Positions 1 to 64,000 of a stretch of 64,000 bases of DNA are shown here, one piece after another. The translations under genes were made by a program, and so were the position numbers. The stretch is taken from positions 1 through 64,000 of IMG/VR virus record IMGVR_UViG_3300025168_000047. The stretch is one strand, 5' to 3'. The notes under the pieces were generated by a model that made no database searches, was not told the origin of the DNA, and was given only the letters and a program-made list of their open reading frames with translations. Numbering within the stretch: position 1 is the stretch's first letter; each line of letters starts with the position of its first letter. The stretch comes from a virus.

Positions 1-1
1 T

Positions 2-367
2 CCAAACAATATTGCAGTAGGCGGCTGGCACAAAGATTTGGACTATAACCATCCGGACGGCGAATTAAACTTTGTTGTTTGCTTAACTGATGCAATAGAC
101 ACTAGCAGCATATGGGCTGAAAGCTCTCCCGGTAAAGAGGATTATCAACCACTTAACATGATACCCGGAGAAATGATACAATTTGATGGTAATCATTGCA
201 CACACGGAAACAAAGTTAATGAAACAGGAAAATCAAGAGTAAGCTTTGATTTTAGGATCTTACCACACAATAAATACAATCCGGATACATCTAAGAAATC
301 TGTAGCAATCGGTAGAAGCTTTACACTAGGCGACTATTACAAACTTTATGAAAAAAATGAAAATTGA
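2..367 (+). CDS. 2-oxoglutarate/Fe(II) oxygenase-like protein, 3' part only
   Basis: Only the C-terminal part lies in the window; the frame is open through base 2, so the true start is upstream. The visible chain begins PNNIAVGGWHKDLDYNHPDG. WHKD gives the H-x-D pair of the cupin-type Fe(II)/2OG oxygenase facial triad. GNHCTHGN and then KSRVSFDFRI supply a plausible distal histidine and the 2OG-binding arginine. Members of this fold hydroxylate small molecules, sugars or proteins; phage copies are common and mostly unassigned. The gene overlaps the start of the glycosyltransferase gene by 20 bases, so the two are probably co-translated and the substrate may belong to the same glycan pathway (inference). 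The fold is fairly secure; the substrate is unknown. Confidence 0.7.
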   Translation, partial: PNNIAVGGWHKDLDYNHPDGELNFVVCLTDAIDTSSIWAESSPGKEDYQPLNMIPGEMIQFDGNHCTHGNKVNETGKSRVSFDFRILPHNKYNPDTSKKSVAIGRSFTLGDYYKLYEKNEN

Positions 368-1109
368 TATTATTATACCATCTTATAAATCCAAAGAGAT
401 AACTACTTTGGCAATCAAATCTTTTGAAAAGAACAAAGGTGACTTCGACTTCAGATATATAGTGATCGAGAACGCCGGCGACGAATCATATAAAGAAGAC
501 ATTGTATCTTTAAATAAGAACGTTCATTGGATAACTAATAAATGTGAACATCGGTATTTGAGTTCGTTTACAAATGGTGAAGCGGTACAGAAGGGCCTTG
601 AGGTTGTTGAATCTGAATATGTTTTTGTATGCCATAACGATGTCGTAGCTACAAGTCCAGACTGGATGAGCTTTTTGTATTCAAAAATTGAAGAGGGTTG
701 CGTCATCGCCGGCACAGTGTTAGATAATGTTCGAATAAAGGCAGTTCATATTAGTGGAATGCTGATTAAATCAGAAATTGCCAAGAGTGTGGAGTTTGAC
801 CCAATTAACGATGACTATGGTAATCAAATTATGGATGTTGGAGATAATTGGACGCAATATTGTAAAGATAATGATTTAAAATATTACTGCTGTAATAATA
901 CTCACAATGAAAACGTTGGAGAAATTCCAGAACCATATACAAACTTTCATTCGGATAGAGCCGTTGATGATGACGGAAATGTTATTTTCCTGCATTTAGG
1001 AAGAGGAACGAGAAAAACATTAGGTGAATACAGTCAACCCGGCAAGACGCTCCATGTAGACTGGGTTGAGTTTGTTGAAAGAGAAATACTGGAGGTTTCA
1101 AATGGCTAG
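348..1109 (+). CDS. GT2-like glycosyltransferase
   Basis: The 253-residue product opens with IDIIIPSYKSKEITTLAIKS, the usual first strand and loop of GT-A family 2 glycosyltransferases. It continues with a Rossmann-like half and YVFVCHNDVV near residues 91-100, where an HND stands in for the metal-binding DXD. No membrane segment is visible, so it is probably cytosolic and uses an activated sugar. A second ATG lies three codons downstream of the chosen one; either works. The 3' end overlaps the following epimerase gene by 8 bases. Next to an epimerase and a UDP-glucose dehydrogenase it probably adds a sugar to a phage structure, phage DNA or host surface glycan; the sequence does not say which. 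Confidence 0.7.
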   Translation: MKKMKIDIIIPSYKSKEITTLAIKSFEKNKGDFDFRYIVIENAGDESYKEDIVSLNKNVHWITNKCEHRYLSSFTNGEAVQKGLEVVESEYVFVCHNDVVATSPDWMSFLYSKIEEGCVIAGTVLDNVRIKAVHISGMLIKSEIAKSVEFDPINDDYGNQIMDVGDNWTQYCKDNDLKYYCCNNTHNENVGEIPEPYTNFHSDRAVDDDGNVIFLHLGRGTRKTLGEYSQPGKTLHVDWVEFVEREILEVSNG

Positions 1110-1956
1110 ATGTTTAGTCACAGGTCACATGGGCTACATTGGTACCCATGTATATAACAAGTTAATTGAACTTGGACATGAGGTTATGGGAATCGACCTT
1201 AAAGAAGGTGAAGATATTCTTTTAGATTTAAATGACCTACAGTATGAAGAGTTCAAGCCAGAGTATATATTCCATTTAGCCGCGATACCTCGTGTTGCCT
1301 ACAGTATGGAGTATCCTCACGAAGTTTTGTATAATAATGTAGTAACCTCCTTAAACGTACTAGACTTCGCTAGAATCCACGGAGTAAAAAGAGTGATATA
1401 TTCAAGCTCTAGCTCTGTTCGAGGCAATGGAGACGGTCCTACGAGCCCCTATGGTGCTTCTAAGTTGATACCGGAGACTTTGTGCAAAAATTACTCTAAA
1501 GCTTTTGGAATCGACACGGTATGTCTTCGATATTTCAACGTTTATTCAGAAGATCAGAAGGCTGAAGGGCCGTATGCAACTGCCGTTTCGAATTGGATGC
1601 AATACTTACGTGACGGAAGAGATCCTTTTATTACTGGCGATGGCGAACAAAGAAGGGACATGTTGTATGTTCACGATGCTGTTGCAGCTAACATTTTTTG
1701 CATGAATTACGAAGGCACGTTCAATGGTCAAAATTTTGACACCGGTACCGGAAATAACATATCTTTGAATGAATTGAAACAAATAGTATTAGAACACCAC
1801 CCAGATACAGCATTTTTATATGTTGACGACAGAGCAGGTGACGTAAGGCTAACTAAGGCTGAAACTAAGCCTCTGTCTGATTTAGGTTGGACGACAAAAA
1901 TGGATATCAAGACTGGAGTATCGAATTGTTTTAAAGGGGCCAAAAATGAAATATAG
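1102..1956 (+). CDS. NAD-dependent sugar-nucleotide epimerase/dehydratase
   Basis: The 284-residue protein is an extended short-chain dehydrogenase. TGHMGYIGTHV (residues 7-17) is the GxxGxxG NAD-binding loop, a serine-rich strand near residue 110 carries the catalytic serine, and SPYGASK gives the YxxxK pair. RYFNVYS and GDGEQRRDMLYVHDA are typical of UDP-hexose 4-epimerases of the GalE/WbpP group. I chose the ATG at 1102 because GGAGG lies six bases upstream and the protein then begins directly at the Rossmann strand; an earlier in-frame start at 1066 would add 12 unlikely residues. The gene overlaps the dehydrogenase gene by 11 bases. The probable role is to make an activated sugar for the adjacent transferase. 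Epimerase versus dehydratase cannot be settled here. Confidence 0.82.
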   Translation: MARCLVTGHMGYIGTHVYNKLIELGHEVMGIDLKEGEDILLDLNDLQYEEFKPEYIFHLAAIPRVAYSMEYPHEVLYNNVVTSLNVLDFARIHGVKRVIYSSSSSVRGNGDGPTSPYGASKLIPETLCKNYSKAFGIDTVCLRYFNVYSEDQKAEGPYATAVSNWMQYLRDGRDPFITGDGEQRRDMLYVHDAVAANIFCMNYEGTFNGQNFDTGTGNNISLNELKQIVLEHHPDTAFLYVDDRAGDVRLTKAETKPLSDLGWTTKMDIKTGVSNCFKGAKNEI

Positions 1957-2800
1957 TATTGGTATCGTCGGAAACGGCTTCGTTGGTGCAGCTATTGCAG
2001 CAGGCTTCTCCCCTACTTGTAAGGTGAGAATCCACGATAAGAACGAATTAAGATCGCTTAATACTTTAGAGGACACAGTTAACTTATCTGATGTTGTGTT
2101 CGTCAGTGTTCCAACACCGATGAACGAAGACGGTTCGATAAACTTAAAAATTGTGGAATCAGTATTTGAAGAAATAACAAGAGTTAAAAATAATCCTGAC
2201 TGCACAATCGTGTTGAAATCTACAGTTGTCCCCGGAACAACAAAAAGATTAGCTAAAAAATACCCAAATTTGAATATTGTATACAATCCAGAGTTTCTGA
2301 CAGAGCGAAAAGCTCATTTTGATTTCAATAACCAATCTAGAATTGTATTGGGCGGAGAGTTAAAACATTTAGATTTGATTACAGAAGTATACAAAAAAAG
2401 ATTTATGCACTGCAACTTTGTTAAAACAGATACAACAACTGCAGAATTCATAAAATATTTTGGAAATCTGTTTTTTGCTGTGAAGGTCTCATTCGCAAAT
2501 GAAATGAAGTTAATGGCCAGCGATCTCGGCGTTAATTGGCAGGAGGCTTTATATGGTTTCGTTGCTGATGGTCGAGTTGGTGATTCACACTTACATGTAC
2601 CCGGACCAGATGGTAAACTGGGCTTTGGAGGGTCTTGTTTTCCGAAAGACCTTAACGCTTTTATAAATTTAGCGGATAATAAGGGTATAAATGTCAATGT
2701 TTTAAAAGCAGCATGGCAAACTAATTTAGAAGTTCGTCCTGAAAAAGACTGGGAACAGCTTAAAGGTCGAGCAGTAACATTAAAAAATAAAGGAGATTAA
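1946..2800 (+). CDS. UDP-glucose/GDP-mannose 6-dehydrogenase family, short form
   Basis: The product has the family's N-terminal Rossmann domain (IGIVGNGFVGAAIAAGF), the FVSVPTPM strand, STVVPGTT, and NPEFLTE with the conserved glutamate. The catalytic cysteine sits in GGSCFPKDLNAF near residue 229. These features belong to NAD-dependent oxidation of UDP-glucose to UDP-glucuronate or of a related sugar. The protein is 284 residues and stops about 55 residues after the catalytic cysteine. Usual bacterial enzymes run to roughly 390-450 residues and carry a C-terminal nucleotide-sugar-binding domain. That domain seems absent, with no frameshift remnant before the next gene. An AAGGGG-type ribosome site precedes the start. 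Chemistry is well supported; whether the short form is active alone is open. Confidence 0.82.
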   Translation: MKYSIGIVGNGFVGAAIAAGFSPTCKVRIHDKNELRSLNTLEDTVNLSDVVFVSVPTPMNEDGSINLKIVESVFEEITRVKNNPDCTIVLKSTVVPGTTKRLAKKYPNLNIVYNPEFLTERKAHFDFNNQSRIVLGGELKHLDLITEVYKKRFMHCNFVKTDTTTAEFIKYFGNLFFAVKVSFANEMKLMASDLGVNWQEALYGFVADGRVGDSHLHVPGPDGKLGFGGSCFPKDLNAFINLADNKGINVNVLKAAWQTNLEVRPEKDWEQLKGRAVTLKNKGD

Positions 2801-2804
2801 TGTA

Positions 2805-3065
2805 ATGGATATGAAGTTTAAAGGTGATAAGTCGCCACAAGGTCAAACTGTAAAGGAACTACAATTGTCTGATCAAGCTTTAGGAGCTTTGATGATGGCT
2901 CTTCAAAAGAGCTTGCTGGAACAAACTGACATTGTGCCGACACTTAAGGCATTTAAGTTGACAGAAGATGCATCAGGAGAATTAGTGGTTTTAAATCCAC
3001 CAGTTTTTAAAGTTGGAGATTCTGATCTAGAAACTCTTGCAAACCCAGCCGGCACTGAAGAGTAA
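2805..3065 (+). CDS. small acidic protein of unknown function
   Basis: An 86-residue protein I do not recognise. It has no membrane segment or cysteine motif. The middle is amphipathic helix-like (LSDQALGALMMALQKSLLEQ) and is followed by a short beta-type stretch, ELVVLNPPVFKV. AGGAG about ten bases upstream of the ATG, at the end of the dehydrogenase gene, is a good ribosome site. An out-of-frame ATG at 2800 is followed at once by a stop, so 2805 is the start. It sits in a string of small genes leading to the late sigma factor and is probably co-transcribed with them. No function can be given. Confidence 0.6.
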   Translation: MDMKFKGDKSPQGQTVKELQLSDQALGALMMALQKSLLEQTDIVPTLKAFKLTEDASGELVVLNPPVFKVGDSDLETLANPAGTEE

Positions 3066-3068
3066 GAA

Positions 3069-3320
3069 ATGCCTCGATATGCTTATAGATGTAAGCAATG
3101 TGATTATTCTTTCGAGATAGTTCATTCTATGAGCGAAAAAAAGAAAGATTGCCCTTCTTGCAACGCAGACGAATCTCTTGTGAGGATACCCAATTTGGTT
3201 ACTAAAAAGGTAACTCAGAAAACAAAAGTTGGGGACGTCGTGAAAGAATTTATCAAAGACGCAAAGCAAGAAGTAAAAGAGGAAAAAGAAAGAATTAGAA
3301 AAGAGGAGTATAAACCATGA
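3069..3320 (+). CDS. FmdB-type zinc-ribbon protein
   Basis: The 83-residue product starts MPRYAYRCKQCDYSFEIVHS and carries two CxxC knuckles, CKQC and CPSC, spaced as in the FmdB zinc-ribbon family (the usual opening is MPxYxYxCxxC). The C-terminal half is a lysine- and glutamate-rich helix. FmdB-type ribbons are found in many bacteria and phages as putative nucleic-acid or protein-binding regulators; their activity is poorly defined. The gene ends in an ATGA overlap with the next gene, giving translational coupling. Family assignment is good, function is not known. Confidence 0.8.
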   Translation: MPRYAYRCKQCDYSFEIVHSMSEKKKDCPSCNADESLVRIPNLVTKKVTQKTKVGDVVKEFIKDAKQEVKEEKERIRKEEYKP

Positions 3321-3634
3321 TAACAGCAATATTAATAATGTCTTCGGCATTAAACATTTTATTGGTGTGGTATGCGAGAAAATTGCTACAAAAACTAGCA
3401 TATTTCTCCGAAGATATCGAAGATATGAACAATAACATAGAAGGCTTTGCTGTGCATCTAGAAAAGTTGCATAGCTTAGAGACTTACTATGGCGATCAAG
3501 ATTTACAGAACTTAATTGCACATGCCAAAAGCACTGCGCAAGAAATGAGACAATTTAAAGATTTGTATTTAATAGGGGAAACTGAAGAAGGAATTTTAGA
3601 GGATGCCGAGGAAGAAGAGCAAAAAGTCGAATAG
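3317..3634 (+). CDS. small membrane-anchored protein with acidic tail
   Basis: The 105-residue protein has a single hydrophobic segment at its very N-terminus (about residues 2-19, ITAILIMSSALNILLVWYA). A long helical, charged stretch follows, and the protein ends in a run of glutamates (EDAEEEEQ). This is the shape of a bitopic inner-membrane protein with a coiled or helical cytoplasmic or periplasmic part. GAGGAG upstream of the ATG at 3317 is a strong ribosome site. The end overlaps the sigma-factor gene by 32 bases. I do not recognise the family and give no function. Confidence 0.6.
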   Translation: MITAILIMSSALNILLVWYARKLLQKLAYFSEDIEDMNNNIEGFAVHLEKLHSLETYYGDQDLQNLIAHAKSTAQEMRQFKDLYLIGETEEGILEDAEEEEQKVE

Positions 3635-4295
3635 ATATTATTTTACCAAAGATCACGAAGACGCGATTGTAAAATATGCGTCGACAAAAGACCGGGAAGT
3701 AAGAACCAAGCTTTATATAGAATGGATTCAGCCAGCTTTCAGCGAAATGGTGGACAAGATAGTTTATACCTATAAGTTTTCGAACCTGCCAAACATTGAT
3801 CTTTTGAGAGATGATTGCAAAATATGGTTAACTACAATTTTAGACAAGTATGATCCAAACAAAGGATCAAAAGCTTTTTCATATTTTAGTGTCATTACAA
3901 AGAACTGGTTTATTCACAAAGTAAAGAAGAATACTCAACAAAACAGAAGAGAGTTAGATTATGATAACTTGTCCAAGAATGTTGAACAGAATTATTTATC
4001 GACAGATATTCAATATAATGAAGAACGAGAATATGATGAGTTCTGGGAACACCTGTGGTCAGAGATTGAATCTTGGGATACCGGAAAATTAAAGGAAAAC
4101 GAAAAGAAAGTTTTAGAAGCAGTTAAGATAATTTTGAAGAATTCTGACAATATTGAGATTTTTAATAAGAAGGCTGTATATCTTTACCTTCGAGAATTGA
4201 CTGGCTTAAATACAAAGCAAGTTGTTAACTGCTTAAACAAGATGAGAGATAGATATAAAAAATTTAAGGTAGATTGGAACGAAGGAAAATATTAA
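3603..4295 (+). CDS. gp55: T4 gp55-like late-transcription sigma factor
   Basis: The 230-residue basic protein resembles the small sigma factor that T4-related phages use to direct host RNA polymerase to late promoters. The clearest segment, near residues 78-105, reads LDKYDPNKGSKAFSYFSVIT followed by KNWFIHKVKK, as in sigma region 2, where the -10 element is recognised and melted. The N-terminus is lysine-rich. The C-terminal part (TKQVVNCLNKMRDRYKKFK) looks like a helix-turn-helix. In T4 this protein acts with gp33 and the gp45 sliding clamp at TATAAATA promoters; neither partner is evident in the window. The ACTATTTA elements listed here are candidate targets. Divergence from T4 gp55 leaves some uncertainty. 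Confidence 0.75.
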   Translation: MPRKKSKKSNRYYFTKDHEDAIVKYASTKDREVRTKLYIEWIQPAFSEMVDKIVYTYKFSNLPNIDLLRDDCKIWLTTILDKYDPNKGSKAFSYFSVITKNWFIHKVKKNTQQNRRELDYDNLSKNVEQNYLSTDIQYNEEREYDEFWEHLWSEIESWDTGKLKENEKKVLEAVKIILKNSDNIEIFNKKAVYLYLRELTGLNTKQVVNCLNKMRDRYKKFKVDWNEGKY

Positions 4296-4315
4296 CCAAT
4301 CTAATTACTATAGAA

Positions 4316-4603
4316 ATGACTGATTTAGAAAAATATATACAAGAAGCTATTGAGAACATTCACAATGATCGCAAGGTCACCAATGACCTCCTTAAAGACG
4401 TTATGCGTTTGTTAGCTGTCGATGGTACTGCATATGAAAAAGTAGGCGCAATCGCTGCAAAATATGTTGAAACACTGCAAAGATCTAACGAACAGTTAGT
4501 AAAGATTGCAGCTTTGACACAGAAAGCAACAACTAAGTCCGAGGGCCTTTCAACTGCCGACAAAGACGATTTATATGATTTAATCCAAGGCGATAAGGAA
4601 TGA
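4316..4603 (+). CDS. small helical protein next to the late sigma factor
   Basis: A 95-residue, entirely helical-looking protein (MTDLEKYIQEAIENIHNDRK; later KYVETLQRSNEQLVKIAAL). The ATG at 4316 is preferred: an upstream TTG at 4274 in the same frame would add only residues that overlap the sigma gene. No strong SD precedes it. There are no cysteines or membrane segments. Its place directly after the gp55-like gene makes a transcription cofactor such as a gp33 analogue conceivable, and its size before the structural genes would also suit a small packaging or assembly factor. Neither is shown by sequence, so it stays unassigned. Confidence 0.6.
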   Translation: MTDLEKYIQEAIENIHNDRKVTNDLLKDVMRLLAVDGTAYEKVGAIAAKYVETLQRSNEQLVKIAALTQKATTKSEGLSTADKDDLYDLIQGDKE

Positions 4604-4607
4604 ACAA

Positions 4608-6065
4608 GTGGCCGATGAAGAAGAAACTAGCGAATCTGGCACGGCATCAGGAACACAACTTCCTCCCGAGATAGCTCCACTTGGAACTTCTGAAGATCAA
4701 GTAGCAAAAGATGTTCTTGAATCTGAGGATTTCACAAAGAGCATTTTTGAAAAATACGCTTACGGAGATCTGAATCCATGGGTACGATCCGAGACCGGAG
4801 AGTTTCTTGATAAAAGTCATTCTACTTTTCTAGGTTCTCTTGGGATAGGCACCTTAAGCTCAACTAACCAAAATATTTTTGGAAATCAATATATTTTTAA
4901 GGCAGAAGTTTTATACGCTTGGAAAGTGCCGGGGCCAAGTCCACACGGTTTTCTTTCTCTATTTCCAGATATAACAAACGCTGTGCATGTTAAAGCTAGA
5001 ATCCCAGAGTTGCATCAATTACCCCTACCAGCCAACCTGCCGATTGAAAACAATCCTACAGACGTCAAAGCAGATTGGTCAATTATTAATCAATATCCAA
5101 CTTATGTTGCGAAAGATACTCTTGTTTCAGAGTATGGTTTGCCGCAACCGGGCCAAATTATTTATGTAGGTTACGAATGCATCAACCCTTTCCGTGGCGG
5201 TTTGTATTTAGGTCCAATCAATAAGACGCAGGTTTTCATCCCGAACCCCAATACCCCTGCCGAGCCAATGCCGTTTGGAACGCCATCTGGTAGAGTTGGA
5301 GGAGTTCCAATTAACCCAAAACCTCTTGGCTCCAACGAACTTCCAAAATCCTTACAACAGGGAAGATATATTATATTTGGAGACAGTCAGGCTCGCGGAC
5401 AGTTAGGAAAAGCGGTTGAAGAACGTCTGCGAGAATATGGAGTGTCTCCACCAAATGGTTATGTGCGAAAAAATACATCAAGAGTAGGCGCTCAGATTAG
5501 AGAATTTGCACCAATGGGCTCAAAGCGCCTCCGCAAACTGGGAAAGCTAAGATCAACAGGTGTGTATAATGGAGGTCCAGATAATGGAATATCAGGACCA
5601 AATACAATACAAAGATTTTTAGATGACAAAGTTGAGAATATAATTTGGATCGGTGGAGGTAACTCAGCCGGCAACAACAGTTCTACCTACACCGGCGCAA
5701 TGAGAGAGATCATCGAGAACATAAAAAGGACTGCTGGTCCAAATACAAAGATAATTTTAATCGGCCCGCCTAGGCACTTTAGAAGGGATGCCGAAGGCAA
5801 TCAAAAAAGAGCAAATGTCGCGAACTCTTTTGATTCTTTTGCAGCAGCCGACCCACAAATTACATCTTATAACCCATTTGTTCTGTGGTCTGATCAAACC
5901 ACCGCATCCACTGGCGACGGTGTACACCTTTCCCGCAAAGGCGCTCAGACTCTAGTAGATCGGATTATGCCTCCAAGAGCAGAAGAACGAGTCCCAGCCG
6001 GCGCAGGAGCTACTGACCTACCAGCAGATCTCCTTGAGGAAACTTCTGAATCCACCGCTCAATAA
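4608..6065 (+). CDS. baseplate-hub-type protein: OB-like domain fused to SGNH esterase
   Basis: Starts with GTG (4608). Residues about 65-205 form a domain shared with the next two genes: FKAEVLYAWK, VKARIPEL, LPIENN, ADWSIINQYPTY, then PQPGQIIYVGYE and YLGPI. The last segments resemble the OB fold of gp5/VgrG spikes. After a proline-rich linker, residues about 250-455 form an SGNH hydrolase. IIFGDSQARG carries the nucleophile serine, WIGGGNSAG the oxyanion-hole asparagine, and DGVHLSRKGAQ the Asp/His pair, so the catalytic set looks complete. SGNH enzymes include peptidoglycan and polysaccharide O-acetylesterases. The likely role is deacetylation of host wall or surface glycan during entry, from the baseplate (inference). 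The hydrolase is well supported; its substrate is not. Confidence 0.78.
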   Translation: MADEEETSESGTASGTQLPPEIAPLGTSEDQVAKDVLESEDFTKSIFEKYAYGDLNPWVRSETGEFLDKSHSTFLGSLGIGTLSSTNQNIFGNQYIFKAEVLYAWKVPGPSPHGFLSLFPDITNAVHVKARIPELHQLPLPANLPIENNPTDVKADWSIINQYPTYVAKDTLVSEYGLPQPGQIIYVGYECINPFRGGLYLGPINKTQVFIPNPNTPAEPMPFGTPSGRVGGVPINPKPLGSNELPKSLQQGRYIIFGDSQARGQLGKAVEERLREYGVSPPNGYVRKNTSRVGAQIREFAPMGSKRLRKLGKLRSTGVYNGGPDNGISGPNTIQRFLDDKVENIIWIGGGNSAGNNSSTYTGAMREIIENIKRTAGPNTKIILIGPPRHFRRDAEGNQKRANVANSFDSFAAADPQITSYNPFVLWSDQTTASTGDGVHLSRKGAQTLVDRIMPPRAEERVPAGAGATDLPADLLEETSESTAQ

Positions 6066-6091
6066 AACTGATAAAAAACTAATTATTTACT

Positions 6092-7639
6092 GTGTCCACA
6101 TTTCATAAAAAACCCGGAGAACTAAACCCAACAACAAAGGCGTCAACAAAAACCTTTGTCGATCCGCAGCACACCACCTTTTTCGGCCTTGCAAAGCAAC
6201 AATCAATTGATGCCACAAGAGAAAATGTGTTTGAGGGGATGACTAGATTCAAAGCAGTTGTATTATACGCTTGGAAAGAAACTCCTTCAGAAGAAGCCAA
6301 TGCATCAACTCATATGGGTGGTTTAGGCGAATATGAGACGGTATACGTTAAAGCAGCAATCCCAGAGATTGATAAAATGCCCTTTCCTTCAAAGCTCCCC
6401 ATCGCAAACAACAGCCAAGCTGACGCAGATTGGACAATGATTAATCAATATAAAACATACGCAGCTATGGATACATCAATTTCTAATTTAGGTGTTCCTG
6501 CTCCCGGAACAATAGTATATGTTACATTTGAACAAATAAGCGCAGATCATATTGCCGGAGGAATATATATGGGTCCAGTGAATATCGATGATATGCCAAA
6601 CCCCGAGGGACTTTTAGAAACACCCGATGTCAAATGGACTCAAGGAACTACCACTTTGCAAAACTTCGATCTTGATTTAGGAGATATGGACCTTCCGGAA
6701 GTTATAACCTCACCAGAACAGGATATAGCGAGAGCGTTATGGGTGCAACATCAAACCAAACTTATCTTCCCGGGCACAATAGGATTCCCTGCAAGAATGC
6801 TTTTTTCAATACAAGCTTGTGAAAGCGGTGGAAATCCCAATGTAATAAGATTTGAGCCTCATGTTTTTTATGGTTACACGAAAAGTGGTCCAAATTCTTA
6901 TCAAAAAGCAAATCGGACTAGGAATGGAAACAAGATACCCTACCCAATGCCCGTGCCATATCAAGGCGGAGGAAATGTTGCGGGTTTTCAACAGAAAGGT
7001 TACGGATGGGCAGTCCGTCGAGGCAAACTAAAACAAACTAGAGTCTCTTTCAGGGGTGAAGAGACCAATTCAGCCGCATTTCAAAGAGCTTTCGCTCAAG
7101 ATCCAGTCGGAGCTTTGTTTTCAACGAGTTTCGGAGCTTATCAATTTTTAGGAATGTTCTTATTAGCAGGAGCAAACCCAGAAGTAAGAGGGAGTATATA
7201 CAATCACTCAACATGGACAGCGGAGCACGCACAAAAAGCACTTGCACTTTATAAAGAAAACCCAATTAAAGCTAGTGATTATGGTGTGGTGGCTATAATC
7301 AAGGCAAAAGGTCGTGATTTTGTACAAAGAGCGGCCTCTGCGGCCTATGTTCCCGGCGCATTACCTGATTTTGCGTATGTAGCACGTCGATTTAATGGAG
7401 ACACAAGTGCATATTCTAATTTTAGACAAGACAAATCTAAACCATATTCTTCAAAAAGAAAGAAGTGTCCGGATTTAAGAGAGTACGCCGGCCAGAATTT
7501 AAAGAATTTTAGAAATACTTGCGGTGGATACGCCGGCAAGCTTTTTTATAATTGGTTGAAATATCGAGAACTTGAAGGATTGTATGAGAAACAATTAGCT
7601 GCACAACTTGTAAGTTCTACTTATCCGGATTTGGTTTGA
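6092..7639 (+). CDS. baseplate-hub-type protein: OB-like domain fused to N-acetylmuramidase
   Basis: A 515-residue protein read from GTG at 6092; no good SD is visible. Residues about 25-170 repeat the shared N-terminal domain (HTTFFG, FKAVVLYAWK, VKAAIPEI, ADWTMINQYKTYAA, PAPGTIVYVTFE, YMGPV). The C-terminal part, about 225-500, matches the DUF3380/PF11860 N-acetylmuramidase pattern. IQACESGG followed by VIRFEPHVFYGY holds the catalytic glutamate (about E243), FSTSFGAYQFLGM is the central helix, and VARRFNGDTSAYSNF is the typical late motif. Such enzymes cut the MurNAc-GlcNAc bond of peptidoglycan. A domain order of OB-like mount then lysozyme-like enzyme is that of T4 gp5 without its needle. 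It probably acts in the periplasm at infection. Confidence 0.8.
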   Translation: MSTFHKKPGELNPTTKASTKTFVDPQHTTFFGLAKQQSIDATRENVFEGMTRFKAVVLYAWKETPSEEANASTHMGGLGEYETVYVKAAIPEIDKMPFPSKLPIANNSQADADWTMINQYKTYAAMDTSISNLGVPAPGTIVYVTFEQISADHIAGGIYMGPVNIDDMPNPEGLLETPDVKWTQGTTTLQNFDLDLGDMDLPEVITSPEQDIARALWVQHQTKLIFPGTIGFPARMLFSIQACESGGNPNVIRFEPHVFYGYTKSGPNSYQKANRTRNGNKIPYPMPVPYQGGGNVAGFQQKGYGWAVRRGKLKQTRVSFRGEETNSAAFQRAFAQDPVGALFSTSFGAYQFLGMFLLAGANPEVRGSIYNHSTWTAEHAQKALALYKENPIKASDYGVVAIIKAKGRDFVQRAASAAYVPGALPDFAYVARRFNGDTSAYSNFRQDKSKPYSSKRKKCPDLREYAGQNLKNFRNTCGGYAGKLFYNWLKYRELEGLYEKQLAAQLVSSTYPDLV

Positions 7640-7648
7640 GGTTAAAAG

Positions 7649-9226
7649 ATGGCGAAACAAGACGAATTTGACGAAAGACAACCTGCTCCTCCCGATAACG
7701 CTCGTGTTGGTGATGATGTTTCACCTCTTGACCCGGCACAGAGTCAAAGCGAGAGCAGTACACAAGAATATAGCGAAGAAGAGACTTTTCAAACAGAACT
7801 TGATCGAGACCCAGCCTTGAAAAACCCTAGGGGCGAGACTGTTGATGTAAATCTTGTCACCAAGCTTGCCAAAGGCGATTACGTTGATGGGACATTAAAC
7901 CCCATACCTACAAGATCTATAACGCCTTTTACTATCGATCAACACCATACATCTTTTTTAGGAATGGCGAAAAATTTTAGCATGAAACAATATGAAAATA
8001 GTGTTATTAAGAATGCTGGATTTATAAAGGCTATCGTATTATATGCTTGGGAAGAAGAGCAAGGAGACGTTTATAGAGAGGGTCCAACGGGTTTAGAACC
8101 CACAATCAAGACAATTTTGAAAGTAAAAGCGAGAATACCAGAACTTCACGTAACTTTACCCACACCTAGTAGCTTGCCTTTAGCAAATAATCCAAATTTT
8201 GCAGCAGACTGGACAGCTATTAATGCACATCCGACCTTTTTAGCCGCAGATACAAGTATAGCAAAGCTATCAGATGGCGTGCCGCAGCCCGGAGATGTCA
8301 TATATGTTGATTTTGAACACAGATTAACGCAAACTGGGCCAATTTATCTTGGTCCTTTAAGTGTCAACTTTGCATTCAACCTGCCTTCACCACCAGAATT
8401 GATTAAAGAAATACCCACTGAGCTAGATAAACCTTTAGTTCTCGATCCTATCGCGGGTCTAGAGTTTAATATAATTCAAGGCCGACCATTTAGTGGTGGA
8501 AAAATGCCTAGGACCAAAGAAATAGATACGATTGTGATTCATGAAAGCGTAGTAGGAGAGGGTACGGGCGCTGGAAAGGTCGATGGCGGGCGAGATAGAA
8601 CTTACGGTGTATTAGAAAAGAGACAGCTTTCAATTCACTTTACTGTAGGAAAGGATGGCTCAGTGCACCAACACGAAGATCCCGCTAAAGTGGTTACTTT
8701 CCATGGAGGCGGTGGAACAGAAGGTGGAGGAATGAACGGAAGGTCTATTGGCATAGAAATATTGAATAGATGGAAGGCCAGTTCTTCTGAAACAGTCGAC
8801 GGTCGAAAGATAATCCGTGAACCCAGATTTGGTCAAGGTCAAGGAAACTATGTTAATCCTCCACAAGCGCAGCATGAAGCCTGCTACAGATTAATAGCAT
8901 CAATGGTTAAGAAGTTTCCAAAACTAAACATGCAGTTTTTTGGTTCTCGACAGGGAAGCTTCTTTTTTACCAAGTCTCCCGGTCGTGCAACGGGTATAAC
9001 TGCACATGGAAACTATGTGGCTAGAAAGTCTGATGGATTCCCCACTGCAATGTATTGCGCGTGCAGAGCTAGAGGATATAGTGAGCAGGAATCTTACGAA
9101 TATTTAATACAAGCTCTCAATTCAAACTCAAAGACATCAAACTCCGAAGGCACAGTGTCTTATCGACTGCCTCCAATTAAACAGGGAGTCTTTTCTTTAC
9201 CGGACAGTACAGAACCCACTGTATAG
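7649..9226 (+). CDS. baseplate-hub-type protein: OB-like domain fused to Amidase_2 (N-acetylmuramoyl-L-alanine amidase)
   Basis: The third paralogue, 525 residues, with GAGG upstream of its ATG. An acidic N-terminal extension is followed by the shared domain (HTSFLG, IKAIVLYAWEE, VKARIPEL, ADWTAINAHPTF, PQPGDVIYVDFE, YLGPL). Residues about 280-495 form a zinc amidase of the AmiD/T7-lysozyme family. IDTIVIHES carries the first zinc histidine, SIHFTVGKDGSVHQH and VVTFHGGGG the core strands, RSIGIEILN the family strand, and TAHGNYVARKSDG the second histidine and a final acidic ligand. The spacing of that last pair is one residue shorter than in AmiD. The enzyme would cleave the amide between MurNAc and the stem peptide. 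Context argues for a virion enzyme rather than a cytosolic endolysin. Confidence 0.8.
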   Translation: MAKQDEFDERQPAPPDNARVGDDVSPLDPAQSQSESSTQEYSEEETFQTELDRDPALKNPRGETVDVNLVTKLAKGDYVDGTLNPIPTRSITPFTIDQHHTSFLGMAKNFSMKQYENSVIKNAGFIKAIVLYAWEEEQGDVYREGPTGLEPTIKTILKVKARIPELHVTLPTPSSLPLANNPNFAADWTAINAHPTFLAADTSIAKLSDGVPQPGDVIYVDFEHRLTQTGPIYLGPLSVNFAFNLPSPPELIKEIPTELDKPLVLDPIAGLEFNIIQGRPFSGGKMPRTKEIDTIVIHESVVGEGTGAGKVDGGRDRTYGVLEKRQLSIHFTVGKDGSVHQHEDPAKVVTFHGGGGTEGGGMNGRSIGIEILNRWKASSSETVDGRKIIREPRFGQGQGNYVNPPQAQHEACYRLIASMVKKFPKLNMQFFGSRQGSFFFTKSPGRATGITAHGNYVARKSDGFPTAMYCACRARGYSEQESYEYLIQALNSNSKTSNSEGTVSYRLPPIKQGVFSLPDSTEPTV

Positions 9227-9282
9227 AAAGGAACTTAAACAAATTTAACAATTCATGATACTTATAACAGAGAGGAATAATT

Positions 9283-10209
9283 ATGGGTGATAAGAGAAAA
9301 GCGGTCAATTTAAGTGGCTTAAGCGCTCAACAAAATAAAGCATTAAGCAAAATACCCGCTAATAAAAGGGGTGTCGCTAATGAGGGTACTTTTGGAGAGC
9401 CCCGTCCCGAAGCAGTTCCTCACTTTATTCAAACAGAGTCTGAGCATGTTATTTCTAACAAAAACAATTCTTGGATTGTTCTCGGTCGCGACCGTCCTCG
9501 TGGAGTCGCTTCCGGTTACGGCGGCAAGGGCGACACCGGCGCAGCTTGTATTGATCTTTGTGTCGGAAGAATGTCAGCAAACCCTATTACCGACGCATAT
9601 GTTGATCCAAATTTTCGAACCGATGCAGCCCGAATTTATATAAGTCAAAAAACAGATATTGATGAGAACTTTAATTTGACAGAAGGTTCTCTTGGAATGT
9701 CAGAAACAAAGTCTGCAGTCGGAATCAAAGCTGATGGTGTACGCATTGTCGCAAGAGAAGGTATTAAACTAGTTACAACCACAGATTCCTTAAACTCTCA
9801 AGGAGGCCGTGTTAAAAGTATAGGCAACATCGATTTGATCGCTGGAAACAATACAGAATTTTTAGAACCGGCAGTAAAAGGAAAACAGCTAACAAACATG
9901 CTTAGAAAAATGCTTCAACAGATATCTGATTTAACTGAAAACTTAAATGGTTTCCTAGCTTCTCAGATGGCATTTAATTCAGCAATGGGTACGCATTCGC
10001 ACCCAGTTGTTATTACCCCATTTACCCCACCGGTAGCCCTTACTTCTCCCAGCGCAGCCTTAGCTGCGACAACAGCGACAGTTACTCAAGCTTCTAGAAC
10101 TGTTCCATCTCTTTTAGTTGCAAAAGCAAACAAAGTTGGACTTGAGTTCAATTGTCTAAATGAACTGGGTGAGGATTATATTTTAAGCAGGAACGTCAAT
10201 TTAACGTAA
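9283..10209 (+). CDS. spike/needle-like baseplate protein
   Basis: A 308-residue protein preceded by GAGAGGAAT, a good ribosome site. Residues about 100-195 have short alternating beta repeats (ARIYISQKTD, VGIKADGVRIVAREGIKLVT, IGNIDLIAGN), the rhythm of an intertwined trimeric beta-helix. A helical stretch follows (LTNMLRKMLQQISDLTENLN), then GTHSHPVV. An H-x-H pair near the tip binds an iron ion in the spikes of P2 and phi92. A role as the puncturing needle beneath the three OB-domain enzymes is therefore reasonable but inferred. Unlike T4 gp5, no lysozyme domain is fused here; the lytic domains sit in the three genes before it. It could also be a hub component other than the needle. Confidence 0.55.
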   Translation: MGDKRKAVNLSGLSAQQNKALSKIPANKRGVANEGTFGEPRPEAVPHFIQTESEHVISNKNNSWIVLGRDRPRGVASGYGGKGDTGAACIDLCVGRMSANPITDAYVDPNFRTDAARIYISQKTDIDENFNLTEGSLGMSETKSAVGIKADGVRIVAREGIKLVTTTDSLNSQGGRVKSIGNIDLIAGNNTEFLEPAVKGKQLTNMLRKMLQQISDLTENLNGFLASQMAFNSAMGTHSHPVVITPFTPPVALTSPSAALAATTATVTQASRTVPSLLVAKANKVGLEFNCLNELGEDYILSRNVNLT

Positions 10210-10217
10210 TTTAAACA

Positions 10218-13200
10218 ATGTCTTGGATAAACGAGAAAATAAACATCCCTTATATCGATGGTGAATATTACAGCGTTACTGTTGAAGTTGGTCACAAGAA
10301 CAAGTATCCCGGTGATGGAGGTCGAGCCGCAGCTTTAAGAGCCGGCCTTCTTGCCATTGGTGAATATTATGGGAAAGACGTTTCTCGCCTCGTCGGGCCG
10401 GATCCAATGATAAACTCTTTGACCACGGGAATTATCACCCAAGAAGATCTTCATAAAAGAACCAATAAAACAGAACTCTCACGTCGAGGTGTTTTACTGG
10501 TTGGTCCAAAGATCGACCCCCGCCCCCGCCCTAGGACATCTAAGTACAAAGTTGGAGTCTTGAAGGGATTTATAGATCTTCAGTATGATATTTGGCCTGT
10601 CCTTCCATGGTTAGGTTCCGGACAAGATGGACCCTTAGACTTTAGTTTGTTCGAAGGTACATGGGATGAGTATCTTGCATCTGGCATGCCTGAAAAGGCC
10701 CGCGAGAGAATTTCAGAATTAAGGACGACTTTTGTACGCGCCCGGTCACTTCCATCTGATAATAATATTTTTGCAAGTTTTTATTCTGGGAAATACATCG
10801 ACTTTGATACACCAATTCAAGAAGGACTGTATTATCCCGGAAAAGAGTCAGACCACGCTCCTATTATGGTTACAAGACCACCACGCCCGTTTTATGATAA
10901 AGACTACGGCCCGTTATCTGCCGATATGCTTGGGGAAAGAAACACATACAATTATACCGAGCTTAATTATAAAAACTTTGATGAGTTCCACAGGCGCATC
11001 GAGACTCTTAGATTAGTTCTAATCGACTATCAGAATGAGCACGAAGCCCTGACTCAGTATCGTATGGTTTATGCGGGGACAAACATACCTTTTGATCTTA
11101 ATATCGTCGGCGAAGCTTTAGTTGCTCTCCGAGAAGAAATAAAAGATTTTATAAAATTAAACAAAGTTGACCAGACCAAACCATTTACAATCGCACTTAG
11201 ATCTGAAGTTGAATATGACAATCCAGCAAAGACATCGGCAGTTAAAGATTTAATTTCTACTAGAGGTCACATAGCTTACATAAGACTTGGCGACAAACCT
11301 TTGAGAAACGAAGGGAATCCAGAAAAGTGGAATTTTCTTTGGAAAGGGTTTAGAAGAGTCAAAAACGCAGAACAGAATTATAATAGTAACATCGCAAGTA
11401 TCTTAAGCAATTCGAATATGATATTAAACCAGCCCGGGACAGATTATAATTCTGTGTTAAGCAGGGTGTGTTCCGGAACTCCCCCAAAAGCCCCTACTTC
11501 AGGCGAAACAAAACAAAGAATGGGTGTCTTGGCCTTTGTAGAGTTATATTTTCAAGATCAACCGCAAAGAAGAAAGATAAAAATAAAATCTACAAAACAA
11601 GCTTTTGATTTATTTAAGCGCCTAGGTTATGGAGAACCAAAACCAAAGTCAGCAAGAGAAGTTCGTGCCGAAAAAGAATTAACAAAGGACGAGTTTCTCA
11701 AAAGACAGATCGCCAACAGAAATAGAGAGTTTAGCCATCAGGTCGGAGATGTAGTTTTTGCGCAACTACCAGCAAATGTCGATAAGATAAAGAGTTGGGA
11801 TGATATTTGGGGGTATGTGCTAAATCGTGTTAATTTAACAACTTTAGCAACTGAAATTTTAGAATGTGTTGGACTGGGATTGTCAATTGACGATATAGTT
11901 GATAGCCTGTGCGACGGATTTCTTAAACAGATAGGTCAGAATCCTGATCAGATTGATGAAGCTTTCAGAGTTATTGAGAGTACTACTTTCTCTCCCGGGG
12001 GCATATCGGTCGTTTCAGGTGTTCAGATTTCTATTTCTATTCGCGAAAAGATGGCAAATTACATTAATCAAGGTGTAGAAGATCCTTTTTATCAAGCAGT
12101 GATAGAAGAGACTACAATGAACGCTAGCGGAAAGAGATTAGTATGTGAAGCTATCATGACCGGAATCTTCTCACTTGGAGATATACTTTACAAAGCAGCC
12201 TCTTCAGTACCAGATTTAAGTGAAAAAGACCCCCGCCCGGTCATATCAAACTGCCCTCCAACGTTTAGAATACCTGATTCTATCCCTTCTTGGGAAACTT
12301 TTTTGGTTTATATCGCTCAACAGATTGAAGATTATTTATATACAAAAGCAGATTCACTAATATGGATACCTATTAATAGATCGCTACAAGCTATAGTCGA
12401 GGCGTGCGACAACGAAGGGGACTTTGGCAACGTAACTGTCGCAGATGTATTGGCAGAACCAAGAAGCATGGAAGAGAAGTTTAAGGGTACCGGTGTAGAT
12501 TCACGAAACTTCTTGCAAGCTGTTTTGGGCATATTAAGTACAAAAGAGCTTTGCACACTTTTCGACGGAGAACCTTCCCCAACCTTGATGATGACAATTC
12601 GTCGATTCACAGAAACTGAATTTCCAGAATTCTCAAAGATATTTTCTACGAACGATAAGTTAAAAACATTTTTCCAAAGGATTGGCGAAGATTTAGATCT
12701 TTCGGTCTGTGATAGCATCGCAGCTAACCGCCCTCTCCAAGATCTCTGCCGCGACGGAGAGACTAATCGTCAAGCGGCTTTAAGAGAATCTTTATTAGCG
12801 AAAGGTTTATCCGAAGAAGAAGTCAACGAACAACTTGAGCTTGATAAAGATATTAAGAGAGAGCAAATTGCAGATTTAACTTCTTTATTATCATTCGATA
12901 GAGATTCAAATAGAAAGATTGGCGCAGCAGCATTGGGTCTAGGCGAAATATTTGCAAGCTCTGCTATGGCATCAAAACAAACCGGCTATGCAGTCGACGC
13001 TGCCTTTCAGGGAGTTGAAAGTTTGTTTTCGTACGATGTAGCCCAGCTTGTCCCTACGATCTTACAGCAAATTCAAAAATACAGAGATCAAGGTTTAGAA
13101 GTTGATAGGTTGCCAATTGCTGATATTTTAGAGTCTGCCACATCTAACTTTATTACAGTCGGCGGCGGAGGAAAGCATTCATTCTCACTTTGGTCACCGA

Positions 13201-16200
13201 CATTGGGTTTCCAACCCGGAACACTAGATATCGACCCGTCGAGTGATACATTTAATGAATATATTGTAGGTTCGGCAGAAATATCTTATTTAGGACAGCG
13301 AGGAAATGAAGCCCAGCCCGGAGCTACAACAATTAATTATAAACTACTTCCAACACAGAAGATTGAGACCGGCAAAAAAGACAAATATACATTAGCGATA
13401 AAGGCTACCACGCCCACAACGGTGATTGATGCTGTTTATCACGATCCATATTTTGGTGAACAAACCAAAACAAGTGTGAAATATGATCATAATGAGATAT
13501 TCTTATCTGAAATCGGCCCCGAAGGTAACAATCCTGAAATATTAGAGAAATATAACCCTTTCGTCGAACAATATCAAAAAAGCACAGGTCCACAAAAGCC
13601 TTATCAAATGTTTGTATTTGAATCTTTATTTGATTTGGCACTGAAAAGCGAAATAGCGTCCGAAGGCGACACACAGGCTTCACAAGAATTCAACGAAAGC
13701 TTGCAACCTGTCCTTTCTGAGCGTCCATGGACAAACGGACGTAATTTTTCTGTTCTTGATTTTGTGTACGACAAGATATTTGAGCAGTATTTGGAGCAGA
13801 TTTCACAAATTATAGCTTCATCCGAATATTATAACTTAGAAAAACTTCAAGAAATAGATTTTGGGTCTGAGTTCGGATCTAAACTTTTAGGAATGTCCCA
13901 AGTGAAGAATAGTGTTAGCCGCACTTCGCAAGCAAACATGATGAACATAGACTTAGAGGCTTTAGAACCGGGCGAAGCTCCCGACCATCTTGGCAATGCA
14001 CTGTTCGAGGGATCAATTCAGACATTTATAAAATTATATATCGCAGAGCTTACGGTAAAATGCTTATTTGTATTTTCCAAATTTAGATCTGAAGATGTTT
14101 TTTCAGATCCAATAATGGCAGAATTTATTTATAAGCGGGTTGTGGACATATCCTTACCAGATGGAACCAGCCTTTACGATAACTATGTTAGTTTCTTAAA
14201 CAAAATGGAATCAAAACTTAGACTTCGAATGTCAGATTCGACAGACGAGGATATTAATGCAAAAATAAAAGAAGAGATATATGATGGAAATGAAACACCA
14301 AAAGATCTTCTCATCTCAGTTGTAAAAAATATCTTTAAGTCCGGCGGGAAAAATGAAGAAACAAGAGAAGCTTTAGAGAATCTCCTCGATATATCTCTTC
14401 CGAAGATTGAATCTGATATTATCGAAGAAATGAAAAATGAAGGCGAAGATACAGAAACAGCCCCAAAAGAAATCCCAGTGCCATCGGTCGAAACCATTAC
14501 AACTGAATATTCTGATATGAACTTCGACCAAGCTTGGGCAGCCAATCAAAAGAGATTCGAGTATAAAGGGGCATCTAAATTAACTCCTTTAGACACAATC
14601 CCGCCTCTTCCTAGATATCAAAAGTTTTCTCACACTTCAGAGGGTGTTTCGTATTACGATTATAAGGATATTCCAATTTATGATTACGGTCAAGAAACAG
14701 AATCTGGATGGCACCTAAGTGAAGAAGATAAAACAAACTGGAATATTATCACCGGCCCCGGTAAGAGCACGTTGTTAAGAGAACACATCCCATTCGGATT
14801 CCCCGGACAATATGCAGATCTTAGACCTATTGAAATTCCAGCCGGCGTAACCTTGCCTCCCGGTACCGCGTGGGATCCCGGAGATACACAACTCGTTGAT
14901 CTGTCATCTCCTGTTGTACAAGACGTTGCTTTTGTTGGAACGTGGGACGTGGAGATCGTAATGGACAAAGCAAAAGTTCAAGCAGATCTACAGGTTAAAG
15001 CAAATGCCACTGGTGGAGGATTCGACAACCCTTATTATTCAGCCAAAAACAACGAGGCCACACTCAGGGCCTATTTCAGCCGTTTAGTCGATGGCGAAAA
15101 AGCATGGGGTCCAGATTCAACAGGGTTACTCCCAGAGATCTGTAATATTCACAAATCAGTTACCGTCGAACAAGAGATTGTTGGAATGGGTGATACAGAA
15201 TACGCCCAAAAAGTATACGCAGATCCGTCTGAAAACGTTGGCCTTTGGACATTACAGGGATCGGGATTAGAGATTGAGAGTGCACAATTTAGTGTTGCTT
15301 CAAAAAATTGGAGAAATTTATGGGGAAGCTCAATTAAAACGCTCTTCTTGAAAGATGCCGGATATTTTCATGCTGAAAAGTATTTTGAACAAAATTCAGC
15401 TTTGTCAAAAGATATTTACAAGCCCTTTGTTGAGGATCGATTAAAATATGTAGATGTAGAAGACCCTTCAACGTGGTTGGCCAGCAACGGTCTTCCTGAA
15501 GAATATGAATTGGTTGATGGTGTCGCCATAGTTCCTGTTAGATTCGAGATCACTTCTTGGACAGGCGAAGGTGGCGCTCAAGGATCTGGTGTCCCAAATG
15601 GAAAACCAAAGTACAACATTATCTACGAAGAGCGCCCCGGTAAGATACTAAGGCGAACTCTCAAAAAAGGTCTTATACACAACGCGCTTAGCACGACAGT
15701 TCACGGCCCAGTTACAAAAGAAGCTTGGGAGCTTCAAGAGGTTTCCGATTCAAACGACGCTAGCAATTATCCTCTTATCCAGATCCGCCCACCTGTATAT
15801 TGGTATTGGGAAGGAGACTCCGGCGGCTGGTTTGAAACATCTTTTGGCGCAGAGAGAACAGTACCAAAAGTTACATATTTCAGGTTTACAGTTAATGGTT
15901 CAAACTTTCAGCCCAATACTAAAGTTGCTTTAGCTCCTGTTAACGGTGTGGGTCCACAATATCCATTCGAGGTCGAGTATCTATCTGATACGGCTTTGCA
16001 GGTCACAATGCCAATTAGCATTAACAGTGGGAATCAAAGTTATCCGGACAAAGCTGGAGATTATGAATATACACCAAATGCCGGCACAATCGCAGCTAAA
16101 GAAGATGGAAAAGACCTTGTTGATCAAAAAGGCGGCCCGACAGGTCAAATATATAAAATGAATAATATCAAAGTTTTCAATTCATTGTTAGCTTTAGTGG

Positions 16201-18296
16201 TAGAAAATCCGGGCCAAGGCTCTCGTGGTGTCGCACCAATGTATTTTCACACGTACAATAGACCAGAACGCATGTGGAATGAACTTTTTCTCTCGCCATC
16301 AGATTGGGTGAAACAAGGAGAGTCAAACTATAATCCCGACTCCCCACCAGAAGCCCCTCCTCAACAGATATCGTTTGATGAAGATCCTATTGGTGAGAAA
16401 TTCCAAGCATATGCCCTTCCTGTGTATGGTAGTTTAGACAAAGCTTGGGAAGTTGTCGATGTTGCTGATATCTGGGGAAGAGAAATTGAGCAAAAACGTA
16501 TTGTGAATAATAATACAGATGTTAACATCGCCGAGTTGCTCGAATCAGGAAATAGCCCTCCAAACTTTGGCCTCTCGAATCAATCCTCTGCTAAACGAAC
16601 TATAAATTGGTGCGAGCCAAGATTGTTTGAAACAGAAGCTCTCAGAAGCAAATATTCAACAGGTGGTTTTATATTAGAGAAATATATCAAGATAACAGAG
16701 AAAAGCAGCCATGTTTGGCCCAAAGGCCCCTCAAGAAGCGCAATCACAGACCAAGAATATTCTTCATATTCTTATCAGTTCGACAAAAACTCGAAGAGTG
16801 TCATCGGTAACTTTGTTAAGTATGACGATCAGAACTCTCTTGGAGAGGGTGCGATTGCCACATCCCCCGGTAAAGAACACACGCTTTCATATGCTGCTTT
16901 TATTCGACTTTTGATAGAACAAACTCAAGGTTCCACAAATATTTTAGAAGAGGTGCTCGGTATACAATATGATATTTTATCATATGGTTCCGGAACTTCC
17001 ATCGTCGATATTGCACAAGCTGCCCCGGAAGGAAGAATCATTGTTTCTGAAGACGAAGACGATTTAGAAACCTTAGATGAAATAAAAGGCGACACACACT
17101 TATACGCAAATCACAAAACGGTTTGGTCAAGTCTCCAAGAATTTATAGATTATGATAAACAGTTTAATCCGGAAGCCGAATATGATGTTCGACCATATAA
17201 AGAAATTAAGACCGTCTCTTCCGGACTTGGAGTGCCCAAACAGGTTGGATTCGTAGGATTCAAAGTAGTCAGGTTGACAGAAGACCTCTCTTATCTCGCA
17301 GAGTTCGCAACTGAAATAAAAGAAAACCAGAACGTACGAAATTTATTATTTGGTTCTTGGAACGACGTTATTGAAGACGTAAAATATGGATTAAGATTAT
17401 CATATGTGTTCCCAGAGGACGTATATGAAAAATATGGGAAGACTTCTTTCCCCGGAGGAGTCAAGGCAGCCCTCAATACAAGTTTAAATCCATATTCGTC
17501 GATGGACATAAACGAAACCGTAGGGCTATACTCTAATCAAATCGCTGCTTTAAATAAGCAAATTGGCGATCTCGAAAAAGATTATGTTGCATATCTAGGA
17601 GATGAAGATAATCCAATTAGCCAAGCTAAAGCCGAAGCAATTGCACCCGCTCTTGCAGAATTAAAAAAACAACGGGCTGATGTCACTTCCGCAGCACAGG
17701 GTATTATGGAAATACAAAACCCCGGAAATTTCTCAGATGAAAGTAGACCGGTAATATTATATCCCGAGAACTTTTTAACGAACCTTGTTTCCTCGAATAC
17801 TGCAAATGTTATTCAAAGCAAGTCTTTTTTAAATAAAACGCTCCAACTTAAAGAAGCAAATAGCGATGATGGCACAGCGAACATAGCTCCAGAATCTTTA
17901 TACGTGGTGCCAATGGTCACAGTTGAAATCGGACCAAATGACCCCGGCTTCCCAGAACAACTTAAACAGGGAAGCTTTACAGATTTAAGATCTGCATATC
18001 CCACAGTAAAGCCCGATGGCAAAGTACCTTATGGTAAGGGAGTATATGACGCCCTGTACAAGAAACTTAAGAAAAGCAATGATTTCAGACTTCTTTTTGA
18101 ATATGTTTTTCCATCAAAAAGACTGCTAGGGTTGAATACATTATATAATATTTTGAATTTTGATTCGTTCTTTAGCGACAAATCTGCCTTCGACGGCATA
18201 TTTAGCAATACAGAGGATCAAGCTTATAGCATCTTGAAAACAAGTAGAGACGCCCCCGGCGGAAGCTATGACTCCGAAGACGAAGAAGAAGGATAG
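10218..18296 (+). CDS. giant virion protein (2692 aa), probably baseplate-associated
   Basis: I do not recognise the family. The protein starts MSWINEKINIPYIDGEYYSV with no clear SD and runs without interruption for 2692 residues. The first 1500 residues are mixed helical and beta with long acidic helices; a weak IPT/TIG-like beta stretch occurs near residues 1885-1980 (TYFRFTVNGSNFQPNTKVAL). The last 500 residues include a short coiled-coil-like part (LNKQIGDLEKDYVAYLGDE). The tail is acidic: PGGSYDSEDEEEG. No membrane segment or long continuous coiled coil is seen, so it does not look like a tape measure. Between the spike-like gene and gp25/gp6 it is most likely a structural part of the baseplate or hub periphery. 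Confidence 0.6.
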   Translation: MSWINEKINIPYIDGEYYSVTVEVGHKNKYPGDGGRAAALRAGLLAIGEYYGKDVSRLVGPDPMINSLTTGIITQEDLHKRTNKTELSRRGVLLVGPKIDPRPRPRTSKYKVGVLKGFIDLQYDIWPVLPWLGSGQDGPLDFSLFEGTWDEYLASGMPEKARERISELRTTFVRARSLPSDNNIFASFYSGKYIDFDTPIQEGLYYPGKESDHAPIMVTRPPRPFYDKDYGPLSADMLGERNTYNYTELNYKNFDEFHRRIETLRLVLIDYQNEHEALTQYRMVYAGTNIPFDLNIVGEALVALREEIKDFIKLNKVDQTKPFTIALRSEVEYDNPAKTSAVKDLISTRGHIAYIRLGDKPLRNEGNPEKWNFLWKGFRRVKNAEQNYNSNIASILSNSNMILNQPGTDYNSVLSRVCSGTPPKAPTSGETKQRMGVLAFVELYFQDQPQRRKIKIKSTKQAFDLFKRLGYGEPKPKSAREVRAEKELTKDEFLKRQIANRNREFSHQVGDVVFAQLPANVDKIKSWDDIWGYVLNRVNLTTLATEILECVGLGLSIDDIVDSLCDGFLKQIGQNPDQIDEAFRVIESTTFSPGGISVVSGVQISISIREKMANYINQGVEDPFYQAVIEETTMNASGKRLVCEAIMTGIFSLGDILYKAASSVPDLSEKDPRPVISNCPPTFRIPDSIPSWETFLVYIAQQIEDYLYTKADSLIWIPINRSLQAIVEACDNEGDFGNVTVADVLAEPRSMEEKFKGTGVDSRNFLQAVLGILSTKELCTLFDGEPSPTLMMTIRRFTETEFPEFSKIFSTNDKLKTFFQRIGEDLDLSVCDSIAANRPLQDLCRDGETNRQAALRESLLAKGLSEEEVNEQLELDKDIKREQIADLTSLLSFDRDSNRKIGAAALGLGEIFASSAMASKQTGYAVDAAFQGVESLFSYDVAQLVPTILQQIQKYRDQGLEVDRLPIADILESATSNFITVGGGGKHSFSLWSPTLGFQPGTLDIDPSSDTFNEYIVGSAEISYLGQRGNEAQPGATTINYKLLPTQKIETGKKDKYTLAIKATTPTTVIDAVYHDPYFGEQTKTSVKYDHNEIFLSEIGPEGNNPEILEKYNPFVEQYQKSTGPQKPYQMFVFESLFDLALKSEIASEGDTQASQEFNESLQPVLSERPWTNGRNFSVLDFVYDKIFEQYLEQISQIIASSEYYNLEKLQEIDFGSEFGSKLLGMSQVKNSVSRTSQANMMNIDLEALEPGEAPDHLGNALFEGSIQTFIKLYIAELTVKCLFVFSKFRSEDVFSDPIMAEFIYKRVVDISLPDGTSLYDNYVSFLNKMESKLRLRMSDSTDEDINAKIKEEIYDGNETPKDLLISVVKNIFKSGGKNEETREALENLLDISLPKIESDIIEEMKNEGEDTETAPKEIPVPSVETITTEYSDMNFDQAWAANQKRFEYKGASKLTPLDTIPPLPRYQKFSHTSEGVSYYDYKDIPIYDYGQETESGWHLSEEDKTNWNIITGPGKSTLLREHIPFGFPGQYADLRPIEIPAGVTLPPGTAWDPGDTQLVDLSSPVVQDVAFVGTWDVEIVMDKAKVQADLQVKANATGGGFDNPYYSAKNNEATLRAYFSRLVDGEKAWGPDSTGLLPEICNIHKSVTVEQEIVGMGDTEYAQKVYADPSENVGLWTLQGSGLEIESAQFSVASKNWRNLWGSSIKTLFLKDAGYFHAEKYFEQNSALSKDIYKPFVEDRLKYVDVEDPSTWLASNGLPEEYELVDGVAIVPVRFEITSWTGEGGAQGSGVPNGKPKYNIIYEERPGKILRRTLKKGLIHNALSTTVHGPVTKEAWELQEVSDSNDASNYPLIQIRPPVYWYWEGDSGGWFETSFGAERTVPKVTYFRFTVNGSNFQPNTKVALAPVNGVGPQYPFEVEYLSDTALQVTMPISINSGNQSYPDKAGDYEYTPNAGTIAAKEDGKDLVDQKGGPTGQIYKMNNIKVFNSLLALVVENPGQGSRGVAPMYFHTYNRPERMWNELFLSPSDWVKQGESNYNPDSPPEAPPQQISFDEDPIGEKFQAYALPVYGSLDKAWEVVDVADIWGREIEQKRIVNNNTDVNIAELLESGNSPPNFGLSNQSSAKRTINWCEPRLFETEALRSKYSTGGFILEKYIKITEKSSHVWPKGPSRSAITDQEYSSYSYQFDKNSKSVIGNFVKYDDQNSLGEGAIATSPGKEHTLSYAAFIRLLIEQTQGSTNILEEVLGIQYDILSYGSGTSIVDIAQAAPEGRIIVSEDEDDLETLDEIKGDTHLYANHKTVWSSLQEFIDYDKQFNPEAEYDVRPYKEIKTVSSGLGVPKQVGFVGFKVVRLTEDLSYLAEFATEIKENQNVRNLLFGSWNDVIEDVKYGLRLSYVFPEDVYEKYGKTSFPGGVKAALNTSLNPYSSMDINETVGLYSNQIAALNKQIGDLEKDYVAYLGDEDNPISQAKAEAIAPALAELKKQRADVTSAAQGIMEIQNPGNFSDESRPVILYPENFLTNLVSSNTANVIQSKSFLNKTLQLKEANSDDGTANIAPESLYVVPMVTVEIGPNDPGFPEQLKQGSFTDLRSAYPTVKPDGKVPYGKGVYDALYKKLKKSNDFRLLFEYVFPSKRLLGLNTLYNILNFDSFFSDKSAFDGIFSNTEDQAYSILKTSRDAPGGSYDSEDEEEG

Positions 18297-18301
18297 AACA
18301 G

Positions 18302-18688
18302 ATGTCAGGAATTTCACCAAAATTACCCTTAGTAGCAAATTCAGAAGATGGTCACTACGGCCTAACTAAAACTTTTTTAGAAGCAACAAAACAAAACTTC
18401 AAACACCTTCTTTTGACCATCCCGGGCGAGAAAGTATTTGATGTTAACTTTGGCGTCGGATTAAATCAGTTTCTTTTTGAGCAAGATCCATATTTTGTCA
18501 AGGGAGAAATATCAGCGAAGATCCAAGAACAACTTGATCTTTATTTGCCACATGTGTTGTTGCTCGATTTGCAATTTCAAAATCAAGAAAACTTCGACGC
18601 AATAAGCGGCAACTTGTTGAGCCTAAGGTTGATATACAAGCTTCAACCATTTAATCAACAGGATTTCCTTGATATAACTATTGAATAA
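18302..18688 (+). CDS. gp25: gp25-like baseplate wedge protein
   Basis: A 128-residue protein of the GPW/gp25 family. The family hallmark is the segment LLLTIPGEKVFDVNFGVGLN followed by FLFEQDPY, which in T4 gp25 and P2 gpW contributes to the sheath-like platform linking the baseplate wedges to the tail sheath. Length agrees with T4 gp25 (132 residues). The catalytic activity once proposed for gp25 is not expected from this sequence. AAGGA about ten bases upstream serves as ribosome site. It is directly followed by the gp6-like gene, a pairing conserved in contractile injection systems. Confidence 0.88.
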   Translation: MSGISPKLPLVANSEDGHYGLTKTFLEATKQNFKHLLLTIPGEKVFDVNFGVGLNQFLFEQDPYFVKGEISAKIQEQLDLYLPHVLLLDLQFQNQENFDAISGNLLSLRLIYKLQPFNQQDFLDITIE

Positions 18689-18715
18689 TACTAATTAAGC
18701 ATAGAGGTTTAGCCG

Positions 18716-20509
18716 ATGGTAAAAAAGTTTCCAACAATAAGTTACACTAGTAGAGATTTCAACAGCATAAGAAATGATCTCATCGAGTATGCAAAAAGGT
18801 ATTATCCAGATACCTTTAAAGACTTCAATGAGTCCAGCTTCGGCGCTTTGATGATCGACCAAGTAGCTTACATCGGAGACATAATGTCCTTTTACTTGGA
18901 CTATCAGGCTAATGAATCTTTTTTCACAACAGCAAACGAGTATGACAACGTTGTGAAACTCGCACGACAGGTTGGATATAAAATGTCAGCCCGAGGAGCG
19001 TCATCCGGCGTTGTAACTATGTTTGTGTTAGCACCCGCCAACTCAAACGGAATAGGCCCTGACACAAAGTATCTACCAGTTCTTCTGGCCGGCTCACAGT
19101 TTGCTTCAACATCCGGAGCAACATTCTCTTTAAATCGATCTGTAGATTTTTCAAATCCAGACAACGATGTTGTTGTAGCACAAGTTGACTCAGATAATAC
19201 ACCAACTTTTTATGCAGTTAAGGCAGAAGGAACAGTTACTTCCGGAGAGTTTGTACAAGAGGACGTGACAGTTGGTCAATTTGAAAAATTCCTTTCAACA
19301 GAATTAACAACAAAGAACATCACAGAAGTTGTATCGATAACAGACTCCGAAGGACACGCTTACTTTGAGGTCGACAACTTATCACAAAACACAATTTACA
19401 TCCCAGTTGCAAACCAGAACGATGATCGTTCTAGTGTAGCTTCTGTAATGGTACCTGTTATTGTTCCTCGCCGTTTCGTGGTTGAAAGAGAAAGAGACAG
19501 AACATTCTTACAGTTTGGATATGGATCAGACTCGGAGGTTACGACAGATTCAGTTGCTGACCCAACAGATGTATTAATGGACTTGCATGGCAGAACTCAT
19601 GTTTTAGAAAAATCTTTTGATCCAACAAAGCTCTTATCGACAGACAAATTTGGCATCGCCCCCGAAAACACAGTTTTAAGTGTGGTTACGCGAAGAAATA
19701 CCGCAACTACAGTTAATGCACCCACAAACACTTTAGTTTCATTAGTAAGTCCCAAGTTCCAATTCAGAAATAGGAACTTGTTAGATGAGGATAAAGTAGC
19801 CACAGTTATTGGAAGTCTCGAAATTACGAACGAAGCACCGATCATTGGCGATTCTTCTTTACCAGAGCCCGATGAACTGAAAGCAAGAGTCAAAGCTCAC
19901 TTCGCTTCTCAGAACCGCGCAGTTACTCAACAAGATTATCAAAGTTTGATCTATAATTTACCACCACAATTTGGTAAAATAAAGAGGTGCGCTATCTTTC
20001 AAGACCCTGACTCGTATAGAAGAAACCTTAATGTCTATGTTTTATCTGAGAATACAGACGGAACATTAACTCAAACTCCGGAAACAACAAAGGAGAATTT
20101 GAAAGCATGGCTGGCTAGATATAAGATGATTAACGATACTATAGATATTTTAGACGGCAGAGTGGTTAATTTAGGAGTCACTTTCGAAATTATAGCAGAC
20201 GAAACAGTCGGCAAGTACGAAGTTTTGCAAAGCTGCTATGCTGCATTAAGAAGTTTGGTGACAAACAGAGTATTAAACATGGGCGAATCTTTTTCGATAT
20301 CTAGAATATATAAGATATTAAACAGCGTCTCTGGCGTTATCGATACGGTCGACGTTAGTTTGGTTAACAAGACCGGCGGAGTATACTCAACAACACCATT
20401 TGATATCAATTCAAATTTATCTTCCGATGGCCGCATGTTATATATACCAGACGATCATATCTTAGAAATTAAAAGACCAAGCTCGGACATCCAAGGAGTT
20501 GTGAAATAG
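18716..20509 (+). CDS. gp6: gp6-like (baseplate J) wedge protein
   Basis: The 597-residue product starts KKFPTISYTSRDFNSIRNDL and continues with FNESSFGALMIDQVAYIGDI followed by MSFYLDYQANESFF, the conserved N-terminal signature of T4 gp6/baseplate J proteins. The middle is beta-rich, and the C-terminal part (ESFSISRIYKILNSVSGVID) is also typical. In T4, gp6 dimers build the wedge core and the inner ring of the baseplate together with gp7, gp25 and gp53. Length is close to T4 gp6 (660 residues). AGAGG precedes the ATG. Its stop overlaps the GTG of the next gene by one base, giving close coupling. Confidence 0.88.
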   Translation: MVKKFPTISYTSRDFNSIRNDLIEYAKRYYPDTFKDFNESSFGALMIDQVAYIGDIMSFYLDYQANESFFTTANEYDNVVKLARQVGYKMSARGASSGVVTMFVLAPANSNGIGPDTKYLPVLLAGSQFASTSGATFSLNRSVDFSNPDNDVVVAQVDSDNTPTFYAVKAEGTVTSGEFVQEDVTVGQFEKFLSTELTTKNITEVVSITDSEGHAYFEVDNLSQNTIYIPVANQNDDRSSVASVMVPVIVPRRFVVERERDRTFLQFGYGSDSEVTTDSVADPTDVLMDLHGRTHVLEKSFDPTKLLSTDKFGIAPENTVLSVVTRRNTATTVNAPTNTLVSLVSPKFQFRNRNLLDEDKVATVIGSLEITNEAPIIGDSSLPEPDELKARVKAHFASQNRAVTQQDYQSLIYNLPPQFGKIKRCAIFQDPDSYRRNLNVYVLSENTDGTLTQTPETTKENLKAWLARYKMINDTIDILDGRVVNLGVTFEIIADETVGKYEVLQSCYAALRSLVTNRVLNMGESFSISRIYKILNSVSGVIDTVDVSLVNKTGGVYSTTPFDINSNLSSDGRMLYIPDDHILEIKRPSSDIQGVVK

Positions 20510-22113
20510 TGGGAATCAAAAGATACATAGCTAATAAAGACAACACAATAACAAATGCTTTTAAGGCAGACCTTAGAACGAGAGGGACTGGTTCAAATAT
20601 GGGCGAGTCTGATATTTTAGAAGTATTTTCTATTTCTGCTCAAGAGCACTCAGCATCTTGTGAGTTGGCGAGAACTTTAGTTGAGTTTCCTGTTGATACA
20701 ATTATCACAGATAGAAACGCTGGCGACCTCCCGGCTTCCGGAAGCGTCAACTTTTATCTTAGAATGTATAACGCAAAACATTCTGTAACTTTACCAAAGA
20801 ACTTTACGCTCGTAGCTGCAGCAATATCTCAATCTTGGGAAGAAGGCACCGGCCTTGATATGGAAGAGTACTCTGACCTGACTTACGACGGGATTGGATC
20901 AAATTGGATCACGAGATCTAGCGGATCCTCTTGGGGGACTATCGGAGGAAAGTATCATGCAAGTCCTCAGTTTCAACAAACGTTCACTCGCGGCCACGAA
21001 GACTTGGAGATGGACATAACCCACTTAGTAGAACAATGGGTCACTGGAGAAAACTTTGGTGAAGGTGGTCCAAATAGAAAAATGAACAATGGTATAGGAG
21101 TTTACCTGACATCTAGTCAAGAGGCCGAGGCCAAGATTGGAGTCGCCAACGCAGTTCTACAAAACCTTACAGGTTCAAAGCAGTCATATTATACAAAGAA
21201 ATTTTTCGCACGAGGTTCTGAATTCTTTTTCAAAAGACCTTGTATCGAGGCACGTTGGGATTCAACAGTTAAAGACGAATCATCGAACTTTAAGTTCTGG
21301 AGCCCTCTAGCAACAAACGCCGATAATCTAAACACAATTTATTTTTATAATATCGTCAATGGTCAATTAAAAGATATTTCAACAGATTATCTCACAAATA
21401 ATAAGATCTTAGTTAGTCTTTATTCTGGCTCGCACGATGGAAGCCGCCCACAGGGCAGCCCCTTACTATTAACGTCATCATCTTATTCAGCTTTAGGGCA
21501 TACTCCTATTGCGGCTACAAACAACACTAATGCGACGGGAGGCTTAACTACAACTACTGGTATATATTCTTGTTCTTTGGCGATTACAGGGGCAAGTGTG
21601 TCCGGTACATTGACCAATATGTTCGCAGTTTGGCACAATATAGGATTTGGTGGCTCAACTGGTAGATATCAGTTCCACACATCCTCCGTTTTTGTATCCC
21701 CTCGTAAAGCTTCGGTGGTCAATGATCAGCCTAGTTATGTAACCGCTGTTACAAACTTGAGGCCATCCTATCATAAGAATGAGAGTGCAAGATTTAGATT
21801 CTATGTTCGCGAAAAGAATTGGAATCCAAACATCTTTGTGAAGGCCACATCAGAACCAGAAGCTTCTGTAATTGAAGATGCATACTTTAGAATTTCTAGA
21901 GTCGCAGACGACCACACAGTAATCGATTATGGCACAGGAAGTACAAACAATGAGTATTCTAGATTGTCATATGATGTTTCTGGAAATTATTTTGATTTAG
22001 ACATGAGCTTATTACAACCGGACTACGCTTATGGTATAAATCTTGTTTATTATATTAATGGTGCATATGTAGAACAAACTGAAAAGTTTAAATTCCGAGT
22101 TGAAGAGTCATGA
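20509..22113 (+). CDS. virion protein with DNRLRE-like domain
   Basis: Starts at a GTG overlapping the stop of the gp6-like gene (TAGTG). Within residues about 75-235, FYLRMYNA, ISQSWEEGTG, and then MDITHLVEQWVTG with NNGIGVYLTSSQE follow the order seen in DNRLRE-type beta-sandwich domains: a conserved tryptophan-glutamate turn, then a D-x-T-x-x-V-x-x-W strand, then an NxGI strand. Such domains are found in secreted and surface proteins and some are linked to carbohydrate binding. The rest is serine- and threonine-rich beta structure. The neighbour order (gp6, this, giant protein) puts it at the baseplate periphery. The DNRLRE reading is from pattern memory and is moderate; the structural role is probable. 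Confidence 0.55.
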   Translation: MGIKRYIANKDNTITNAFKADLRTRGTGSNMGESDILEVFSISAQEHSASCELARTLVEFPVDTIITDRNAGDLPASGSVNFYLRMYNAKHSVTLPKNFTLVAAAISQSWEEGTGLDMEEYSDLTYDGIGSNWITRSSGSSWGTIGGKYHASPQFQQTFTRGHEDLEMDITHLVEQWVTGENFGEGGPNRKMNNGIGVYLTSSQEAEAKIGVANAVLQNLTGSKQSYYTKKFFARGSEFFFKRPCIEARWDSTVKDESSNFKFWSPLATNADNLNTIYFYNIVNGQLKDISTDYLTNNKILVSLYSGSHDGSRPQGSPLLLTSSSYSALGHTPIAATNNTNATGGLTTTTGIYSCSLAITGASVSGTLTNMFAVWHNIGFGGSTGRYQFHTSSVFVSPRKASVVNDQPSYVTAVTNLRPSYHKNESARFRFYVREKNWNPNIFVKATSEPEASVIEDAYFRISRVADDHTVIDYGTGSTNNEYSRLSYDVSGNYFDLDMSLLQPDYAYGINLVYYINGAYVEQTEKFKFRVEES

Positions 22114-25100
22114 GCGCGAAAGACGTATTTGAAAAGAAAAGTAAGAAAGTATTAAAATTAAGCAGCGTGGACACCCTAGGTGACCAAGCTGAGTCGAAAA
22201 GATATGTCGAAGCAAAGACGAAAGATAAGAACCGCTTTATACCTCAGATTGACTTTGAAGTCCCTGAGAATTTCGCTAAGTTTGGTTCTGCGGAAAAATA
22301 CTATATTGATTCTATCGAAAGGGTATATAAAACATACCCATATGATGGTTCTTTGTATGAAAAATCAGCATGGCTGAACTCTTCGTCGTATTTGGACGTT
22401 CATCTCTTTGAAAATAAGTACCCTAGAACAAATGGTTATGCTCTCTTCTCACCAGCCGGTTGGAGCACGTTTAACGGCTATAAATCGCAAAATATCCACA
22501 ATATTTCGTCATCTTATGGTATTCCGACCACAAATGAGTACATTTCGCTCCGTGGAGGGCCAAATAAGGACACAAATAACTCCGATAAAAAGGACATTTT
22601 CCCCTCTATAGAGTCGAATGTGACCGGTTCAAGAGGCGCAAATGTCTTTGATTTGTCTAAAAATAGAGAATCTAACTTAAAAATTGGAGGTATTGACGGT
22701 AACACAATCGAGTTTTGGCTTAAAAAAGACGCTTGGACATACAATGCGGTCGATGCAGGTTGCCAAAATGAGGTTATTTTTGACTTATACAACACAGACA
22801 CACCAACAAACATGCCATCTTCGAGTCATGCGAACGCTAGATTCAGAGTTGAGCTAGATGGAGCCCCTTCTGTTAACTCTCCAATTAGAATTACATACAT
22901 GTCTGGTACAAATGGTTGCTTTAGTGTCCCAATTGGTCACGGTTCTGGCTCTGTTTCGGGCTCAAGCTACGTTACAAAAGCCTCTATCGCTGATGGAAGC
23001 TGGCATCATTATGCAATTGTTATTGAAAACAGCGGAAGTTCTTTGCTCGGCGCACGAAAAACAGCAGCTTTAAGTGCAAATTCGACACCACTTGAGGCCC
23101 AAGAGAACTTTCAGGCACTAAGACTGAAGCTTTATATAGATGGTCAACATAATGATACAGTGTTTACTGGCTCATCTGTAGACTATTGTAGTGCCTCCTT
23201 GCATGCAAACATCGGTGCACTGGCCACAGCACCTTCTTCTTCTACTCAAACATACGATGGAGCCTCGATGCTTGGAGCAGGAAAGCTGTCTGCATCAGTT
23301 GATGAGTTTAGATTTTGGAAAAAAAGCAGAAATGCTAGGGAAATCGGCCTGAATTGGAATGGCCAAGTCGGCGGCGGTACAAATGTAGACGACGCAAACA
23401 CCGATTTAGGTGTCTATTATAAGTTTAATGAGGGTATCACTCAAACTTCCAGCGTCGATCAGAACGTTTTAGACTACTCAGGCCGCCTGACGAACGGATA
23501 TTGGGAAGGATATTCAACGAACTCGCGCTCAACAGAGTCCGCTATTGTACAAGCCGGCGCAGCAACTAAAGAATTTAAAGATCCAATCGTATATCACTTC
23601 CATCCGGATGTGCAAGATCTGAGAAATGATAAGCAATTAGAAGGTATTAACCATGATACTTCAAATTCAGGACTTATATTCAGTGCTCTTCCAGAGTGGA
23701 TTCAATCAGATGATTCAAAAAACAGCGGAGAGCTTAGAAACTTAACACAAATTATTGCAAGTTATTTTGATACTTTGGCACTTCAAATCAAAGAGCTTCC
23801 AAGATTAAAGGACGTGACTTATCCTAGTGCCAGTTACAAGCCACATCCTTTCGTAGAACATATGTTGGACTCAGCAGGCTTTACAACATCAGAGATGTTT
23901 GCCGATGCTGAGATCGTTGAGCACTTTCTAGCTAAAGATGAAGATGTCGTTTATGAAGACGACCTGCATAACATAAAAAATAGAATTTACCAAAACATCT
24001 ATAACAACTTAGATTACATTTATAAATCTAAAGGTACAGAAAAGGGATTCAGAAACCTGATTAGATGCTTTGGCGTTGATGACGAGATCCTAAAAGTCAA
24101 TATGTATGCAAACAATGCAGTTTATGCAATCGAAGAGAACACTTACGAGACAGTTGAAAAAACAAAATGTGTAGACTTCTTCCATTCGGCCAGTCATCAG
24201 GCTGTTGTATACCAGATGACAGGATCTGAAACAAATGAACAGGTTAGATCTTACATCTCTGGAACAATCAACGCTTTAGACACAGCAGCCACGGCAAATC
24301 AAGCCGGTATGGGCATGACTTACGAAGGTGAGATTGTCTTCCCAAAACCTCTTCCACCCGGAAGCAAAGCAGCAAATATTTTTTCAGAAGCCACTTCTTC
24401 ACTTTTTGGAATGCACACTCCTAAAATACAAGATGAAGGGGTTACAACAGACGAACAAACATTTCAGACCACATTTGCAGCAGCAGACACCGCGAACTTT
24501 CAAGTTCTGTTTGCTAAGGAAAGGGCCGCATCGCCACATGGCCGATTTATATTAACGTCTTCTGCCGGCACGCTACAATCTCTTGTTAACCCAGCCCTCA
24601 ATGGCCATGGCCTCACAAGTAGTATGTTCCATAATGTATATGAGGATAGGAGATGGAACTTCGCAGTTAGAATTCGCCCTCGTGCTTCAGGCTCTGCTGC
24701 CTTGGATGAAGTTGCATGGGGTAACGTTGTGTCAGGAGCTTATAACAACATACACGGAACGGAGACTCTGCCATATCAACTTGATTTCTACGGCGTGTCT
24801 ATGATATCAGGAAGAAAAGCTGATTCTTTCCATCTCTCTGCAAGTATTTCAAAAGCTGACGGAGACGCATTCCTTATGAATCCAAAAAGAATGTTTGTCG
24901 GCGCACATAGAACAAACTTTACAGGAGCCGTATTACAGTCTTCAGATGTTAAAGCTTCTTCTTTGAGAGTGTGGTTGGACCACCTTTCCAATGATGAGAT
25001 CGATGCACATGCTAGAGATGCTGGAAACTACGGTAGACTGCACCCATATCAGAATGCATATCTGTTTGAAAATAGTGGTTCAAGACCGATCCCACAGACT

Positions 25101-28100
25101 GTGACTCGAATTTTGAATTGGGACTTTAAGAATGTAACTGGCTCAGATTCAGCCGGATCTTTTTATGTACAGGATATATCTTCTGGCTCCGCAGCTAGCA
25201 ACCATATAGATCTTGATGAAGGAGATTACGGTTGGGCTAACAATTTGGTTAACACTCACCACCCCGGCGTTGGTTATGGATTCCCAACTAGCAATACTAA
25301 AGCTGTTGATGTGGTTTACATTAGTTCCGCAAGACAACAACTCCCTGAAGTTAACAATAGTAGTGATATGGTAAAAGTATTGGCTGAGGATGACAAGAGA
25401 TTTATGCAAGACTCTCGACCATCCGCGTTTTACTTTGCAATAGAAAAGAGTCCGTATCAATCAATCTCAAAAGAGATGTTGAAATTGTTTGCAACAATCA
25501 AAGACTTCAACAACCTTATTGGAGAACCAGTTAACAAATACAGACAGACTTATAAGAGAATGGAAAAGCTGAGAGCTTTATTCTTTAAGAAAGTTAGAAA
25601 TACAATCGACGTCGAAAGATATGTTCAGTTTTATCGATGGATCGATTCTTCAATTAGCGATATGATACTACAGATGTTCCCAGCATCGGCGACACACTCA
25701 AGAGAGGTTCGAACAATTATCGAAAGCCATGTTTTGGAAAGAAATAAGTATCAGCATAAGTATCCTCACGTTGGCCAGAAATACGGTACACAGGGTAATT
25801 CACTAGTTGAAGGTAGCATCGGGACTCAATATAACAATCTAAGCGCCCAGCTTAATAACTTATTGACTTCAGATGTCACAACATCCCCAATTGCACCGTT
25901 AAACGAAGACGGCACTTTTAATGAAGACGAAAACCAAGGTTATTGGGAAAATTATAATGACGGTTATACAAATTTAGATGAAGAAACAAATACAGCAAGA
26001 AAAGACTTATCTAGATCACTACAAAAAGGATATGGCAACGAACACAACTTCAGCGGCGATTTCGGTCGTGCCGGCTCAAGAGGTCTTGTTGTTCTAAATC
26101 AAGGAAGCAACTCGGATACACCAAGAGCCCAAGGTTTGATTACTGGTGGAGACGAGAACGCCGCCGAAGAAAATCATATTGAACTTGTTGCTGGTTCAAT
26201 AGGTATTTTGGAAGAAGCAGCAAAAAAAGTTAAAGAAGCCACTCCTTTAACAAAACTAAAGAAACATCCCGATGGAATATTAAAGGGAGCGACCGACAAG
26301 ACTAACCAAAGTGCTGGTAAAGGATACTTTGCTTCCATTGGTTCCGTATATGAAGATATCGATGGATTCAGGTTTACAAATATTCATCACGATGCTTGGA
26401 CAGTTAGTTCGAGACTAGAAGGGTCTCTGCAATCTCCGTTCACCGCGAAACACGTTGGAGGGCAAGTACATAGAAGAACCGCTCTTAATACAGGCTCCTA
26501 TGATAATTTGACCGAAGCTCGCTCCGGAGCAGTAACAGGTGACTTCCATGGAGCTTATGGACGTCCAGAAGCCTTCAGAATTTCATTGCCGGCTAGTGAG
26601 CTAGTTACCAAAGCTACCGCCACTGCAGTAGATGCAATTGACACAACTGGCTATATAGCCGGCAGCGCGGACGCTTCGTTTACAATAGCGATCCCAACGT
26701 CTGCTGGTGGCCTAGGTGGCGATGCTGTTACAATTTTACTTGATGAAGACAAAGACGACGTTACCACAGCAACGGCTGCAGCTAACACAATTACAATCGG
26801 GACTAAAGACGGTACCGATGCGTTAGTGGCATCATTTCTTATCAATGCTATTAATGGAGTAACCGCTGGTCGCTTTGTATATGCATCATCGGGGAATGGT
26901 CAAGCCGGCGACGACTTGGGTGTTACTGCGACACAAGGTTCAAGCGATACCCAAATTACGCTTACGATGGATACCATTGGCAGCCCGGGCAATGTTGTTG
27001 ATGCTCTAGCTACCGCCTCTGGTGTTAATGTAGTTGACGTGACGGATTTCACCGGTGGGGCCGGCGCAGATATTAAAATATATGCACCAGATCGAGGACT
27101 TGACGGCACAAAGGATCTTCAGCTTCAAAAGTCAACGTTCCACAGAGGCCCCAGACGCCCTGTATCGACCAGAAACATTCTTACTATGACAGGCTCGGAA
27201 GATGGCAAAACAGTCGAACAGAGACTGTATAACGCCTCTCCAGTCGGTAACTATCAAAAGAATTACCAAGTAATTCAATTGTCTGGCCGCAGAGACAACT
27301 CAACTTGGTTTGCACAAAATGCGCAAGCACAGAAGTTCGACAATCAGAATACAGAAGCTTCACTTCAATTCTCACCAGAGGTGCCGGTACTTCACATTTC
27401 GGGATCCACCGAATCCATGGAAGACTTATATAAGGTTGACTTTGAACTTCTTGAGAGAACTCCAAATAAATCTGTTTTTGTTGAGAGATTCTCTGCTCCC
27501 GGTGGTTTTGAGGTTATGTCCAGAGGATACCTTGATCGCCGAGGTGAAGAAGTTAGTGCATACAACTCACTTAACTATAGAAATCTTTTTGGAAGATATA
27601 GCTCAGGCTCTATGCGCGGAGATGATAACTCGCCTACTAACACTTTTTCGAATAGAACTCGCTTCTCAGGAACCGTTAGTATCGAGGGTGGCACAAAGCA
27701 TGACGGCTTATATGCACTGTTGTATCGACGTGCTGGTAAGTTTGGACAAGATTCGGTTTATGGCTCAATGCCAGACGATGGCACCCGCGCTGGTCTGTTG
27801 GGAACACCCGCAACAGCTTCTTATCACAAAACTCACGCTAACGTAGGAAGAAGAATTGGTTTTGTAACAACATCTTCATATCATACACACAGAGGTGCAG
27901 GAGCAAGAGCTAGCAACTTCCATACTTCAAGTCATTATGATAATTTCTTTGTGACTCACGCGATTCCAAGAAGCGATCTACAATATTCTTGGATTACGGC
28001 AAGTGCGGTTGTAGATCAAGCTGGTCTCAACGGCGCAGCCTCAACGAGAACTAGGGTCAAACAAGGATCTGATTTCTTGAGTCTCTCTCCTACTGTGGCC

Positions 28101-31100
28101 GGTTATGAAGGTAGATTATCTAGCTCTATTGGTTTTCAACCCCCGATTACATTCTTAAGTCAAAGCGAATTGTTCACCGCCCAGCCGGCGGGATTTAACC
28201 GTCGAATCTCTGCTTGGATCAATCCTAATGCAGGCGATCACGCATCCGGCGAAAACGTTCCGGAAGATATTCAAGCTCAACCTTTCATACCTTTAAACTA
28301 TGCCCTTTACGAACCAGTGACTGCTTCTGTTGCGAATGTTGATGTAACCTCTAGTCTTAATACTCTTGGGTTTGTAAGGCAATATAATCCAGAACAGTGG
28401 GTAACAACAGCAATAACCGATTACCGCCATCCGCTTAAATCTGCAACTGCTGGACAAGCAATAGAAGGGGGCACAAATTATCTGAATCAAAATATTATAT
28501 TCGCTGCTTTAGGTAGTTTCGCCACTGGAGACGTAAGTCAGAAAGCAAATGCCATGACACTGAATCCTCTCCTGCTCCGCCGCAACGGCCCATACCAACA
28601 TCCAACTTGGAAACAGATTAGAACAGGTGAACATCCCGTTGCAAGGCAGCTTAGAAGAGACAATCAGTTATCTATTCTTCACCAAATTCCAGTTCAAAGA
28701 GAAAGTGACCTACATCAATCAGATGCATCTTCTACGTCGAGAGTTGTCTCAAATTATAGAAATCCATTTGCGATTATGCGAACTTCGCCCTCTCACCCAC
28801 CCGGAACCAAATTCGATGTCTCTGCTCCGATTGGACCAATAACTTTAGGTATTGGAGGTCTTTCGGCTGAAAAACAATCCGAGCGAGAATATGCAACACA
28901 GCTTTATAAGAATGAGATCAGAAATTATCTTATGTCTCCGTTGACATCCAAGTATTCTCCTATTATACAAACTGTTGCGGATGATGAAGGAAATGAGATT
29001 ACCCTTAAACACGCTTATGGAAACAACATTGAATATATGCCTCTCGACAAACTAGACGCTATATTGAATACAAAAGAGAACACACCACAACAATTGCACG
29101 ACACTTTAGTAGATCAGATTGTGGATGACAATTCATTAGAATTTAAAGAACTTGTTTACAAAGAAACTGTCTTCCCTAGAGAGCAGAATCAATACTTGGC
29201 ACGAACAAGAGGTCGTGTTGATTATAGTCTGACAAGGCACGATTTGAGAAACACTCGTCATGGGCAACAAAGAACATTTTGGCGTAATTCCATGGAAGAC
29301 CGAATTTTAACAAGAGTGGAGCAACCTCTTACCGGCTCCGGACATAACACGTCTGGTTCTGGAGACTTCTGCCTTAATTCAATGGGATTCCAACAATTTC
29401 ACAATGTTGGTACAGCTAGCGCAGAAACTATTGAATCCCTTAATATTGAAGCAGTATATAGCTCTGCGTGGTTTAACATTGTTCCAGCGAATAGCGTATG
29501 GCCCCTAGACGGATATCAAGTATCAGGTTCGAGGCACATCAGCAAAAGAATCAGAAACTTTAATGCTAATGGCTTCCCGTCGCAGACTCACCCAACTGGT
29601 TCGATGGTTAATGGAGAACTTATGAATCCGACAGGCTATACATCGATGATGGCTTCTCTTGCGGGCTTTAATCCGATTGGTAAAGGGACCATTCGACAAG
29701 GTGAAAGGACCGGCGCATCCGTGGAGATCCCACATTGGTACGCCCCTTGCACAGCATCACAAATTTTTGTATATCCTCAAAATTGCCCAATATTTGGATA
29801 TGGGGCACGCACGCAACCTGCCGGCATGCAACCAGAAAACGGCGGTTCAGAAACTATTGTATTAAACCGTCATGGTCACTATTTTTATACACATGACTTC
29901 TGGAAGACAGCTAGACTTTCCGGAAAGAACCCTTGGTTTGATTCTTATTCCGACTACGCAGAAGATATTAGACCTATGGCACAAGGTTACTCAGTTGTTC
30001 CAGAATTTAGAATTTCAGAGCATATGGACCATTATGTTTCAAATAAATTCTCATTCAACAACAGATTCTTAACTCTTGAAGGGGCATCGATTGAATCAGG
30101 TAGTGCAGACACTCCAACAGATGCATACAATCAAGATTTCTTTGAAGTTTATTCACATTCAGACTTTATGAAACACTTTGGTCAAATCAGAGATGATTAC
30201 AAAGATGTAGCTGACCCAACCGAAATGACACTTCGTTGCAGCGGAATCAAAAAACTTCTTCCATATCAGGGATTCTATCCTGTTTTAAGATGTACTCAAT
30301 TAGGAACATTGTTTTCTTCTTCTTACGCTCCGTTTATCAGCGGATCAAATACAAGCCATGTGACAGCATCGGTACAAACAGATGCTTATAAAGCCGTCGC
30401 CGGCAACCCAAATATCTGGAGCACTTTACAATCAGCTTCCGCTCCAGTTAAGAGTGATGCAGCGATTAGAACAATGGCTCTGTTACAGCCATTCTATGCA
30501 CCCGGAATCATGTACAACACAATCAAAGCCGGCTGCGCAGTTGATTATCCGATTGTAACGGGCTCGCTTCCTAGCACAACGACCTTGAGCGCTTATGATT
30601 TTAAAAATTTCTTATCCGGAGGAACAGTTAGTAATAGCAAAAAGAATCCAGAGTTATTTAACTTTAGAATGCCGTTTGAAGCGATCATTGAACCGCACAC
30701 CTATATTCCCGTTTCCTCTTCGATTGCAGATGGCGACACAAATTTAGGAAAAAACAGAATATCTTTTATTAATATGTTCTCCGCTTCCAACGAGACTCAC
30801 AATCTTTACTTCGATTGGAAAGGGGATTATGATAATAAATATTCAATGGCTGCAAATAACTTCTTTGGAGAGATTCCAAGATTCTTCCTAAAAGAAGGAA
30901 ATTTAAGAACCTTTACATCAAAACCAGAAAATCAATTTAAACCAATGAAGTCGGGTTCAGTTTACTACATGGATGTCGATATGTATATGACTCCAGATAT
31001 GGTACAGAGTGAAGGCCCCTCGCACATCCAACAAATGCCCGGATCACCCGCTTTAACTGCTACAAAGATGAACTTCTTCTCAGCTTCCGCTGGTTATAAT

Positions 31101-32870
31101 CGATTAGAGAGAACATCTAGAGTCCACGTTGACTACAGAGGTGGATTGTATGGACCTCCCTGCCAGTGGTCACTTACTGGAGCGTCCACCACAGATGATC
31201 TCAATAGACAGGTTGCAGATCCAGCTTTCGCGCCATTTACTCCTCCATATTTTTACGGTCGCTCGACAGCGAGAATCAGGTTCAGTCCACATGAAGCCGT
31301 AGCACTCCTTGAAAACGAATCTCACACGTTTACACTAGATGACATTTTAGCACAAGCCAGAATTGAAACAGTATATACAGGTTCAAATCCATCGCTTCAC
31401 TCTTCTTCTCATGTTGCAGGAGAAAACTACATAAAAACACCCGCCGTGTTATCTCAAATGAGAGTTTCATCTTCCTTAGCTCTCTTTGGCAAAGCCAGAG
31501 GTAAAGAGATTGAGTATAACGTTGAGCAGTTAGCCGGCCAAGATAAATTTAAAGCTAGAGCAGCAAAGGACACATCCGACTCCGGTCTGGATCGTTGGGT
31601 TATTTCAACAAAATTCGAATGCCCTATATTGAATTTCTCTGGAAATATGAAAGGGCTGGAGAAAGTCTACGATGAAGACAGTACTGAATTTGCAGAATTC
31701 GGTGCCACGCCCGAAGGGTTAACTCCTAGAAGGTTGACTGTTGGTGATACATTTATGATGTATTTACCAAACAAACCCACAAATCACGAGACACATACAT
31801 ATCCAGCTAGCACAGGATCGAACGGTACATTAGGATCGACAGTGACTCTTTTTGATAAAGGTGGCTTCTCTACAGGTTCGGTAATCCTAGCAATGTCTCA
31901 GTCAATACCAACACGCGGTATGTGGAGTGGATATGGTTCGGTGCCATCCGGGTCAACAGGAATATTCCTACGCCTTCGCGAATCCTTCCCAGAAGAGACA
32001 TATAGTTCTGCCGGGGCTTACTCTTCGACAGGCTCTTTGATTGATACTTGTGGCTTCCAAGCAGGTAACGAGAGAATGGGTGAGTTAGCTAGCGATGGAG
32101 AGAAGGTTATCTCAGAGGCAATCGTGGCTATTCCGTTTATTTTGAACAATGGCAAAAGAGATTTCTTCCCAGTTCGCAGAGAACATATCGACTTGCTTAC
32201 CGGCAAGAGAGATAGTCTCCCGCCGAAAACACCTGAACCCGGATCTTCAATTATACAAATGGTTGATGCTATGCAGAAGTTTGTTATGCCTCCGCATCTC
32301 GACTTCCTTAAGAATCAAAAAATAACACCATTTGTTACATATATATTCGAGTTTAACCATTCTCTTAAACAAGATGAGCTTCGTGACATTTGGCAGAACG
32401 TTATGCCTGAGATCGCACTTAAGGCAGAAAAACAAGACGTTTCATTCTCGCACGATCTGGGCGAGGGAGAGTTCTTCGATGGAAACGAAATACCAGCAGA
32501 AACTCAATGGATGGTCTTTAAAATTAAACAAAGAGCAGAGATGAGCTACTATGCAGTAACTGCAGATTCAACAGACGACAGTCGTTTCGCATTCCAGTTT
32601 AAAGCTGGAGGTGAAAAAAAGGTTCCAGAATATAGTTATAACTGGCCTTACGACTACTTCTCATTAGTTGAGTTAGCGAAGATCGACACTGAGGTCACAT
32701 TTAAACCAAAGGCAGAGCCAATTGTGAAGACTGGAATGAAAGAAGACACGCCTTCGAGCACCCCCATAACGGAGCGACCAACGCCCGTTCCTTCGTCTCC
32801 ATCAGTTCCTCCAGTTCTTGGAGGCCCAAACATGGGCACCACTAGCAACAATGATGGAGGCCAATATTAA
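22110..32870 (+). CDS. giant virion protein (3586 aa) with LamG-like and gpI-like regions
   Basis: The largest gene here, overlapping its predecessor by ATGA. Residues about 195-445 form a LamG/concanavalin-like domain: NTIEFWLKKDAW, GSWHHYAIVIENSG, LKLYIDGQHN, VDEFRFWKKSRNAREI, VYYKFNEG. Near residues 636-665, YIYKSKGTEKGFRNLIRCFG recalls the KGT-containing segment of P2 gpI and related tail proteins that join wedges to fibres. Residues about 1497-1655 are a distinct alanine/threonine/glycine-rich module. The protein ends in a proline-rich segment and GGQY. Coming after gp6, it may combine wedge (gp7-like) and receptor-contact functions (inference). No frameshift or stop interrupts it. Confidence 0.65.
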   Translation: MSAKDVFEKKSKKVLKLSSVDTLGDQAESKRYVEAKTKDKNRFIPQIDFEVPENFAKFGSAEKYYIDSIERVYKTYPYDGSLYEKSAWLNSSSYLDVHLFENKYPRTNGYALFSPAGWSTFNGYKSQNIHNISSSYGIPTTNEYISLRGGPNKDTNNSDKKDIFPSIESNVTGSRGANVFDLSKNRESNLKIGGIDGNTIEFWLKKDAWTYNAVDAGCQNEVIFDLYNTDTPTNMPSSSHANARFRVELDGAPSVNSPIRITYMSGTNGCFSVPIGHGSGSVSGSSYVTKASIADGSWHHYAIVIENSGSSLLGARKTAALSANSTPLEAQENFQALRLKLYIDGQHNDTVFTGSSVDYCSASLHANIGALATAPSSSTQTYDGASMLGAGKLSASVDEFRFWKKSRNAREIGLNWNGQVGGGTNVDDANTDLGVYYKFNEGITQTSSVDQNVLDYSGRLTNGYWEGYSTNSRSTESAIVQAGAATKEFKDPIVYHFHPDVQDLRNDKQLEGINHDTSNSGLIFSALPEWIQSDDSKNSGELRNLTQIIASYFDTLALQIKELPRLKDVTYPSASYKPHPFVEHMLDSAGFTTSEMFADAEIVEHFLAKDEDVVYEDDLHNIKNRIYQNIYNNLDYIYKSKGTEKGFRNLIRCFGVDDEILKVNMYANNAVYAIEENTYETVEKTKCVDFFHSASHQAVVYQMTGSETNEQVRSYISGTINALDTAATANQAGMGMTYEGEIVFPKPLPPGSKAANIFSEATSSLFGMHTPKIQDEGVTTDEQTFQTTFAAADTANFQVLFAKERAASPHGRFILTSSAGTLQSLVNPALNGHGLTSSMFHNVYEDRRWNFAVRIRPRASGSAALDEVAWGNVVSGAYNNIHGTETLPYQLDFYGVSMISGRKADSFHLSASISKADGDAFLMNPKRMFVGAHRTNFTGAVLQSSDVKASSLRVWLDHLSNDEIDAHARDAGNYGRLHPYQNAYLFENSGSRPIPQTVTRILNWDFKNVTGSDSAGSFYVQDISSGSAASNHIDLDEGDYGWANNLVNTHHPGVGYGFPTSNTKAVDVVYISSARQQLPEVNNSSDMVKVLAEDDKRFMQDSRPSAFYFAIEKSPYQSISKEMLKLFATIKDFNNLIGEPVNKYRQTYKRMEKLRALFFKKVRNTIDVERYVQFYRWIDSSISDMILQMFPASATHSREVRTIIESHVLERNKYQHKYPHVGQKYGTQGNSLVEGSIGTQYNNLSAQLNNLLTSDVTTSPIAPLNEDGTFNEDENQGYWENYNDGYTNLDEETNTARKDLSRSLQKGYGNEHNFSGDFGRAGSRGLVVLNQGSNSDTPRAQGLITGGDENAAEENHIELVAGSIGILEEAAKKVKEATPLTKLKKHPDGILKGATDKTNQSAGKGYFASIGSVYEDIDGFRFTNIHHDAWTVSSRLEGSLQSPFTAKHVGGQVHRRTALNTGSYDNLTEARSGAVTGDFHGAYGRPEAFRISLPASELVTKATATAVDAIDTTGYIAGSADASFTIAIPTSAGGLGGDAVTILLDEDKDDVTTATAAANTITIGTKDGTDALVASFLINAINGVTAGRFVYASSGNGQAGDDLGVTATQGSSDTQITLTMDTIGSPGNVVDALATASGVNVVDVTDFTGGAGADIKIYAPDRGLDGTKDLQLQKSTFHRGPRRPVSTRNILTMTGSEDGKTVEQRLYNASPVGNYQKNYQVIQLSGRRDNSTWFAQNAQAQKFDNQNTEASLQFSPEVPVLHISGSTESMEDLYKVDFELLERTPNKSVFVERFSAPGGFEVMSRGYLDRRGEEVSAYNSLNYRNLFGRYSSGSMRGDDNSPTNTFSNRTRFSGTVSIEGGTKHDGLYALLYRRAGKFGQDSVYGSMPDDGTRAGLLGTPATASYHKTHANVGRRIGFVTTSSYHTHRGAGARASNFHTSSHYDNFFVTHAIPRSDLQYSWITASAVVDQAGLNGAASTRTRVKQGSDFLSLSPTVAGYEGRLSSSIGFQPPITFLSQSELFTAQPAGFNRRISAWINPNAGDHASGENVPEDIQAQPFIPLNYALYEPVTASVANVDVTSSLNTLGFVRQYNPEQWVTTAITDYRHPLKSATAGQAIEGGTNYLNQNIIFAALGSFATGDVSQKANAMTLNPLLLRRNGPYQHPTWKQIRTGEHPVARQLRRDNQLSILHQIPVQRESDLHQSDASSTSRVVSNYRNPFAIMRTSPSHPPGTKFDVSAPIGPITLGIGGLSAEKQSEREYATQLYKNEIRNYLMSPLTSKYSPIIQTVADDEGNEITLKHAYGNNIEYMPLDKLDAILNTKENTPQQLHDTLVDQIVDDNSLEFKELVYKETVFPREQNQYLARTRGRVDYSLTRHDLRNTRHGQQRTFWRNSMEDRILTRVEQPLTGSGHNTSGSGDFCLNSMGFQQFHNVGTASAETIESLNIEAVYSSAWFNIVPANSVWPLDGYQVSGSRHISKRIRNFNANGFPSQTHPTGSMVNGELMNPTGYTSMMASLAGFNPIGKGTIRQGERTGASVEIPHWYAPCTASQIFVYPQNCPIFGYGARTQPAGMQPENGGSETIVLNRHGHYFYTHDFWKTARLSGKNPWFDSYSDYAEDIRPMAQGYSVVPEFRISEHMDHYVSNKFSFNNRFLTLEGASIESGSADTPTDAYNQDFFEVYSHSDFMKHFGQIRDDYKDVADPTEMTLRCSGIKKLLPYQGFYPVLRCTQLGTLFSSSYAPFISGSNTSHVTASVQTDAYKAVAGNPNIWSTLQSASAPVKSDAAIRTMALLQPFYAPGIMYNTIKAGCAVDYPIVTGSLPSTTTLSAYDFKNFLSGGTVSNSKKNPELFNFRMPFEAIIEPHTYIPVSSSIADGDTNLGKNRISFINMFSASNETHNLYFDWKGDYDNKYSMAANNFFGEIPRFFLKEGNLRTFTSKPENQFKPMKSGSVYYMDVDMYMTPDMVQSEGPSHIQQMPGSPALTATKMNFFSASAGYNRLERTSRVHVDYRGGLYGPPCQWSLTGASTTDDLNRQVADPAFAPFTPPYFYGRSTARIRFSPHEAVALLENESHTFTLDDILAQARIETVYTGSNPSLHSSSHVAGENYIKTPAVLSQMRVSSSLALFGKARGKEIEYNVEQLAGQDKFKARAAKDTSDSGLDRWVISTKFECPILNFSGNMKGLEKVYDEDSTEFAEFGATPEGLTPRRLTVGDTFMMYLPNKPTNHETHTYPASTGSNGTLGSTVTLFDKGGFSTGSVILAMSQSIPTRGMWSGYGSVPSGSTGIFLRLRESFPEETYSSAGAYSSTGSLIDTCGFQAGNERMGELASDGEKVISEAIVAIPFILNNGKRDFFPVRREHIDLLTGKRDSLPPKTPEPGSSIIQMVDAMQKFVMPPHLDFLKNQKITPFVTYIFEFNHSLKQDELRDIWQNVMPEIALKAEKQDVSFSHDLGEGEFFDGNEIPAETQWMVFKIKQRAEMSYYAVTADSTDDSRFAFQFKAGGEKKVPEYSYNWPYDYFSLVELAKIDTEVTFKPKAEPIVKTGMKEDTPSSTPITERPTPVPSSPSVPPVLGGPNMGTTSNNDGGQY

Positions 32871-33859
32871 TGAGGTTCTTCGACTCAAAAGAAGAGGTCT
32901 TGGATATCCAACTTACTCAACACGGTAAAAAACTTTTATCTGAGGGAGCCCTGAAACCTGCTTTCTATGCTTTCTTTGATAACGACATCATCTATGATGG
33001 GTCTTACTCTGACCGAGAGGAGGTTCAAAACACAATTGATGGCAGAATTAGAAATGAAACACCTAGGCTTAAAGCACAATATATTTTTAGAGGAACAGAT
33101 ACAACCTCCACTTTAGATAGAAATCTGCAAATAAGCCCCGAAAAACATTATAGCTTGGGCCTTCCTTTAGGTAATTCCAGTTTAGGATCAGATAAAGCAC
33201 CAGCATGGGACGTCAACTTCCTGTATAACGAATTAACTTCATCAATCGATCATCTTTCAGGTTCAGGACTGTCTTACGTCAGAATACCTCAGCTAGAAAC
33301 AGAAGTAGACTTTGAAATCTATGTGACGCAGAGAAAAGAAGACGGTTCGGTGACAACCAATTATATTCCAGATAGGTTGGTAGATGTTGCGTTTAATATG
33401 TTTGAAGATACACCCGGGGTACACGGACCAGTGGACGACGAAGAAGAATATCTTTTAGCAAAAGACGGAACAATGATCCAAATAAAGCCCGACTTTGTAT
33501 TATTAGAAGTTGAAGAAGATAACACAGATACTATGACAGACAACTTTGAAATAGAAGTTTTTGAAATAGAGAATGTCGTTGATGAAAACGGCAACCAACA
33601 AAAGATTGAAAAACCTTTAGAGTTCTTTAACCAATCTATAGATCAAGAGATAGGCCCTCAGCATGTTGAATATTATTTTAATATAGAATCTGATTTAGAA
33701 GTCCCACAAGAGTTCTTCTGTGCATCGACGGTCGTTAAAGAAAGAAACAGATCTAGACTGGTTGATGATACTCTACCCTATCCATTGAATTGTCCTGAAT
33801 ATAAAGACGGAAAGAACCTTTATATAGATAACGTTACAAAGACAGAGGAGCCTTGTTAA
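32870..33859 (+). CDS. conserved virion protein A (N-terminal LD..LT..G motif)
   Basis: A 329-residue acidic protein, start coupled by TAATG to the stop of the giant protein. The opening is MRFFDSKEEVLDIQLTQHGK, and residues 1-43 align with the start of the protein encoded at 40878 (M-x-F-x-D, LD-x-x-LT-x-x-G, then I-x-Y). The rest is beta-rich with glutamate/aspartate-rich loops (VLLEVEEDNTDTMTDNFEIE). No enzyme motif or membrane segment is seen. I know this N-terminal pattern from structural genes of large marine phages but cannot assign a T4 equivalent. A baseplate or fibre-attachment role is inferred from position only. Confidence 0.55.
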   Translation: MRFFDSKEEVLDIQLTQHGKKLLSEGALKPAFYAFFDNDIIYDGSYSDREEVQNTIDGRIRNETPRLKAQYIFRGTDTTSTLDRNLQISPEKHYSLGLPLGNSSLGSDKAPAWDVNFLYNELTSSIDHLSGSGLSYVRIPQLETEVDFEIYVTQRKEDGSVTTNYIPDRLVDVAFNMFEDTPGVHGPVDDEEEYLLAKDGTMIQIKPDFVLLEVEEDNTDTMTDNFEIEVFEIENVVDENGNQQKIEKPLEFFNQSIDQEIGPQHVEYYFNIESDLEVPQEFFCASTVVKERNRSRLVDDTLPYPLNCPEYKDGKNLYIDNVTKTEEPC

Positions 33860-36800
33860 TGAGTAATGCAGTACCACACGTATATGTGAAGCGAATTGTA
33901 GTCGAATCGTTAACTCGAAGTGCCTTGGACAACAGTTCTGAGCTTACTTTTGATTTGAACTTCTGTTTAAAGTTCCCATCAACTGCCAATCCTCTTGTAG
34001 CCGATGGCTTCTTCTCTCAACATGAGTTGATAAATATTTTTAAAGTGCTAGTTTTGGAAATCACCGATGCTGGCAACGACAATTTTCTTAAAGGTCTGGA
34101 CCCTCAAAAGGCAGCAATGAAAGCTTGGGAGTTCAAAGACACTGATTTCTTTAATTCATCTAGAGTTTTTACTGTTATAAACCCTAGGATTGCTTATGAT
34201 AGCGATGCCAACACTTATGAAGTAATATTTGAGACAGAAGAGAAGTTTAAAGTACAATCATCTAACCCACATTTGAGTTATATGTTTATACCTTATTTTG
34301 AATCGTGCCCAAAGCCAATTTTTGGAACTCCAACAGTGGAAAGAGTATTAGATCGCGGCAGAATTGTTGAAACAGCCTTCAAATTCTCTACAGCAGCCGG
34401 CAAAACATACTCCGGACCAGTGCACAAACACGGAAAAAAGTGGATGGCAGGCCCAAAACACACTTCTGCACCTCACGCAACCTTGATAGCTAAGGAAGTT
34501 CTTAACACCACAATCCAAGATTTAAGGATTTTAAACAGTCTGAACGGTATTTCGCTTGATACTTCTTATGAAAAAGCTGACAAAACAGCTTATTTTAGCG
34601 ATCTTCACCTATCAACAGCCACAACTGGCGAGGCAAGATACCTTTTTAGCATCGATTTCGACAAAATGGTTAAACATGCAGGTAAATACCCATGGCTACA
34701 GAAGCACGGTGCACTAACATCAAAGGCAAAAATCGATTCAATTCAGGTTTTGAGAAGAAGAAAGCCAAAACAAAAGGCAGAAACTAAGTTTGGAGCACCA
34801 AAATCAGCCCAAGATCAAGTTTATGCGTTCGATGAGAACAACTCTCAGTACGAAACAATCGCAGTATCCGCAGATACTTCCCCAAACAATCTAGCTAAAG
34901 GGTCATATGTCATTGAAACACACGAAGGTGAACCACAAGAGATAGGAAATATTAGAGAAATTGCTTTAAATTCCACAATTTCTGGCATAAGAACGTTTTC
35001 AGGAGTCGACTTCTCTATTTTAGAGGCTACATCCGGAAAATATGAGTATGGTGTCAAAATCGGAGTATCTGATCCAAGCACTGACCATTTACAAGAGAAA
35101 GTTACCTCGTTAAATAATGCAATTGCAGTATTGGAAGACTATTATGCAGAGGCTATCGGACACTTTGGAAAAGAAGTAAGTCAGAATTTCAACTATTTGA
35201 CAGGAAGATTTAGCCAATCGTTTATTCAAGACACCGATTCCCAAGCAATTCAGACAGCAATTCAAAATTATTTGCAAGTACTCACATCGATGGTAGACTT
35301 GGATATAAATGTTCAAACATATGGGCTAAAAATATATTCTATAATCAGTCCTATGACGGGTACCCCTGAGAATATTCAAAGAGCGTTGGCACCTATGAAG
35401 ATTTTTCAAACGAAACTTCAAAACTTGTTCGACGACCAGACTAAATCTGCTCAAAAAGGCGGCGAAGCTGGAACTAAAAACAGAAACACCGCAAAAGTCG
35501 GCACATCAACTTATGTTAGATGGTTCGACGAGGAGTATGACGCTTCAACTAGAGAAATAGGGTATGAATTTTATCAGCCAACCTCTAGAGAACTAACAGG
35601 GCCGGCAATTGTTAAATGGGCAGACTTTGAAAACACTGCTATAGCCCAAACATTATCTTTGTTTAAGAAGAGTGCACCATTTAAAATCACAAATGAGTTA
35701 AATCTAAATCCAGAATCTGCACAATATTCTTATTTAAAACCCCAAACTGTGTACTTAGGAGCTTCTAATCGTATTGAATTAGCTCCCGATCTGCCCTCTA
35801 GTACACATAATTACATTTATACGTCTATCCTTAAATCCAACAAGGGCTTGGATCTCCCCGGCGATTCATCAGAATATAATTCAAATAAGAAAAGCAAGTT
35901 TTCACCAAATAAAGAAAAATTAAGAAACTCACTTATACAGTTGTACGCGAAACAGGGCGTGACAGTTGAGTTGGACGGATTCAAAACCAAAAATGAAAAA
36001 GATTTAGAAAAAATGTTAATGGCCGGCGTTGTTGATGAACGACCTGCAAAATCCAACGGAAAGGTCAAATTAAAAGATAAGAACAAAGAAACCAAACAAA
36101 AATTATCAGAGACTAAAAGTTTGGAAAACGATAATACTAATCCAAATAACATTTTAATTAATTTGGTTCAAAATCAAGATTCCAAACCAGAACAGAAAAA
36201 AATTGATGTTTCCAAATACATGTTGCAGAATTCAAAATTAAAAATCACCCAAGATGCTTTTAATAGCTTACCAAATCAAATTAAAGCTTTGTTAACATAT
36301 TATACTTCAGATTTTAAAAACTTTGAAAAAAGATCCTCTACCACTTTGGACTCTTTCTCGGTACTTGATAGCAACCCGAATAAACATGTGGGACTTATGT
36401 ATCACAGTTTCTTTCATATTATGGAGGTTCAGGTTTTAAAAGGGTATGAAAATAGTCTTAATACTCCAATATTTGAAACACTAACTAAAAACAACTTAGT
36501 TTCAGGCAAAATGCTTTGCCGAATTCAACCTTCTACAAAGTTCAGAGAGCTTGTACCAAGTTATGATTTAAACTTTCCTGTGATTAATGATATATTCATT
36601 TTGGACGCAACTGGAGTTTCAATGCCTGAGCAAGTTACAGAGAGACCGATTAGCAACAAACAAAATGAAGAAGTAGCTAGCCAAAGCACGTCTTCCAGAG
36701 CTAGCTTTGACTTAGAATTAAATGCACCGGCAGATGTCGCAACAGGCTATGAATACGCCGAGTCTAAAATTTCAAATACTAAGAAGAAAGTTCCAAGCTT

Positions 36801-36885
36801 CGACAAGGTTCAATTTGATAATCCGGTAAATACTGGCCCAATGCCACAAACCGGCGGCCCGGGCACGCTCGGAGGAGGATACTAA
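33859..36885 (+). CDS. large virion protein (1008 aa), GGGY ending
   Basis: I chose the ATG at 33859, which overlaps the previous stop (TAATG); a TTG two codons earlier is less likely. The product begins MSNAVPHVYVKRIVVESLTR. Residues about 410-530 are helical, and residues about 665-770 are rich in lysine, asparagine and glutamate. The C-terminal 20 residues are glycine- and proline-rich and end GGPGTLGGGY. I do not recognise a family. It stands between two similar-sized structural genes and shares the tyrosine-terminated glycine tail with both the 3586-aa and the 1296-aa proteins, which points to joint assembly. Confidence 0.55.
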   Translation: MSNAVPHVYVKRIVVESLTRSALDNSSELTFDLNFCLKFPSTANPLVADGFFSQHELINIFKVLVLEITDAGNDNFLKGLDPQKAAMKAWEFKDTDFFNSSRVFTVINPRIAYDSDANTYEVIFETEEKFKVQSSNPHLSYMFIPYFESCPKPIFGTPTVERVLDRGRIVETAFKFSTAAGKTYSGPVHKHGKKWMAGPKHTSAPHATLIAKEVLNTTIQDLRILNSLNGISLDTSYEKADKTAYFSDLHLSTATTGEARYLFSIDFDKMVKHAGKYPWLQKHGALTSKAKIDSIQVLRRRKPKQKAETKFGAPKSAQDQVYAFDENNSQYETIAVSADTSPNNLAKGSYVIETHEGEPQEIGNIREIALNSTISGIRTFSGVDFSILEATSGKYEYGVKIGVSDPSTDHLQEKVTSLNNAIAVLEDYYAEAIGHFGKEVSQNFNYLTGRFSQSFIQDTDSQAIQTAIQNYLQVLTSMVDLDINVQTYGLKIYSIISPMTGTPENIQRALAPMKIFQTKLQNLFDDQTKSAQKGGEAGTKNRNTAKVGTSTYVRWFDEEYDASTREIGYEFYQPTSRELTGPAIVKWADFENTAIAQTLSLFKKSAPFKITNELNLNPESAQYSYLKPQTVYLGASNRIELAPDLPSSTHNYIYTSILKSNKGLDLPGDSSEYNSNKKSKFSPNKEKLRNSLIQLYAKQGVTVELDGFKTKNEKDLEKMLMAGVVDERPAKSNGKVKLKDKNKETKQKLSETKSLENDNTNPNNILINLVQNQDSKPEQKKIDVSKYMLQNSKLKITQDAFNSLPNQIKALLTYYTSDFKNFEKRSSTTLDSFSVLDSNPNKHVGLMYHSFFHIMEVQVLKGYENSLNTPIFETLTKNNLVSGKMLCRIQPSTKFRELVPSYDLNFPVINDIFILDATGVSMPEQVTERPISNKQNEEVASQSTSSRASFDLELNAPADVATGYEYAESKISNTKKKVPSFDKVQFDNPVNTGPMPQTGGPGTLGGGY

Positions 36886-36886
36886 A

Positions 36887-39800
36887 ATGGTTAACAACAA
36901 GTTTGGCCCACCCGGCCCACCAAATCAACCGCCACCGCCTCAAGGTGGCACAAGTAATATCGAGACAGATCCTGATGCGCAGGGAGTCCCACAAATGGGC
37001 CAACCCGGAGGAACTGAAAACGACCCCTCTAATACAAACCCGAATGCTTCTGCCGCAGGGAGCACAGACGAGACTGGTGGAAAAGCTGCTGGAAAAACAA
37101 CAGGGCTTACTTTCCCCCCCGGAAACGGCTCAACGTATACTAATGACAATATATCGAATGCCGAATCCCCTTTACAGAAGCACTCTGATAAAATCCCCGG
37201 TGGATTTAAAGAGTCTGCAAAAGAGATGGTCGCGAAAGAACTCCAACAAATGCAAGAAGTGGAGCTTAAATGGGCCGAATTACAATCAGTAAATCTAGGT
37301 GAGATTCAACCACAAAATTATAAAGCATGCGGTGGTTATATAGGCAAAGAGGTCTTTTATGGCTTCCCACCAAGAGCTTTCTTGGGAAAAGCTGTCCCGG
37401 GATTAGGGATGCAGGAGATGTGGGCAGAGTTAACTACTCAAAAAACAGACCCCAACTCAGACGTGATCAGAGAATCTTTGGGAAAAATATGGACACCATT
37501 CGCCCCAATCGATGCAGTAGAAGAAGAGGTGTCCAATTTGGAAGATCGAATTGTCTATGCACAGCATCCAAAAGGTAAAGCTGCAGAATTTATAACTGCC
37601 GCCAATTCGGATGAAATATTTAACTACTCTTTTCCAAAAGAAATCATTGAAGGTGGAATTCCTTATGGAGATGCAACACAGACCACCTATTTTGTACCTC
37701 AAAAGAACAATTTAGATAGTGCAAAGAACTTTTCTTTTATTGATAAAACAGGTAGATTGGTTAATAAAGAAACAATTGTATTGTGGACAACAAAAAATCC
37801 ATCTCAAGTTGATCGCACACAGCTTGGACTTGATGCTTTCTCAAATTTCGAGTTCAAACCGATGGTTGAAAAGATTATGACTGATCAATCCACCGGATGG
37901 AGAGCCAGAAAGAAACAAGATCACTTCTTCTTATATACGAAACCGTACGAGACAGGAGATCCCAAGGCACCAAATATCAACAACCACTTGCACGTCAATC
38001 AGAAATCTAATTACAATTTTTATTTAAAAGGTTTTGAAGAAGCAATTCAGTCAGAAGCTGTAGCTGAATCTATTTTGCCTAGCCTTCTTGTGACCGGCAT
38101 TGAAGAAGCCATGCCTTCAACCGAAGATATTCTTGTACAAGGGCAGTTCGGAAATTTAGTTAACTATAATCACGATCTGGTATCCGATACTCACGATTTT
38201 GTAACTATGGGCGGCCTAGTAGAGGACGTGTTTATCGATGTTTTGGACAAAGACGAATCCAAAAAAGCTTATTCCAACGTCAGCAACAGTAAGACAGAGT
38301 TGGATAGGGGACAATATTTTGTTAAATGGACTGACGCATTGAAGCTTAAAAGTGGCAATTCTAAAAGAACCGAATTAAGTAACAAATACAGTACACAAAT
38401 AATCCTGCAAGGCGGGAACTATTTTATGAATGATTTCGTAACTCGAAAAACTCAGTTCCCAATGAACAACACTCTAAGTATTGCATGCCCTCAGTCTCCA
38501 GCAAACTTGGCATCCCCTTGTCCAGACGGCGCATTCACCAAATTAGTTGACCTGCTTGACTTCTACGATCTGAGATATCCCGTTTTTAAGACAATCTCTC
38601 AGGTCGCAAATGGAGGACAGCCACCGATTGAAGATGCTACAATTGGCAACTTCGTTGAATCGAGCCGCTTTGATATGTACAATTACACCGCTAAGCAGAG
38701 ACTGACAGGCCCCGAAGTCGGCGGCTTGACACAACCTTTTGTAACATATCCAGCAATTAATTTTTATAGTAGTTATGTTCCGTCAGGCGTCAAAGATTTT
38801 GCAGGCGAGATTTATCCACATGACTGGATCGATATGTTCGCGCAAAAAGGCTCTAGTCTCTTTAATTCAACAGAGGGCTTGGTAGCTTCCCCAACAAATT
38901 CAGATATTACATTTGGATATAGTTTTACCAAAGACAACTATGCTCCAACATCAGTTAATCGAATTGCGAGAGTTACAAAAGTTAAAGAAGCTTTGAACGA
39001 TATGCTAGCCGAGAAAACCAGAAGCTATAGAGAAATTTTAGAAGGTAAAGTAGCTTGCACAGAATATGTTGGTTTCCGAGTAGAAAAAATTGGAATTACA
39101 GAGAACGCCGAAGGAGAGGAAGCGGAAACTGTATTGCAGAATTACTTGTTACCTTATCCAAAAGAGACAGTATTAGAATTTGTTGATACACAAGTAAAAT
39201 ACAACAAAGGTTACAAATATAAAATATATGCTTATTTAGCTATCTTTGGCACAGAGTATGAGTATCATTTCCCTCAAGCAGCCGCCGTTCCTTTCGAAGG
39301 ATTAGACGAAGAAGATAAGCTTGATTACTGGTCTGATAAAATCTCTCACGAGCCAAGTCCAGATGAATATGAAGACGAAGAGGTTGACAACGCTGAGTTT
39401 GAAGGTCTTTCAGAAGCATATGGCGGTGGAGATTTCACTCCGGGTGCCATCGGCGCTAAGGTGATGGGAGCGATGAACAACTTAAATGACGCTATGCAGG
39501 AAATGCAAAACGCGGCTAACAATGTAGATAAGTTAGAACAAACTCAAAATCAAGCAGCCCCACCATTGCCAATGAGTTCCAAAGGATTAACGCAAATTAA
39601 GCAGCCTGTAAGAATGAATCAAGGCGGCGATAATGTTTATGCTCTTTTCCTTGATGTGATTTCTAGACCGTCACTGAAGATTGTTGAGATTCCATATTAT
39701 GATACACCAGTCCTCAGAGTTATGGATCGTCCGCCAATCGCACCAAACGTGGAGATCATTCCATACAGAGGAAAGAACGACAACTATTTGATCAACTTAG

Positions 39801-40777
39801 AACAAGGAATAGGTAAGCAGTTAGCTGTGCCACAGCCTATCTTCCCAGAAGATGCCGGCCTGTTCTATAAACAGTATGAGGCACAATACCCATCTTTGAC
39901 CGATTCTCCGGCAGCAGTATATCTAGCTGGCGGATTGGCAGCATTGTCCGGCCAACAGGTGCCATCTGATGTTAGTGTTATCGAAACGATTCGCGACATC
40001 TTTACAGAGAAGCCAATAGAATATAGTAACGACGATCCTCCAGCCACTTATCAAATTTTTAGATTGGAGTCTGCGCCCACTTCTTATTTAGATTTCGCAA
40101 ACGGCGATTATTTAGAAATTGAGTCTAATGGAGTAACATCTGTCTCATTCAGGCCCGGAGAGATGGGAAGAATCCGTCCAAATAAGAAATATTACTACAC
40201 TTTTAGAACATTAGATATTCATGGCCAAATTTCAAACCCAACTCAGATCTATGAAGTTCTGTTAGTAGATGACTCCGGAGCCGTTTATTTAGATGTAAGA
40301 GGTTATGAATTTCCGAAAGCTGAAAGAAACTATAAAAAAGGCTTGAAGAGATTCTTGAGCGTTGCGCCAACTATGGAGCAGACTGCTTGGACTCCAAAAA
40401 CAAATTCAGACGGAGAAATTGAAAGATACCAAAGCAAAGATGTAAAGATTGGTAGAGAAGAGGGTTCCTTATTCGACAGCGGAAAGAAATATAAAATAAG
40501 AGTGACGTCAAAGAAAACTGGCCGAAAGATAGATTTCAACTTAAAGTTCATAACATCAAGCAAGATGACACCAGAAGAAATCGAAGCGTTCTGGAAACAA
40601 CCTCTTTCAGGAATTGAAGCAGCTAAACAAGCTTTGGAAGACTCGGTAGAAAATGTACAGGCGGCAACTGAAGGGATTCAAAATGTAATATCAAATGCAG
40701 CCGCCTCATTGGGCCTTCCTCCTCTTGGCGGAAGCTCTGGAAACGGTGGTGGAGGTTCCACCGGTGGAAATTATTAA
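36887..40777 (+). CDS. large virion protein (1296 aa), proline-rich start and GGNY ending
   Basis: GGAGG precedes the ATG. The first 100 residues are low-complexity and rich in P, G, N and T (PPGPPNQPPPPQGG). Two later stretches look like fibronectin-III-type beta sandwiches: near residues 720-790 (KYNKGYKYKIYAYLAIFGTE) and near 1045-1130 (ATYQIFRLESAPTSY; then KKYYYTFRTLDIHGQISNP). A short helical region with alternating asparagines (about 865-890) may be a trimeric coil. The end is GNGGGGSTGGNY. No enzymatic motif is seen. The features suit an elongated tail appendage or fibre-holder; this is inference from composition and neighbours. Confidence 0.55.
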   Translation: MVNNKFGPPGPPNQPPPPQGGTSNIETDPDAQGVPQMGQPGGTENDPSNTNPNASAAGSTDETGGKAAGKTTGLTFPPGNGSTYTNDNISNAESPLQKHSDKIPGGFKESAKEMVAKELQQMQEVELKWAELQSVNLGEIQPQNYKACGGYIGKEVFYGFPPRAFLGKAVPGLGMQEMWAELTTQKTDPNSDVIRESLGKIWTPFAPIDAVEEEVSNLEDRIVYAQHPKGKAAEFITAANSDEIFNYSFPKEIIEGGIPYGDATQTTYFVPQKNNLDSAKNFSFIDKTGRLVNKETIVLWTTKNPSQVDRTQLGLDAFSNFEFKPMVEKIMTDQSTGWRARKKQDHFFLYTKPYETGDPKAPNINNHLHVNQKSNYNFYLKGFEEAIQSEAVAESILPSLLVTGIEEAMPSTEDILVQGQFGNLVNYNHDLVSDTHDFVTMGGLVEDVFIDVLDKDESKKAYSNVSNSKTELDRGQYFVKWTDALKLKSGNSKRTELSNKYSTQIILQGGNYFMNDFVTRKTQFPMNNTLSIACPQSPANLASPCPDGAFTKLVDLLDFYDLRYPVFKTISQVANGGQPPIEDATIGNFVESSRFDMYNYTAKQRLTGPEVGGLTQPFVTYPAINFYSSYVPSGVKDFAGEIYPHDWIDMFAQKGSSLFNSTEGLVASPTNSDITFGYSFTKDNYAPTSVNRIARVTKVKEALNDMLAEKTRSYREILEGKVACTEYVGFRVEKIGITENAEGEEAETVLQNYLLPYPKETVLEFVDTQVKYNKGYKYKIYAYLAIFGTEYEYHFPQAAAVPFEGLDEEDKLDYWSDKISHEPSPDEYEDEEVDNAEFEGLSEAYGGGDFTPGAIGAKVMGAMNNLNDAMQEMQNAANNVDKLEQTQNQAAPPLPMSSKGLTQIKQPVRMNQGGDNVYALFLDVISRPSLKIVEIPYYDTPVLRVMDRPPIAPNVEIIPYRGKNDNYLINLEQGIGKQLAVPQPIFPEDAGLFYKQYEAQYPSLTDSPAAVYLAGGLAALSGQQVPSDVSVIETIRDIFTEKPIEYSNDDPPATYQIFRLESAPTSYLDFANGDYLEIESNGVTSVSFRPGEMGRIRPNKKYYYTFRTLDIHGQISNPTQIYEVLLVDDSGAVYLDVRGYEFPKAERNYKKGLKRFLSVAPTMEQTAWTPKTNSDGEIERYQSKDVKIGREEGSLFDSGKKYKIRVTSKKTGRKIDFNLKFITSSKMTPEEIEAFWKQPLSGIEAAKQALEDSVENVQAATEGIQNVISNAAASLGLPPLGGSSGNGGGGSTGGNY

Positions 40778-40850
40778 TATGAATGTGAATAAAAAGCATA
40801 TTCCATTACAGCAAACTACTTATTTTGTGTTAAAGTAAGGAAATTATAGC

Positions 40851-40858
40851 ACTATTTA
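40851..40858 (+). promoter_or_regulatory. candidate late promoter element ACTATTTA
   Basis: ACTATTTAGATAAAC lies in the 100-base gap before the structural gene at 40878, with the element ending 19 bases from the ATG. The same eight bases occur before 50563, 54534 and 58585. This spacing would give a leader of usual length if transcription starts a few bases downstream, as at T4 late promoters. The remainder of the gap is AT-rich and holds only a weak 6-bp inverted repeat at 40776-40802. Confidence 0.4.
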
Positions 40859-40877
40859 GATAAACGGAGATTTAACT

Positions 40878-41864
40878 ATGGGATTTTTGGATAACAGCGG
40901 CGATATTATTTTAGATGCCGTGTTAACTGACACAGGAAGAATGAGATTGGCAAGAGGCGATGGCTCTTTTAAAATTGTCAAGTTCGCTCTTAGCGATGAT
41001 GAAATCAACTACGAACTTTATAGAAACAGTAACCATGCAAATGGTGCTCACCCTAGCGGTTCTGCTTACTACGACTTGGATATTTTGCAAACTCCTGTTT
41101 TAGAAGCTTTCACGAACAATACATCGTTAATGAAGTCCAAGCTCGTTTCAATCCCCAGAACAAATCTTTTGTATCTTCCGATCCTAAAGCTTAATGAAAC
41201 TCGCGGTGACCTCACTAGAAATGCTACTGCTGCACAAGCAAACGGATTTTTTGTGATCGCAGTAGACTCAGATACAACCCGAGCCCACGACGCTAGCACA
41301 AACGCTGGTCTTTTTGAGACCACAAACGGTACCATCAACGGTATCACCGGCGACGGTGCGATTATTAGAGTTGATCAAGGTTTGGACACTGCAGATATTT
41401 CTCCACGTCGCGATCTAGATGCAGACTTAGTTGAGACACAATTTATTATTGAGATGGATAACAGACTAGGTTCTCTTGTTCCTTCTTCAGCAACATCTCG
41501 ACGAGCCGCAGCGCCCGCAACACCAGCATTTATCGATGACGATAACATTGCTGCATATAATCTTTCTCTTAGAACCGATACTGCTTTCGTGACTAGAAAC
41601 ACAAGCAAGGAAACAAAAGGCTCTGGAACACCAGAGACTCTAGAGGGTCCAAGAGGAACAACTTTCCAATTCAAAATCAAATCTTCAGTACAACTGCAAG
41701 ATGGAAACAAACTGTTCGAGAAAATTGGTGTAATGAATGCGTCTTGGACGCCTACCGGCGTAGCAGCTATGACTGTTCACTACATTGATACAATAGTACG
41801 TGTATCCGGCGGAACAACAGGATATAGAATCGACATTCCAGTTAGATTTATTAAAAAGGCATAA
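40878..41864 (+). CDS. conserved virion protein B (N-terminal LD..LT..G motif)
   Basis: A 328-residue protein starting MGFLDNSGDIILDAVLTDTG, preceded by CGGAG. Its first 45 residues resemble those of the protein at 32870 (shared M-x-F-x-D, LD, LT, G, A..D..I.Y positions). The C-terminal half is beta-rich with a conserved-looking IGVMNASWTPTGVAAMTVHY. No catalytic motif or membrane segment. This is the first gene after a gap and has its own candidate promoter element, so it may begin a transcription unit with the following two structural genes. Similar openings occur in virion genes of other large phages, but I cannot assign a T4 equivalent. Confidence 0.55.
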   Translation: MGFLDNSGDIILDAVLTDTGRMRLARGDGSFKIVKFALSDDEINYELYRNSNHANGAHPSGSAYYDLDILQTPVLEAFTNNTSLMKSKLVSIPRTNLLYLPILKLNETRGDLTRNATAAQANGFFVIAVDSDTTRAHDASTNAGLFETTNGTINGITGDGAIIRVDQGLDTADISPRRDLDADLVETQFIIEMDNRLGSLVPSSATSRRAAAPATPAFIDDDNIAAYNLSLRTDTAFVTRNTSKETKGSGTPETLEGPRGTTFQFKIKSSVQLQDGNKLFEKIGVMNASWTPTGVAAMTVHYIDTIVRVSGGTTGYRIDIPVRFIKKA

Positions 41865-41876
41865 TAGGTAAAAAAC

Positions 41877-43001
41877 ATGGCAACACAATTTAAAGCAATT
41901 GGCAATAATGATGTAACTAAGACGAAAACGCTTATTCATGAAGCGATTCCTCTTACAGGAACATTAGTTTCGGGAACTTATGGCAAAGCGCCATATGCAG
42001 GCTTAGGTAGCGAAAGAAACATTAAGAACTTTTCCCATGGAATGTTCCAATCTGTTTTTGACTATCCACACCTTAGCTCTTCCGCTAATCATCTTTTCGA
42101 CGTTACATTTGGTTACAACACTAATTCACCAATGTCGGGAACATCGGCGAGAGTTCAACAAGAGAAAAAGATTAACATCTACAATCAGATGGCTCAGGTT
42201 CTCATGGGACACGACATTACTGGTGGGATTAAAAACTTTACTTGGGGGCCAAATGGTAAAGAAATGAACTCTTGTTTCTTTGTCAACTTCTCCCGCTTGT
42301 TAACAAAAGACGAGATTAAAAAAGGTTCCTTCGAAATGCTTATTGGTACAGGTTCTGCTGCTGAGCCGTTTGGTGATACCACCACTGGTGCCGGCGGCCT
42401 AGGCTTCACTGTTGTTAAGCGACCAGCTTCTGCAGCAGGTATTGACAGCTTTTACACAGATTCTCCAGCCGGAGAGTATGCGTTACTGTCTTCATCAAAA
42501 AACCAAAATGCTGGATTACTTTTTTATCAAGCAGGGATCGCAGTTCTTACATCTTCTCTTTTGATCGCTCAATCGGGAAATGCAAACTTCACCCCAGCCG
42601 CAGCAGGAATCCTTCAGCTTTCCGGTGCAGCTTGGAACACCACCGTAGGCGGTGCTGAAATGATTCAGGCAATTATGACCGGATCTTCGATTACAGCTTC
42701 CTGTAATGAGTTCCGACACCGTTTGAAGAATGTTAAGTTCAACAACACAACCGAACTGCACTCTACAATATACTATATCCGTGCTCACCACAACGAGTTC
42801 AACTATAGTGGAAATCCAACATACCTTTCTGGATCTAAGATTCGTGTGAAAACTTCAACGACAGAAGAACCAGTATCGTATATCACAACTGTTGGTATGT
42901 ATTCTGCAGATAATGAGCTTATGGCTGTTGCAAAACTTTCTGAGCCGATTAAGAAGACACCAAACACGGATCTAACGTTACGTGTTAGACTGGACTATTA
43001 G
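41877..43001 (+). CDS. virion protein, paralogue of its downstream neighbour
   Basis: A 374-residue protein (MATQFKAIGNNDVTKTKTLI). Its last 30 residues, YITTVGMYSADNELMAVAKL then SEPIKKTPNTDLTLRVRLDY, match the end of the next gene's product (YISQVGIYDESRNLIGIAKL then ANPIKKTEQREYTFKLKLDI). Both proteins also have a beta-rich, serine-rich core and an HN(E/S)..Y(S)GNPTYLSG / HSNNPTFISG segment at comparable positions. They are therefore likely diverged copies of one structural fold. Location and repetition suggest baseplate, neck or appendage subunits. No specific T4 counterpart is recognised and no enzyme motif is present. Confidence 0.58.
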   Translation: MATQFKAIGNNDVTKTKTLIHEAIPLTGTLVSGTYGKAPYAGLGSERNIKNFSHGMFQSVFDYPHLSSSANHLFDVTFGYNTNSPMSGTSARVQQEKKINIYNQMAQVLMGHDITGGIKNFTWGPNGKEMNSCFFVNFSRLLTKDEIKKGSFEMLIGTGSAAEPFGDTTTGAGGLGFTVVKRPASAAGIDSFYTDSPAGEYALLSSSKNQNAGLLFYQAGIAVLTSSLLIAQSGNANFTPAAAGILQLSGAAWNTTVGGAEMIQAIMTGSSITASCNEFRHRLKNVKFNNTTELHSTIYYIRAHHNEFNYSGNPTYLSGSKIRVKTSTTEEPVSYITTVGMYSADNELMAVAKLSEPIKKTPNTDLTLRVRLDY

Positions 43002-43017
43002 AGGCATACTCCTCTAA
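42998..43017 (+). other. perfect hairpin between paralogous structural genes
   Basis: TTAGAGG and CCTCTAA form a perfect 7-bp stem around the loop CATACT. The hairpin includes the stop codon of the upstream gene and lies just before GGGAG, the ribosome site of the gene at 43028. A second 6-bp hairpin, TCTAAC/GTTAGA, lies inside the coding end at 42971-42989. No T-run follows, so it is not a standard terminator; RNA processing or modulation of the downstream start is possible. Confidence 0.5.
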
Positions 43018-43027
43018 GGGAGATAAT

Positions 43028-44482
43028 ATGCCTTATTATAGATTTAAAGAAACAGACATTTTCCACAACGTACTTAAGACACATCCAAAAACTGTGTTTT
43101 CGATATACGGAGGAAGAGTCTTTTACAATAACTCTTATGTCGAATCGGGCTCTTTCACAGGTTCAGTTGCTGCTCCAACTGGAACGGTTAGTTTGTTTGA
43201 GCAGAACGTTGATAGAACAAAGGTTAACACTTCTGCACCAGATTTTCCGGGGACAGTCAATTATCGTAGACTGAATGGCCAAGGTGCCGGCCCAGATTAC
43301 ATTTTTCCGTTTGTTTCAAAAACAGGCGAGATGACAACATTCAAGACGATTAGCACAGGTTCGTTTAATGAAGCTCTGTATGGAGATCGACTTTATGGCC
43401 CAGCTATGCTAACAGCTAGCATTTCTAGAGAATACTTCTCACAAGACACAAGATGGGGACATGGTGCGCTTTATTCCGAGACTATACACTCAGAAGCTTC
43501 AGGATCTGCTCCAAATCGTTTTACTATTGAAAATGTGTCGCCAGATAACTACCCAAAAGTTAAAAACAAGACTGTCGATATCTCAGTATCTTCGTCACAT
43601 TTGGATGCTTTAAGAAATACATTTGATTATTATACTTATCTTAGTCCACACTTTGCTTATTCTGCCTCACATGCAGCTTGGAATTTTGGAACTTATGACA
43701 AGGGTCATCAAGAATTAAACCTGATTAGTGTTCCTTCTATCTTTTTTGGATCATCAATTAAAAAGGGAAGCGTGCATTTAAAGTGGTACGTCAGTGGAAC
43801 GCTGATGGCAGAGTGTCATGACCGTGAACAAAACGGAGAGCTTATTCAAGTCAGTGGCTCAGGCTCCCCAGCAGGCTACGATTCGGCAACTGGAAGTGTT
43901 GCAGGAGTTGTGTTATATAATGAGGGTTTCATGGCTCTAACGGGCACATGGTCGCTTAATGACGACTATACAGACAAGTTTCGTCACGCTGCTGGAACAC
44001 CAAAGTCAGCAGAGTCTCCAAGATGGACTTATTTTGGTGTCGGAGCTAACGATAACTCCGGCTCTGTTGTTCATTCAGTATCCCACAATGTATCTTCGAG
44101 TTTCGTAATTGAGTTTGAAGGAACTCAAAATGTACCAGTGATGACTCTTATGGCTCACGCACCAAAACGTGATTTAAATCATTCAAACAATCCAACTTTT
44201 ATTAGTGGAAACTTAAATGCAAATAGAAAATTATCTAAAGGCTCTGCACTTCCTTTCTTAACAAGCTCGATACAATATAAAGAAGACGACTTAACTCAAA
44301 TTAGAAACGTGGTTAGTAGTTCATTTAAAGATCACACCGGAAGTTTTGACAAAACTACGTATATTTCTCAGGTAGGAATATATGATGAAAGCCGAAACTT
44401 AATTGGTATCGCAAAACTGGCCAATCCAATCAAAAAAACTGAACAAAGAGAATATACATTTAAACTTAAGCTCGATATCTGA
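43028..44482 (+). CDS. virion protein, paralogue of its upstream neighbour
   Basis: A 484-residue protein (MPYYRFKETDIFHNVLKTHP) with GGGAG upstream. It is about 110 residues longer than the previous gene's product, but the C-terminal 30 residues and the N-N-P-T-F/Y-x-S-G segment about 80 residues before the end are shared. Composition is rich in S, T, G and Y and beta-type throughout (KKGSVHLKWYVSGTLMAECH). The repeated ending AKL-x-x-PIKKT-x(5)-F/L-x-x-LD is a useful mark for this family. It is probably a virion appendage or baseplate subunit. The coding end overlaps nothing, but the next start follows within 14 bases. Confidence 0.58.
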   Translation: MPYYRFKETDIFHNVLKTHPKTVFSIYGGRVFYNNSYVESGSFTGSVAAPTGTVSLFEQNVDRTKVNTSAPDFPGTVNYRRLNGQGAGPDYIFPFVSKTGEMTTFKTISTGSFNEALYGDRLYGPAMLTASISREYFSQDTRWGHGALYSETIHSEASGSAPNRFTIENVSPDNYPKVKNKTVDISVSSSHLDALRNTFDYYTYLSPHFAYSASHAAWNFGTYDKGHQELNLISVPSIFFGSSIKKGSVHLKWYVSGTLMAECHDREQNGELIQVSGSGSPAGYDSATGSVAGVVLYNEGFMALTGTWSLNDDYTDKFRHAAGTPKSAESPRWTYFGVGANDNSGSVVHSVSHNVSSSFVIEFEGTQNVPVMTLMAHAPKRDLNHSNNPTFISGNLNANRKLSKGSALPFLTSSIQYKEDDLTQIRNVVSSSFKDHTGSFDKTTYISQVGIYDESRNLIGIAKLANPIKKTEQREYTFKLKLDI

Positions 44483-44494
44483 TATAATAGTATA
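44483..44494 (+). promoter_or_regulatory. TATAATAGTATA element abutting the start codon
   Basis: TATAATAGTATA ends one base before the ATG of the RuvC-like gene. A near-identical TATAATAATATA sits two bases before the ATG at 57622. It contains a perfect sigma-70 -10 hexamer (TATAAT). The -35 region is weak (TTAAAC at 44460-44465). No SD is present, so transcripts started here would be nearly leaderless. Function is inferred. Confidence 0.4.
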
Positions 44495-44495
44495 T

Positions 44496-45026
44496 ATGAT
44501 TTTAGGTTTAGATGTATCCACTTCGATCACAGGCGCTACCGTTTTAGATGATAACGGAGAGATTATTTATTGTGAAGCATGGGACTTCCGCAATAAGAGA
44601 AAGTATCCAACACTTTTTCAAAAAGCTCAACAATTTCAAAGAGAACTTGAAAACTTACATCAGATTAAGCGATTCAAGATTGACGAGGTTTTCATTGAAC
44701 AATCCTTGCAAGCATTCCGCCCCGGATTCTCTTCTGCAAAAACTATCTTGACTTTAGCTAAATTTAATGGTATAGTATCTTATATCTGTGAAAAATGCTA
44801 TCTTAAGCCTCCTGAATTTATTGGTGCTTCCACTGCAAGAAAGATTTGTGGGATAAAAGTAGAGAAAGGAAAAAAGGCAAAAGAAGTAGTTTTAAATTTT
44901 TTACTTGACAAAGAGGATTCTTTTAATATAGAATATACAAAGCACGGTAACCCTACACCGGGATCTTATGATCGTGCAGATTCTTATATTATAGCGAAAG
45001 CAGGATGGATAAACTTAAAATCTTAA
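44496..45026 (+). CDS. RuvC-like RNase H-fold nuclease
   Basis: The ATG at 44496 is chosen because the protein then starts directly at the first RNase H strand, MILGLDVSTSITGATVLDD; an in-frame start 31 codons upstream lies inside the previous gene. The acidic set typical of RuvC-type resolvases is present: D6, E68 in VFIEQSLQAF, and D159 and D162 in SYDRADSYIIAKAGW. Such enzymes cut Holliday junctions or other branched DNA by two-metal catalysis. The 176-residue length agrees with bacterial RuvC (about 173). T4 itself uses endonuclease VII (gp49) for this, so RuvC may replace it here. The primase gene overlaps the end by 22 bases. Confidence 0.75.
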   Translation: MILGLDVSTSITGATVLDDNGEIIYCEAWDFRNKRKYPTLFQKAQQFQRELENLHQIKRFKIDEVFIEQSLQAFRPGFSSAKTILTLAKFNGIVSYICEKCYLKPPEFIGASTARKICGIKVEKGKKAKEVVLNFLLDKEDSFNIEYTKHGNPTPGSYDRADSYIIAKAGWINLKS

Positions 45027-45937
45027 AAAACATATTGGGTAAGACCTACAATTCCGGAGACGAAAATCTTTATTCGTGTCCTTATTGTAAGCACCATAAA
45101 AAGAAGCTTTCTGTCAATGTTGACAAAGACTTCTTTAAGTGTTGGGTTTGCGACATGAGCGGGAGAACTGTGCGTCGTTTGGTTCGCCGGTTTGGTACGT
45201 TTCAACAGTTGCAGGAGTGGGATAAATTAAGTGGTAAAACAGACATATCGACTTTTGATGAGATCTTCGATTTTAAATACACTCCAGATCCCTTACAAAG
45301 AATATCAATTCCAGATGAATTCGTAACTTTAACTGGCAAAAGCCAGCCCACATCCTCAACGCACGCTATGAAATACTTGGAGAATAGAGGAATCACCTCT
45401 AATGACATGTTACGTTGGAAAATGGGGTATTGTGTCAGAGGACAATATGAGGGCCGTATTGTTATACCATCGTTTGATGAAGAAGGGTATATAAATTATT
45501 TTGTAGCTAGAGCTTATGACAGTAATTGGCGCAAGTACATGAACCCATCTCTTTCAAAAGATATCGTTTTCAACCAGTTATATGTTGATTGGGACTCTGA
45601 TATAGTATTGGTAGAGGGCGTATTCGATGCAATCAAAGCAGGAACCAACTCTATTCCGCTTTTGGGTTCAACATTAAGAGAAAACTCAAAGCTTTTCCAA
45701 GAAATAGTCAAAAATGACTCATCAGTATATCTAGCTTTAGATCCAGATGCAGAAAAGAAGACTTTAAGAATGATAAAGATCTTGTTGAGTTACGGCATAG
45801 AAACATATAAAATAGACATATCCGGCTACGAAGATGTCGGAGAGATGTCAAAAGAGGAGTTCTCGGTCAGAAAATCACAGGCCAAGACAATCAATCCAGA
45901 AATGTTCTCAATGGAACAGGCGCTAAATACATTATAG
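45005..45937 (+). CDS. DNA primase (zinc-ribbon plus TOPRIM)
   Basis: The 310-residue protein has an N-terminal zinc ribbon, CPYC (C25, C28) with histidines following and CWVC (about C46, C49), as in DnaG-type primases and T4 gp61. A TOPRIM core follows: VLVEGVFDA (about 200-209) carries the conserved glutamate and LALDPDAEKKT (about 243-253) the D-x-D pair. Primases of this group make short RNA primers on the lagging strand. The length is close to T4 gp61 (342 residues). No helicase domain is fused; the replicative helicase must lie outside the window. The start overlaps the RuvC-like gene, and the recombination nuclease follows after 9 bases. Confidence 0.83.
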   Translation: MDKLKILKNILGKTYNSGDENLYSCPYCKHHKKKLSVNVDKDFFKCWVCDMSGRTVRRLVRRFGTFQQLQEWDKLSGKTDISTFDEIFDFKYTPDPLQRISIPDEFVTLTGKSQPTSSTHAMKYLENRGITSNDMLRWKMGYCVRGQYEGRIVIPSFDEEGYINYFVARAYDSNWRKYMNPSLSKDIVFNQLYVDWDSDIVLVEGVFDAIKAGTNSIPLLGSTLRENSKLFQEIVKNDSSVYLALDPDAEKKTLRMIKILLSYGIETYKIDISGYEDVGEMSKEEFSVRKSQAKTINPEMFSMEQALNTL

Positions 45938-45946
45938 AGGTTTAAT

Positions 45947-48900
45947 TTGAAGTTCGCACACATAGCGGATACACATATCCGCAATTTAAAATACCATTTT
46001 GAGTACCGAGCGGTATTCGAGAAGATGTACGAGGAGTTACGTAAAGAAAACGTAGACTGTATTGTACATTGCGGTGATCTTGCTCATACAAAGACTCAGC
46101 TAAGTCCTGAGTATTTTGAAATGGCAACTAACTTTTTGAGGTCACTTGCTGATATTGCACCAACTTACATCATTCCCGGAAACCACGACGGGAATCTCAA
46201 GAATAGTAATCGCCAAGATGCGATCACGCCAATCATTGACGCACTGGAACACCCAAATTTACACCTTCTTAAAGATTCTGGTGAAGTCTCGTTAAACGAC
46301 GACTTTACTTTGAATGTCCTTTCTGTTTTCGACGAAGATAATTGGACAAAACCAAGTGATGACAGCAAAATTAATATTGCTTTATATCACGGCTCTATCA
46401 GTGGCTGCAAAACTGATCTTAACTGGACAATGGAGTATGGAGAAAATGACATTACAATTTTTGAAGGACACGATTTTGCCCTTCTTGGAGACATTCATAA
46501 AACTGATCAAGTCCTTGATCAGGACGGTCGCATCAGATATTGCGGTTCGACTGTTCAGCAAAATCATGGAGAGACTAACGATAAAGGCTTTCTCGTCTGG
46601 GACATAGAAAATAAAGATAAGTTCTCAGTTAAACACGTTGTGTTAGAGAATCCAAAACCCTTTATTACAATCAACTTAACCCCGAAGGGTCGTTTGCCTA
46701 AAAAGCTTAACGTACCATCGGGATCTCGCATTCGCGTTGCTGCTAACAACAACATCCCACTTGATGTTTTACGGAAAGCTATGGATGTGGCAAAAACAAG
46801 ATTCAAACCAGAATCGCTTACGTTTTTAAATCGCGCAGCCGGAGATCGAGGAAGTGTTGAGAGCTTGACAGAAGCATTGAAGAAGGAAGACCTTCGCGAT
46901 GTAGCAATTCAAGAAAAGTTTATTAAAGAGTATCTCAAAGATTATGAACCAGAAGTAGAGGTTCTTGAGCGTGTCTTTGATTTCAATGGACAATATAATA
47001 CGCTCGCTGTACAAGAAGAGGAGGTCGCACGTCATGTTGAGTGGAAACTCGAATCTATGGAATGGGACAATCTTTTCAACTACGGCGAGGGTAACAAAAT
47101 AGACTTTACAAAGTTGAACGGTATCGTCGGCATCTTTGGAAAGAACTATTCTGGTAAATCCAGTATTGTTGACTCCCTCTTGTTTGCTTTATATAACTCT
47201 ACTTCCAAGAGAAATAGAAAGAACTTACATATTATTAATCAAACAAAAGAAGAGTGTGCAGGAAAACTAAACATTCGAGTTGGAAATAAAATATATACAA
47301 TTCAGCGATTAGCTGAGAAGTATGAAAAGCGTCTTCACGGAAAGACAACCATGGAAGCTAAGACCGATATTGAATTCAGCACATCAGATGAAGTAACCGG
47401 AGAAGAAGTAAGCTTAAACGGATTAACTAGAAATGACACAGACAAGAACATTCGTAAGATTTTTGGAACAATGGACGACTTTCTTTTGACTTCAATGTCT
47501 TCACAAATCGATTCATTGGCCTTCATTAAAGAAGGTTCAACAAAGCGAAAAGAGATACTTGCGAAGTTTCTTGACTTAGAAATCTTTGAAAAGAAGTACA
47601 GAATGGCCAAAGACGACGTAGCAGACCTCAGAGGGGCTCTAAAACGCCTTGAGGAGCGCGATTTCGACACAGAGGTAACAGAAGCCGAAGAAGAGCTTTC
47701 GGCCAATACAGCGGCAACCAAGAAGCATAAGAAGACTTGCGAAGTTGTCAAGCTTGAACTGTCTGAGCTTAAAGATGACCTTACGGAGATCCAAACAGCA
47801 ATAAATGCAACGCCCGCACAGATTATCAATATTGAAAAAATAACTAAAAACTTAGAAGACAAAAAACAGGACTTTATTAATTGCGGAGAATCTATTTTAG
47901 ATCACAAAGCTGCGATTAAACAAAAGCAAGCAATTCTTGGAAAGATAGTGGAGTTTTTACACGGCTTCGACATCACAAGTTTGATGAACAAAAGAGAGGT
48001 TATCGTTTCAAAAAGACGAGAGCTTGAATCGATTATGAATGAAATCAATCTTGAGCAAACAAAACTAAAAAGCAACAGAAAAAAGCTTCAACTTTTAGAA
48101 GAAGTACCTTGTGGTTCTGAATTTTCTCATTGCAAATTTATTCACGATGCTTATGTTGCTAGAGACAAGGTTGATGTCATCGGAGATCTTATCGATGAGT
48201 TAAAAGAAAAAGATGAAGTCATCGAAGGCGAGATAGAGAAGTTAGATCCAGACAAAGTAGAAGAGCACATTGCAAACTACAATCAAGTTCTTAATAGACA
48301 GACAAATTTGAATGGACTTATTTCAAAGCTAGCGATGTCGATTGAGCAGAACAGGACTCACCAGAAACTGTTAAAGCACGAGATCGAAGCTTTAGAAGAA
48401 CAAGTCGAAGAATATAACGACAACAAAGAGATGATAGAGAACTTAGAAAACCTTCTAATCTCCAAAGAAAAGATGGAAGAAGAGATCTCAGAAAAAAACG
48501 ATGTATTAGAAGAATGTGAGAATAACTTGTTAACTCTTTATAAAACAAACGGATCATTAGAGCAGCAGTTAGAAAACTTACAAGAATCCAAAAACGAGCT
48601 AGCTCAGCTTCGTGAGGGTTATGCCGCATACGATTTGTTTATGAAGTGCATGCATCCAAATGGAATTCCATACGACATTATTAAAAGAAGGTTACCTCTT
48701 ATTAACGAAGAGGTTGCAAAGATTCTAACAAATGTTGTCGACTTTGAAGTCTTCTTTGAGGCCGATGGCAACAAACTTGAGATCTTTATTAAGCATCCTC
48801 GTTACGATGCTCGACCAATCGAATTAGGTTCAGGGGCAGAAAAGACAATTGCTGCTATGGCAATACGTTTAGCTCTTCTTGGAGTATCTAGTTTGCCTAA

Positions 48901-49099
48901 GCCAGACATCTTTGTTTTGGACGAACCCGGAACGGCTCTTGATGAAGATAACATGGAGGGCTTTATAAAAATTCTAGATATGGTAAAATCATCATTTAAG
49001 ACCGTACTACTTATATCACACTTAGACTCATTAAAAGACTGCGTTGATACAACAATCGACATAGAAAGACAAGATGGGTTTGCTTACATAAACCAATAG
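45947..49099 (+). CDS. fused Mre11-Rad50 (SbcD-SbcC; T4 gp47+gp46) recombination nuclease
   Basis: A single 1050-residue chain. Residues 1-340 are a calcineurin-type nuclease: HIADTH (D8, H10), HCGDLAH (D44), IPGNHD (N79, H80), LYHGS (H148), LLGDIHK (H184). Residues about 385-1050 are an SMC-like ATPase with Walker A GIFGKNYSGKSS (395-406), two long coiled-coil arms (about 565-885), a hook apex CGSEFSHC (about 721-728), signature LGSGAEKT, Walker B IFVLDEPG and H-loop LLISHLD. In T4 gp47 and gp46 are separate and resect DNA ends for recombination-dependent replication. The start is TTG at 45947 with AGAGG upstream; the first nuclease motif begins five residues later, so no later start is possible. 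Both halves appear complete. Confidence 0.9.
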   Translation: MKFAHIADTHIRNLKYHFEYRAVFEKMYEELRKENVDCIVHCGDLAHTKTQLSPEYFEMATNFLRSLADIAPTYIIPGNHDGNLKNSNRQDAITPIIDALEHPNLHLLKDSGEVSLNDDFTLNVLSVFDEDNWTKPSDDSKINIALYHGSISGCKTDLNWTMEYGENDITIFEGHDFALLGDIHKTDQVLDQDGRIRYCGSTVQQNHGETNDKGFLVWDIENKDKFSVKHVVLENPKPFITINLTPKGRLPKKLNVPSGSRIRVAANNNIPLDVLRKAMDVAKTRFKPESLTFLNRAAGDRGSVESLTEALKKEDLRDVAIQEKFIKEYLKDYEPEVEVLERVFDFNGQYNTLAVQEEEVARHVEWKLESMEWDNLFNYGEGNKIDFTKLNGIVGIFGKNYSGKSSIVDSLLFALYNSTSKRNRKNLHIINQTKEECAGKLNIRVGNKIYTIQRLAEKYEKRLHGKTTMEAKTDIEFSTSDEVTGEEVSLNGLTRNDTDKNIRKIFGTMDDFLLTSMSSQIDSLAFIKEGSTKRKEILAKFLDLEIFEKKYRMAKDDVADLRGALKRLEERDFDTEVTEAEEELSANTAATKKHKKTCEVVKLELSELKDDLTEIQTAINATPAQIINIEKITKNLEDKKQDFINCGESILDHKAAIKQKQAILGKIVEFLHGFDITSLMNKREVIVSKRRELESIMNEINLEQTKLKSNRKKLQLLEEVPCGSEFSHCKFIHDAYVARDKVDVIGDLIDELKEKDEVIEGEIEKLDPDKVEEHIANYNQVLNRQTNLNGLISKLAMSIEQNRTHQKLLKHEIEALEEQVEEYNDNKEMIENLENLLISKEKMEEEISEKNDVLEECENNLLTLYKTNGSLEQQLENLQESKNELAQLREGYAAYDLFMKCMHPNGIPYDIIKRRLPLINEEVAKILTNVVDFEVFFEADGNKLEIFIKHPRYDARPIELGSGAEKTIAAMAIRLALLGVSSLPKPDIFVLDEPGTALDEDNMEGFIKILDMVKSSFKTVLLISHLDSLKDCVDTTIDIERQDGFAYINQ

Positions 49100-49108
49100 G
49101 AGAAAACT

Positions 49109-49309
49109 ATGACACAGTTAAAAGCACATTTAGATAAATTTTTAGAGAGATGGACATCCCGCAAACTTATGGTTTGGGGTACAGCAACAGCATTCTTGGC
49201 ATTTGATAAGCTCGGCCCTGATGAATGGGTTGCTGTTTCACTAGCGTACATTGGAATTGAGGGCCTTGCTGACATCGCAACGAGGTGGAAGCATGGCGAC
49301 AATCGATGA
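49109..49309 (+). CDS. small holin-like membrane protein
   Basis: A 66-residue protein with AGGAG upstream of its ATG. A basic amphipathic N-terminus (TQLKAHLDKFLERWTSRK) leads into two short hydrophobic helices, LMVWGTATAFLAFDKL and WVAVSLAYIGIEGLADI, and a charged end. Size, charge pattern and two helices fit small phage holins. Its position at the head of a run of membrane and secreted proteins agrees with this. It is a shape-based call; no diagnostic motif is present. The stop overlaps the next ATG (ATGA). Confidence 0.5.
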   Translation: MTQLKAHLDKFLERWTSRKLMVWGTATAFLAFDKLGPDEWVAVSLAYIGIEGLADIATRWKHGDNR

Positions 49310-49725
49310 GTTGGTTAGCATTAAAACATGGTTTGCAAAAGGCTTGGCTCTGGTGCAGACACAATTGGAAAGTTGTTGCTTTATTAGTGTACACTATTCT
49401 TCTTTACTTGTTGTTTAGTAAGAACGCGAGAAACGCAAAATCTGTTCTTGAAGAAACAAGGAACGCCCATAAGGCTGAAATTGATTCTTTAAAGAAGTCG
49501 CATTCTTCAGAACTACAGAAGCGAGACGAGAATCTTAAGAAATATCAAGAAGTTATAAAGCAGATTGAACAAGAGTATGCAGAAAGAAGGGAAGCTTTAT
49601 CAGCAGCTAAAAAGAAGCAAGTCAAGGATATTGTTGATAAACATGGAGATGACCCTCAAAAATTAGCTGAACTTGTAAGAGACAGCTTCGGCTTTGAGAT
49701 TCACGTAGGAGAGGACGATGAATAA
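49306..49725 (+). CDS. inner-membrane coiled-coil protein, spanin-like
   Basis: I place the start at the ATG at 49306 (ATGA overlap with the holin-like gene) rather than the earlier in-frame one. The 139-residue product has one membrane segment (about 23-38, VVALLVYTILLYLLF) after basic residues (RHNW-K), which predicts N-in, C-out topology. About 75 residues of charged heptad-like helix follow (LKKSHSSELQKRDENLKKYQ). This is the arrangement of inner-membrane spanins (Rz), which span the periplasm at the last step of lysis in Gram-negative hosts. A matching lipoprotein partner with a lipobox is not evident. Holin-to-spanin order supports the idea; it remains an inference. Confidence 0.5.
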   Translation: MSWLALKHGLQKAWLWCRHNWKVVALLVYTILLYLLFSKNARNAKSVLEETRNAHKAEIDSLKKSHSSELQKRDENLKKYQEVIKQIEQEYAERREALSAAKKKQVKDIVDKHGDDPQKLAELVRDSFGFEIHVGEDDE

Positions 49726-50140
49726 GATCACAGCTTTAGTTTTATTGTTTTTTATTCCAGCCATTGCGCTAGCAGATCCACAGATCGCACCTTTGAATAA
49801 ATATCAAAAGGCACCGTTCTCCGGAGTCTTATACAATTCAGAGGCAATTGCCGAAATGGTTGCTTGGAAAGATACTTTAATCCAACAACACCAGCTAGCT
49901 TTAGATCAATTAAGAGCTAGTCTAAATGCCGAGTGTAGCCTTCAAGTTAATAATCTTCAAGCAGAAGTCGATGCATGTAATGATCGTTATGGCGAAATGC
50001 TCGGAATTAAAAATCAGCAGATTATAAAACTTGAAGAATTAGCTTTAGAGCGTTCAAATTCTTATTCAGTTCTATGGCTTGGTGGCGGAATTATTATTGG
50101 AGTATTGACAACCATTGGGATTGTTTATGTCACAAAATAA
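49718..50140 (+). CDS. exported protein with signal peptide and C-terminal membrane anchor
   Basis: A 140-residue protein with a clear Sec signal peptide, MNKITALVLLFFIPAIALA with cleavage expected before DPQ. The middle is a mostly helical periplasmic part with two cysteines (AECSL, DACND). A C-terminal hydrophobic helix, VLWLGGGIIIGVLTTIGIVY, is followed by a single lysine. It therefore sits in the envelope, anchored at its end. GGAGAGG upstream gives good translation, and it overlaps the previous gene by 8 bases. It may be a partner of the spanin-like protein or another lysis or exclusion factor. No known family is recognised. Confidence 0.55.
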   Translation: MNKITALVLLFFIPAIALADPQIAPLNKYQKAPFSGVLYNSEAIAEMVAWKDTLIQQHQLALDQLRASLNAECSLQVNNLQAEVDACNDRYGEMLGIKNQQIIKLEELALERSNSYSVLWLGGGIIIGVLTTIGIVYVTK

Positions 50141-50541
50141 TGTGGGCTCTGCTTTTTATATTGTTATGGCCATCTCCCGAACTTAGCCAGACAGTTTATA
50201 ATAGAGGTCATGATCTAGGCCCTCTTGCTGAATTACATTATTATGGTGCTGACGATTTTTGCTCTGTACAGCCTCGTCCGTTATATTCAGGAGAGCTAGA
50301 AGGGCTCCCTCTTTATAAAATATTTTACAACGAGCTTACGAATCTGGTTGGTTTTGAGTTTCGGATACTTTACAACACACAGGCCCCGTATAGTATCCCC
50401 GGTTGCACCCCACCCAACACACCTGAATGTGCAGCACCCCTTAGCTATAACTACAGTGGCTATTCCATTGTTATTACTCAGGAAGAAAAATTCTTGTTTG
50501 AAATCTCGAAATACAACCCTCAGCAAACTATTTATTACTAG
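50140..50541 (+). CDS. small secreted protein of unknown function
   Basis: The ATG at 50140 overlaps the previous stop (TAATG); an in-frame ATG 22 codons earlier would place charged and aromatic residues before the signal. The 133-residue product begins with a short hydrophobic signal (MWALLFILLWPSPELSQ). A compact beta-type domain with three cysteines follows (FCSV, IPGCTPPNTPECAAP), compatible with one disulfide pair. There is no lipobox. It completes a four-gene run of envelope proteins. Function unknown; lysis, inhibition of superinfection or an unusual virion role are all open. Confidence 0.5.
   Translation: MWALLFILLWPSPELSQTVYNRGHDLGPLAELHYYGADDFCSVQPRPLYSGELEGLPLYKIFYNELTNLVGFEFRILYNTQAPYSIPGCTPPNTPECAAPLSYNYSGYSIVITQEEKFLFEISKYNPQQTIYY
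50527..50534 (+). promoter_or_regulatory. candidate late promoter element ACTATTTA (before fibre 1)
   Basis: ACTATTTATTA overlaps the last codons of the secreted-protein gene and ends 28 bases before the ATG of the first fibre. It shares the eight-base core with the elements at 40851, 54422 and 58550, and the longer ACTATTTATTA with 58550. Since it is partly coding, chance is a real alternative. Confidence 0.35.
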
Positions 50542-50562
50542 CAAAATAGGGACCAAAAATGC

Positions 50563-53500
50563 ATGGCAACAAAAGGATTCAGACCGGGCGTAGGCAATAT
50601 TGCCAATTATACCGAGGGCAAACTTAAACAAAAAATAAGTCAGTATTCCACTGGCGGCACTACCGACGTATCCAATCTCACAACTAAAATCTCCAGTTCA
50701 TATGATGACCATAACAATTTAGCTGGAGACTTAGTTATCGAAAAGACATTAAACGTGTCTGGTAACTTTTCGACTGCCGGCAATATCTCCGGTTCTGGCA
50801 AAGGTTACTTTGAAAAAGATGTAGAGGTAGCTGACAATCTTTTGGTTTCTGGTTCTGGAACTTTTGTTGGCAACCTGTCAAGCTCCGGAAAAGCTTACTT
50901 TGAAAAAGATGTAGAGGTCGCTGATAATCTTTCGATCTCAGGTTCGGTTACCATCGGCCCGGATGCTGATGGCACCGACCGTACAATCACATTTGGACAC
51001 TCGACTCTAAAGACCACAATCGGTATCGACGACAGCGGAGATGTTTTCGCTATTAATACCGATGACGCATTTGAAGCCGCAAACGATTTACAAATAGATG
51101 CAAGCGGACATGTTACATTAGGCAATGGCAATCTTGTCATCGGTGCCGATGCGGACGGAACGGATAGAACAATCACATTTGGGCACTCTACTTTAAAATC
51201 AACAATCGGTATTGATGATAGTGGTGACGTCTTTGCTATTAATACTGACAACGCTTTTGAGGCAGCTAACGACCTGCAAATTGATACTAACGGAAATGTT
51301 AGTTTAGGTAATGGTGGAATTAGCGTTGCTGGAAACATCTCAGGCTCAGGCAAAGGTTATTTTGAAAAGGACGTTGAGATAGCTGACAATCTAAAAGTCA
51401 CAGGCTCCGCAACAGTCGGATCTCTTGTAGCTAACGGGGTCATCTCCGGTTCTGGTAAAGCATATTTTGAGAAAGACGTCGAAATCGCCGACGACTTAAA
51501 AGTTACAGGCAGTGCAACTATTGGTGGGGATCTCACAGTCAACGGGACAACAACAACCGTTAACTCTACAACAGTGACAATAGACGACCCAATCTTCACT
51601 CTTGGTGGCGACACAGCCCCCGGTTCAGATGACAATAAAGATCGAGGCATCGAATTTAATTGGCATAACGGATCCGCAGCGAAAGTTGGCTTTTTTGGTT
51701 TTGATGACTCAACAGGTTATTTTACTTTTGTTCCCGATGCATCAAACTCTTCAGAAGTTTTTTCAGGGACAAAGGGGACCGTTGATGTTGGAGGGCTTAT
51801 CGTTTCCGGTATTATTTCTGGTTCTGGCAAAGCATATTTTGAAAAAGACGTGGAAATCGCCGACAATCTTTTAGTTACAGGCTCTGCAACCGTTGGGTCT
51901 CTCGTCGCCAACGGCATTATTTCTGGTTCCGGTAAAGCATATTTTGAAAAAGATCTTGAGATTGCCGACAATCTTTTAGTTACTGGTTCTGCAACCGTTG
52001 GGTCTCTTGTAGCTAACGGAATCATCTCTGGTTCTGGTAAAGCATATTTTGAAAAAGATCTTGAGATTGCAGATAATCTTTTAGTTACAGGCTCAATTAC
52101 ATCAAAAGGTAATGTAGTTGTTGGCGCAGATGCAGACGGGACAGACAGAATAATAACTTTTGGTCACTCAACTTTAAAATCTGTGATTGGGATCGACGAT
52201 AGCGGTGACGTCTTTGCTATCAACACAGACAATGCTTTCGAAGCAGCTAACGACCTGCAAATTGATACGAACGGAAATGTATCTTTAGGTAACGGGAACC
52301 TTGCTATTGGGGCCGATGCTGATGGCTCAGATAGAACAATTACCTTTGGACACTCCACATTAAAGTCTGTTATCGGTATTGACGACAGCGGTGATGTTTT
52401 TGCAATCAATACGGACGACGCCTTTGAGGCTGCCAATGACCTACAGATTGATGCTTCTGGCGAGGTTACTCTAGGTAATGGTGGGCTCAGCGTTGCAGGA
52501 AACATTTCTGGTTCCGGAAAGGCATACTTTGAGAAGGACGTTGAAATAGCTGACAACCTTAAAGTCACAGGATCGGCAACAATCGGCTCAGCGGCCACAA
52601 ATACATTTTCAATAGACACTGCCGGTCGAGTGTCCGGATCTGCCGGAGCTATCTTTGAAGGAGACATTGTTACAGCAGATAACATCGCAGCCACTGGTTC
52701 GATAACTGCCGGCACAGGCTTTACGCTTGGTACCGACGCCGATGGAACTGATAGAATAATCACTTTTGGACACTCAACTCTAAAGTCGGTAATTGGTATC
52801 GATGATAGTGGCGATGTCTTTGCTATCAACACGGATGATGCCTTCGAGGCCGCAAACGACTTGCAGATCGATGCTAACGGACATGTAACACTGGGCAACG
52901 GTAATCTTGTTATTGGAGCCGATGCCGATGGCACAGACAGAACAATCACGTTTGGACATTCTACTTTAAAATCGACAATTGGTATCGACGACAGCGGCGA
53001 CGTGTTTGCTATTAATACCGACAATGCCTTCGAGGCAGCGAATGATCTACAAATTGATGCAAACGGGAATGTTAGCTTAGGTAACGGAGCATTGTCGGTT
53101 GCAGGTAACGTTTCTGGTTCTGGTAAAGGTTATTTTGAAAAAGATGTCGAAATTGCTGATAATCTTTTTGTTTCAGGTAATTTAGGCGTAGGAACGTCGA
53201 GTACCCTTTCGGCTTCAATTAATACTAATGGAAATATTAGAGATGTTAAATATTCAAACGGTGCTGGTGCAAGATCTTCTTTGAGATTAGCAAAAGCAAA
53301 AGGGTCTGAAGCTTCCCCTGCAGTTGTAACAAACGCACATTCGGTCGGTCAGGTTGAATTTTCAGCTTTTGATGGTGCAAATTATGTTGAGTGTGCTAGC
53401 ATTGTAGCTAAGATCTCTGGAACCCCCGGTGCCGATGACATGCCGGGAGCCTTACATTTCGCTACAACAGCAGATGGAGCCAAAGAAGTCAGCGATAGAA

Positions 53501-54384
53501 TGGTGATCACAGAAGCTGGAAATACATATTTTAGTGGAAATGTAAAGATCGCCGATGATCAGAGGTTGTTTTTTGGTACCGAAAACGAATGCTTTATTGA
53601 GTATGACGAAAACAATTCCGACTTCCTTGTTATCTCAGGTTCGGATGCAGGGATGGTTCTTTCGGGATCGACAGTACAAATTAGAGGAACACTAGAAGGT
53701 GCGTCTCCGTTGATGATCGCCGGAGGCGTTGAAATGGTGGCATCGTCGAACGGAGGAGAAACTTCCTTTACGTTTGGAGACGGACCATTTGAATTTAGTG
53801 GTTCCTTTATGGCACTAGCTAATGAAAGATGGTTACATTTCGGAAATATGCATCATTGTGGATTACGATGTGCTTCTGGAAGTTGGGATGATTCTTGGTT
53901 TGATATGTCTGGCTCAAACATTTGCCTTTCTGGTTCTTTAATTTCAACAACTGGCAAGATTGGTGTGGGGATAACTTTAGAATCTGATGGGATTACTCAC
54001 GGAATCACGCTTCCAAACACAACCGGAGTCACTGGTAAAGTAAAAGCGAATGCTTATACAACATACTCATCTGCACGATATAAGAACAACATTAAACCAA
54101 TTCAAAATGCCTTAGACACTCTTTGCAGCATCGAAGGGGTCACTTATCGATGGAAATCCAGTGACTTAGAAGATATCGGGTTCATCGCTGAAGATGTTGG
54201 AAAAGTAATGCCAGAAATTGTAGAATGGGAATCTGATGGAGTCAACGCACAGTCGATGGATTACACTAGAATAACCCCAGTTTTGGTCGAAGCTGTGAAA
54301 GAACAGCAGACTCAAATAAAAAAACAAAAAAAATTAATAGAGCAACTTTTTGAAAAGATTGAAGAACTTGAAAAAGACTCTTAA
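50563..54384 (+). CDS. tail fibre 1: tandem beta modules with C-terminal S74 chaperone
   Basis: A 1273-residue fibre. After a short head (MATKGFRPGVGNIANYTEGK) it is built from two repeating modules. One holds YFEKDVEIADNL followed by VTGS (nine intact copies, one degenerate). The other begins GADADGTDRTITFGHSTLKS and ends LQID..G.VSLGNG (six copies). A widespread marine-phage fibre element, DLTVNGTTTTVNSTTVTIDD, lies near residue 325. The last 105 residues are a peptidase-S74 intramolecular chaperone: YSSARYKNNIKP with S1169 and K1174 as the Ser-Lys pair, GVTYRWK, IGFIAEDV, MDYTRITPVLVEAVKEQ, then a coiled coil. S74 domains fold the trimer and then cut themselves off before the serine. It probably binds the host. 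Confidence 0.83.
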   Translation: MATKGFRPGVGNIANYTEGKLKQKISQYSTGGTTDVSNLTTKISSSYDDHNNLAGDLVIEKTLNVSGNFSTAGNISGSGKGYFEKDVEVADNLLVSGSGTFVGNLSSSGKAYFEKDVEVADNLSISGSVTIGPDADGTDRTITFGHSTLKTTIGIDDSGDVFAINTDDAFEAANDLQIDASGHVTLGNGNLVIGADADGTDRTITFGHSTLKSTIGIDDSGDVFAINTDNAFEAANDLQIDTNGNVSLGNGGISVAGNISGSGKGYFEKDVEIADNLKVTGSATVGSLVANGVISGSGKAYFEKDVEIADDLKVTGSATIGGDLTVNGTTTTVNSTTVTIDDPIFTLGGDTAPGSDDNKDRGIEFNWHNGSAAKVGFFGFDDSTGYFTFVPDASNSSEVFSGTKGTVDVGGLIVSGIISGSGKAYFEKDVEIADNLLVTGSATVGSLVANGIISGSGKAYFEKDLEIADNLLVTGSATVGSLVANGIISGSGKAYFEKDLEIADNLLVTGSITSKGNVVVGADADGTDRIITFGHSTLKSVIGIDDSGDVFAINTDNAFEAANDLQIDTNGNVSLGNGNLAIGADADGSDRTITFGHSTLKSVIGIDDSGDVFAINTDDAFEAANDLQIDASGEVTLGNGGLSVAGNISGSGKAYFEKDVEIADNLKVTGSATIGSAATNTFSIDTAGRVSGSAGAIFEGDIVTADNIAATGSITAGTGFTLGTDADGTDRIITFGHSTLKSVIGIDDSGDVFAINTDDAFEAANDLQIDANGHVTLGNGNLVIGADADGTDRTITFGHSTLKSTIGIDDSGDVFAINTDNAFEAANDLQIDANGNVSLGNGALSVAGNVSGSGKGYFEKDVEIADNLFVSGNLGVGTSSTLSASINTNGNIRDVKYSNGAGARSSLRLAKAKGSEASPAVVTNAHSVGQVEFSAFDGANYVECASIVAKISGTPGADDMPGALHFATTADGAKEVSDRMVITEAGNTYFSGNVKIADDQRLFFGTENECFIEYDENNSDFLVISGSDAGMVLSGSTVQIRGTLEGASPLMIAGGVEMVASSNGGETSFTFGDGPFEFSGSFMALANERWLHFGNMHHCGLRCASGSWDDSWFDMSGSNICLSGSLISTTGKIGVGITLESDGITHGITLPNTTGVTGKVKANAYTTYSSARYKNNIKPIQNALDTLCSIEGVTYRWKSSDLEDIGFIAEDVGKVMPEIVEWESDGVNAQSMDYTRITPVLVEAVKEQQTQIKKQKKLIEQLFEKIEELEKDS
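50797..53173 (+). repeat. fifteen tandem protein modules with divergent DNA
   Basis: Nine intact B modules (core YFEKD-V/L-E-I/V-AD-N/D-L) alternate with six A modules (core TFGHSTLK, GIDDSGDVFAINTD, FEAANDLQID) in fibre 1. Protein identity between copies is very high, yet codons differ widely: the same GIDDSGDVF segment is spelled differently at 51020, 51210, 52190, 52377, 52797 and 52981. Only a few adjacent copies (51820-52100) keep long identical DNA. Confidence 0.85.
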
Positions 54385-54405
54385 ATACCCCTTTTCACCC
54401 TGAAT

Positions 54406-54449
54406 AAATGCCGTCCTTTTTACTATTTATCTTTAGTCGGGGGGCATTT
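54406..54449 (+). other. imperfect hairpin in the gap between the fibre genes
   Basis: AAATGCCGTCC (54406-54416) pairs with GGGGGGCATTT (54439-54449), with one G-G mismatch and one G-T pair, around a 22-base loop that begins with five T and includes ACTATTTA. No T-run follows the 3' arm, so it is only a possible terminator for fibre 1. The rest of the 149-base gap holds a second hairpin at 54492 and the fibre 2 ribosome site. Confidence 0.45.
54422..54429 (+). promoter_or_regulatory. candidate late promoter element ACTATTTA (before fibre 2)
   Basis: ACTATTTATC lies in the loop of the 54406-54449 hairpin, 104 bases before the fibre 2 ATG. If used, it would give a long leader carrying the hairpin at 54492-54505. 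Shared core with the elements at 40851, 50527 and 58550. Confidence 0.35.
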
Positions 54450-54491
54450 CAATTTAGTCTAAGAATAACACGTTTATTCCGGATTAGATTG

Positions 54492-54505
54492 GTGCGTCTC
54501 CGCAC
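54492..54505 (+). other. compact leader hairpin before fibre 2
   Basis: GTGCG and CGCAC form a perfect 5-bp GC-rich stem closed by the tetraloop TCTC. It lies 15 bases upstream of the AGGAG ribosome site of the fibre 2 gene. Such a structure could protect the mRNA 5' end or be a processing site. Inference only. Confidence 0.4.
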
Positions 54506-54533
54506 ATAATTAGACAAAAAGGAGAAATTAATT

Positions 54534-57500
54534 ATGGCAACAGGGGATCCTACCGTATATTCATCTTACGGTAATTACATTAACCTACAAGACCTCTCAT
54601 CTTCCGCTCAAGCAATTGGTGCTGGATCTGGTGAGTTAGGTGTTATTTTCTTATCTGCAAGCGTATTGCACTTAGGCCAAACTGGTTCCGCCGCAGGCGT
54701 AACCGTTGCAGCCCGCAATATGTCTCTTCCAGATCACGACGGCTCAGCCGTCGGACTTTCACTTGGTGGCGTGCTCGTTACGGCGACTGCTGCTGAGTTG
54801 AACAAACTTGATAACTGCACAGCTACTACAGCAGAACTCAACTACGTTGACGTTACGCCCGGAACAGCAGCAGCTACCAAGGCTCTCGTTCTTGACGCAA
54901 GCAAGAACATTGCAACGATTGGTACAGTTGGTTGTGGTGCTATCACTTCCACAGGTGCATCGTCGTTCGCACAAGGTACTTTTTCTGGACGCATCATCAG
55001 CGATGACGCAACAGAAGCTACTACTACAACAGACGGCTCACTTCAAACCGATGGTGGTTTGAGTGTTGCAAAGAGCGCGGTTGTCGGTGACGACCTCGAC
55101 CTCTTGTCTGACGGCTGTATCGTTAACTTCGGTGCATCCAAAGACATCAGTCTTACACACACAGCCGATACTGGCTTAACTATGGCAGGTGCCCATGCAA
55201 ATGGTACTAACCTTAAACTTAACAATACTGCTGGTGACGGTGACTGTCGCGTTGAATTACAACTTGATGGTACAACTCTTTGGTCCATGGGTGTAGAAGA
55301 TGGTGATAGCGACAAGTTCGTAATCGAAGACGGCGCAGGCGCACTCGGTGCAGATCCTGCATTCGAGATTGCTGCTGACAAGTCGGCTAAATTCTTCGGC
55401 ACATTGGAGGCTACAACCTCCTTCACAATCGGTAGTGCCGCTCTTACAGAGGCTGAGCTTGAGATGCTTGATGGTATCACAGCCGGTACAGTTGCTGCTT
55501 CTAAAGCAGTTGTTGTTGACTCTAACAAAGACGCTGCTTCTTTCCGTAACCTTACTGCTACAGGCGCTGTGACTGCTGGTAGTTTCGTAATTGGCTCCGC
55601 TGACATCAGCGAAGCTGAGCTTGAGACTATTGACGGTGTTACTGCTGGTACAGTTGCTGCTTCTAAAGCAGTTGTTGTTGATAGCAACAAGGACATTTCT
55701 AGCTTCCGTCACCTCACCGCCGCAGGCGCTGTGACTGCTGGTACTTCGTTCATCATCGGTTCTGCCGATCTTAACGAGACCGACATGGAGAAGCTCGATG
55801 GTATCACTGACGGTACTGGTGCTGCAAACAAGGCTCTCGTCCTCGACGGTAGCCGCAACGTTGGCAACATCAACATGCTTACCGCTTCTTACGCTCGCAT
55901 TGGCGAGCTTGACGTTGACTTGATTAACACAATTAACAAGACCGAGACTACTCTCGAAATCCTTGACAAACTTATTATTGTTGCTTCCGGTTCCAACGCT
56001 GCTAACTCTGATGCTGCTGGACTTCAGTTCGGTTCCATTTCTGGAACAGACAACGTTGCTTCGTTACTTTACGACAACGCCAACTCCGCTATCGACTTTA
56101 ACATCGGTGGCACAACAGAGGTTCGTCTTGCTGACGGTGTATTCCGTCCTGAGACAGACAACGATGTTGACCTTGGTGCTTCTGGTGCTGAGTTCAAAGA
56201 TCTTTACATTGACGGTGTTGCTTATGTTGATACTCTCAACGCAGACGCTCTTGGTGCAAACCTTGACCACGCTAACTACAACTCGACAAATGTTGATATC
56301 GACTCCGGTGCAATTGACGGCACTATTATCGGTGCAGCTTCCGCTGCTGCCGCTACGGTCACTACTTTATCTTTGACAGAAATGGGTGCTAACTGGACTA
56401 ACGCCAGCCGCACTGTTGCTGACATGGGTGTAGTAACAACAATGGACCTCAATGGTGGTTCGATTGACGGTACTACAATTGGTGCGGCTTCCGCAACAAC
56501 AGGTGTTTTCACAACACTTACCGCCAACACATCCGTGCTTCCAGACTCTTCTGGTGGTGCTGACCTTGGTTCTACATCTGCTGAATGGGGTGACCTCTTC
56601 ATTGCTGATGACAAGAAGATCCAACTTGGTTCTGGTCAAGACTTCACAATGGAGTATGACGAGGATGGTGACGACGTAGCTCAGTTCGCTGGTGCTAACA
56701 TGCGTCTTGGTCACGGTGCAGCCACAGAACTTCAGTTCCGTGACTCTGCTCTCAAGGTTTACTCTTCGGCTGACGGTCAACTTGACCTTGAAGCTGATAC
56801 TGAGCTTGAGATCACTGCTCCAACATTGGACGTTGACGCTTCTACTGCTGTTGCAATTACTTCGCCTAGCGTTGTAGTCGACAGCGGCACAAGTGACAAG
56901 CCAGTTCTTGAAATCAAGAACACTAACGCCGATGCTAACCCGGGAACTTTGAAGTTCAACAAGGACAGCGCATCTCCAGCAGATAACGATGAACTTGGTG
57001 AGATCGAATTCTACGGTGATGACGATGGTGGTACTGCCACTATGTTCGCTAAGATGGTAGTTTCTTCCACTGACGTTTCTAACGGTTCAGAGGACGGCGA
57101 AATTGCTTTCAAGATCCGCGCAGCAGGCGCAATCAAAGAGATTTCCATGGGTGGAGGCGCAGGTCTCACACTTCCAAACGACAGCACTTACGGTGTTGTT
57201 AAGGCTCACTCTTTGGTAACATATTCTGACGAAACCCTTAAGACTAATATCCAACCTCTTGACTCTGCTCTTGAGATGGTTAGCAAGTTGCAAGGTGTAT
57301 CCTACGACTGGAAGTCTGATGGCTCCTCGGACGTTGGTTTCATCGCTCAGGATGTTCAAAAGGTTATCCCACAGGTTGTCTACGGCAACACTGAGGGTGA
57401 TTACGCTCTTGACTACTCTAAAATGACTTCGATTCTTGTCGAAGCTATGAAAGAGCAACAAGCACAAATCAACGATCTTAAAGCCCAATTGGACAAGTAA
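54534..57500 (+). CDS. tail fibre 2: repeat fibre with C-terminal S74 chaperone, strongly biased codons
   Basis: A 988-residue fibre with AGGAG upstream. The shaft has repeats of about 54 residues, each with an AELE-x-LDGITAGTVAASKAV core followed by VVDSNKD (clear copies near residues 303 and 357; weaker ones near 85 and 410). Later come GAIDGTIIGAAS / GSIDGTTIGAAS repeats. The final 92 residues form an S74 domain: YSDETLKTNIQPLDSALEM with S898 and K903, GVSYDWK, VGFIAQDVQKVIPQVV, LDYSKMTSILVEAMKEQ. Codon choice is unlike its neighbours: Asn is mostly AAC, Lys mostly AAG, Gly mostly GGT, Ala mostly GCT in the second half. That pattern usually marks very highly expressed genes. It is likely a major, abundant fibre. 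Confidence 0.83.
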   Translation: MATGDPTVYSSYGNYINLQDLSSSAQAIGAGSGELGVIFLSASVLHLGQTGSAAGVTVAARNMSLPDHDGSAVGLSLGGVLVTATAAELNKLDNCTATTAELNYVDVTPGTAAATKALVLDASKNIATIGTVGCGAITSTGASSFAQGTFSGRIISDDATEATTTTDGSLQTDGGLSVAKSAVVGDDLDLLSDGCIVNFGASKDISLTHTADTGLTMAGAHANGTNLKLNNTAGDGDCRVELQLDGTTLWSMGVEDGDSDKFVIEDGAGALGADPAFEIAADKSAKFFGTLEATTSFTIGSAALTEAELEMLDGITAGTVAASKAVVVDSNKDAASFRNLTATGAVTAGSFVIGSADISEAELETIDGVTAGTVAASKAVVVDSNKDISSFRHLTAAGAVTAGTSFIIGSADLNETDMEKLDGITDGTGAANKALVLDGSRNVGNINMLTASYARIGELDVDLINTINKTETTLEILDKLIIVASGSNAANSDAAGLQFGSISGTDNVASLLYDNANSAIDFNIGGTTEVRLADGVFRPETDNDVDLGASGAEFKDLYIDGVAYVDTLNADALGANLDHANYNSTNVDIDSGAIDGTIIGAASAAAATVTTLSLTEMGANWTNASRTVADMGVVTTMDLNGGSIDGTTIGAASATTGVFTTLTANTSVLPDSSGGADLGSTSAEWGDLFIADDKKIQLGSGQDFTMEYDEDGDDVAQFAGANMRLGHGAATELQFRDSALKVYSSADGQLDLEADTELEITAPTLDVDASTAVAITSPSVVVDSGTSDKPVLEIKNTNADANPGTLKFNKDSASPADNDELGEIEFYGDDDGGTATMFAKMVVSSTDVSNGSEDGEIAFKIRAAGAIKEISMGGGAGLTLPNDSTYGVVKAHSLVTYSDETLKTNIQPLDSALEMVSKLQGVSYDWKSDGSSDVGFIAQDVQKVIPQVVYGNTEGDYALDYSKMTSILVEAMKEQQAQINDLKAQLDK
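55485..55743 (+). repeat. 162-base direct repeat in fibre 2
   Basis: A 35-base block at 55485-55519 recurs exactly at 55647-55681, and a 21-base block at 55561-55581 recurs at 55723-55743. Both have the same 162-base offset, so the unit is 54 codons. Unlike in fibre 1, parts are identical in DNA, indicating recent duplication or ongoing exchange. Confidence 0.8.
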
Positions 57501-57525
57501 GATTGTATAAAATAGTCGTTTAGTT

Positions 57526-57537
57526 TCGATTAATCGA
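57526..57537 (+). other. perfect 12-base palindrome
   Basis: TCGATTAATCGA is its own reverse complement. It lies 25 bases after the fibre 2 stop and five bases before the terminator stem. It could be a protein-binding site or merely extend the terminator; nothing else supports a role. Confidence 0.3.
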
Positions 57538-57541
57538 TAAG

Positions 57542-57586
57542 AGATGCCCCGTTCAGGTTTCGACTTGGGCGGGGCATCTTGCTTTT
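57542..57586 (+). terminator. Rho-independent terminator after fibre 2
   Basis: AGATGCCCCG (57542-57551) pairs perfectly with CGGGGCATCT (57570-57579) around an 18-base loop, followed by TGCTTTT. The 10-bp GC-rich stem with a T-rich tail directly after the fibre 2 gene is the clearest intrinsic terminator in the window and ends the fibre unit before the packaging genes. Confidence 0.8.
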
Positions 57587-57607
57587 AACAAAATCATAAT
57601 TATACTA

Positions 57608-57619
57608 TATAATAATATA
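57608..57619 (+). promoter_or_regulatory. TATAATAATATA element abutting the start codon
   Basis: TATAATAATATA ends two bases before the ATG at 57622 and matches the element at 44483 in 11 of 12 bases. It follows the terminator, where a new promoter is expected. An alternative -10, TATACT at 57601, has TTGCTT 16 bases upstream as a possible -35. There is no SD, so the transcript would be nearly leaderless if the TATAAT is used. Confidence 0.45.
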
Positions 57620-57621
57620 CG

Positions 57622-58026
57622 ATGAAGAAACACGACGATCCAAACTACATTGCAAAGGTTGAAAAAGCCATCGCACAGAAATACGGCCAAGAAACTATCC
57701 AACATCCGCGCTCTGATTGGTCAGACGAAAAAGAGAAGGATTATTTAGAACAGCTTAAAAGATTGGCCGAGAAAGAAACTAAGAGTGCAGACAAAACTGA
57801 AAAGGTTGAAAAGTCCGGGTTTTTAATCAGTAAAAAACTACTTAATAAAAGAAGTGAAAGGGGTTGTCCCGTTTGTGGAATATACTCTTTTGATACAAAA
57901 GACGATCTTTACATGAACAAATATGAATGTTGTTGGGAATGCTACATTCAATATGTTGATGGTAGAGAGGAAAGATGGAAAACTGGCTGGAGACCAAATA
58001 ATGAAAATCACAAAAGCGAGACTTAA
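57622..58026 (+). CDS. zinc-finger-like protein
   Basis: A 134-residue basic and acidic protein. The N-terminal 75 residues are charged helix (SDEKEKDYLEQLKRLAEKET). Near residues 81-112 there are two knuckles, CPVC and CWEC, about 27 residues apart, which would bind one zinc. The end is rich in W, R and N. It is the first gene after the terminator and overlaps the next gene by 26 bases. Similar small zinc proteins occur upstream of packaging genes in phages, but I know no function. DNA or protein binding is possible. Confidence 0.6.
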   Translation: MKKHDDPNYIAKVEKAIAQKYGQETIQHPRSDWSDEKEKDYLEQLKRLAEKETKSADKTEKVEKSGFLISKKLLNKRSERGCPVCGIYSFDTKDDLYMNKYECCWECYIQYVDGREERWKTGWRPNNENHKSET

Positions 58027-58525
58027 GGAACTTATCACAGAGGAAGTTAGATCAATTCAGGGACAAAACCTCTCTAATGAAGCTGCATATGCTGATATTT
58101 TAAATCATATCACACCAATCATCCGTCAGGCCCTAGGTCCAAATGCTAATCTTTATAAGGTTTTGACTGGTATGGCTGAGATGTATGCCAGAGAAGAATG
58201 GAGCCCCGATTCTATTAATGAAGATGGGCACGTTGACGTATCGTCTGCTCGCAGAAAGTTAAAGACCTCTATCGAAGACGCAATGCAGATTTTGCAAGCT
58301 CTTGAGGCAATGCCAGAGGAAGGCGATCTACCTAGCTGGTGGATGAGCAAGCTTACGTTATCAGCAGACTATCTTAATAAAACAAGAGATTACTTATTGG
58401 TTCAGGAAGGCAAAGAAAACGAAAACAACCCATGGGCAATCTGCACAGCTTCAGTCGGAAGAGAAGACGAAGGCAAGTATGAGAGTTGTGTGAAGAGTGT
58501 TAAGAAACAAAACAAGAAGAAATAA
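58001..58525 (+). CDS. small protein upstream of packaging genes, unknown function
   Basis: The ATG at 58001 gives MKITKARLKELITEEVRSIQ, an opening often seen on head or core proteins of large phages; an in-frame ATG 26 codons upstream lies inside the zinc-finger gene and is less likely. The 174-residue product is largely helical (SSARRKLKTSIEDAMQILQA; WWMSKLTLSADYLNKTRDYL) and ends in a lysine-rich tail. Two cysteines (AICTA, ESCVK) lie near the end. Its position before the terminase suggests head assembly or packaging, but no motif confirms it. Confidence 0.55.
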   Translation: MKITKARLKELITEEVRSIQGQNLSNEAAYADILNHITPIIRQALGPNANLYKVLTGMAEMYAREEWSPDSINEDGHVDVSSARRKLKTSIEDAMQILQALEAMPEEGDLPSWWMSKLTLSADYLNKTRDYLLVQEGKENENNPWAICTASVGREDEGKYESCVKSVKKQNKKK

Positions 58526-58549
58526 ACTTAGTGTTTGCGAAAGCACAAA

Positions 58550-58557
58550 ACTATTTA
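58550..58557 (+). promoter_or_regulatory. candidate late promoter element ACTATTTA (before the terminase unit)
   Basis: ACTATTTATTAGG lies in the 59-base gap before the gene at 58585, ending 27 bases from the ATG and upstream of its AGGAG. Core shared with 40851, 50527 and 54422. It is well placed to drive the terminase-portal unit late in infection. Confidence 0.4.
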
Positions 58558-58584
58558 TTAGGCAACATTTCTAGGAGAATTTAA

Positions 58585-59100
58585 ATGGCAACAGTAATGG
58601 ACATTATTAAAGGTATTTCACAGGCCGCCGCAAACGCTTACGACGGTGCCCACGATGCAAGAGCCGCATCTGACGGCGAAGCACGAACAGCAGGTCTCAA
58701 AAGAGAGCAGGGTGACATGAATATCGAAGCGAGAGTTATGGACGCATTTAACGTAAGATTCCATGGTGACCGCCTTTCTGTTCATTATCATGGTGGCTGT
58801 AGGTTAAAAGAAACTCACGACCGAAGTACATTCGAGAATGAGATTAACCAGCATCTTGCAGATGTTGTTAAATATCTTAAGAAAGAATACAAAAAGATCA
58901 CAGGCGATACTCTGACCCTCACACAGGAAGGTGACTCGGATATCTTGGTTCAATACATTAGTCGCATCCGTTGCGATGTTCAGGCTACACAAATGTATAA
59001 GATTGGTGGAATGGATGGTGTCGTTGACGCAAAAGATTCTTCTGAAGATCGTCTTGATGATGCAATTAAAAATTGGTTGAAACTCGGCAAGGGTGGGTAA
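58585..59100 (+). CDS. conserved phage protein preceding the terminase
   Basis: A 171-residue protein with AGGAG upstream. The N-terminal half is helical and alanine-rich (MATVMDIIKGISQAAANAYD). The middle has a beta strand VRFHGDRLSVHYHGG and then a lysine-rich helix (VVKYLKKEYKKITGDTLTLT). The end is acidic with a glycine tail. Location just before the large terminase would fit a small terminase, but I see no clear helix-turn-helix or other diagnostic feature. It could equally be a virion or head protein. Left unassigned. Confidence 0.58.
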   Translation: MATVMDIIKGISQAAANAYDGAHDARAASDGEARTAGLKREQGDMNIEARVMDAFNVRFHGDRLSVHYHGGCRLKETHDRSTFENEINQHLADVVKYLKKEYKKITGDTLTLTQEGDSDILVQYISRIRCDVQATQMYKIGGMDGVVDAKDSSEDRLDDAIKNWLKLGKGG

Positions 59101-59108
59101 GAAGGTGA

Positions 59109-60695
59109 ATGGGACACCAACTCACAAAGAAAGAGATCACAAGAGAAATTCTCAAGTGTGGTAAAGACCCCGTTTATTTCATCAACAACTATGCTAAGAT
59201 TTCCCACCCGATGCACGGGTTGGTACCTTTTAAGCTTTATGATTATCAAGCTGATTTAGTCGAGGACTTTAACGACTATCGTTTTAATATTATCCTTAAA
59301 GCTCGACAACTCGGTATCTCGACAGTGACTGCGGCATACATTGCATGGATGATGATCTTTCACCGAGATAAGAACATTCTTGTTATGGCAACGAAGTTTG
59401 GAACAGCAGGAAACTTAGTTAAGAAAGTAAAGGCTATTGTTAAGCATCTGCCACCATGGATTCGAATATCAAATGTTTCTATTGATAACAGAACTTCTTT
59501 CGAACTCTCCAATGGATCTCAGATTAAAGCATCTTCAACTTCTGGTGACGCAGGTCGTTCGGAAGCCCTGTCACTTCTTGTAATTGACGAGGCCGCACAT
59601 GTTGACGGTCTAGACGAGTTGTGGACAGGGCTTTATCCTACATTGTCCACAGGTGGTCGCTGCATCGCACTTTCAACACCAAACGGTGTCGGAAACTGGT
59701 TTCACAAAAGCTATACAGATTCAGCGATTCAACAAAACGACTTTCATCCAACAGAATTAATGTGGGATGTACATCCGGAACGCGATCAAGAATGGTTTGA
59801 GCATGAAACAAGAAATATGTCGCGACGACAGATCGCACAGGAGCTTGAATGTAATTTCAATACTTCTGGTGAGACAGTCGTTCACCCGGACGATATCGCA
59901 TATATGCTAGAACAAACTTGCGAACCAAAATATAGAACTGGATTCGACAGAAATTTTTGGATTTGGGAAAGCTATCTTCCCGAATGCACTTATTTGATCT
60001 CGGCAGACGTCGCAAGGGGCGACGGCAAAGACTATTCTGTCTTTCACGTTTTCAATTTAGATACAATGGAGATTATCGCAGAGTATCAAGGAAAGGTCAC
60101 TCCAGATGTTTTCTCTCAGATCCTTGCAGACGCTGGAAAAGAGTATGGTGATTGTCTGGTTGTGGTAGAAAACAACACTGTTGGCTTTGCAGTATTAGAT
60201 AAATTAAAAGAGAAGGGGTATCCAAATGTTTACCATTCTATTAAATCAAGTCACGAGCAGATTGATCAAGTTCAAGCAGAATTTAACAACTCTGCCGTTG
60301 CAGGATTTACCACGTCTTTAAAGACACGACCAATGATTGTTGCGAAAATGGAAGAGTTTGTAAGAAATAAACTAGTTAAGGTGTATTCATCCAGACTTTT
60401 AAATGAATTTAAGACTTTCATTTGGAACAACGGTCGCCCACAAGCTATGCGCAGTTATCATGATGATTTAATCATGGCTTTTGCAATTGGATGTTGGGTA
60501 AAGGATACAGCATTTGCTGAGGCCCAACGAGACGTGCAATATCAAAAAGCCATCTTAAATTCTATGAAGAAAAGTGATAGTATTATGAATACAACCATAT
60601 CCGGAATGCAAGGGTACAGACCTACAAACAGTTCGGAGAAAGCAAAAAAAGAAGCTGAAAAGAATAAAGACTTTATGTGGCTCTTTAAAGGATAA
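59109..60695 (+). CDS. gp17: terminase large subunit (gp17-like packaging ATPase and nuclease)
   Basis: The 528-residue product carries the phage packaging motor domains. The ATPase has the variant Walker A KARQLGIST (K64-T72) and Walker B LLVIDEAAH (D160, E161), and the coupling segment SGGRCIALSTPNG-type motif reads STGGRCIALSTPNGVG. The C-terminal RNase H-like nuclease has SADVARGDGKDYS (D300), VVVENNTVG (E about 354) and YHDDLIMAFAI (D about 451). In T4 the pentameric motor docks on the portal and pumps DNA until the head is full. It is shorter than T4 gp17 (610 residues), mostly at the ends. The portal follows after five bases. Confidence 0.93.
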   Translation: MGHQLTKKEITREILKCGKDPVYFINNYAKISHPMHGLVPFKLYDYQADLVEDFNDYRFNIILKARQLGISTVTAAYIAWMMIFHRDKNILVMATKFGTAGNLVKKVKAIVKHLPPWIRISNVSIDNRTSFELSNGSQIKASSTSGDAGRSEALSLLVIDEAAHVDGLDELWTGLYPTLSTGGRCIALSTPNGVGNWFHKSYTDSAIQQNDFHPTELMWDVHPERDQEWFEHETRNMSRRQIAQELECNFNTSGETVVHPDDIAYMLEQTCEPKYRTGFDRNFWIWESYLPECTYLISADVARGDGKDYSVFHVFNLDTMEIIAEYQGKVTPDVFSQILADAGKEYGDCLVVVENNTVGFAVLDKLKEKGYPNVYHSIKSSHEQIDQVQAEFNNSAVAGFTTSLKTRPMIVAKMEEFVRNKLVKVYSSRLLNEFKTFIWNNGRPQAMRSYHDDLIMAFAIGCWVKDTAFAEAQRDVQYQKAILNSMKKSDSIMNTTISGMQGYRPTNSSEKAKKEAEKNKDFMWLFKG

Positions 60696-60700
60696 AACAA

Positions 60701-62647
60701 ATGGCAGGTAGATACGGAAAAACTAACAACCCTCGGAACACAGATTCTAGATTATTTAAACAATTGACTAGATTGTTTTCTGGACCTATTGTAAATTACA
60801 GAAGGCAGATTCCGAGAAAGAACAAAAGACGTCACTTAGACAAACATCAGTTTAAGTCAGCGTCCGGAAAGCAATTTAAAAAGGTCGCCTACGATCCGTT
60901 TGAGAATTTATCTTCAATGCTCCTTCAGAATCAGGGCCGCGTTGAGAGATACGGCGACTTTGATCAAATGGAATATGAACCAATCATCGCATCAGCTTTA
61001 GATATTTATGCAGACGAGATGACAACTTCTTCTGATTTACAGCCTTTGCTTTCGATTAAGTGCCCGAATGAAGAGATTAAGGCGATCTTGAGTACATTAT
61101 ATCATCAAGTTTTGAATCTTGAGTTCAATCTTTTTGGATGGTGTCGTTCGATGTGCAAGTATGGAGACTTATTTCTTTATTTAGATATCGATGAATCAAT
61201 GGGGATTCAAAATGTAATCGGTTTACCTTCTCATGAGGTTGAGAGATTAGAAGGCGAAGACAAGACAAATCCAAATTATGTTCAATATCAGTGGAACACT
61301 GGTGGTTTAACTTTTGAAAACTGGCAGGTTGGCCATTTTCGTATTCTTGGAAACGACAAGTATGCCCCTTACGGAACCTCTGTCTTAGAAGCTTCTCGTC
61401 GTATCTTTAGGCAGCTTACTTTGTTAGAAGACGCTGTTATGGCCTATCGTATTGTTCGCTCACCAGAACGTCGCGTGTTTTATATTGACGTCGGCGGTGT
61501 TGCACCAGAAGATGTGGAACAATATATGCAGAAGGTTATGACGCAAATGAAGCGAAATCAGATCGTTGACTCAACAACAGGTCGAGTCGACCTTCGTTAC
61601 AATCCTTTAAGCATTGAGGAAGACTACTTTGTTCCAACAAGGGGGAACACGTCTTCTAGAATTGAGAATCTCCCCGGTGGAGCATACTCCGGAGATATTG
61701 ACGATGTTAAATATTTAAAGGACAAGCTTTTTGCAGCACTCAAAGTACCTCAGGCTTATTTGTTTAGAGGCGAAGGTGCAGAAGAGGACAAAGCGACTCT
61801 TGCACAGAAAGATATTCGTTTTGCAAGAACAATTCAGAGATTGCAAAGAGCGATTGTTGCAGAATTAGAAAAAATTGGTATTATTCACCTTTATACTTTA
61901 GGTTATAGGCATGAGGATCTTGTTTCATTCAAGTTATTCCTTAATAATCCATCTAAGATTGCAGAACTTCAAGAGCTTGAGCATTGGAGAACGAAATTTG
62001 ACACTGCCGGCGCAGCAACTGAGGGTTACTTCTCAAAACGCTGGGTTGCCGAGCACATCTTCAGTCTTTCTGAAGAAGAATTTGTTCGCAATCAAAGAGA
62101 GATGTTCTATGATCGCAAGTTCGAGGCGATGCTTGAAGCCGAATCGGAAGCAGGTCTTGAAGCCGCAGCCGGCGATCTGGGCGACCTCGGAGATGATGAC
62201 CTTGGAGGTGAAGATCTCGGAGGTGAGGACTTAGGAGGTGAAGATCTCGGTGCCGACTTAGGCGGAGAAGAGTTCGGAGCCGAAGAAGACGAAGATAACG
62301 TCCTTCTCGCCGAACCCGGCAAAAGAGATGAATATACAAAACCCGGCTGGAAGGGTGCAACCTATACAAAGGTTGAGGACACACGCGGAGATCGTCGTTC
62401 CCGTGGAGCGAGATATCGTAGTAATATTTCAAAAGGCGGAGACTCAGTTGGCCGTAACACAAGAAGGAATACTTTTAAGGGATACTCAGAATTATCTAGT
62501 TTAGCAAACCTTACTTATGAACAAAAAGAGACTACTTATAATGACAGCGAAGAGCAGAAGCTGTTTGAAACAAAAACTGCCGTAAAAAACCTAATCACAG
62601 AGTTAGAAAAAAAGGATTTGAAAAAGGATGAAAAAGTTGAAGCATAA
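60701..62647 (+). CDS. gp20: portal protein (gp20-like)
   Basis: The 648-residue protein follows the terminase and has the T4-portal pattern: a basic N-terminus, SMLLQNQGRVERYGDFDQME then YEPIIASALDIYADEMTTSS (about 71-110), the clip and stem region with YMQKVMTQMKRNQIVDSTTG, and LKVPQAYLFRGEG. Twelve copies form the ring at the head vertex through which DNA passes. It is longer than T4 gp20 (524 residues). The extra C-terminal part contains an acidic glycine-rich repeat (DLGGEDLGGEDLGGEDLG, about 499-516) and a basic segment after it. AAAGGA precedes the start. The next gene overlaps its end by 20 bases. Confidence 0.9.
   Translation: MAGRYGKTNNPRNTDSRLFKQLTRLFSGPIVNYRRQIPRKNKRRHLDKHQFKSASGKQFKKVAYDPFENLSSMLLQNQGRVERYGDFDQMEYEPIIASALDIYADEMTTSSDLQPLLSIKCPNEEIKAILSTLYHQVLNLEFNLFGWCRSMCKYGDLFLYLDIDESMGIQNVIGLPSHEVERLEGEDKTNPNYVQYQWNTGGLTFENWQVGHFRILGNDKYAPYGTSVLEASRRIFRQLTLLEDAVMAYRIVRSPERRVFYIDVGGVAPEDVEQYMQKVMTQMKRNQIVDSTTGRVDLRYNPLSIEEDYFVPTRGNTSSRIENLPGGAYSGDIDDVKYLKDKLFAALKVPQAYLFRGEGAEEDKATLAQKDIRFARTIQRLQRAIVAELEKIGIIHLYTLGYRHEDLVSFKLFLNNPSKIAELQELEHWRTKFDTAGAATEGYFSKRWVAEHIFSLSEEEFVRNQREMFYDRKFEAMLEAESEAGLEAAAGDLGDLGDDDLGGEDLGGEDLGGEDLGADLGGEEFGAEEDEDNVLLAEPGKRDEYTKPGWKGATYTKVEDTRGDRRSRGARYRSNISKGGDSVGRNTRRNTFKGYSELSSLANLTYEQKETTYNDSEEQKLFETKTAVKNLITELEKKDLKKDEKVEA
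62204..62248 (+). repeat. three 15-base tandem repeats in the portal gene
   Basis: GGAGGTGAAGATCTC, GGAGGTGAGGACTTA and GGAGGTGAAGATCTC stand in tandem and encode the GGEDL repeats of the portal's acidic tail. A degenerate fourth unit precedes and follows. Slippage could change the copy number among relatives. Confidence 0.8.
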
Positions 62648-63461
62648 TAAGAAAAGAAATACCGCTTTTCTTTACGAGACCCTCGTACGAGAACTTACTA
62701 AATCTATCGTAAAAAAGAATAATGAGCGCAAAGAAAAATTAATGGAAACCATTAAAGAGTTTTTTGGCAAGGATAAGCTTCTTGCAAAGGAACTGGAACT
62801 TTATAAATCGCTTTGCGAGACATATGACATGGAACCACACGTTGCCGAGAAGCTAATTTTTGAAATTAGAAAGAAGCACGACACTTTAAATAAAAAGGAT
62901 CTGTTCAACGAGCAAAGCTCTCTTATTAAAAAGATGAATATGATCGTTTCTAAAAGCGCCTTTTCTAGTTTTGTGCCAAATTATAAGAATCTTGCAACTG
63001 TTTATCAAATTTTTAATCAAGACACCCCAACAAAAGAAAGAGTTCTTTTAGAAAGTAAGATGTTGCATACGATGACAAAAAAGGCGAAAGAAGTAATTCA
63101 AGAAATGAAGCCGATTGATGACCTCACTTTCAAAACATTTGTTGAAAAGTTTAATACAGAATATTCTGGAAAGCTCATCAACGAACAGAAAGAGCTTTTA
63201 ACAAAGTATATTTCTTCTTTTATCGACAACGGCATTGAGTTAAAGATCTTTTTAAATGAAGAACTTGGAAGATTGAAGAAAATTGTTACTGAATCTGCAT
63301 CTATGGAAGAAGTCAAGAATGACGAAGAAATGAGCGAGAAGACAAAAAAGGTCTTGGAGATCATCGAAGATTTTAAAAACCATAAGATTGGCAAAGAGCT
63401 TATCGAAAAGATCTTGAAAATTCAAAATTTAGCTAGCGAGATTCAAACAGATGTCAATTGA
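62628..63461 (+). CDS. helical protein following the portal, unknown function
   Basis: A 277-residue lysine- and glutamate-rich protein, nearly all helical (MKKLKHNKKRNTAFLYETLV; LLTKYISSFIDNGIELKIFL). It overlaps the portal by 20 bases and has AAAGGA just upstream. There are no membrane segments or zinc motifs. In T4 the genes after gp20 are small core, protease and scaffold genes (67, 68, 21, 22). The size and charge of this protein suit a prohead core component, but I see no specific sequence match and do not assign it. It overlaps the next gene by 11 bases. Confidence 0.6.
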   Translation: MKKLKHNKKRNTAFLYETLVRELTKSIVKKNNERKEKLMETIKEFFGKDKLLAKELELYKSLCETYDMEPHVAEKLIFEIRKKHDTLNKKDLFNEQSSLIKKMNMIVSKSAFSSFVPNYKNLATVYQIFNQDTPTKERVLLESKMLHTMTKKAKEVIQEMKPIDDLTFKTFVEKFNTEYSGKLINEQKELLTKYISSFIDNGIELKIFLNEELGRLKKIVTESASMEEVKNDEEMSEKTKKVLEIIEDFKNHKIGKELIEKILKIQNLASEIQTDVN

Positions 63462-64000
63462 AATTAAAGTAGGCTCAGATGCAGTAGCAGAGGAAGAGAA
63501 GCCAGTACAAGCTTCGATGACCCTTAATGCCCGCAAATCTCTTGATGGCAACATTATGATTTTTGATCATGAAGAAATCGACATTGTTGTAATGCCTGCT
63601 GAAAACAAGGTCGTTGCGTTTCCAAAAGATCTCATGGAAGACGCAGTGTATGCTGCCCAAGATCGTCTTTTTTATCACTTAATAAAGAAGGGAATCATCT
63701 TACCAGAGTCTGTCCATGGCGGAAACGTATATGGTTCTCTCGAAGGCGCTATTGCCACACCGATTCAAGAAGATGTTAGCGCAACACAAACCGCAGTATT
63801 TTCAATTGGTAAGTTTCTTTCGGAAGAAAAACCATATTTTGAAACATATAAGAATTATGAAGAAGATGGGATGGAGGATCTTACTGATCCGGATCCCGAA
63901 GATTCAACTGAACTCGGAGAAGTACCTCACGAGACAGAAAAGGGATCTTTACGAAAGGGCTGGATTCGCGGCCCTTACGGCATGACCTATACATATCGTT
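63451..64000 (+). CDS. conserved phage protein after the portal region, 5' part only
   Basis: Open through the window end; no stop is reached. The start ATG at 63451 overlaps the preceding gene by 11 bases. About 183 residues are visible: MSIEIKVGSDAVAEEEKPVQ, then LNARKSLDGNIMIFDHEEID, IVVMPAENKVVAFPK, a helical stretch with HLIKKGIILPESVHGGNVYG, an acidic part (DLTDPDPEDSTELGEVPHE), and a segment near the edge reading GSLRKGWIRGPYGMTYTY. I know this type of protein from large marine phages beside head genes but not its function. Its place after the portal suggests head assembly. Confidence 0.68.
   Translation, partial: MSIEIKVGSDAVAEEEKPVQASMTLNARKSLDGNIMIFDHEEIDIVVMPAENKVVAFPKDLMEDAVYAAQDRLFYHLIKKGIILPESVHGGNVYGSLEGAIATPIQEDVSATQTAVFSIGKFLSEEKPYFETYKNYEEDGMEDLTDPDPEDSTELGEVPHETEKGSLRKGWIRGPYGMTYTYR

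What the first reader, a model, noticed from the sequence alone, without database searches (positions are those of the whole stretch)
4608..10209. Three different wall enzymes on one shared hub domain: a possible heterotrimeric lytic spike
Seen: three consecutive genes share an N-terminal domain (FKA.VLYAW, VKARIPEL, LP..LP..NN, ADW..IN, PQPG.IIYV.FE, Y.GP) and then diverge into an SGNH esterase, a DUF3380-type muramidase and an Amidase_2 enzyme, each with its catalytic residues. Known: T4 gp5 is a homotrimer with an OB fold, a lysozyme and a needle in one chain. Here the needle-like part is a separate next gene. Inference: the three OB-like domains could assemble as a 1:1:1 heterotrimer on one spike, giving the phage esterase, glycosidase and amidase activity at a single puncture site. 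I do not recall such an arrangement being described.
Basis: partly seen in the sequence, partly recalled or inferred. Interest (0 to 1): 0.85.

Follow-up and report, generated by a model that had tools for sequence, protein, structure and literature searches.

The report
Three-enzyme phage tail spike hub
This uncultured, T4-related phage makes three sister tail proteins that share one docking domain but carry three different wall-cutting enzymes, and relatives carry one, two or three such proteins but never more, which fits a three-seat spike that could hold a different enzyme in each seat.

Summary
A (4608-6065), B (6092-7639) and C (7649-9226) share a ~170-aa N-terminal domain (35-42% identity, E 1e-30 to 1e-36) followed by unrelated SGNH-esterase-like, DUF3380-muramidase and Amidase_2 domains. 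D (9283-10209), next to them, is conserved and needle-like. The locus sits beside gp25 and gp6 in a T4-superfamily phage with no close isolate.

What is new here is a survey of relatives. In 204 non-redundant loci of an uncultured lineage the order is sigma factor, ~100-aa gene, shared-domain gene(s), needle. Shared-domain copies per locus: one in 165, two in 10, three in 12, never four. In 15 of 17 loci counted as zero a gene is present but the profile missed it. Triplets fall in eight separate groups on the tree. Copies in one locus never share an enzyme (0 of 41 pairs), and some loci keep a copy with no enzyme. The domain looks OB-like (AF2/Foldseek; best PDB sequence match is a phage Gp5, E 0.012), though not conclusively.

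Best reading: a gp5-type hub whose needle is a separate protein, so its three OB seats can be filled by different enzyme subunits, likely 1:1:1 here. T6SS VgrG heterotrimers are the precedent. Stoichiometry and virion location are inferred, not shown.

The parts
3603..4295 (+). gp55-like late sigma factor; anchor gene of the locus
   Evidence: phrog_234 late sigma transcription factor E 5e-6; 96/76/55% identical copies at the same position in L003/L004/L005
4274..4603 (+). 109-aa gene, always between the sigma factor and the hub gene(s); function unknown
   Evidence: same place and 97/68/46% identity in L003/L004/L005
4608..6065 (+). protein A: shared OB-like domain (match 4752-5324) plus SGNH/GDSL esterase-like domain (about residues 245-460)
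6092..7639 (+). protein B: shared OB-like domain (match 6110-6607) plus DUF3380/PF11860 muramidase domain (about 6842-7162)
7649..9226 (+). protein C: shared OB-like domain (match 7877-8374) plus Amidase_2 domain (about 8516-9031)
9283..10209 (+). protein D: single needle-like protein; beta-rich core, then helical region with a nearly invariant HxH motif (H238, H240)
   Evidence: family of hundreds of viral relatives, alignment A11; one copy in the whole record; fold prediction failed
10218..18296 (+). 2692-aa protein, virion role unknown; follows the needle gene in the window and in L003, L004
   Evidence: no Pfam or PHROG match; relatives in L003, L004
18302..18688 (+). gp25-like baseplate wedge protein
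   Evidence: phrog_261 baseplate wedge subunit E 4e-12
18716..20509 (+). gp6-like baseplate wedge protein
   Evidence: phrog_219 baseplate wedge subunit E 8e-25; matches annotated baseplate wedge proteins at full length

Best explanation
A, B and C are hub subunits of a contractile phage tail. Each has an OB-like domain that docks at the base of the spike and carries one wall-cutting enzyme; D is the needle that in phage T4 is the C-terminal part of the same chain. Because enzyme and needle are separate proteins here, the three OB seats of one spike need not be filled by the same chain. In most relatives one gene fills all three seats (homotrimer); in this phage the gene has become three, and the likeliest state is one copy each of A, B and C above a D trimer, so that an esterase-like enzyme, a glycosidase and an amidase act at one puncture. 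Shown: the shared domain, the enzymes (A's and B's by weak matches), the single needle gene, the baseplate locus, the copy-number pattern. Inferred: OB fold (moderate), virion location, trimer, 1:1:1 ratio. My estimate is about 0.85 for hub-docked lytic subunits and about 0.55 for a heterotrimer as the main form.
For: Locus between a late sigma factor and gp25/gp6. Isolates immuto, Mel-JY01 and LR756508 have at this position one related chain with, by eye, OB-like and beta-rich parts and no enzyme. AF2 core of the domain has pLDDT 70-86 and five strands; best PDB fold matches are ribosomal uS12-type OB proteins, E about 0.01; best of 177,635 PDB sequences to the family profile is a phage Gp5, E 0.012. 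204 loci: 165 with one copy, 10 with two, 12 with three, none with four; whole records hold exactly three in G000 and in the six other triplet records searched, and one in most long 150-210 kb single-copy records. Copies of a locus cluster on the tree, giving eight triplet groups. Enzyme parts never match within a locus (0 of 41 pairs). Enzyme-less copies are kept: L176 copy 1, L379 copy 2, L005 copy 2. One chain, L052, fuses muramidase and GDSL esterase behind one shared domain. One needle gene in G000. A, B, C all under purifying selection.
Against: No direct evidence of trimer, ratio or virion presence. The OB call is weak by sequence (no Pfam gp5/VgrG OB match in 141 relatives; hhalign to the isolates' chains not significant). 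Needle fold unconfirmed. The cap at three rests on eight groups and could be chance or genome economy. The enzyme-difference permutation test is only marginal (P 0.05). A/B/C are not cleanly one clade: the single copy of L014 falls among them with low support.
Confidence: 0.6

Rival explanations
1. Mixed population: all three proteins are made, but each particle carries a homotrimer of one of them (or random mixtures), giving a batch of virions with different enzymes, a bet on host wall type.
For: OB domains of one locus are close relatives, so any combination may assemble; nothing in the sequence fixes order.
Against: Does not predict a stop at three copies, nor kept enzyme-less copies beside enzyme-bearing ones.
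Confidence: 0.2
2. More than one ring: the OB-like domains form a larger or stacked hub assembly (each paralogue its own trimer, or six copies around the hub), so all three enzymes are on one particle but not in a 1:1:1 trimer.
For: Other myophages put several wall-cutting domains on a separate hub ring around the spike (A-1(L), PMC10966104); shared domain here is physically separate from the needle.
Against: Most relatives need only one such gene; no added partner gene accompanies triplets between sigma and needle.
Confidence: 0.15
3. Lysis or exported enzymes: the three proteins are endolysin-like enzymes whose common domain is a wall- or partner-binding domain, not part of the tail spike.
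For: Catalytic domains are those of endolysins.
Against: Fixed place next to needle, gp25 and gp6 and behind the late sigma gene in hundreds of loci; 11 single-copy loci carry the shared domain with almost nothing after it, which makes no sense for an endolysin.
Confidence: 0.05

Closest known systems
T4 gp5 (baseplate hub and tail lysozyme)
   Same: N-terminal OB-fold domain, then a wall-cutting domain, in a baseplate locus; T4 gp5 layout taken from PMC4576200 (OB 1-129, lysozyme 174-339, beta-helix 389-575)
   Different: here the needle is a separate gene, the enzyme domains are not T4-type lysozyme, and there are three paralogous chains instead of one
Evolved VgrG heterotrimers of type VI secretion (V. 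cholerae VgrG1/2/3; A. dhakensis)
   Same: paralogous spike subunits with different or no C-terminal effectors; heterotrimers proposed from genetics (PMC8668125); V. cholerae VgrG2 has no extension, like the enzyme-less copies here
   Different: phage tail, not a secretion system; VgrG chains contain the needle, here it is separate; same study argues that effectors rather than VgrG heterogeneity itself are what assembly needs
Anabaena phage A-1(L) hub gp15
   Same: several wall-cutting domains delivered at one baseplate centre (PMC10966104)
   Different: all domains in one chain of a trimer of identical subunits; OB spike is another protein (gp25)
Flavobacterium phage immuto gp116 and Microcystis phage Mel-JY01 (WWT39504)
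   Same: same position between sigma factor and gp25/gp6; chain with N-terminal OB-like and C-terminal beta-rich parts by eye
   Different: one chain, no enzyme; homology to A-D by sequence profile not significant

Membership tests
T4 gp5-type hub/tail lysozyme | N-terminal OB fold | tested here: inconclusive
   AF2 core pLDDT 70-86 with five strands; Foldseek best PDB matches uS12-type OB proteins E about 0.01, gp5/VgrG OB entries among BFVD matches at E 0.05-0.3; best PDB sequence match Gp5 E 0.012; no Pfam gp5/VgrG OB match
T4 gp5-type hub/tail lysozyme | wall-cutting domain in the OB chain | tested here: met
   Amidase_2 in C above cut-off, muramidase in B near cut-off, SGNH-like in A below cut-off
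T4 gp5-type hub/tail lysozyme | C-terminal beta-helix needle in the same chain | tested here: not met
   A, B, C end after the enzyme; needle-like D is a separate ORF in every complete locus
T4 gp5-type hub/tail lysozyme | encoded among baseplate genes | tested here: met
   gp25 and gp6 relatives at 18302 and 18716
T4 gp5-type hub/tail lysozyme | trimer in the virion | not testable with these tools
   no complex prediction or virion data available
VgrG-type heterotrimeric spike (works-like comparison) | paralogous spike subunits with different C-terminal effectors in one system | tested here: met
VgrG-type heterotrimeric spike (works-like comparison) | physical heterotrimer | not testable with these tools
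   needs native mass spectrometry or structure
Amidase_2 (PF01510), protein C | score above curated cut-off | tested here: met
   52.4 vs 26 bits
Muramidase (PF11860), protein B | score above curated cut-off | tested here: inconclusive
   20.7 vs 22.3 bits; 23.2 with neighbours in the frame
Lipase_GDSL_2 (PF13472), protein A | score above curated cut-off | tested here: not met
   23.3 vs 32.9 bits; motifs in order; so 'SGNH-like', not a confirmed member

The most novel reading that the evidence does not exclude
An obligate or preferred 1:1:1 heterotrimeric phage spike hub that delivers three different wall-cutting activities at one puncture, reached separately in several branches of one phage lineage after the needle became a separate protein, with the threefold symmetry of the tail setting the ceiling on gene copies.
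Probability: 0.45. Interest if true: 0.85.

Novelty: new variant of a known kind. Interest (0 to 1): 0.72.

Why it matters
If true, a phage breaks the chemical identity of a symmetric spike to combine three enzyme activities at a single entry hole, and the symmetry of a machine can be read from gene copy numbers. It links phage hubs to type VI VgrG heterotrimers, offers a natural set of 1-, 2- and 3-copy relatives for testing how unlike subunits are sorted, and supplies many new docking-domain/enzyme pairs. It also makes a question testable that has stayed open for T6SS: whether heterotrimers are required or merely tolerated.

Tried and rejected
Single-protein scans of viral contigs and tblastn in the phage collection with B, D and the 2692-aa protein found one relative or none; another needle also found none. 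Profile-profile links from the shared domain and needle to the isolates' chains were not significant, so that homology is kept as position plus rough layout only. Searches of solved structures with the small shared-domain profile and the needle profile found nothing. I considered strict independence of the eight triplet groups and do not claim it: gene conversion within a locus could make older copies cluster. A rough own calculation, if a third and a fourth copy were equally easy to gain (8 of 15 multi-copy groups reach three, 0 of 8 reach four), gives about (7/15)^8 = 0.002; groups differ in age and sampling, so I use it only as an indication. I considered the endolysin reading and rejected it on locus and enzyme-less copies.

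Full report
1. What is there. The window is part of an 89,422-base virus record. A (485 aa), B (515 aa) and C (525 aa) lie one after another on the + strand at 4608-9226, followed by D (308 aa) and a 2692-aa protein, then gp25- and gp6-like baseplate wedge genes. Upstream are a gp55-like late sigma factor and a 109-aa gene. The terminase, portal and fused SbcD/SbcC genes further on match T4-superfamily phages, but the portal is at most 41% identical to any isolate, Flavobacterium phage immuto and Microcystis phage Mel-JY01 being nearest.

2. The shared domain is real. The N-domains of A, B and C match each other with E 1e-30 to 1e-36 and about 50 invariant columns; the rest does not match. C is a clear Amidase_2; B is a DUF3380 muramidase at the edge of its cut-off; A is SGNH-like below the cut-off but with the motifs in order. 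The same three genes in the same order, 80-88% identical, lie in a second contig, and dN/dS is 0.06-0.08 for all three, so all three are kept for function.

3. Relatives. Alignments of the sigma factor and of D each reach hundreds of IMG/VR contigs (more in 56-58 and 96). After removal of near-copies (needle 90% identity) 204 loci run complete from sigma to needle: 165 have one gene with the shared domain, 10 have two, 12 have three, none has four; of the 17 counted as zero, 15 have an ORF of the right kind in place that the profile missed. Searching whole records, the shared domain occurs exactly three times in G000 and in the six other triplet records searched, twice in four doublet records, and once in most long single-copy records; two records whose copies are too divergent gave none and one gave a spurious second hit. 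G000 has a single needle gene.

4. History. In a tree of 221 shared domains the copies of one locus group together, mostly with support 93-100, giving eight triplet groups and seven doublet groups. The window's own group is less clean: the single copy of L014 falls inside it with support near 60. Copies that are close in the docking domain are unrelated in the enzyme: 0 of 41 within-locus pairs match, against 89 of 1337 between loci (permutation P 0.05). So the docking part is duplicated and the enzyme exchanged. Examples by Pfam: L330 Amidase_2 + DUF2272, its third copy M15-like by eye; L068 M23 + (unassigned) + SGNH; L088 phosphatase-like + tail lysozyme + VanY; L059 Amidase_2 + M15 + (unassigned). 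Among single-copy relatives the enzymes are again wall hydrolases of many families, and L052 carries muramidase and GDSL esterase in one chain, which places these two activities at one site.

5. Enzyme-less copies. L176 copy 1, L379 copy 2 and L005 copy 2 have the shared domain and almost nothing behind it, and 11 of 165 single-copy loci likewise. A kept copy without an enzyme is best explained by a structural seat. V. cholerae VgrG2, which lacks the extension that VgrG1 and VgrG3 have, is a direct parallel (PMC8668125).

6. Fold. The AF2 model of the domain (9 sequences) has a five-stranded core at pLDDT 70-86. Its best PDB fold matches are ribosomal proteins of the uS12 type, which I know as OB folds, E about 0.01; gp5/VgrG OB entries occur lower among viral matches. 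With a 47-sequence profile the best of 177,635 PDB sequences is a phage Gp5, E 0.012, matching in the PGD-V-V-F strand region. No single line is conclusive; together they favour a gp5-type OB domain. D has a conserved beta-rich core and a nearly invariant HxH; HxH motifs bind iron at the tips of other phage spikes as I recall (Browning 2012 is cited in PMC4576200), a lead only.

7. Mechanism. Shown: shared domain, three enzymes, one needle gene, baseplate locus, copies capped at three in this sample, enzymes always different. Inferred: that the domain is the OB ring on which the needle sits, that the ring has three seats, and that A, B and C fill one each. The separation of needle from enzyme chain is what would make this possible: in T4 gp5 all three parts are in one chain (PMC4576200).

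8. Known or new. Closest in layout is T4 gp5; the separate needle fails one of its defining features, so I call this gp5-like, not gp5. Closest in idea is the T6SS VgrG heterotrimer, supported by genetics and modelled in reviews. Phage A-1(L) shows several activities at one hub in one chain. I found no report of a mixed lytic hub in a phage in the open papers searched; subscription papers are not covered.

9. Verdict. Observation confirmed; interpretation partly supported and strengthened by comparison; stoichiometry untested.

Noticed in passing
45947-49099: One 1050-aa ORF joins SbcD-like (gp47) and SbcC-like (gp46) parts; Mel-JY01 has a full-length relative (1066 aa).
   Followed up: no
L061:10979-12277, L063:10979-12445, L088:10979-12310, L332:11049-12365: Hub-domain proteins ending in a dual-specificity/tyrosine-phosphatase-like domain with an HC(x5)R motif, an unexpected activity for a phage spike.
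   Followed up: partly
L028:13614-15464: Hub protein with SGNH-like domain followed by a C-terminal Hint/intein-like domain (PF14890, PF07591).
   Followed up: no
10218-18296 and 22110-32870: Two giant ORFs (2692 and 3586 aa); the first has no Pfam or PHROG match, the second was not scanned but shows weak similarity to large proteins at the same place in immuto and LR756508.
   Followed up: no
1066-2800: By sequence, a sugar-nucleotide epimerase and a dehydrogenase-like gene just upstream; relatives of the first in L003, L004, L005 and of the second in L003, L004.
   Followed up: no
L005:8755-10321: Shared domain (197 aa) and a separate 323-aa ORF resembling the enzyme part of the preceding gene: a possible split of one hub gene.
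   Followed up: partly
L406: The only needle relative found in bacterial and archaeal genome contigs is a 6.3-kb contig of an Actinomycetes MAG, possibly phage DNA binned with it.
   Followed up: no
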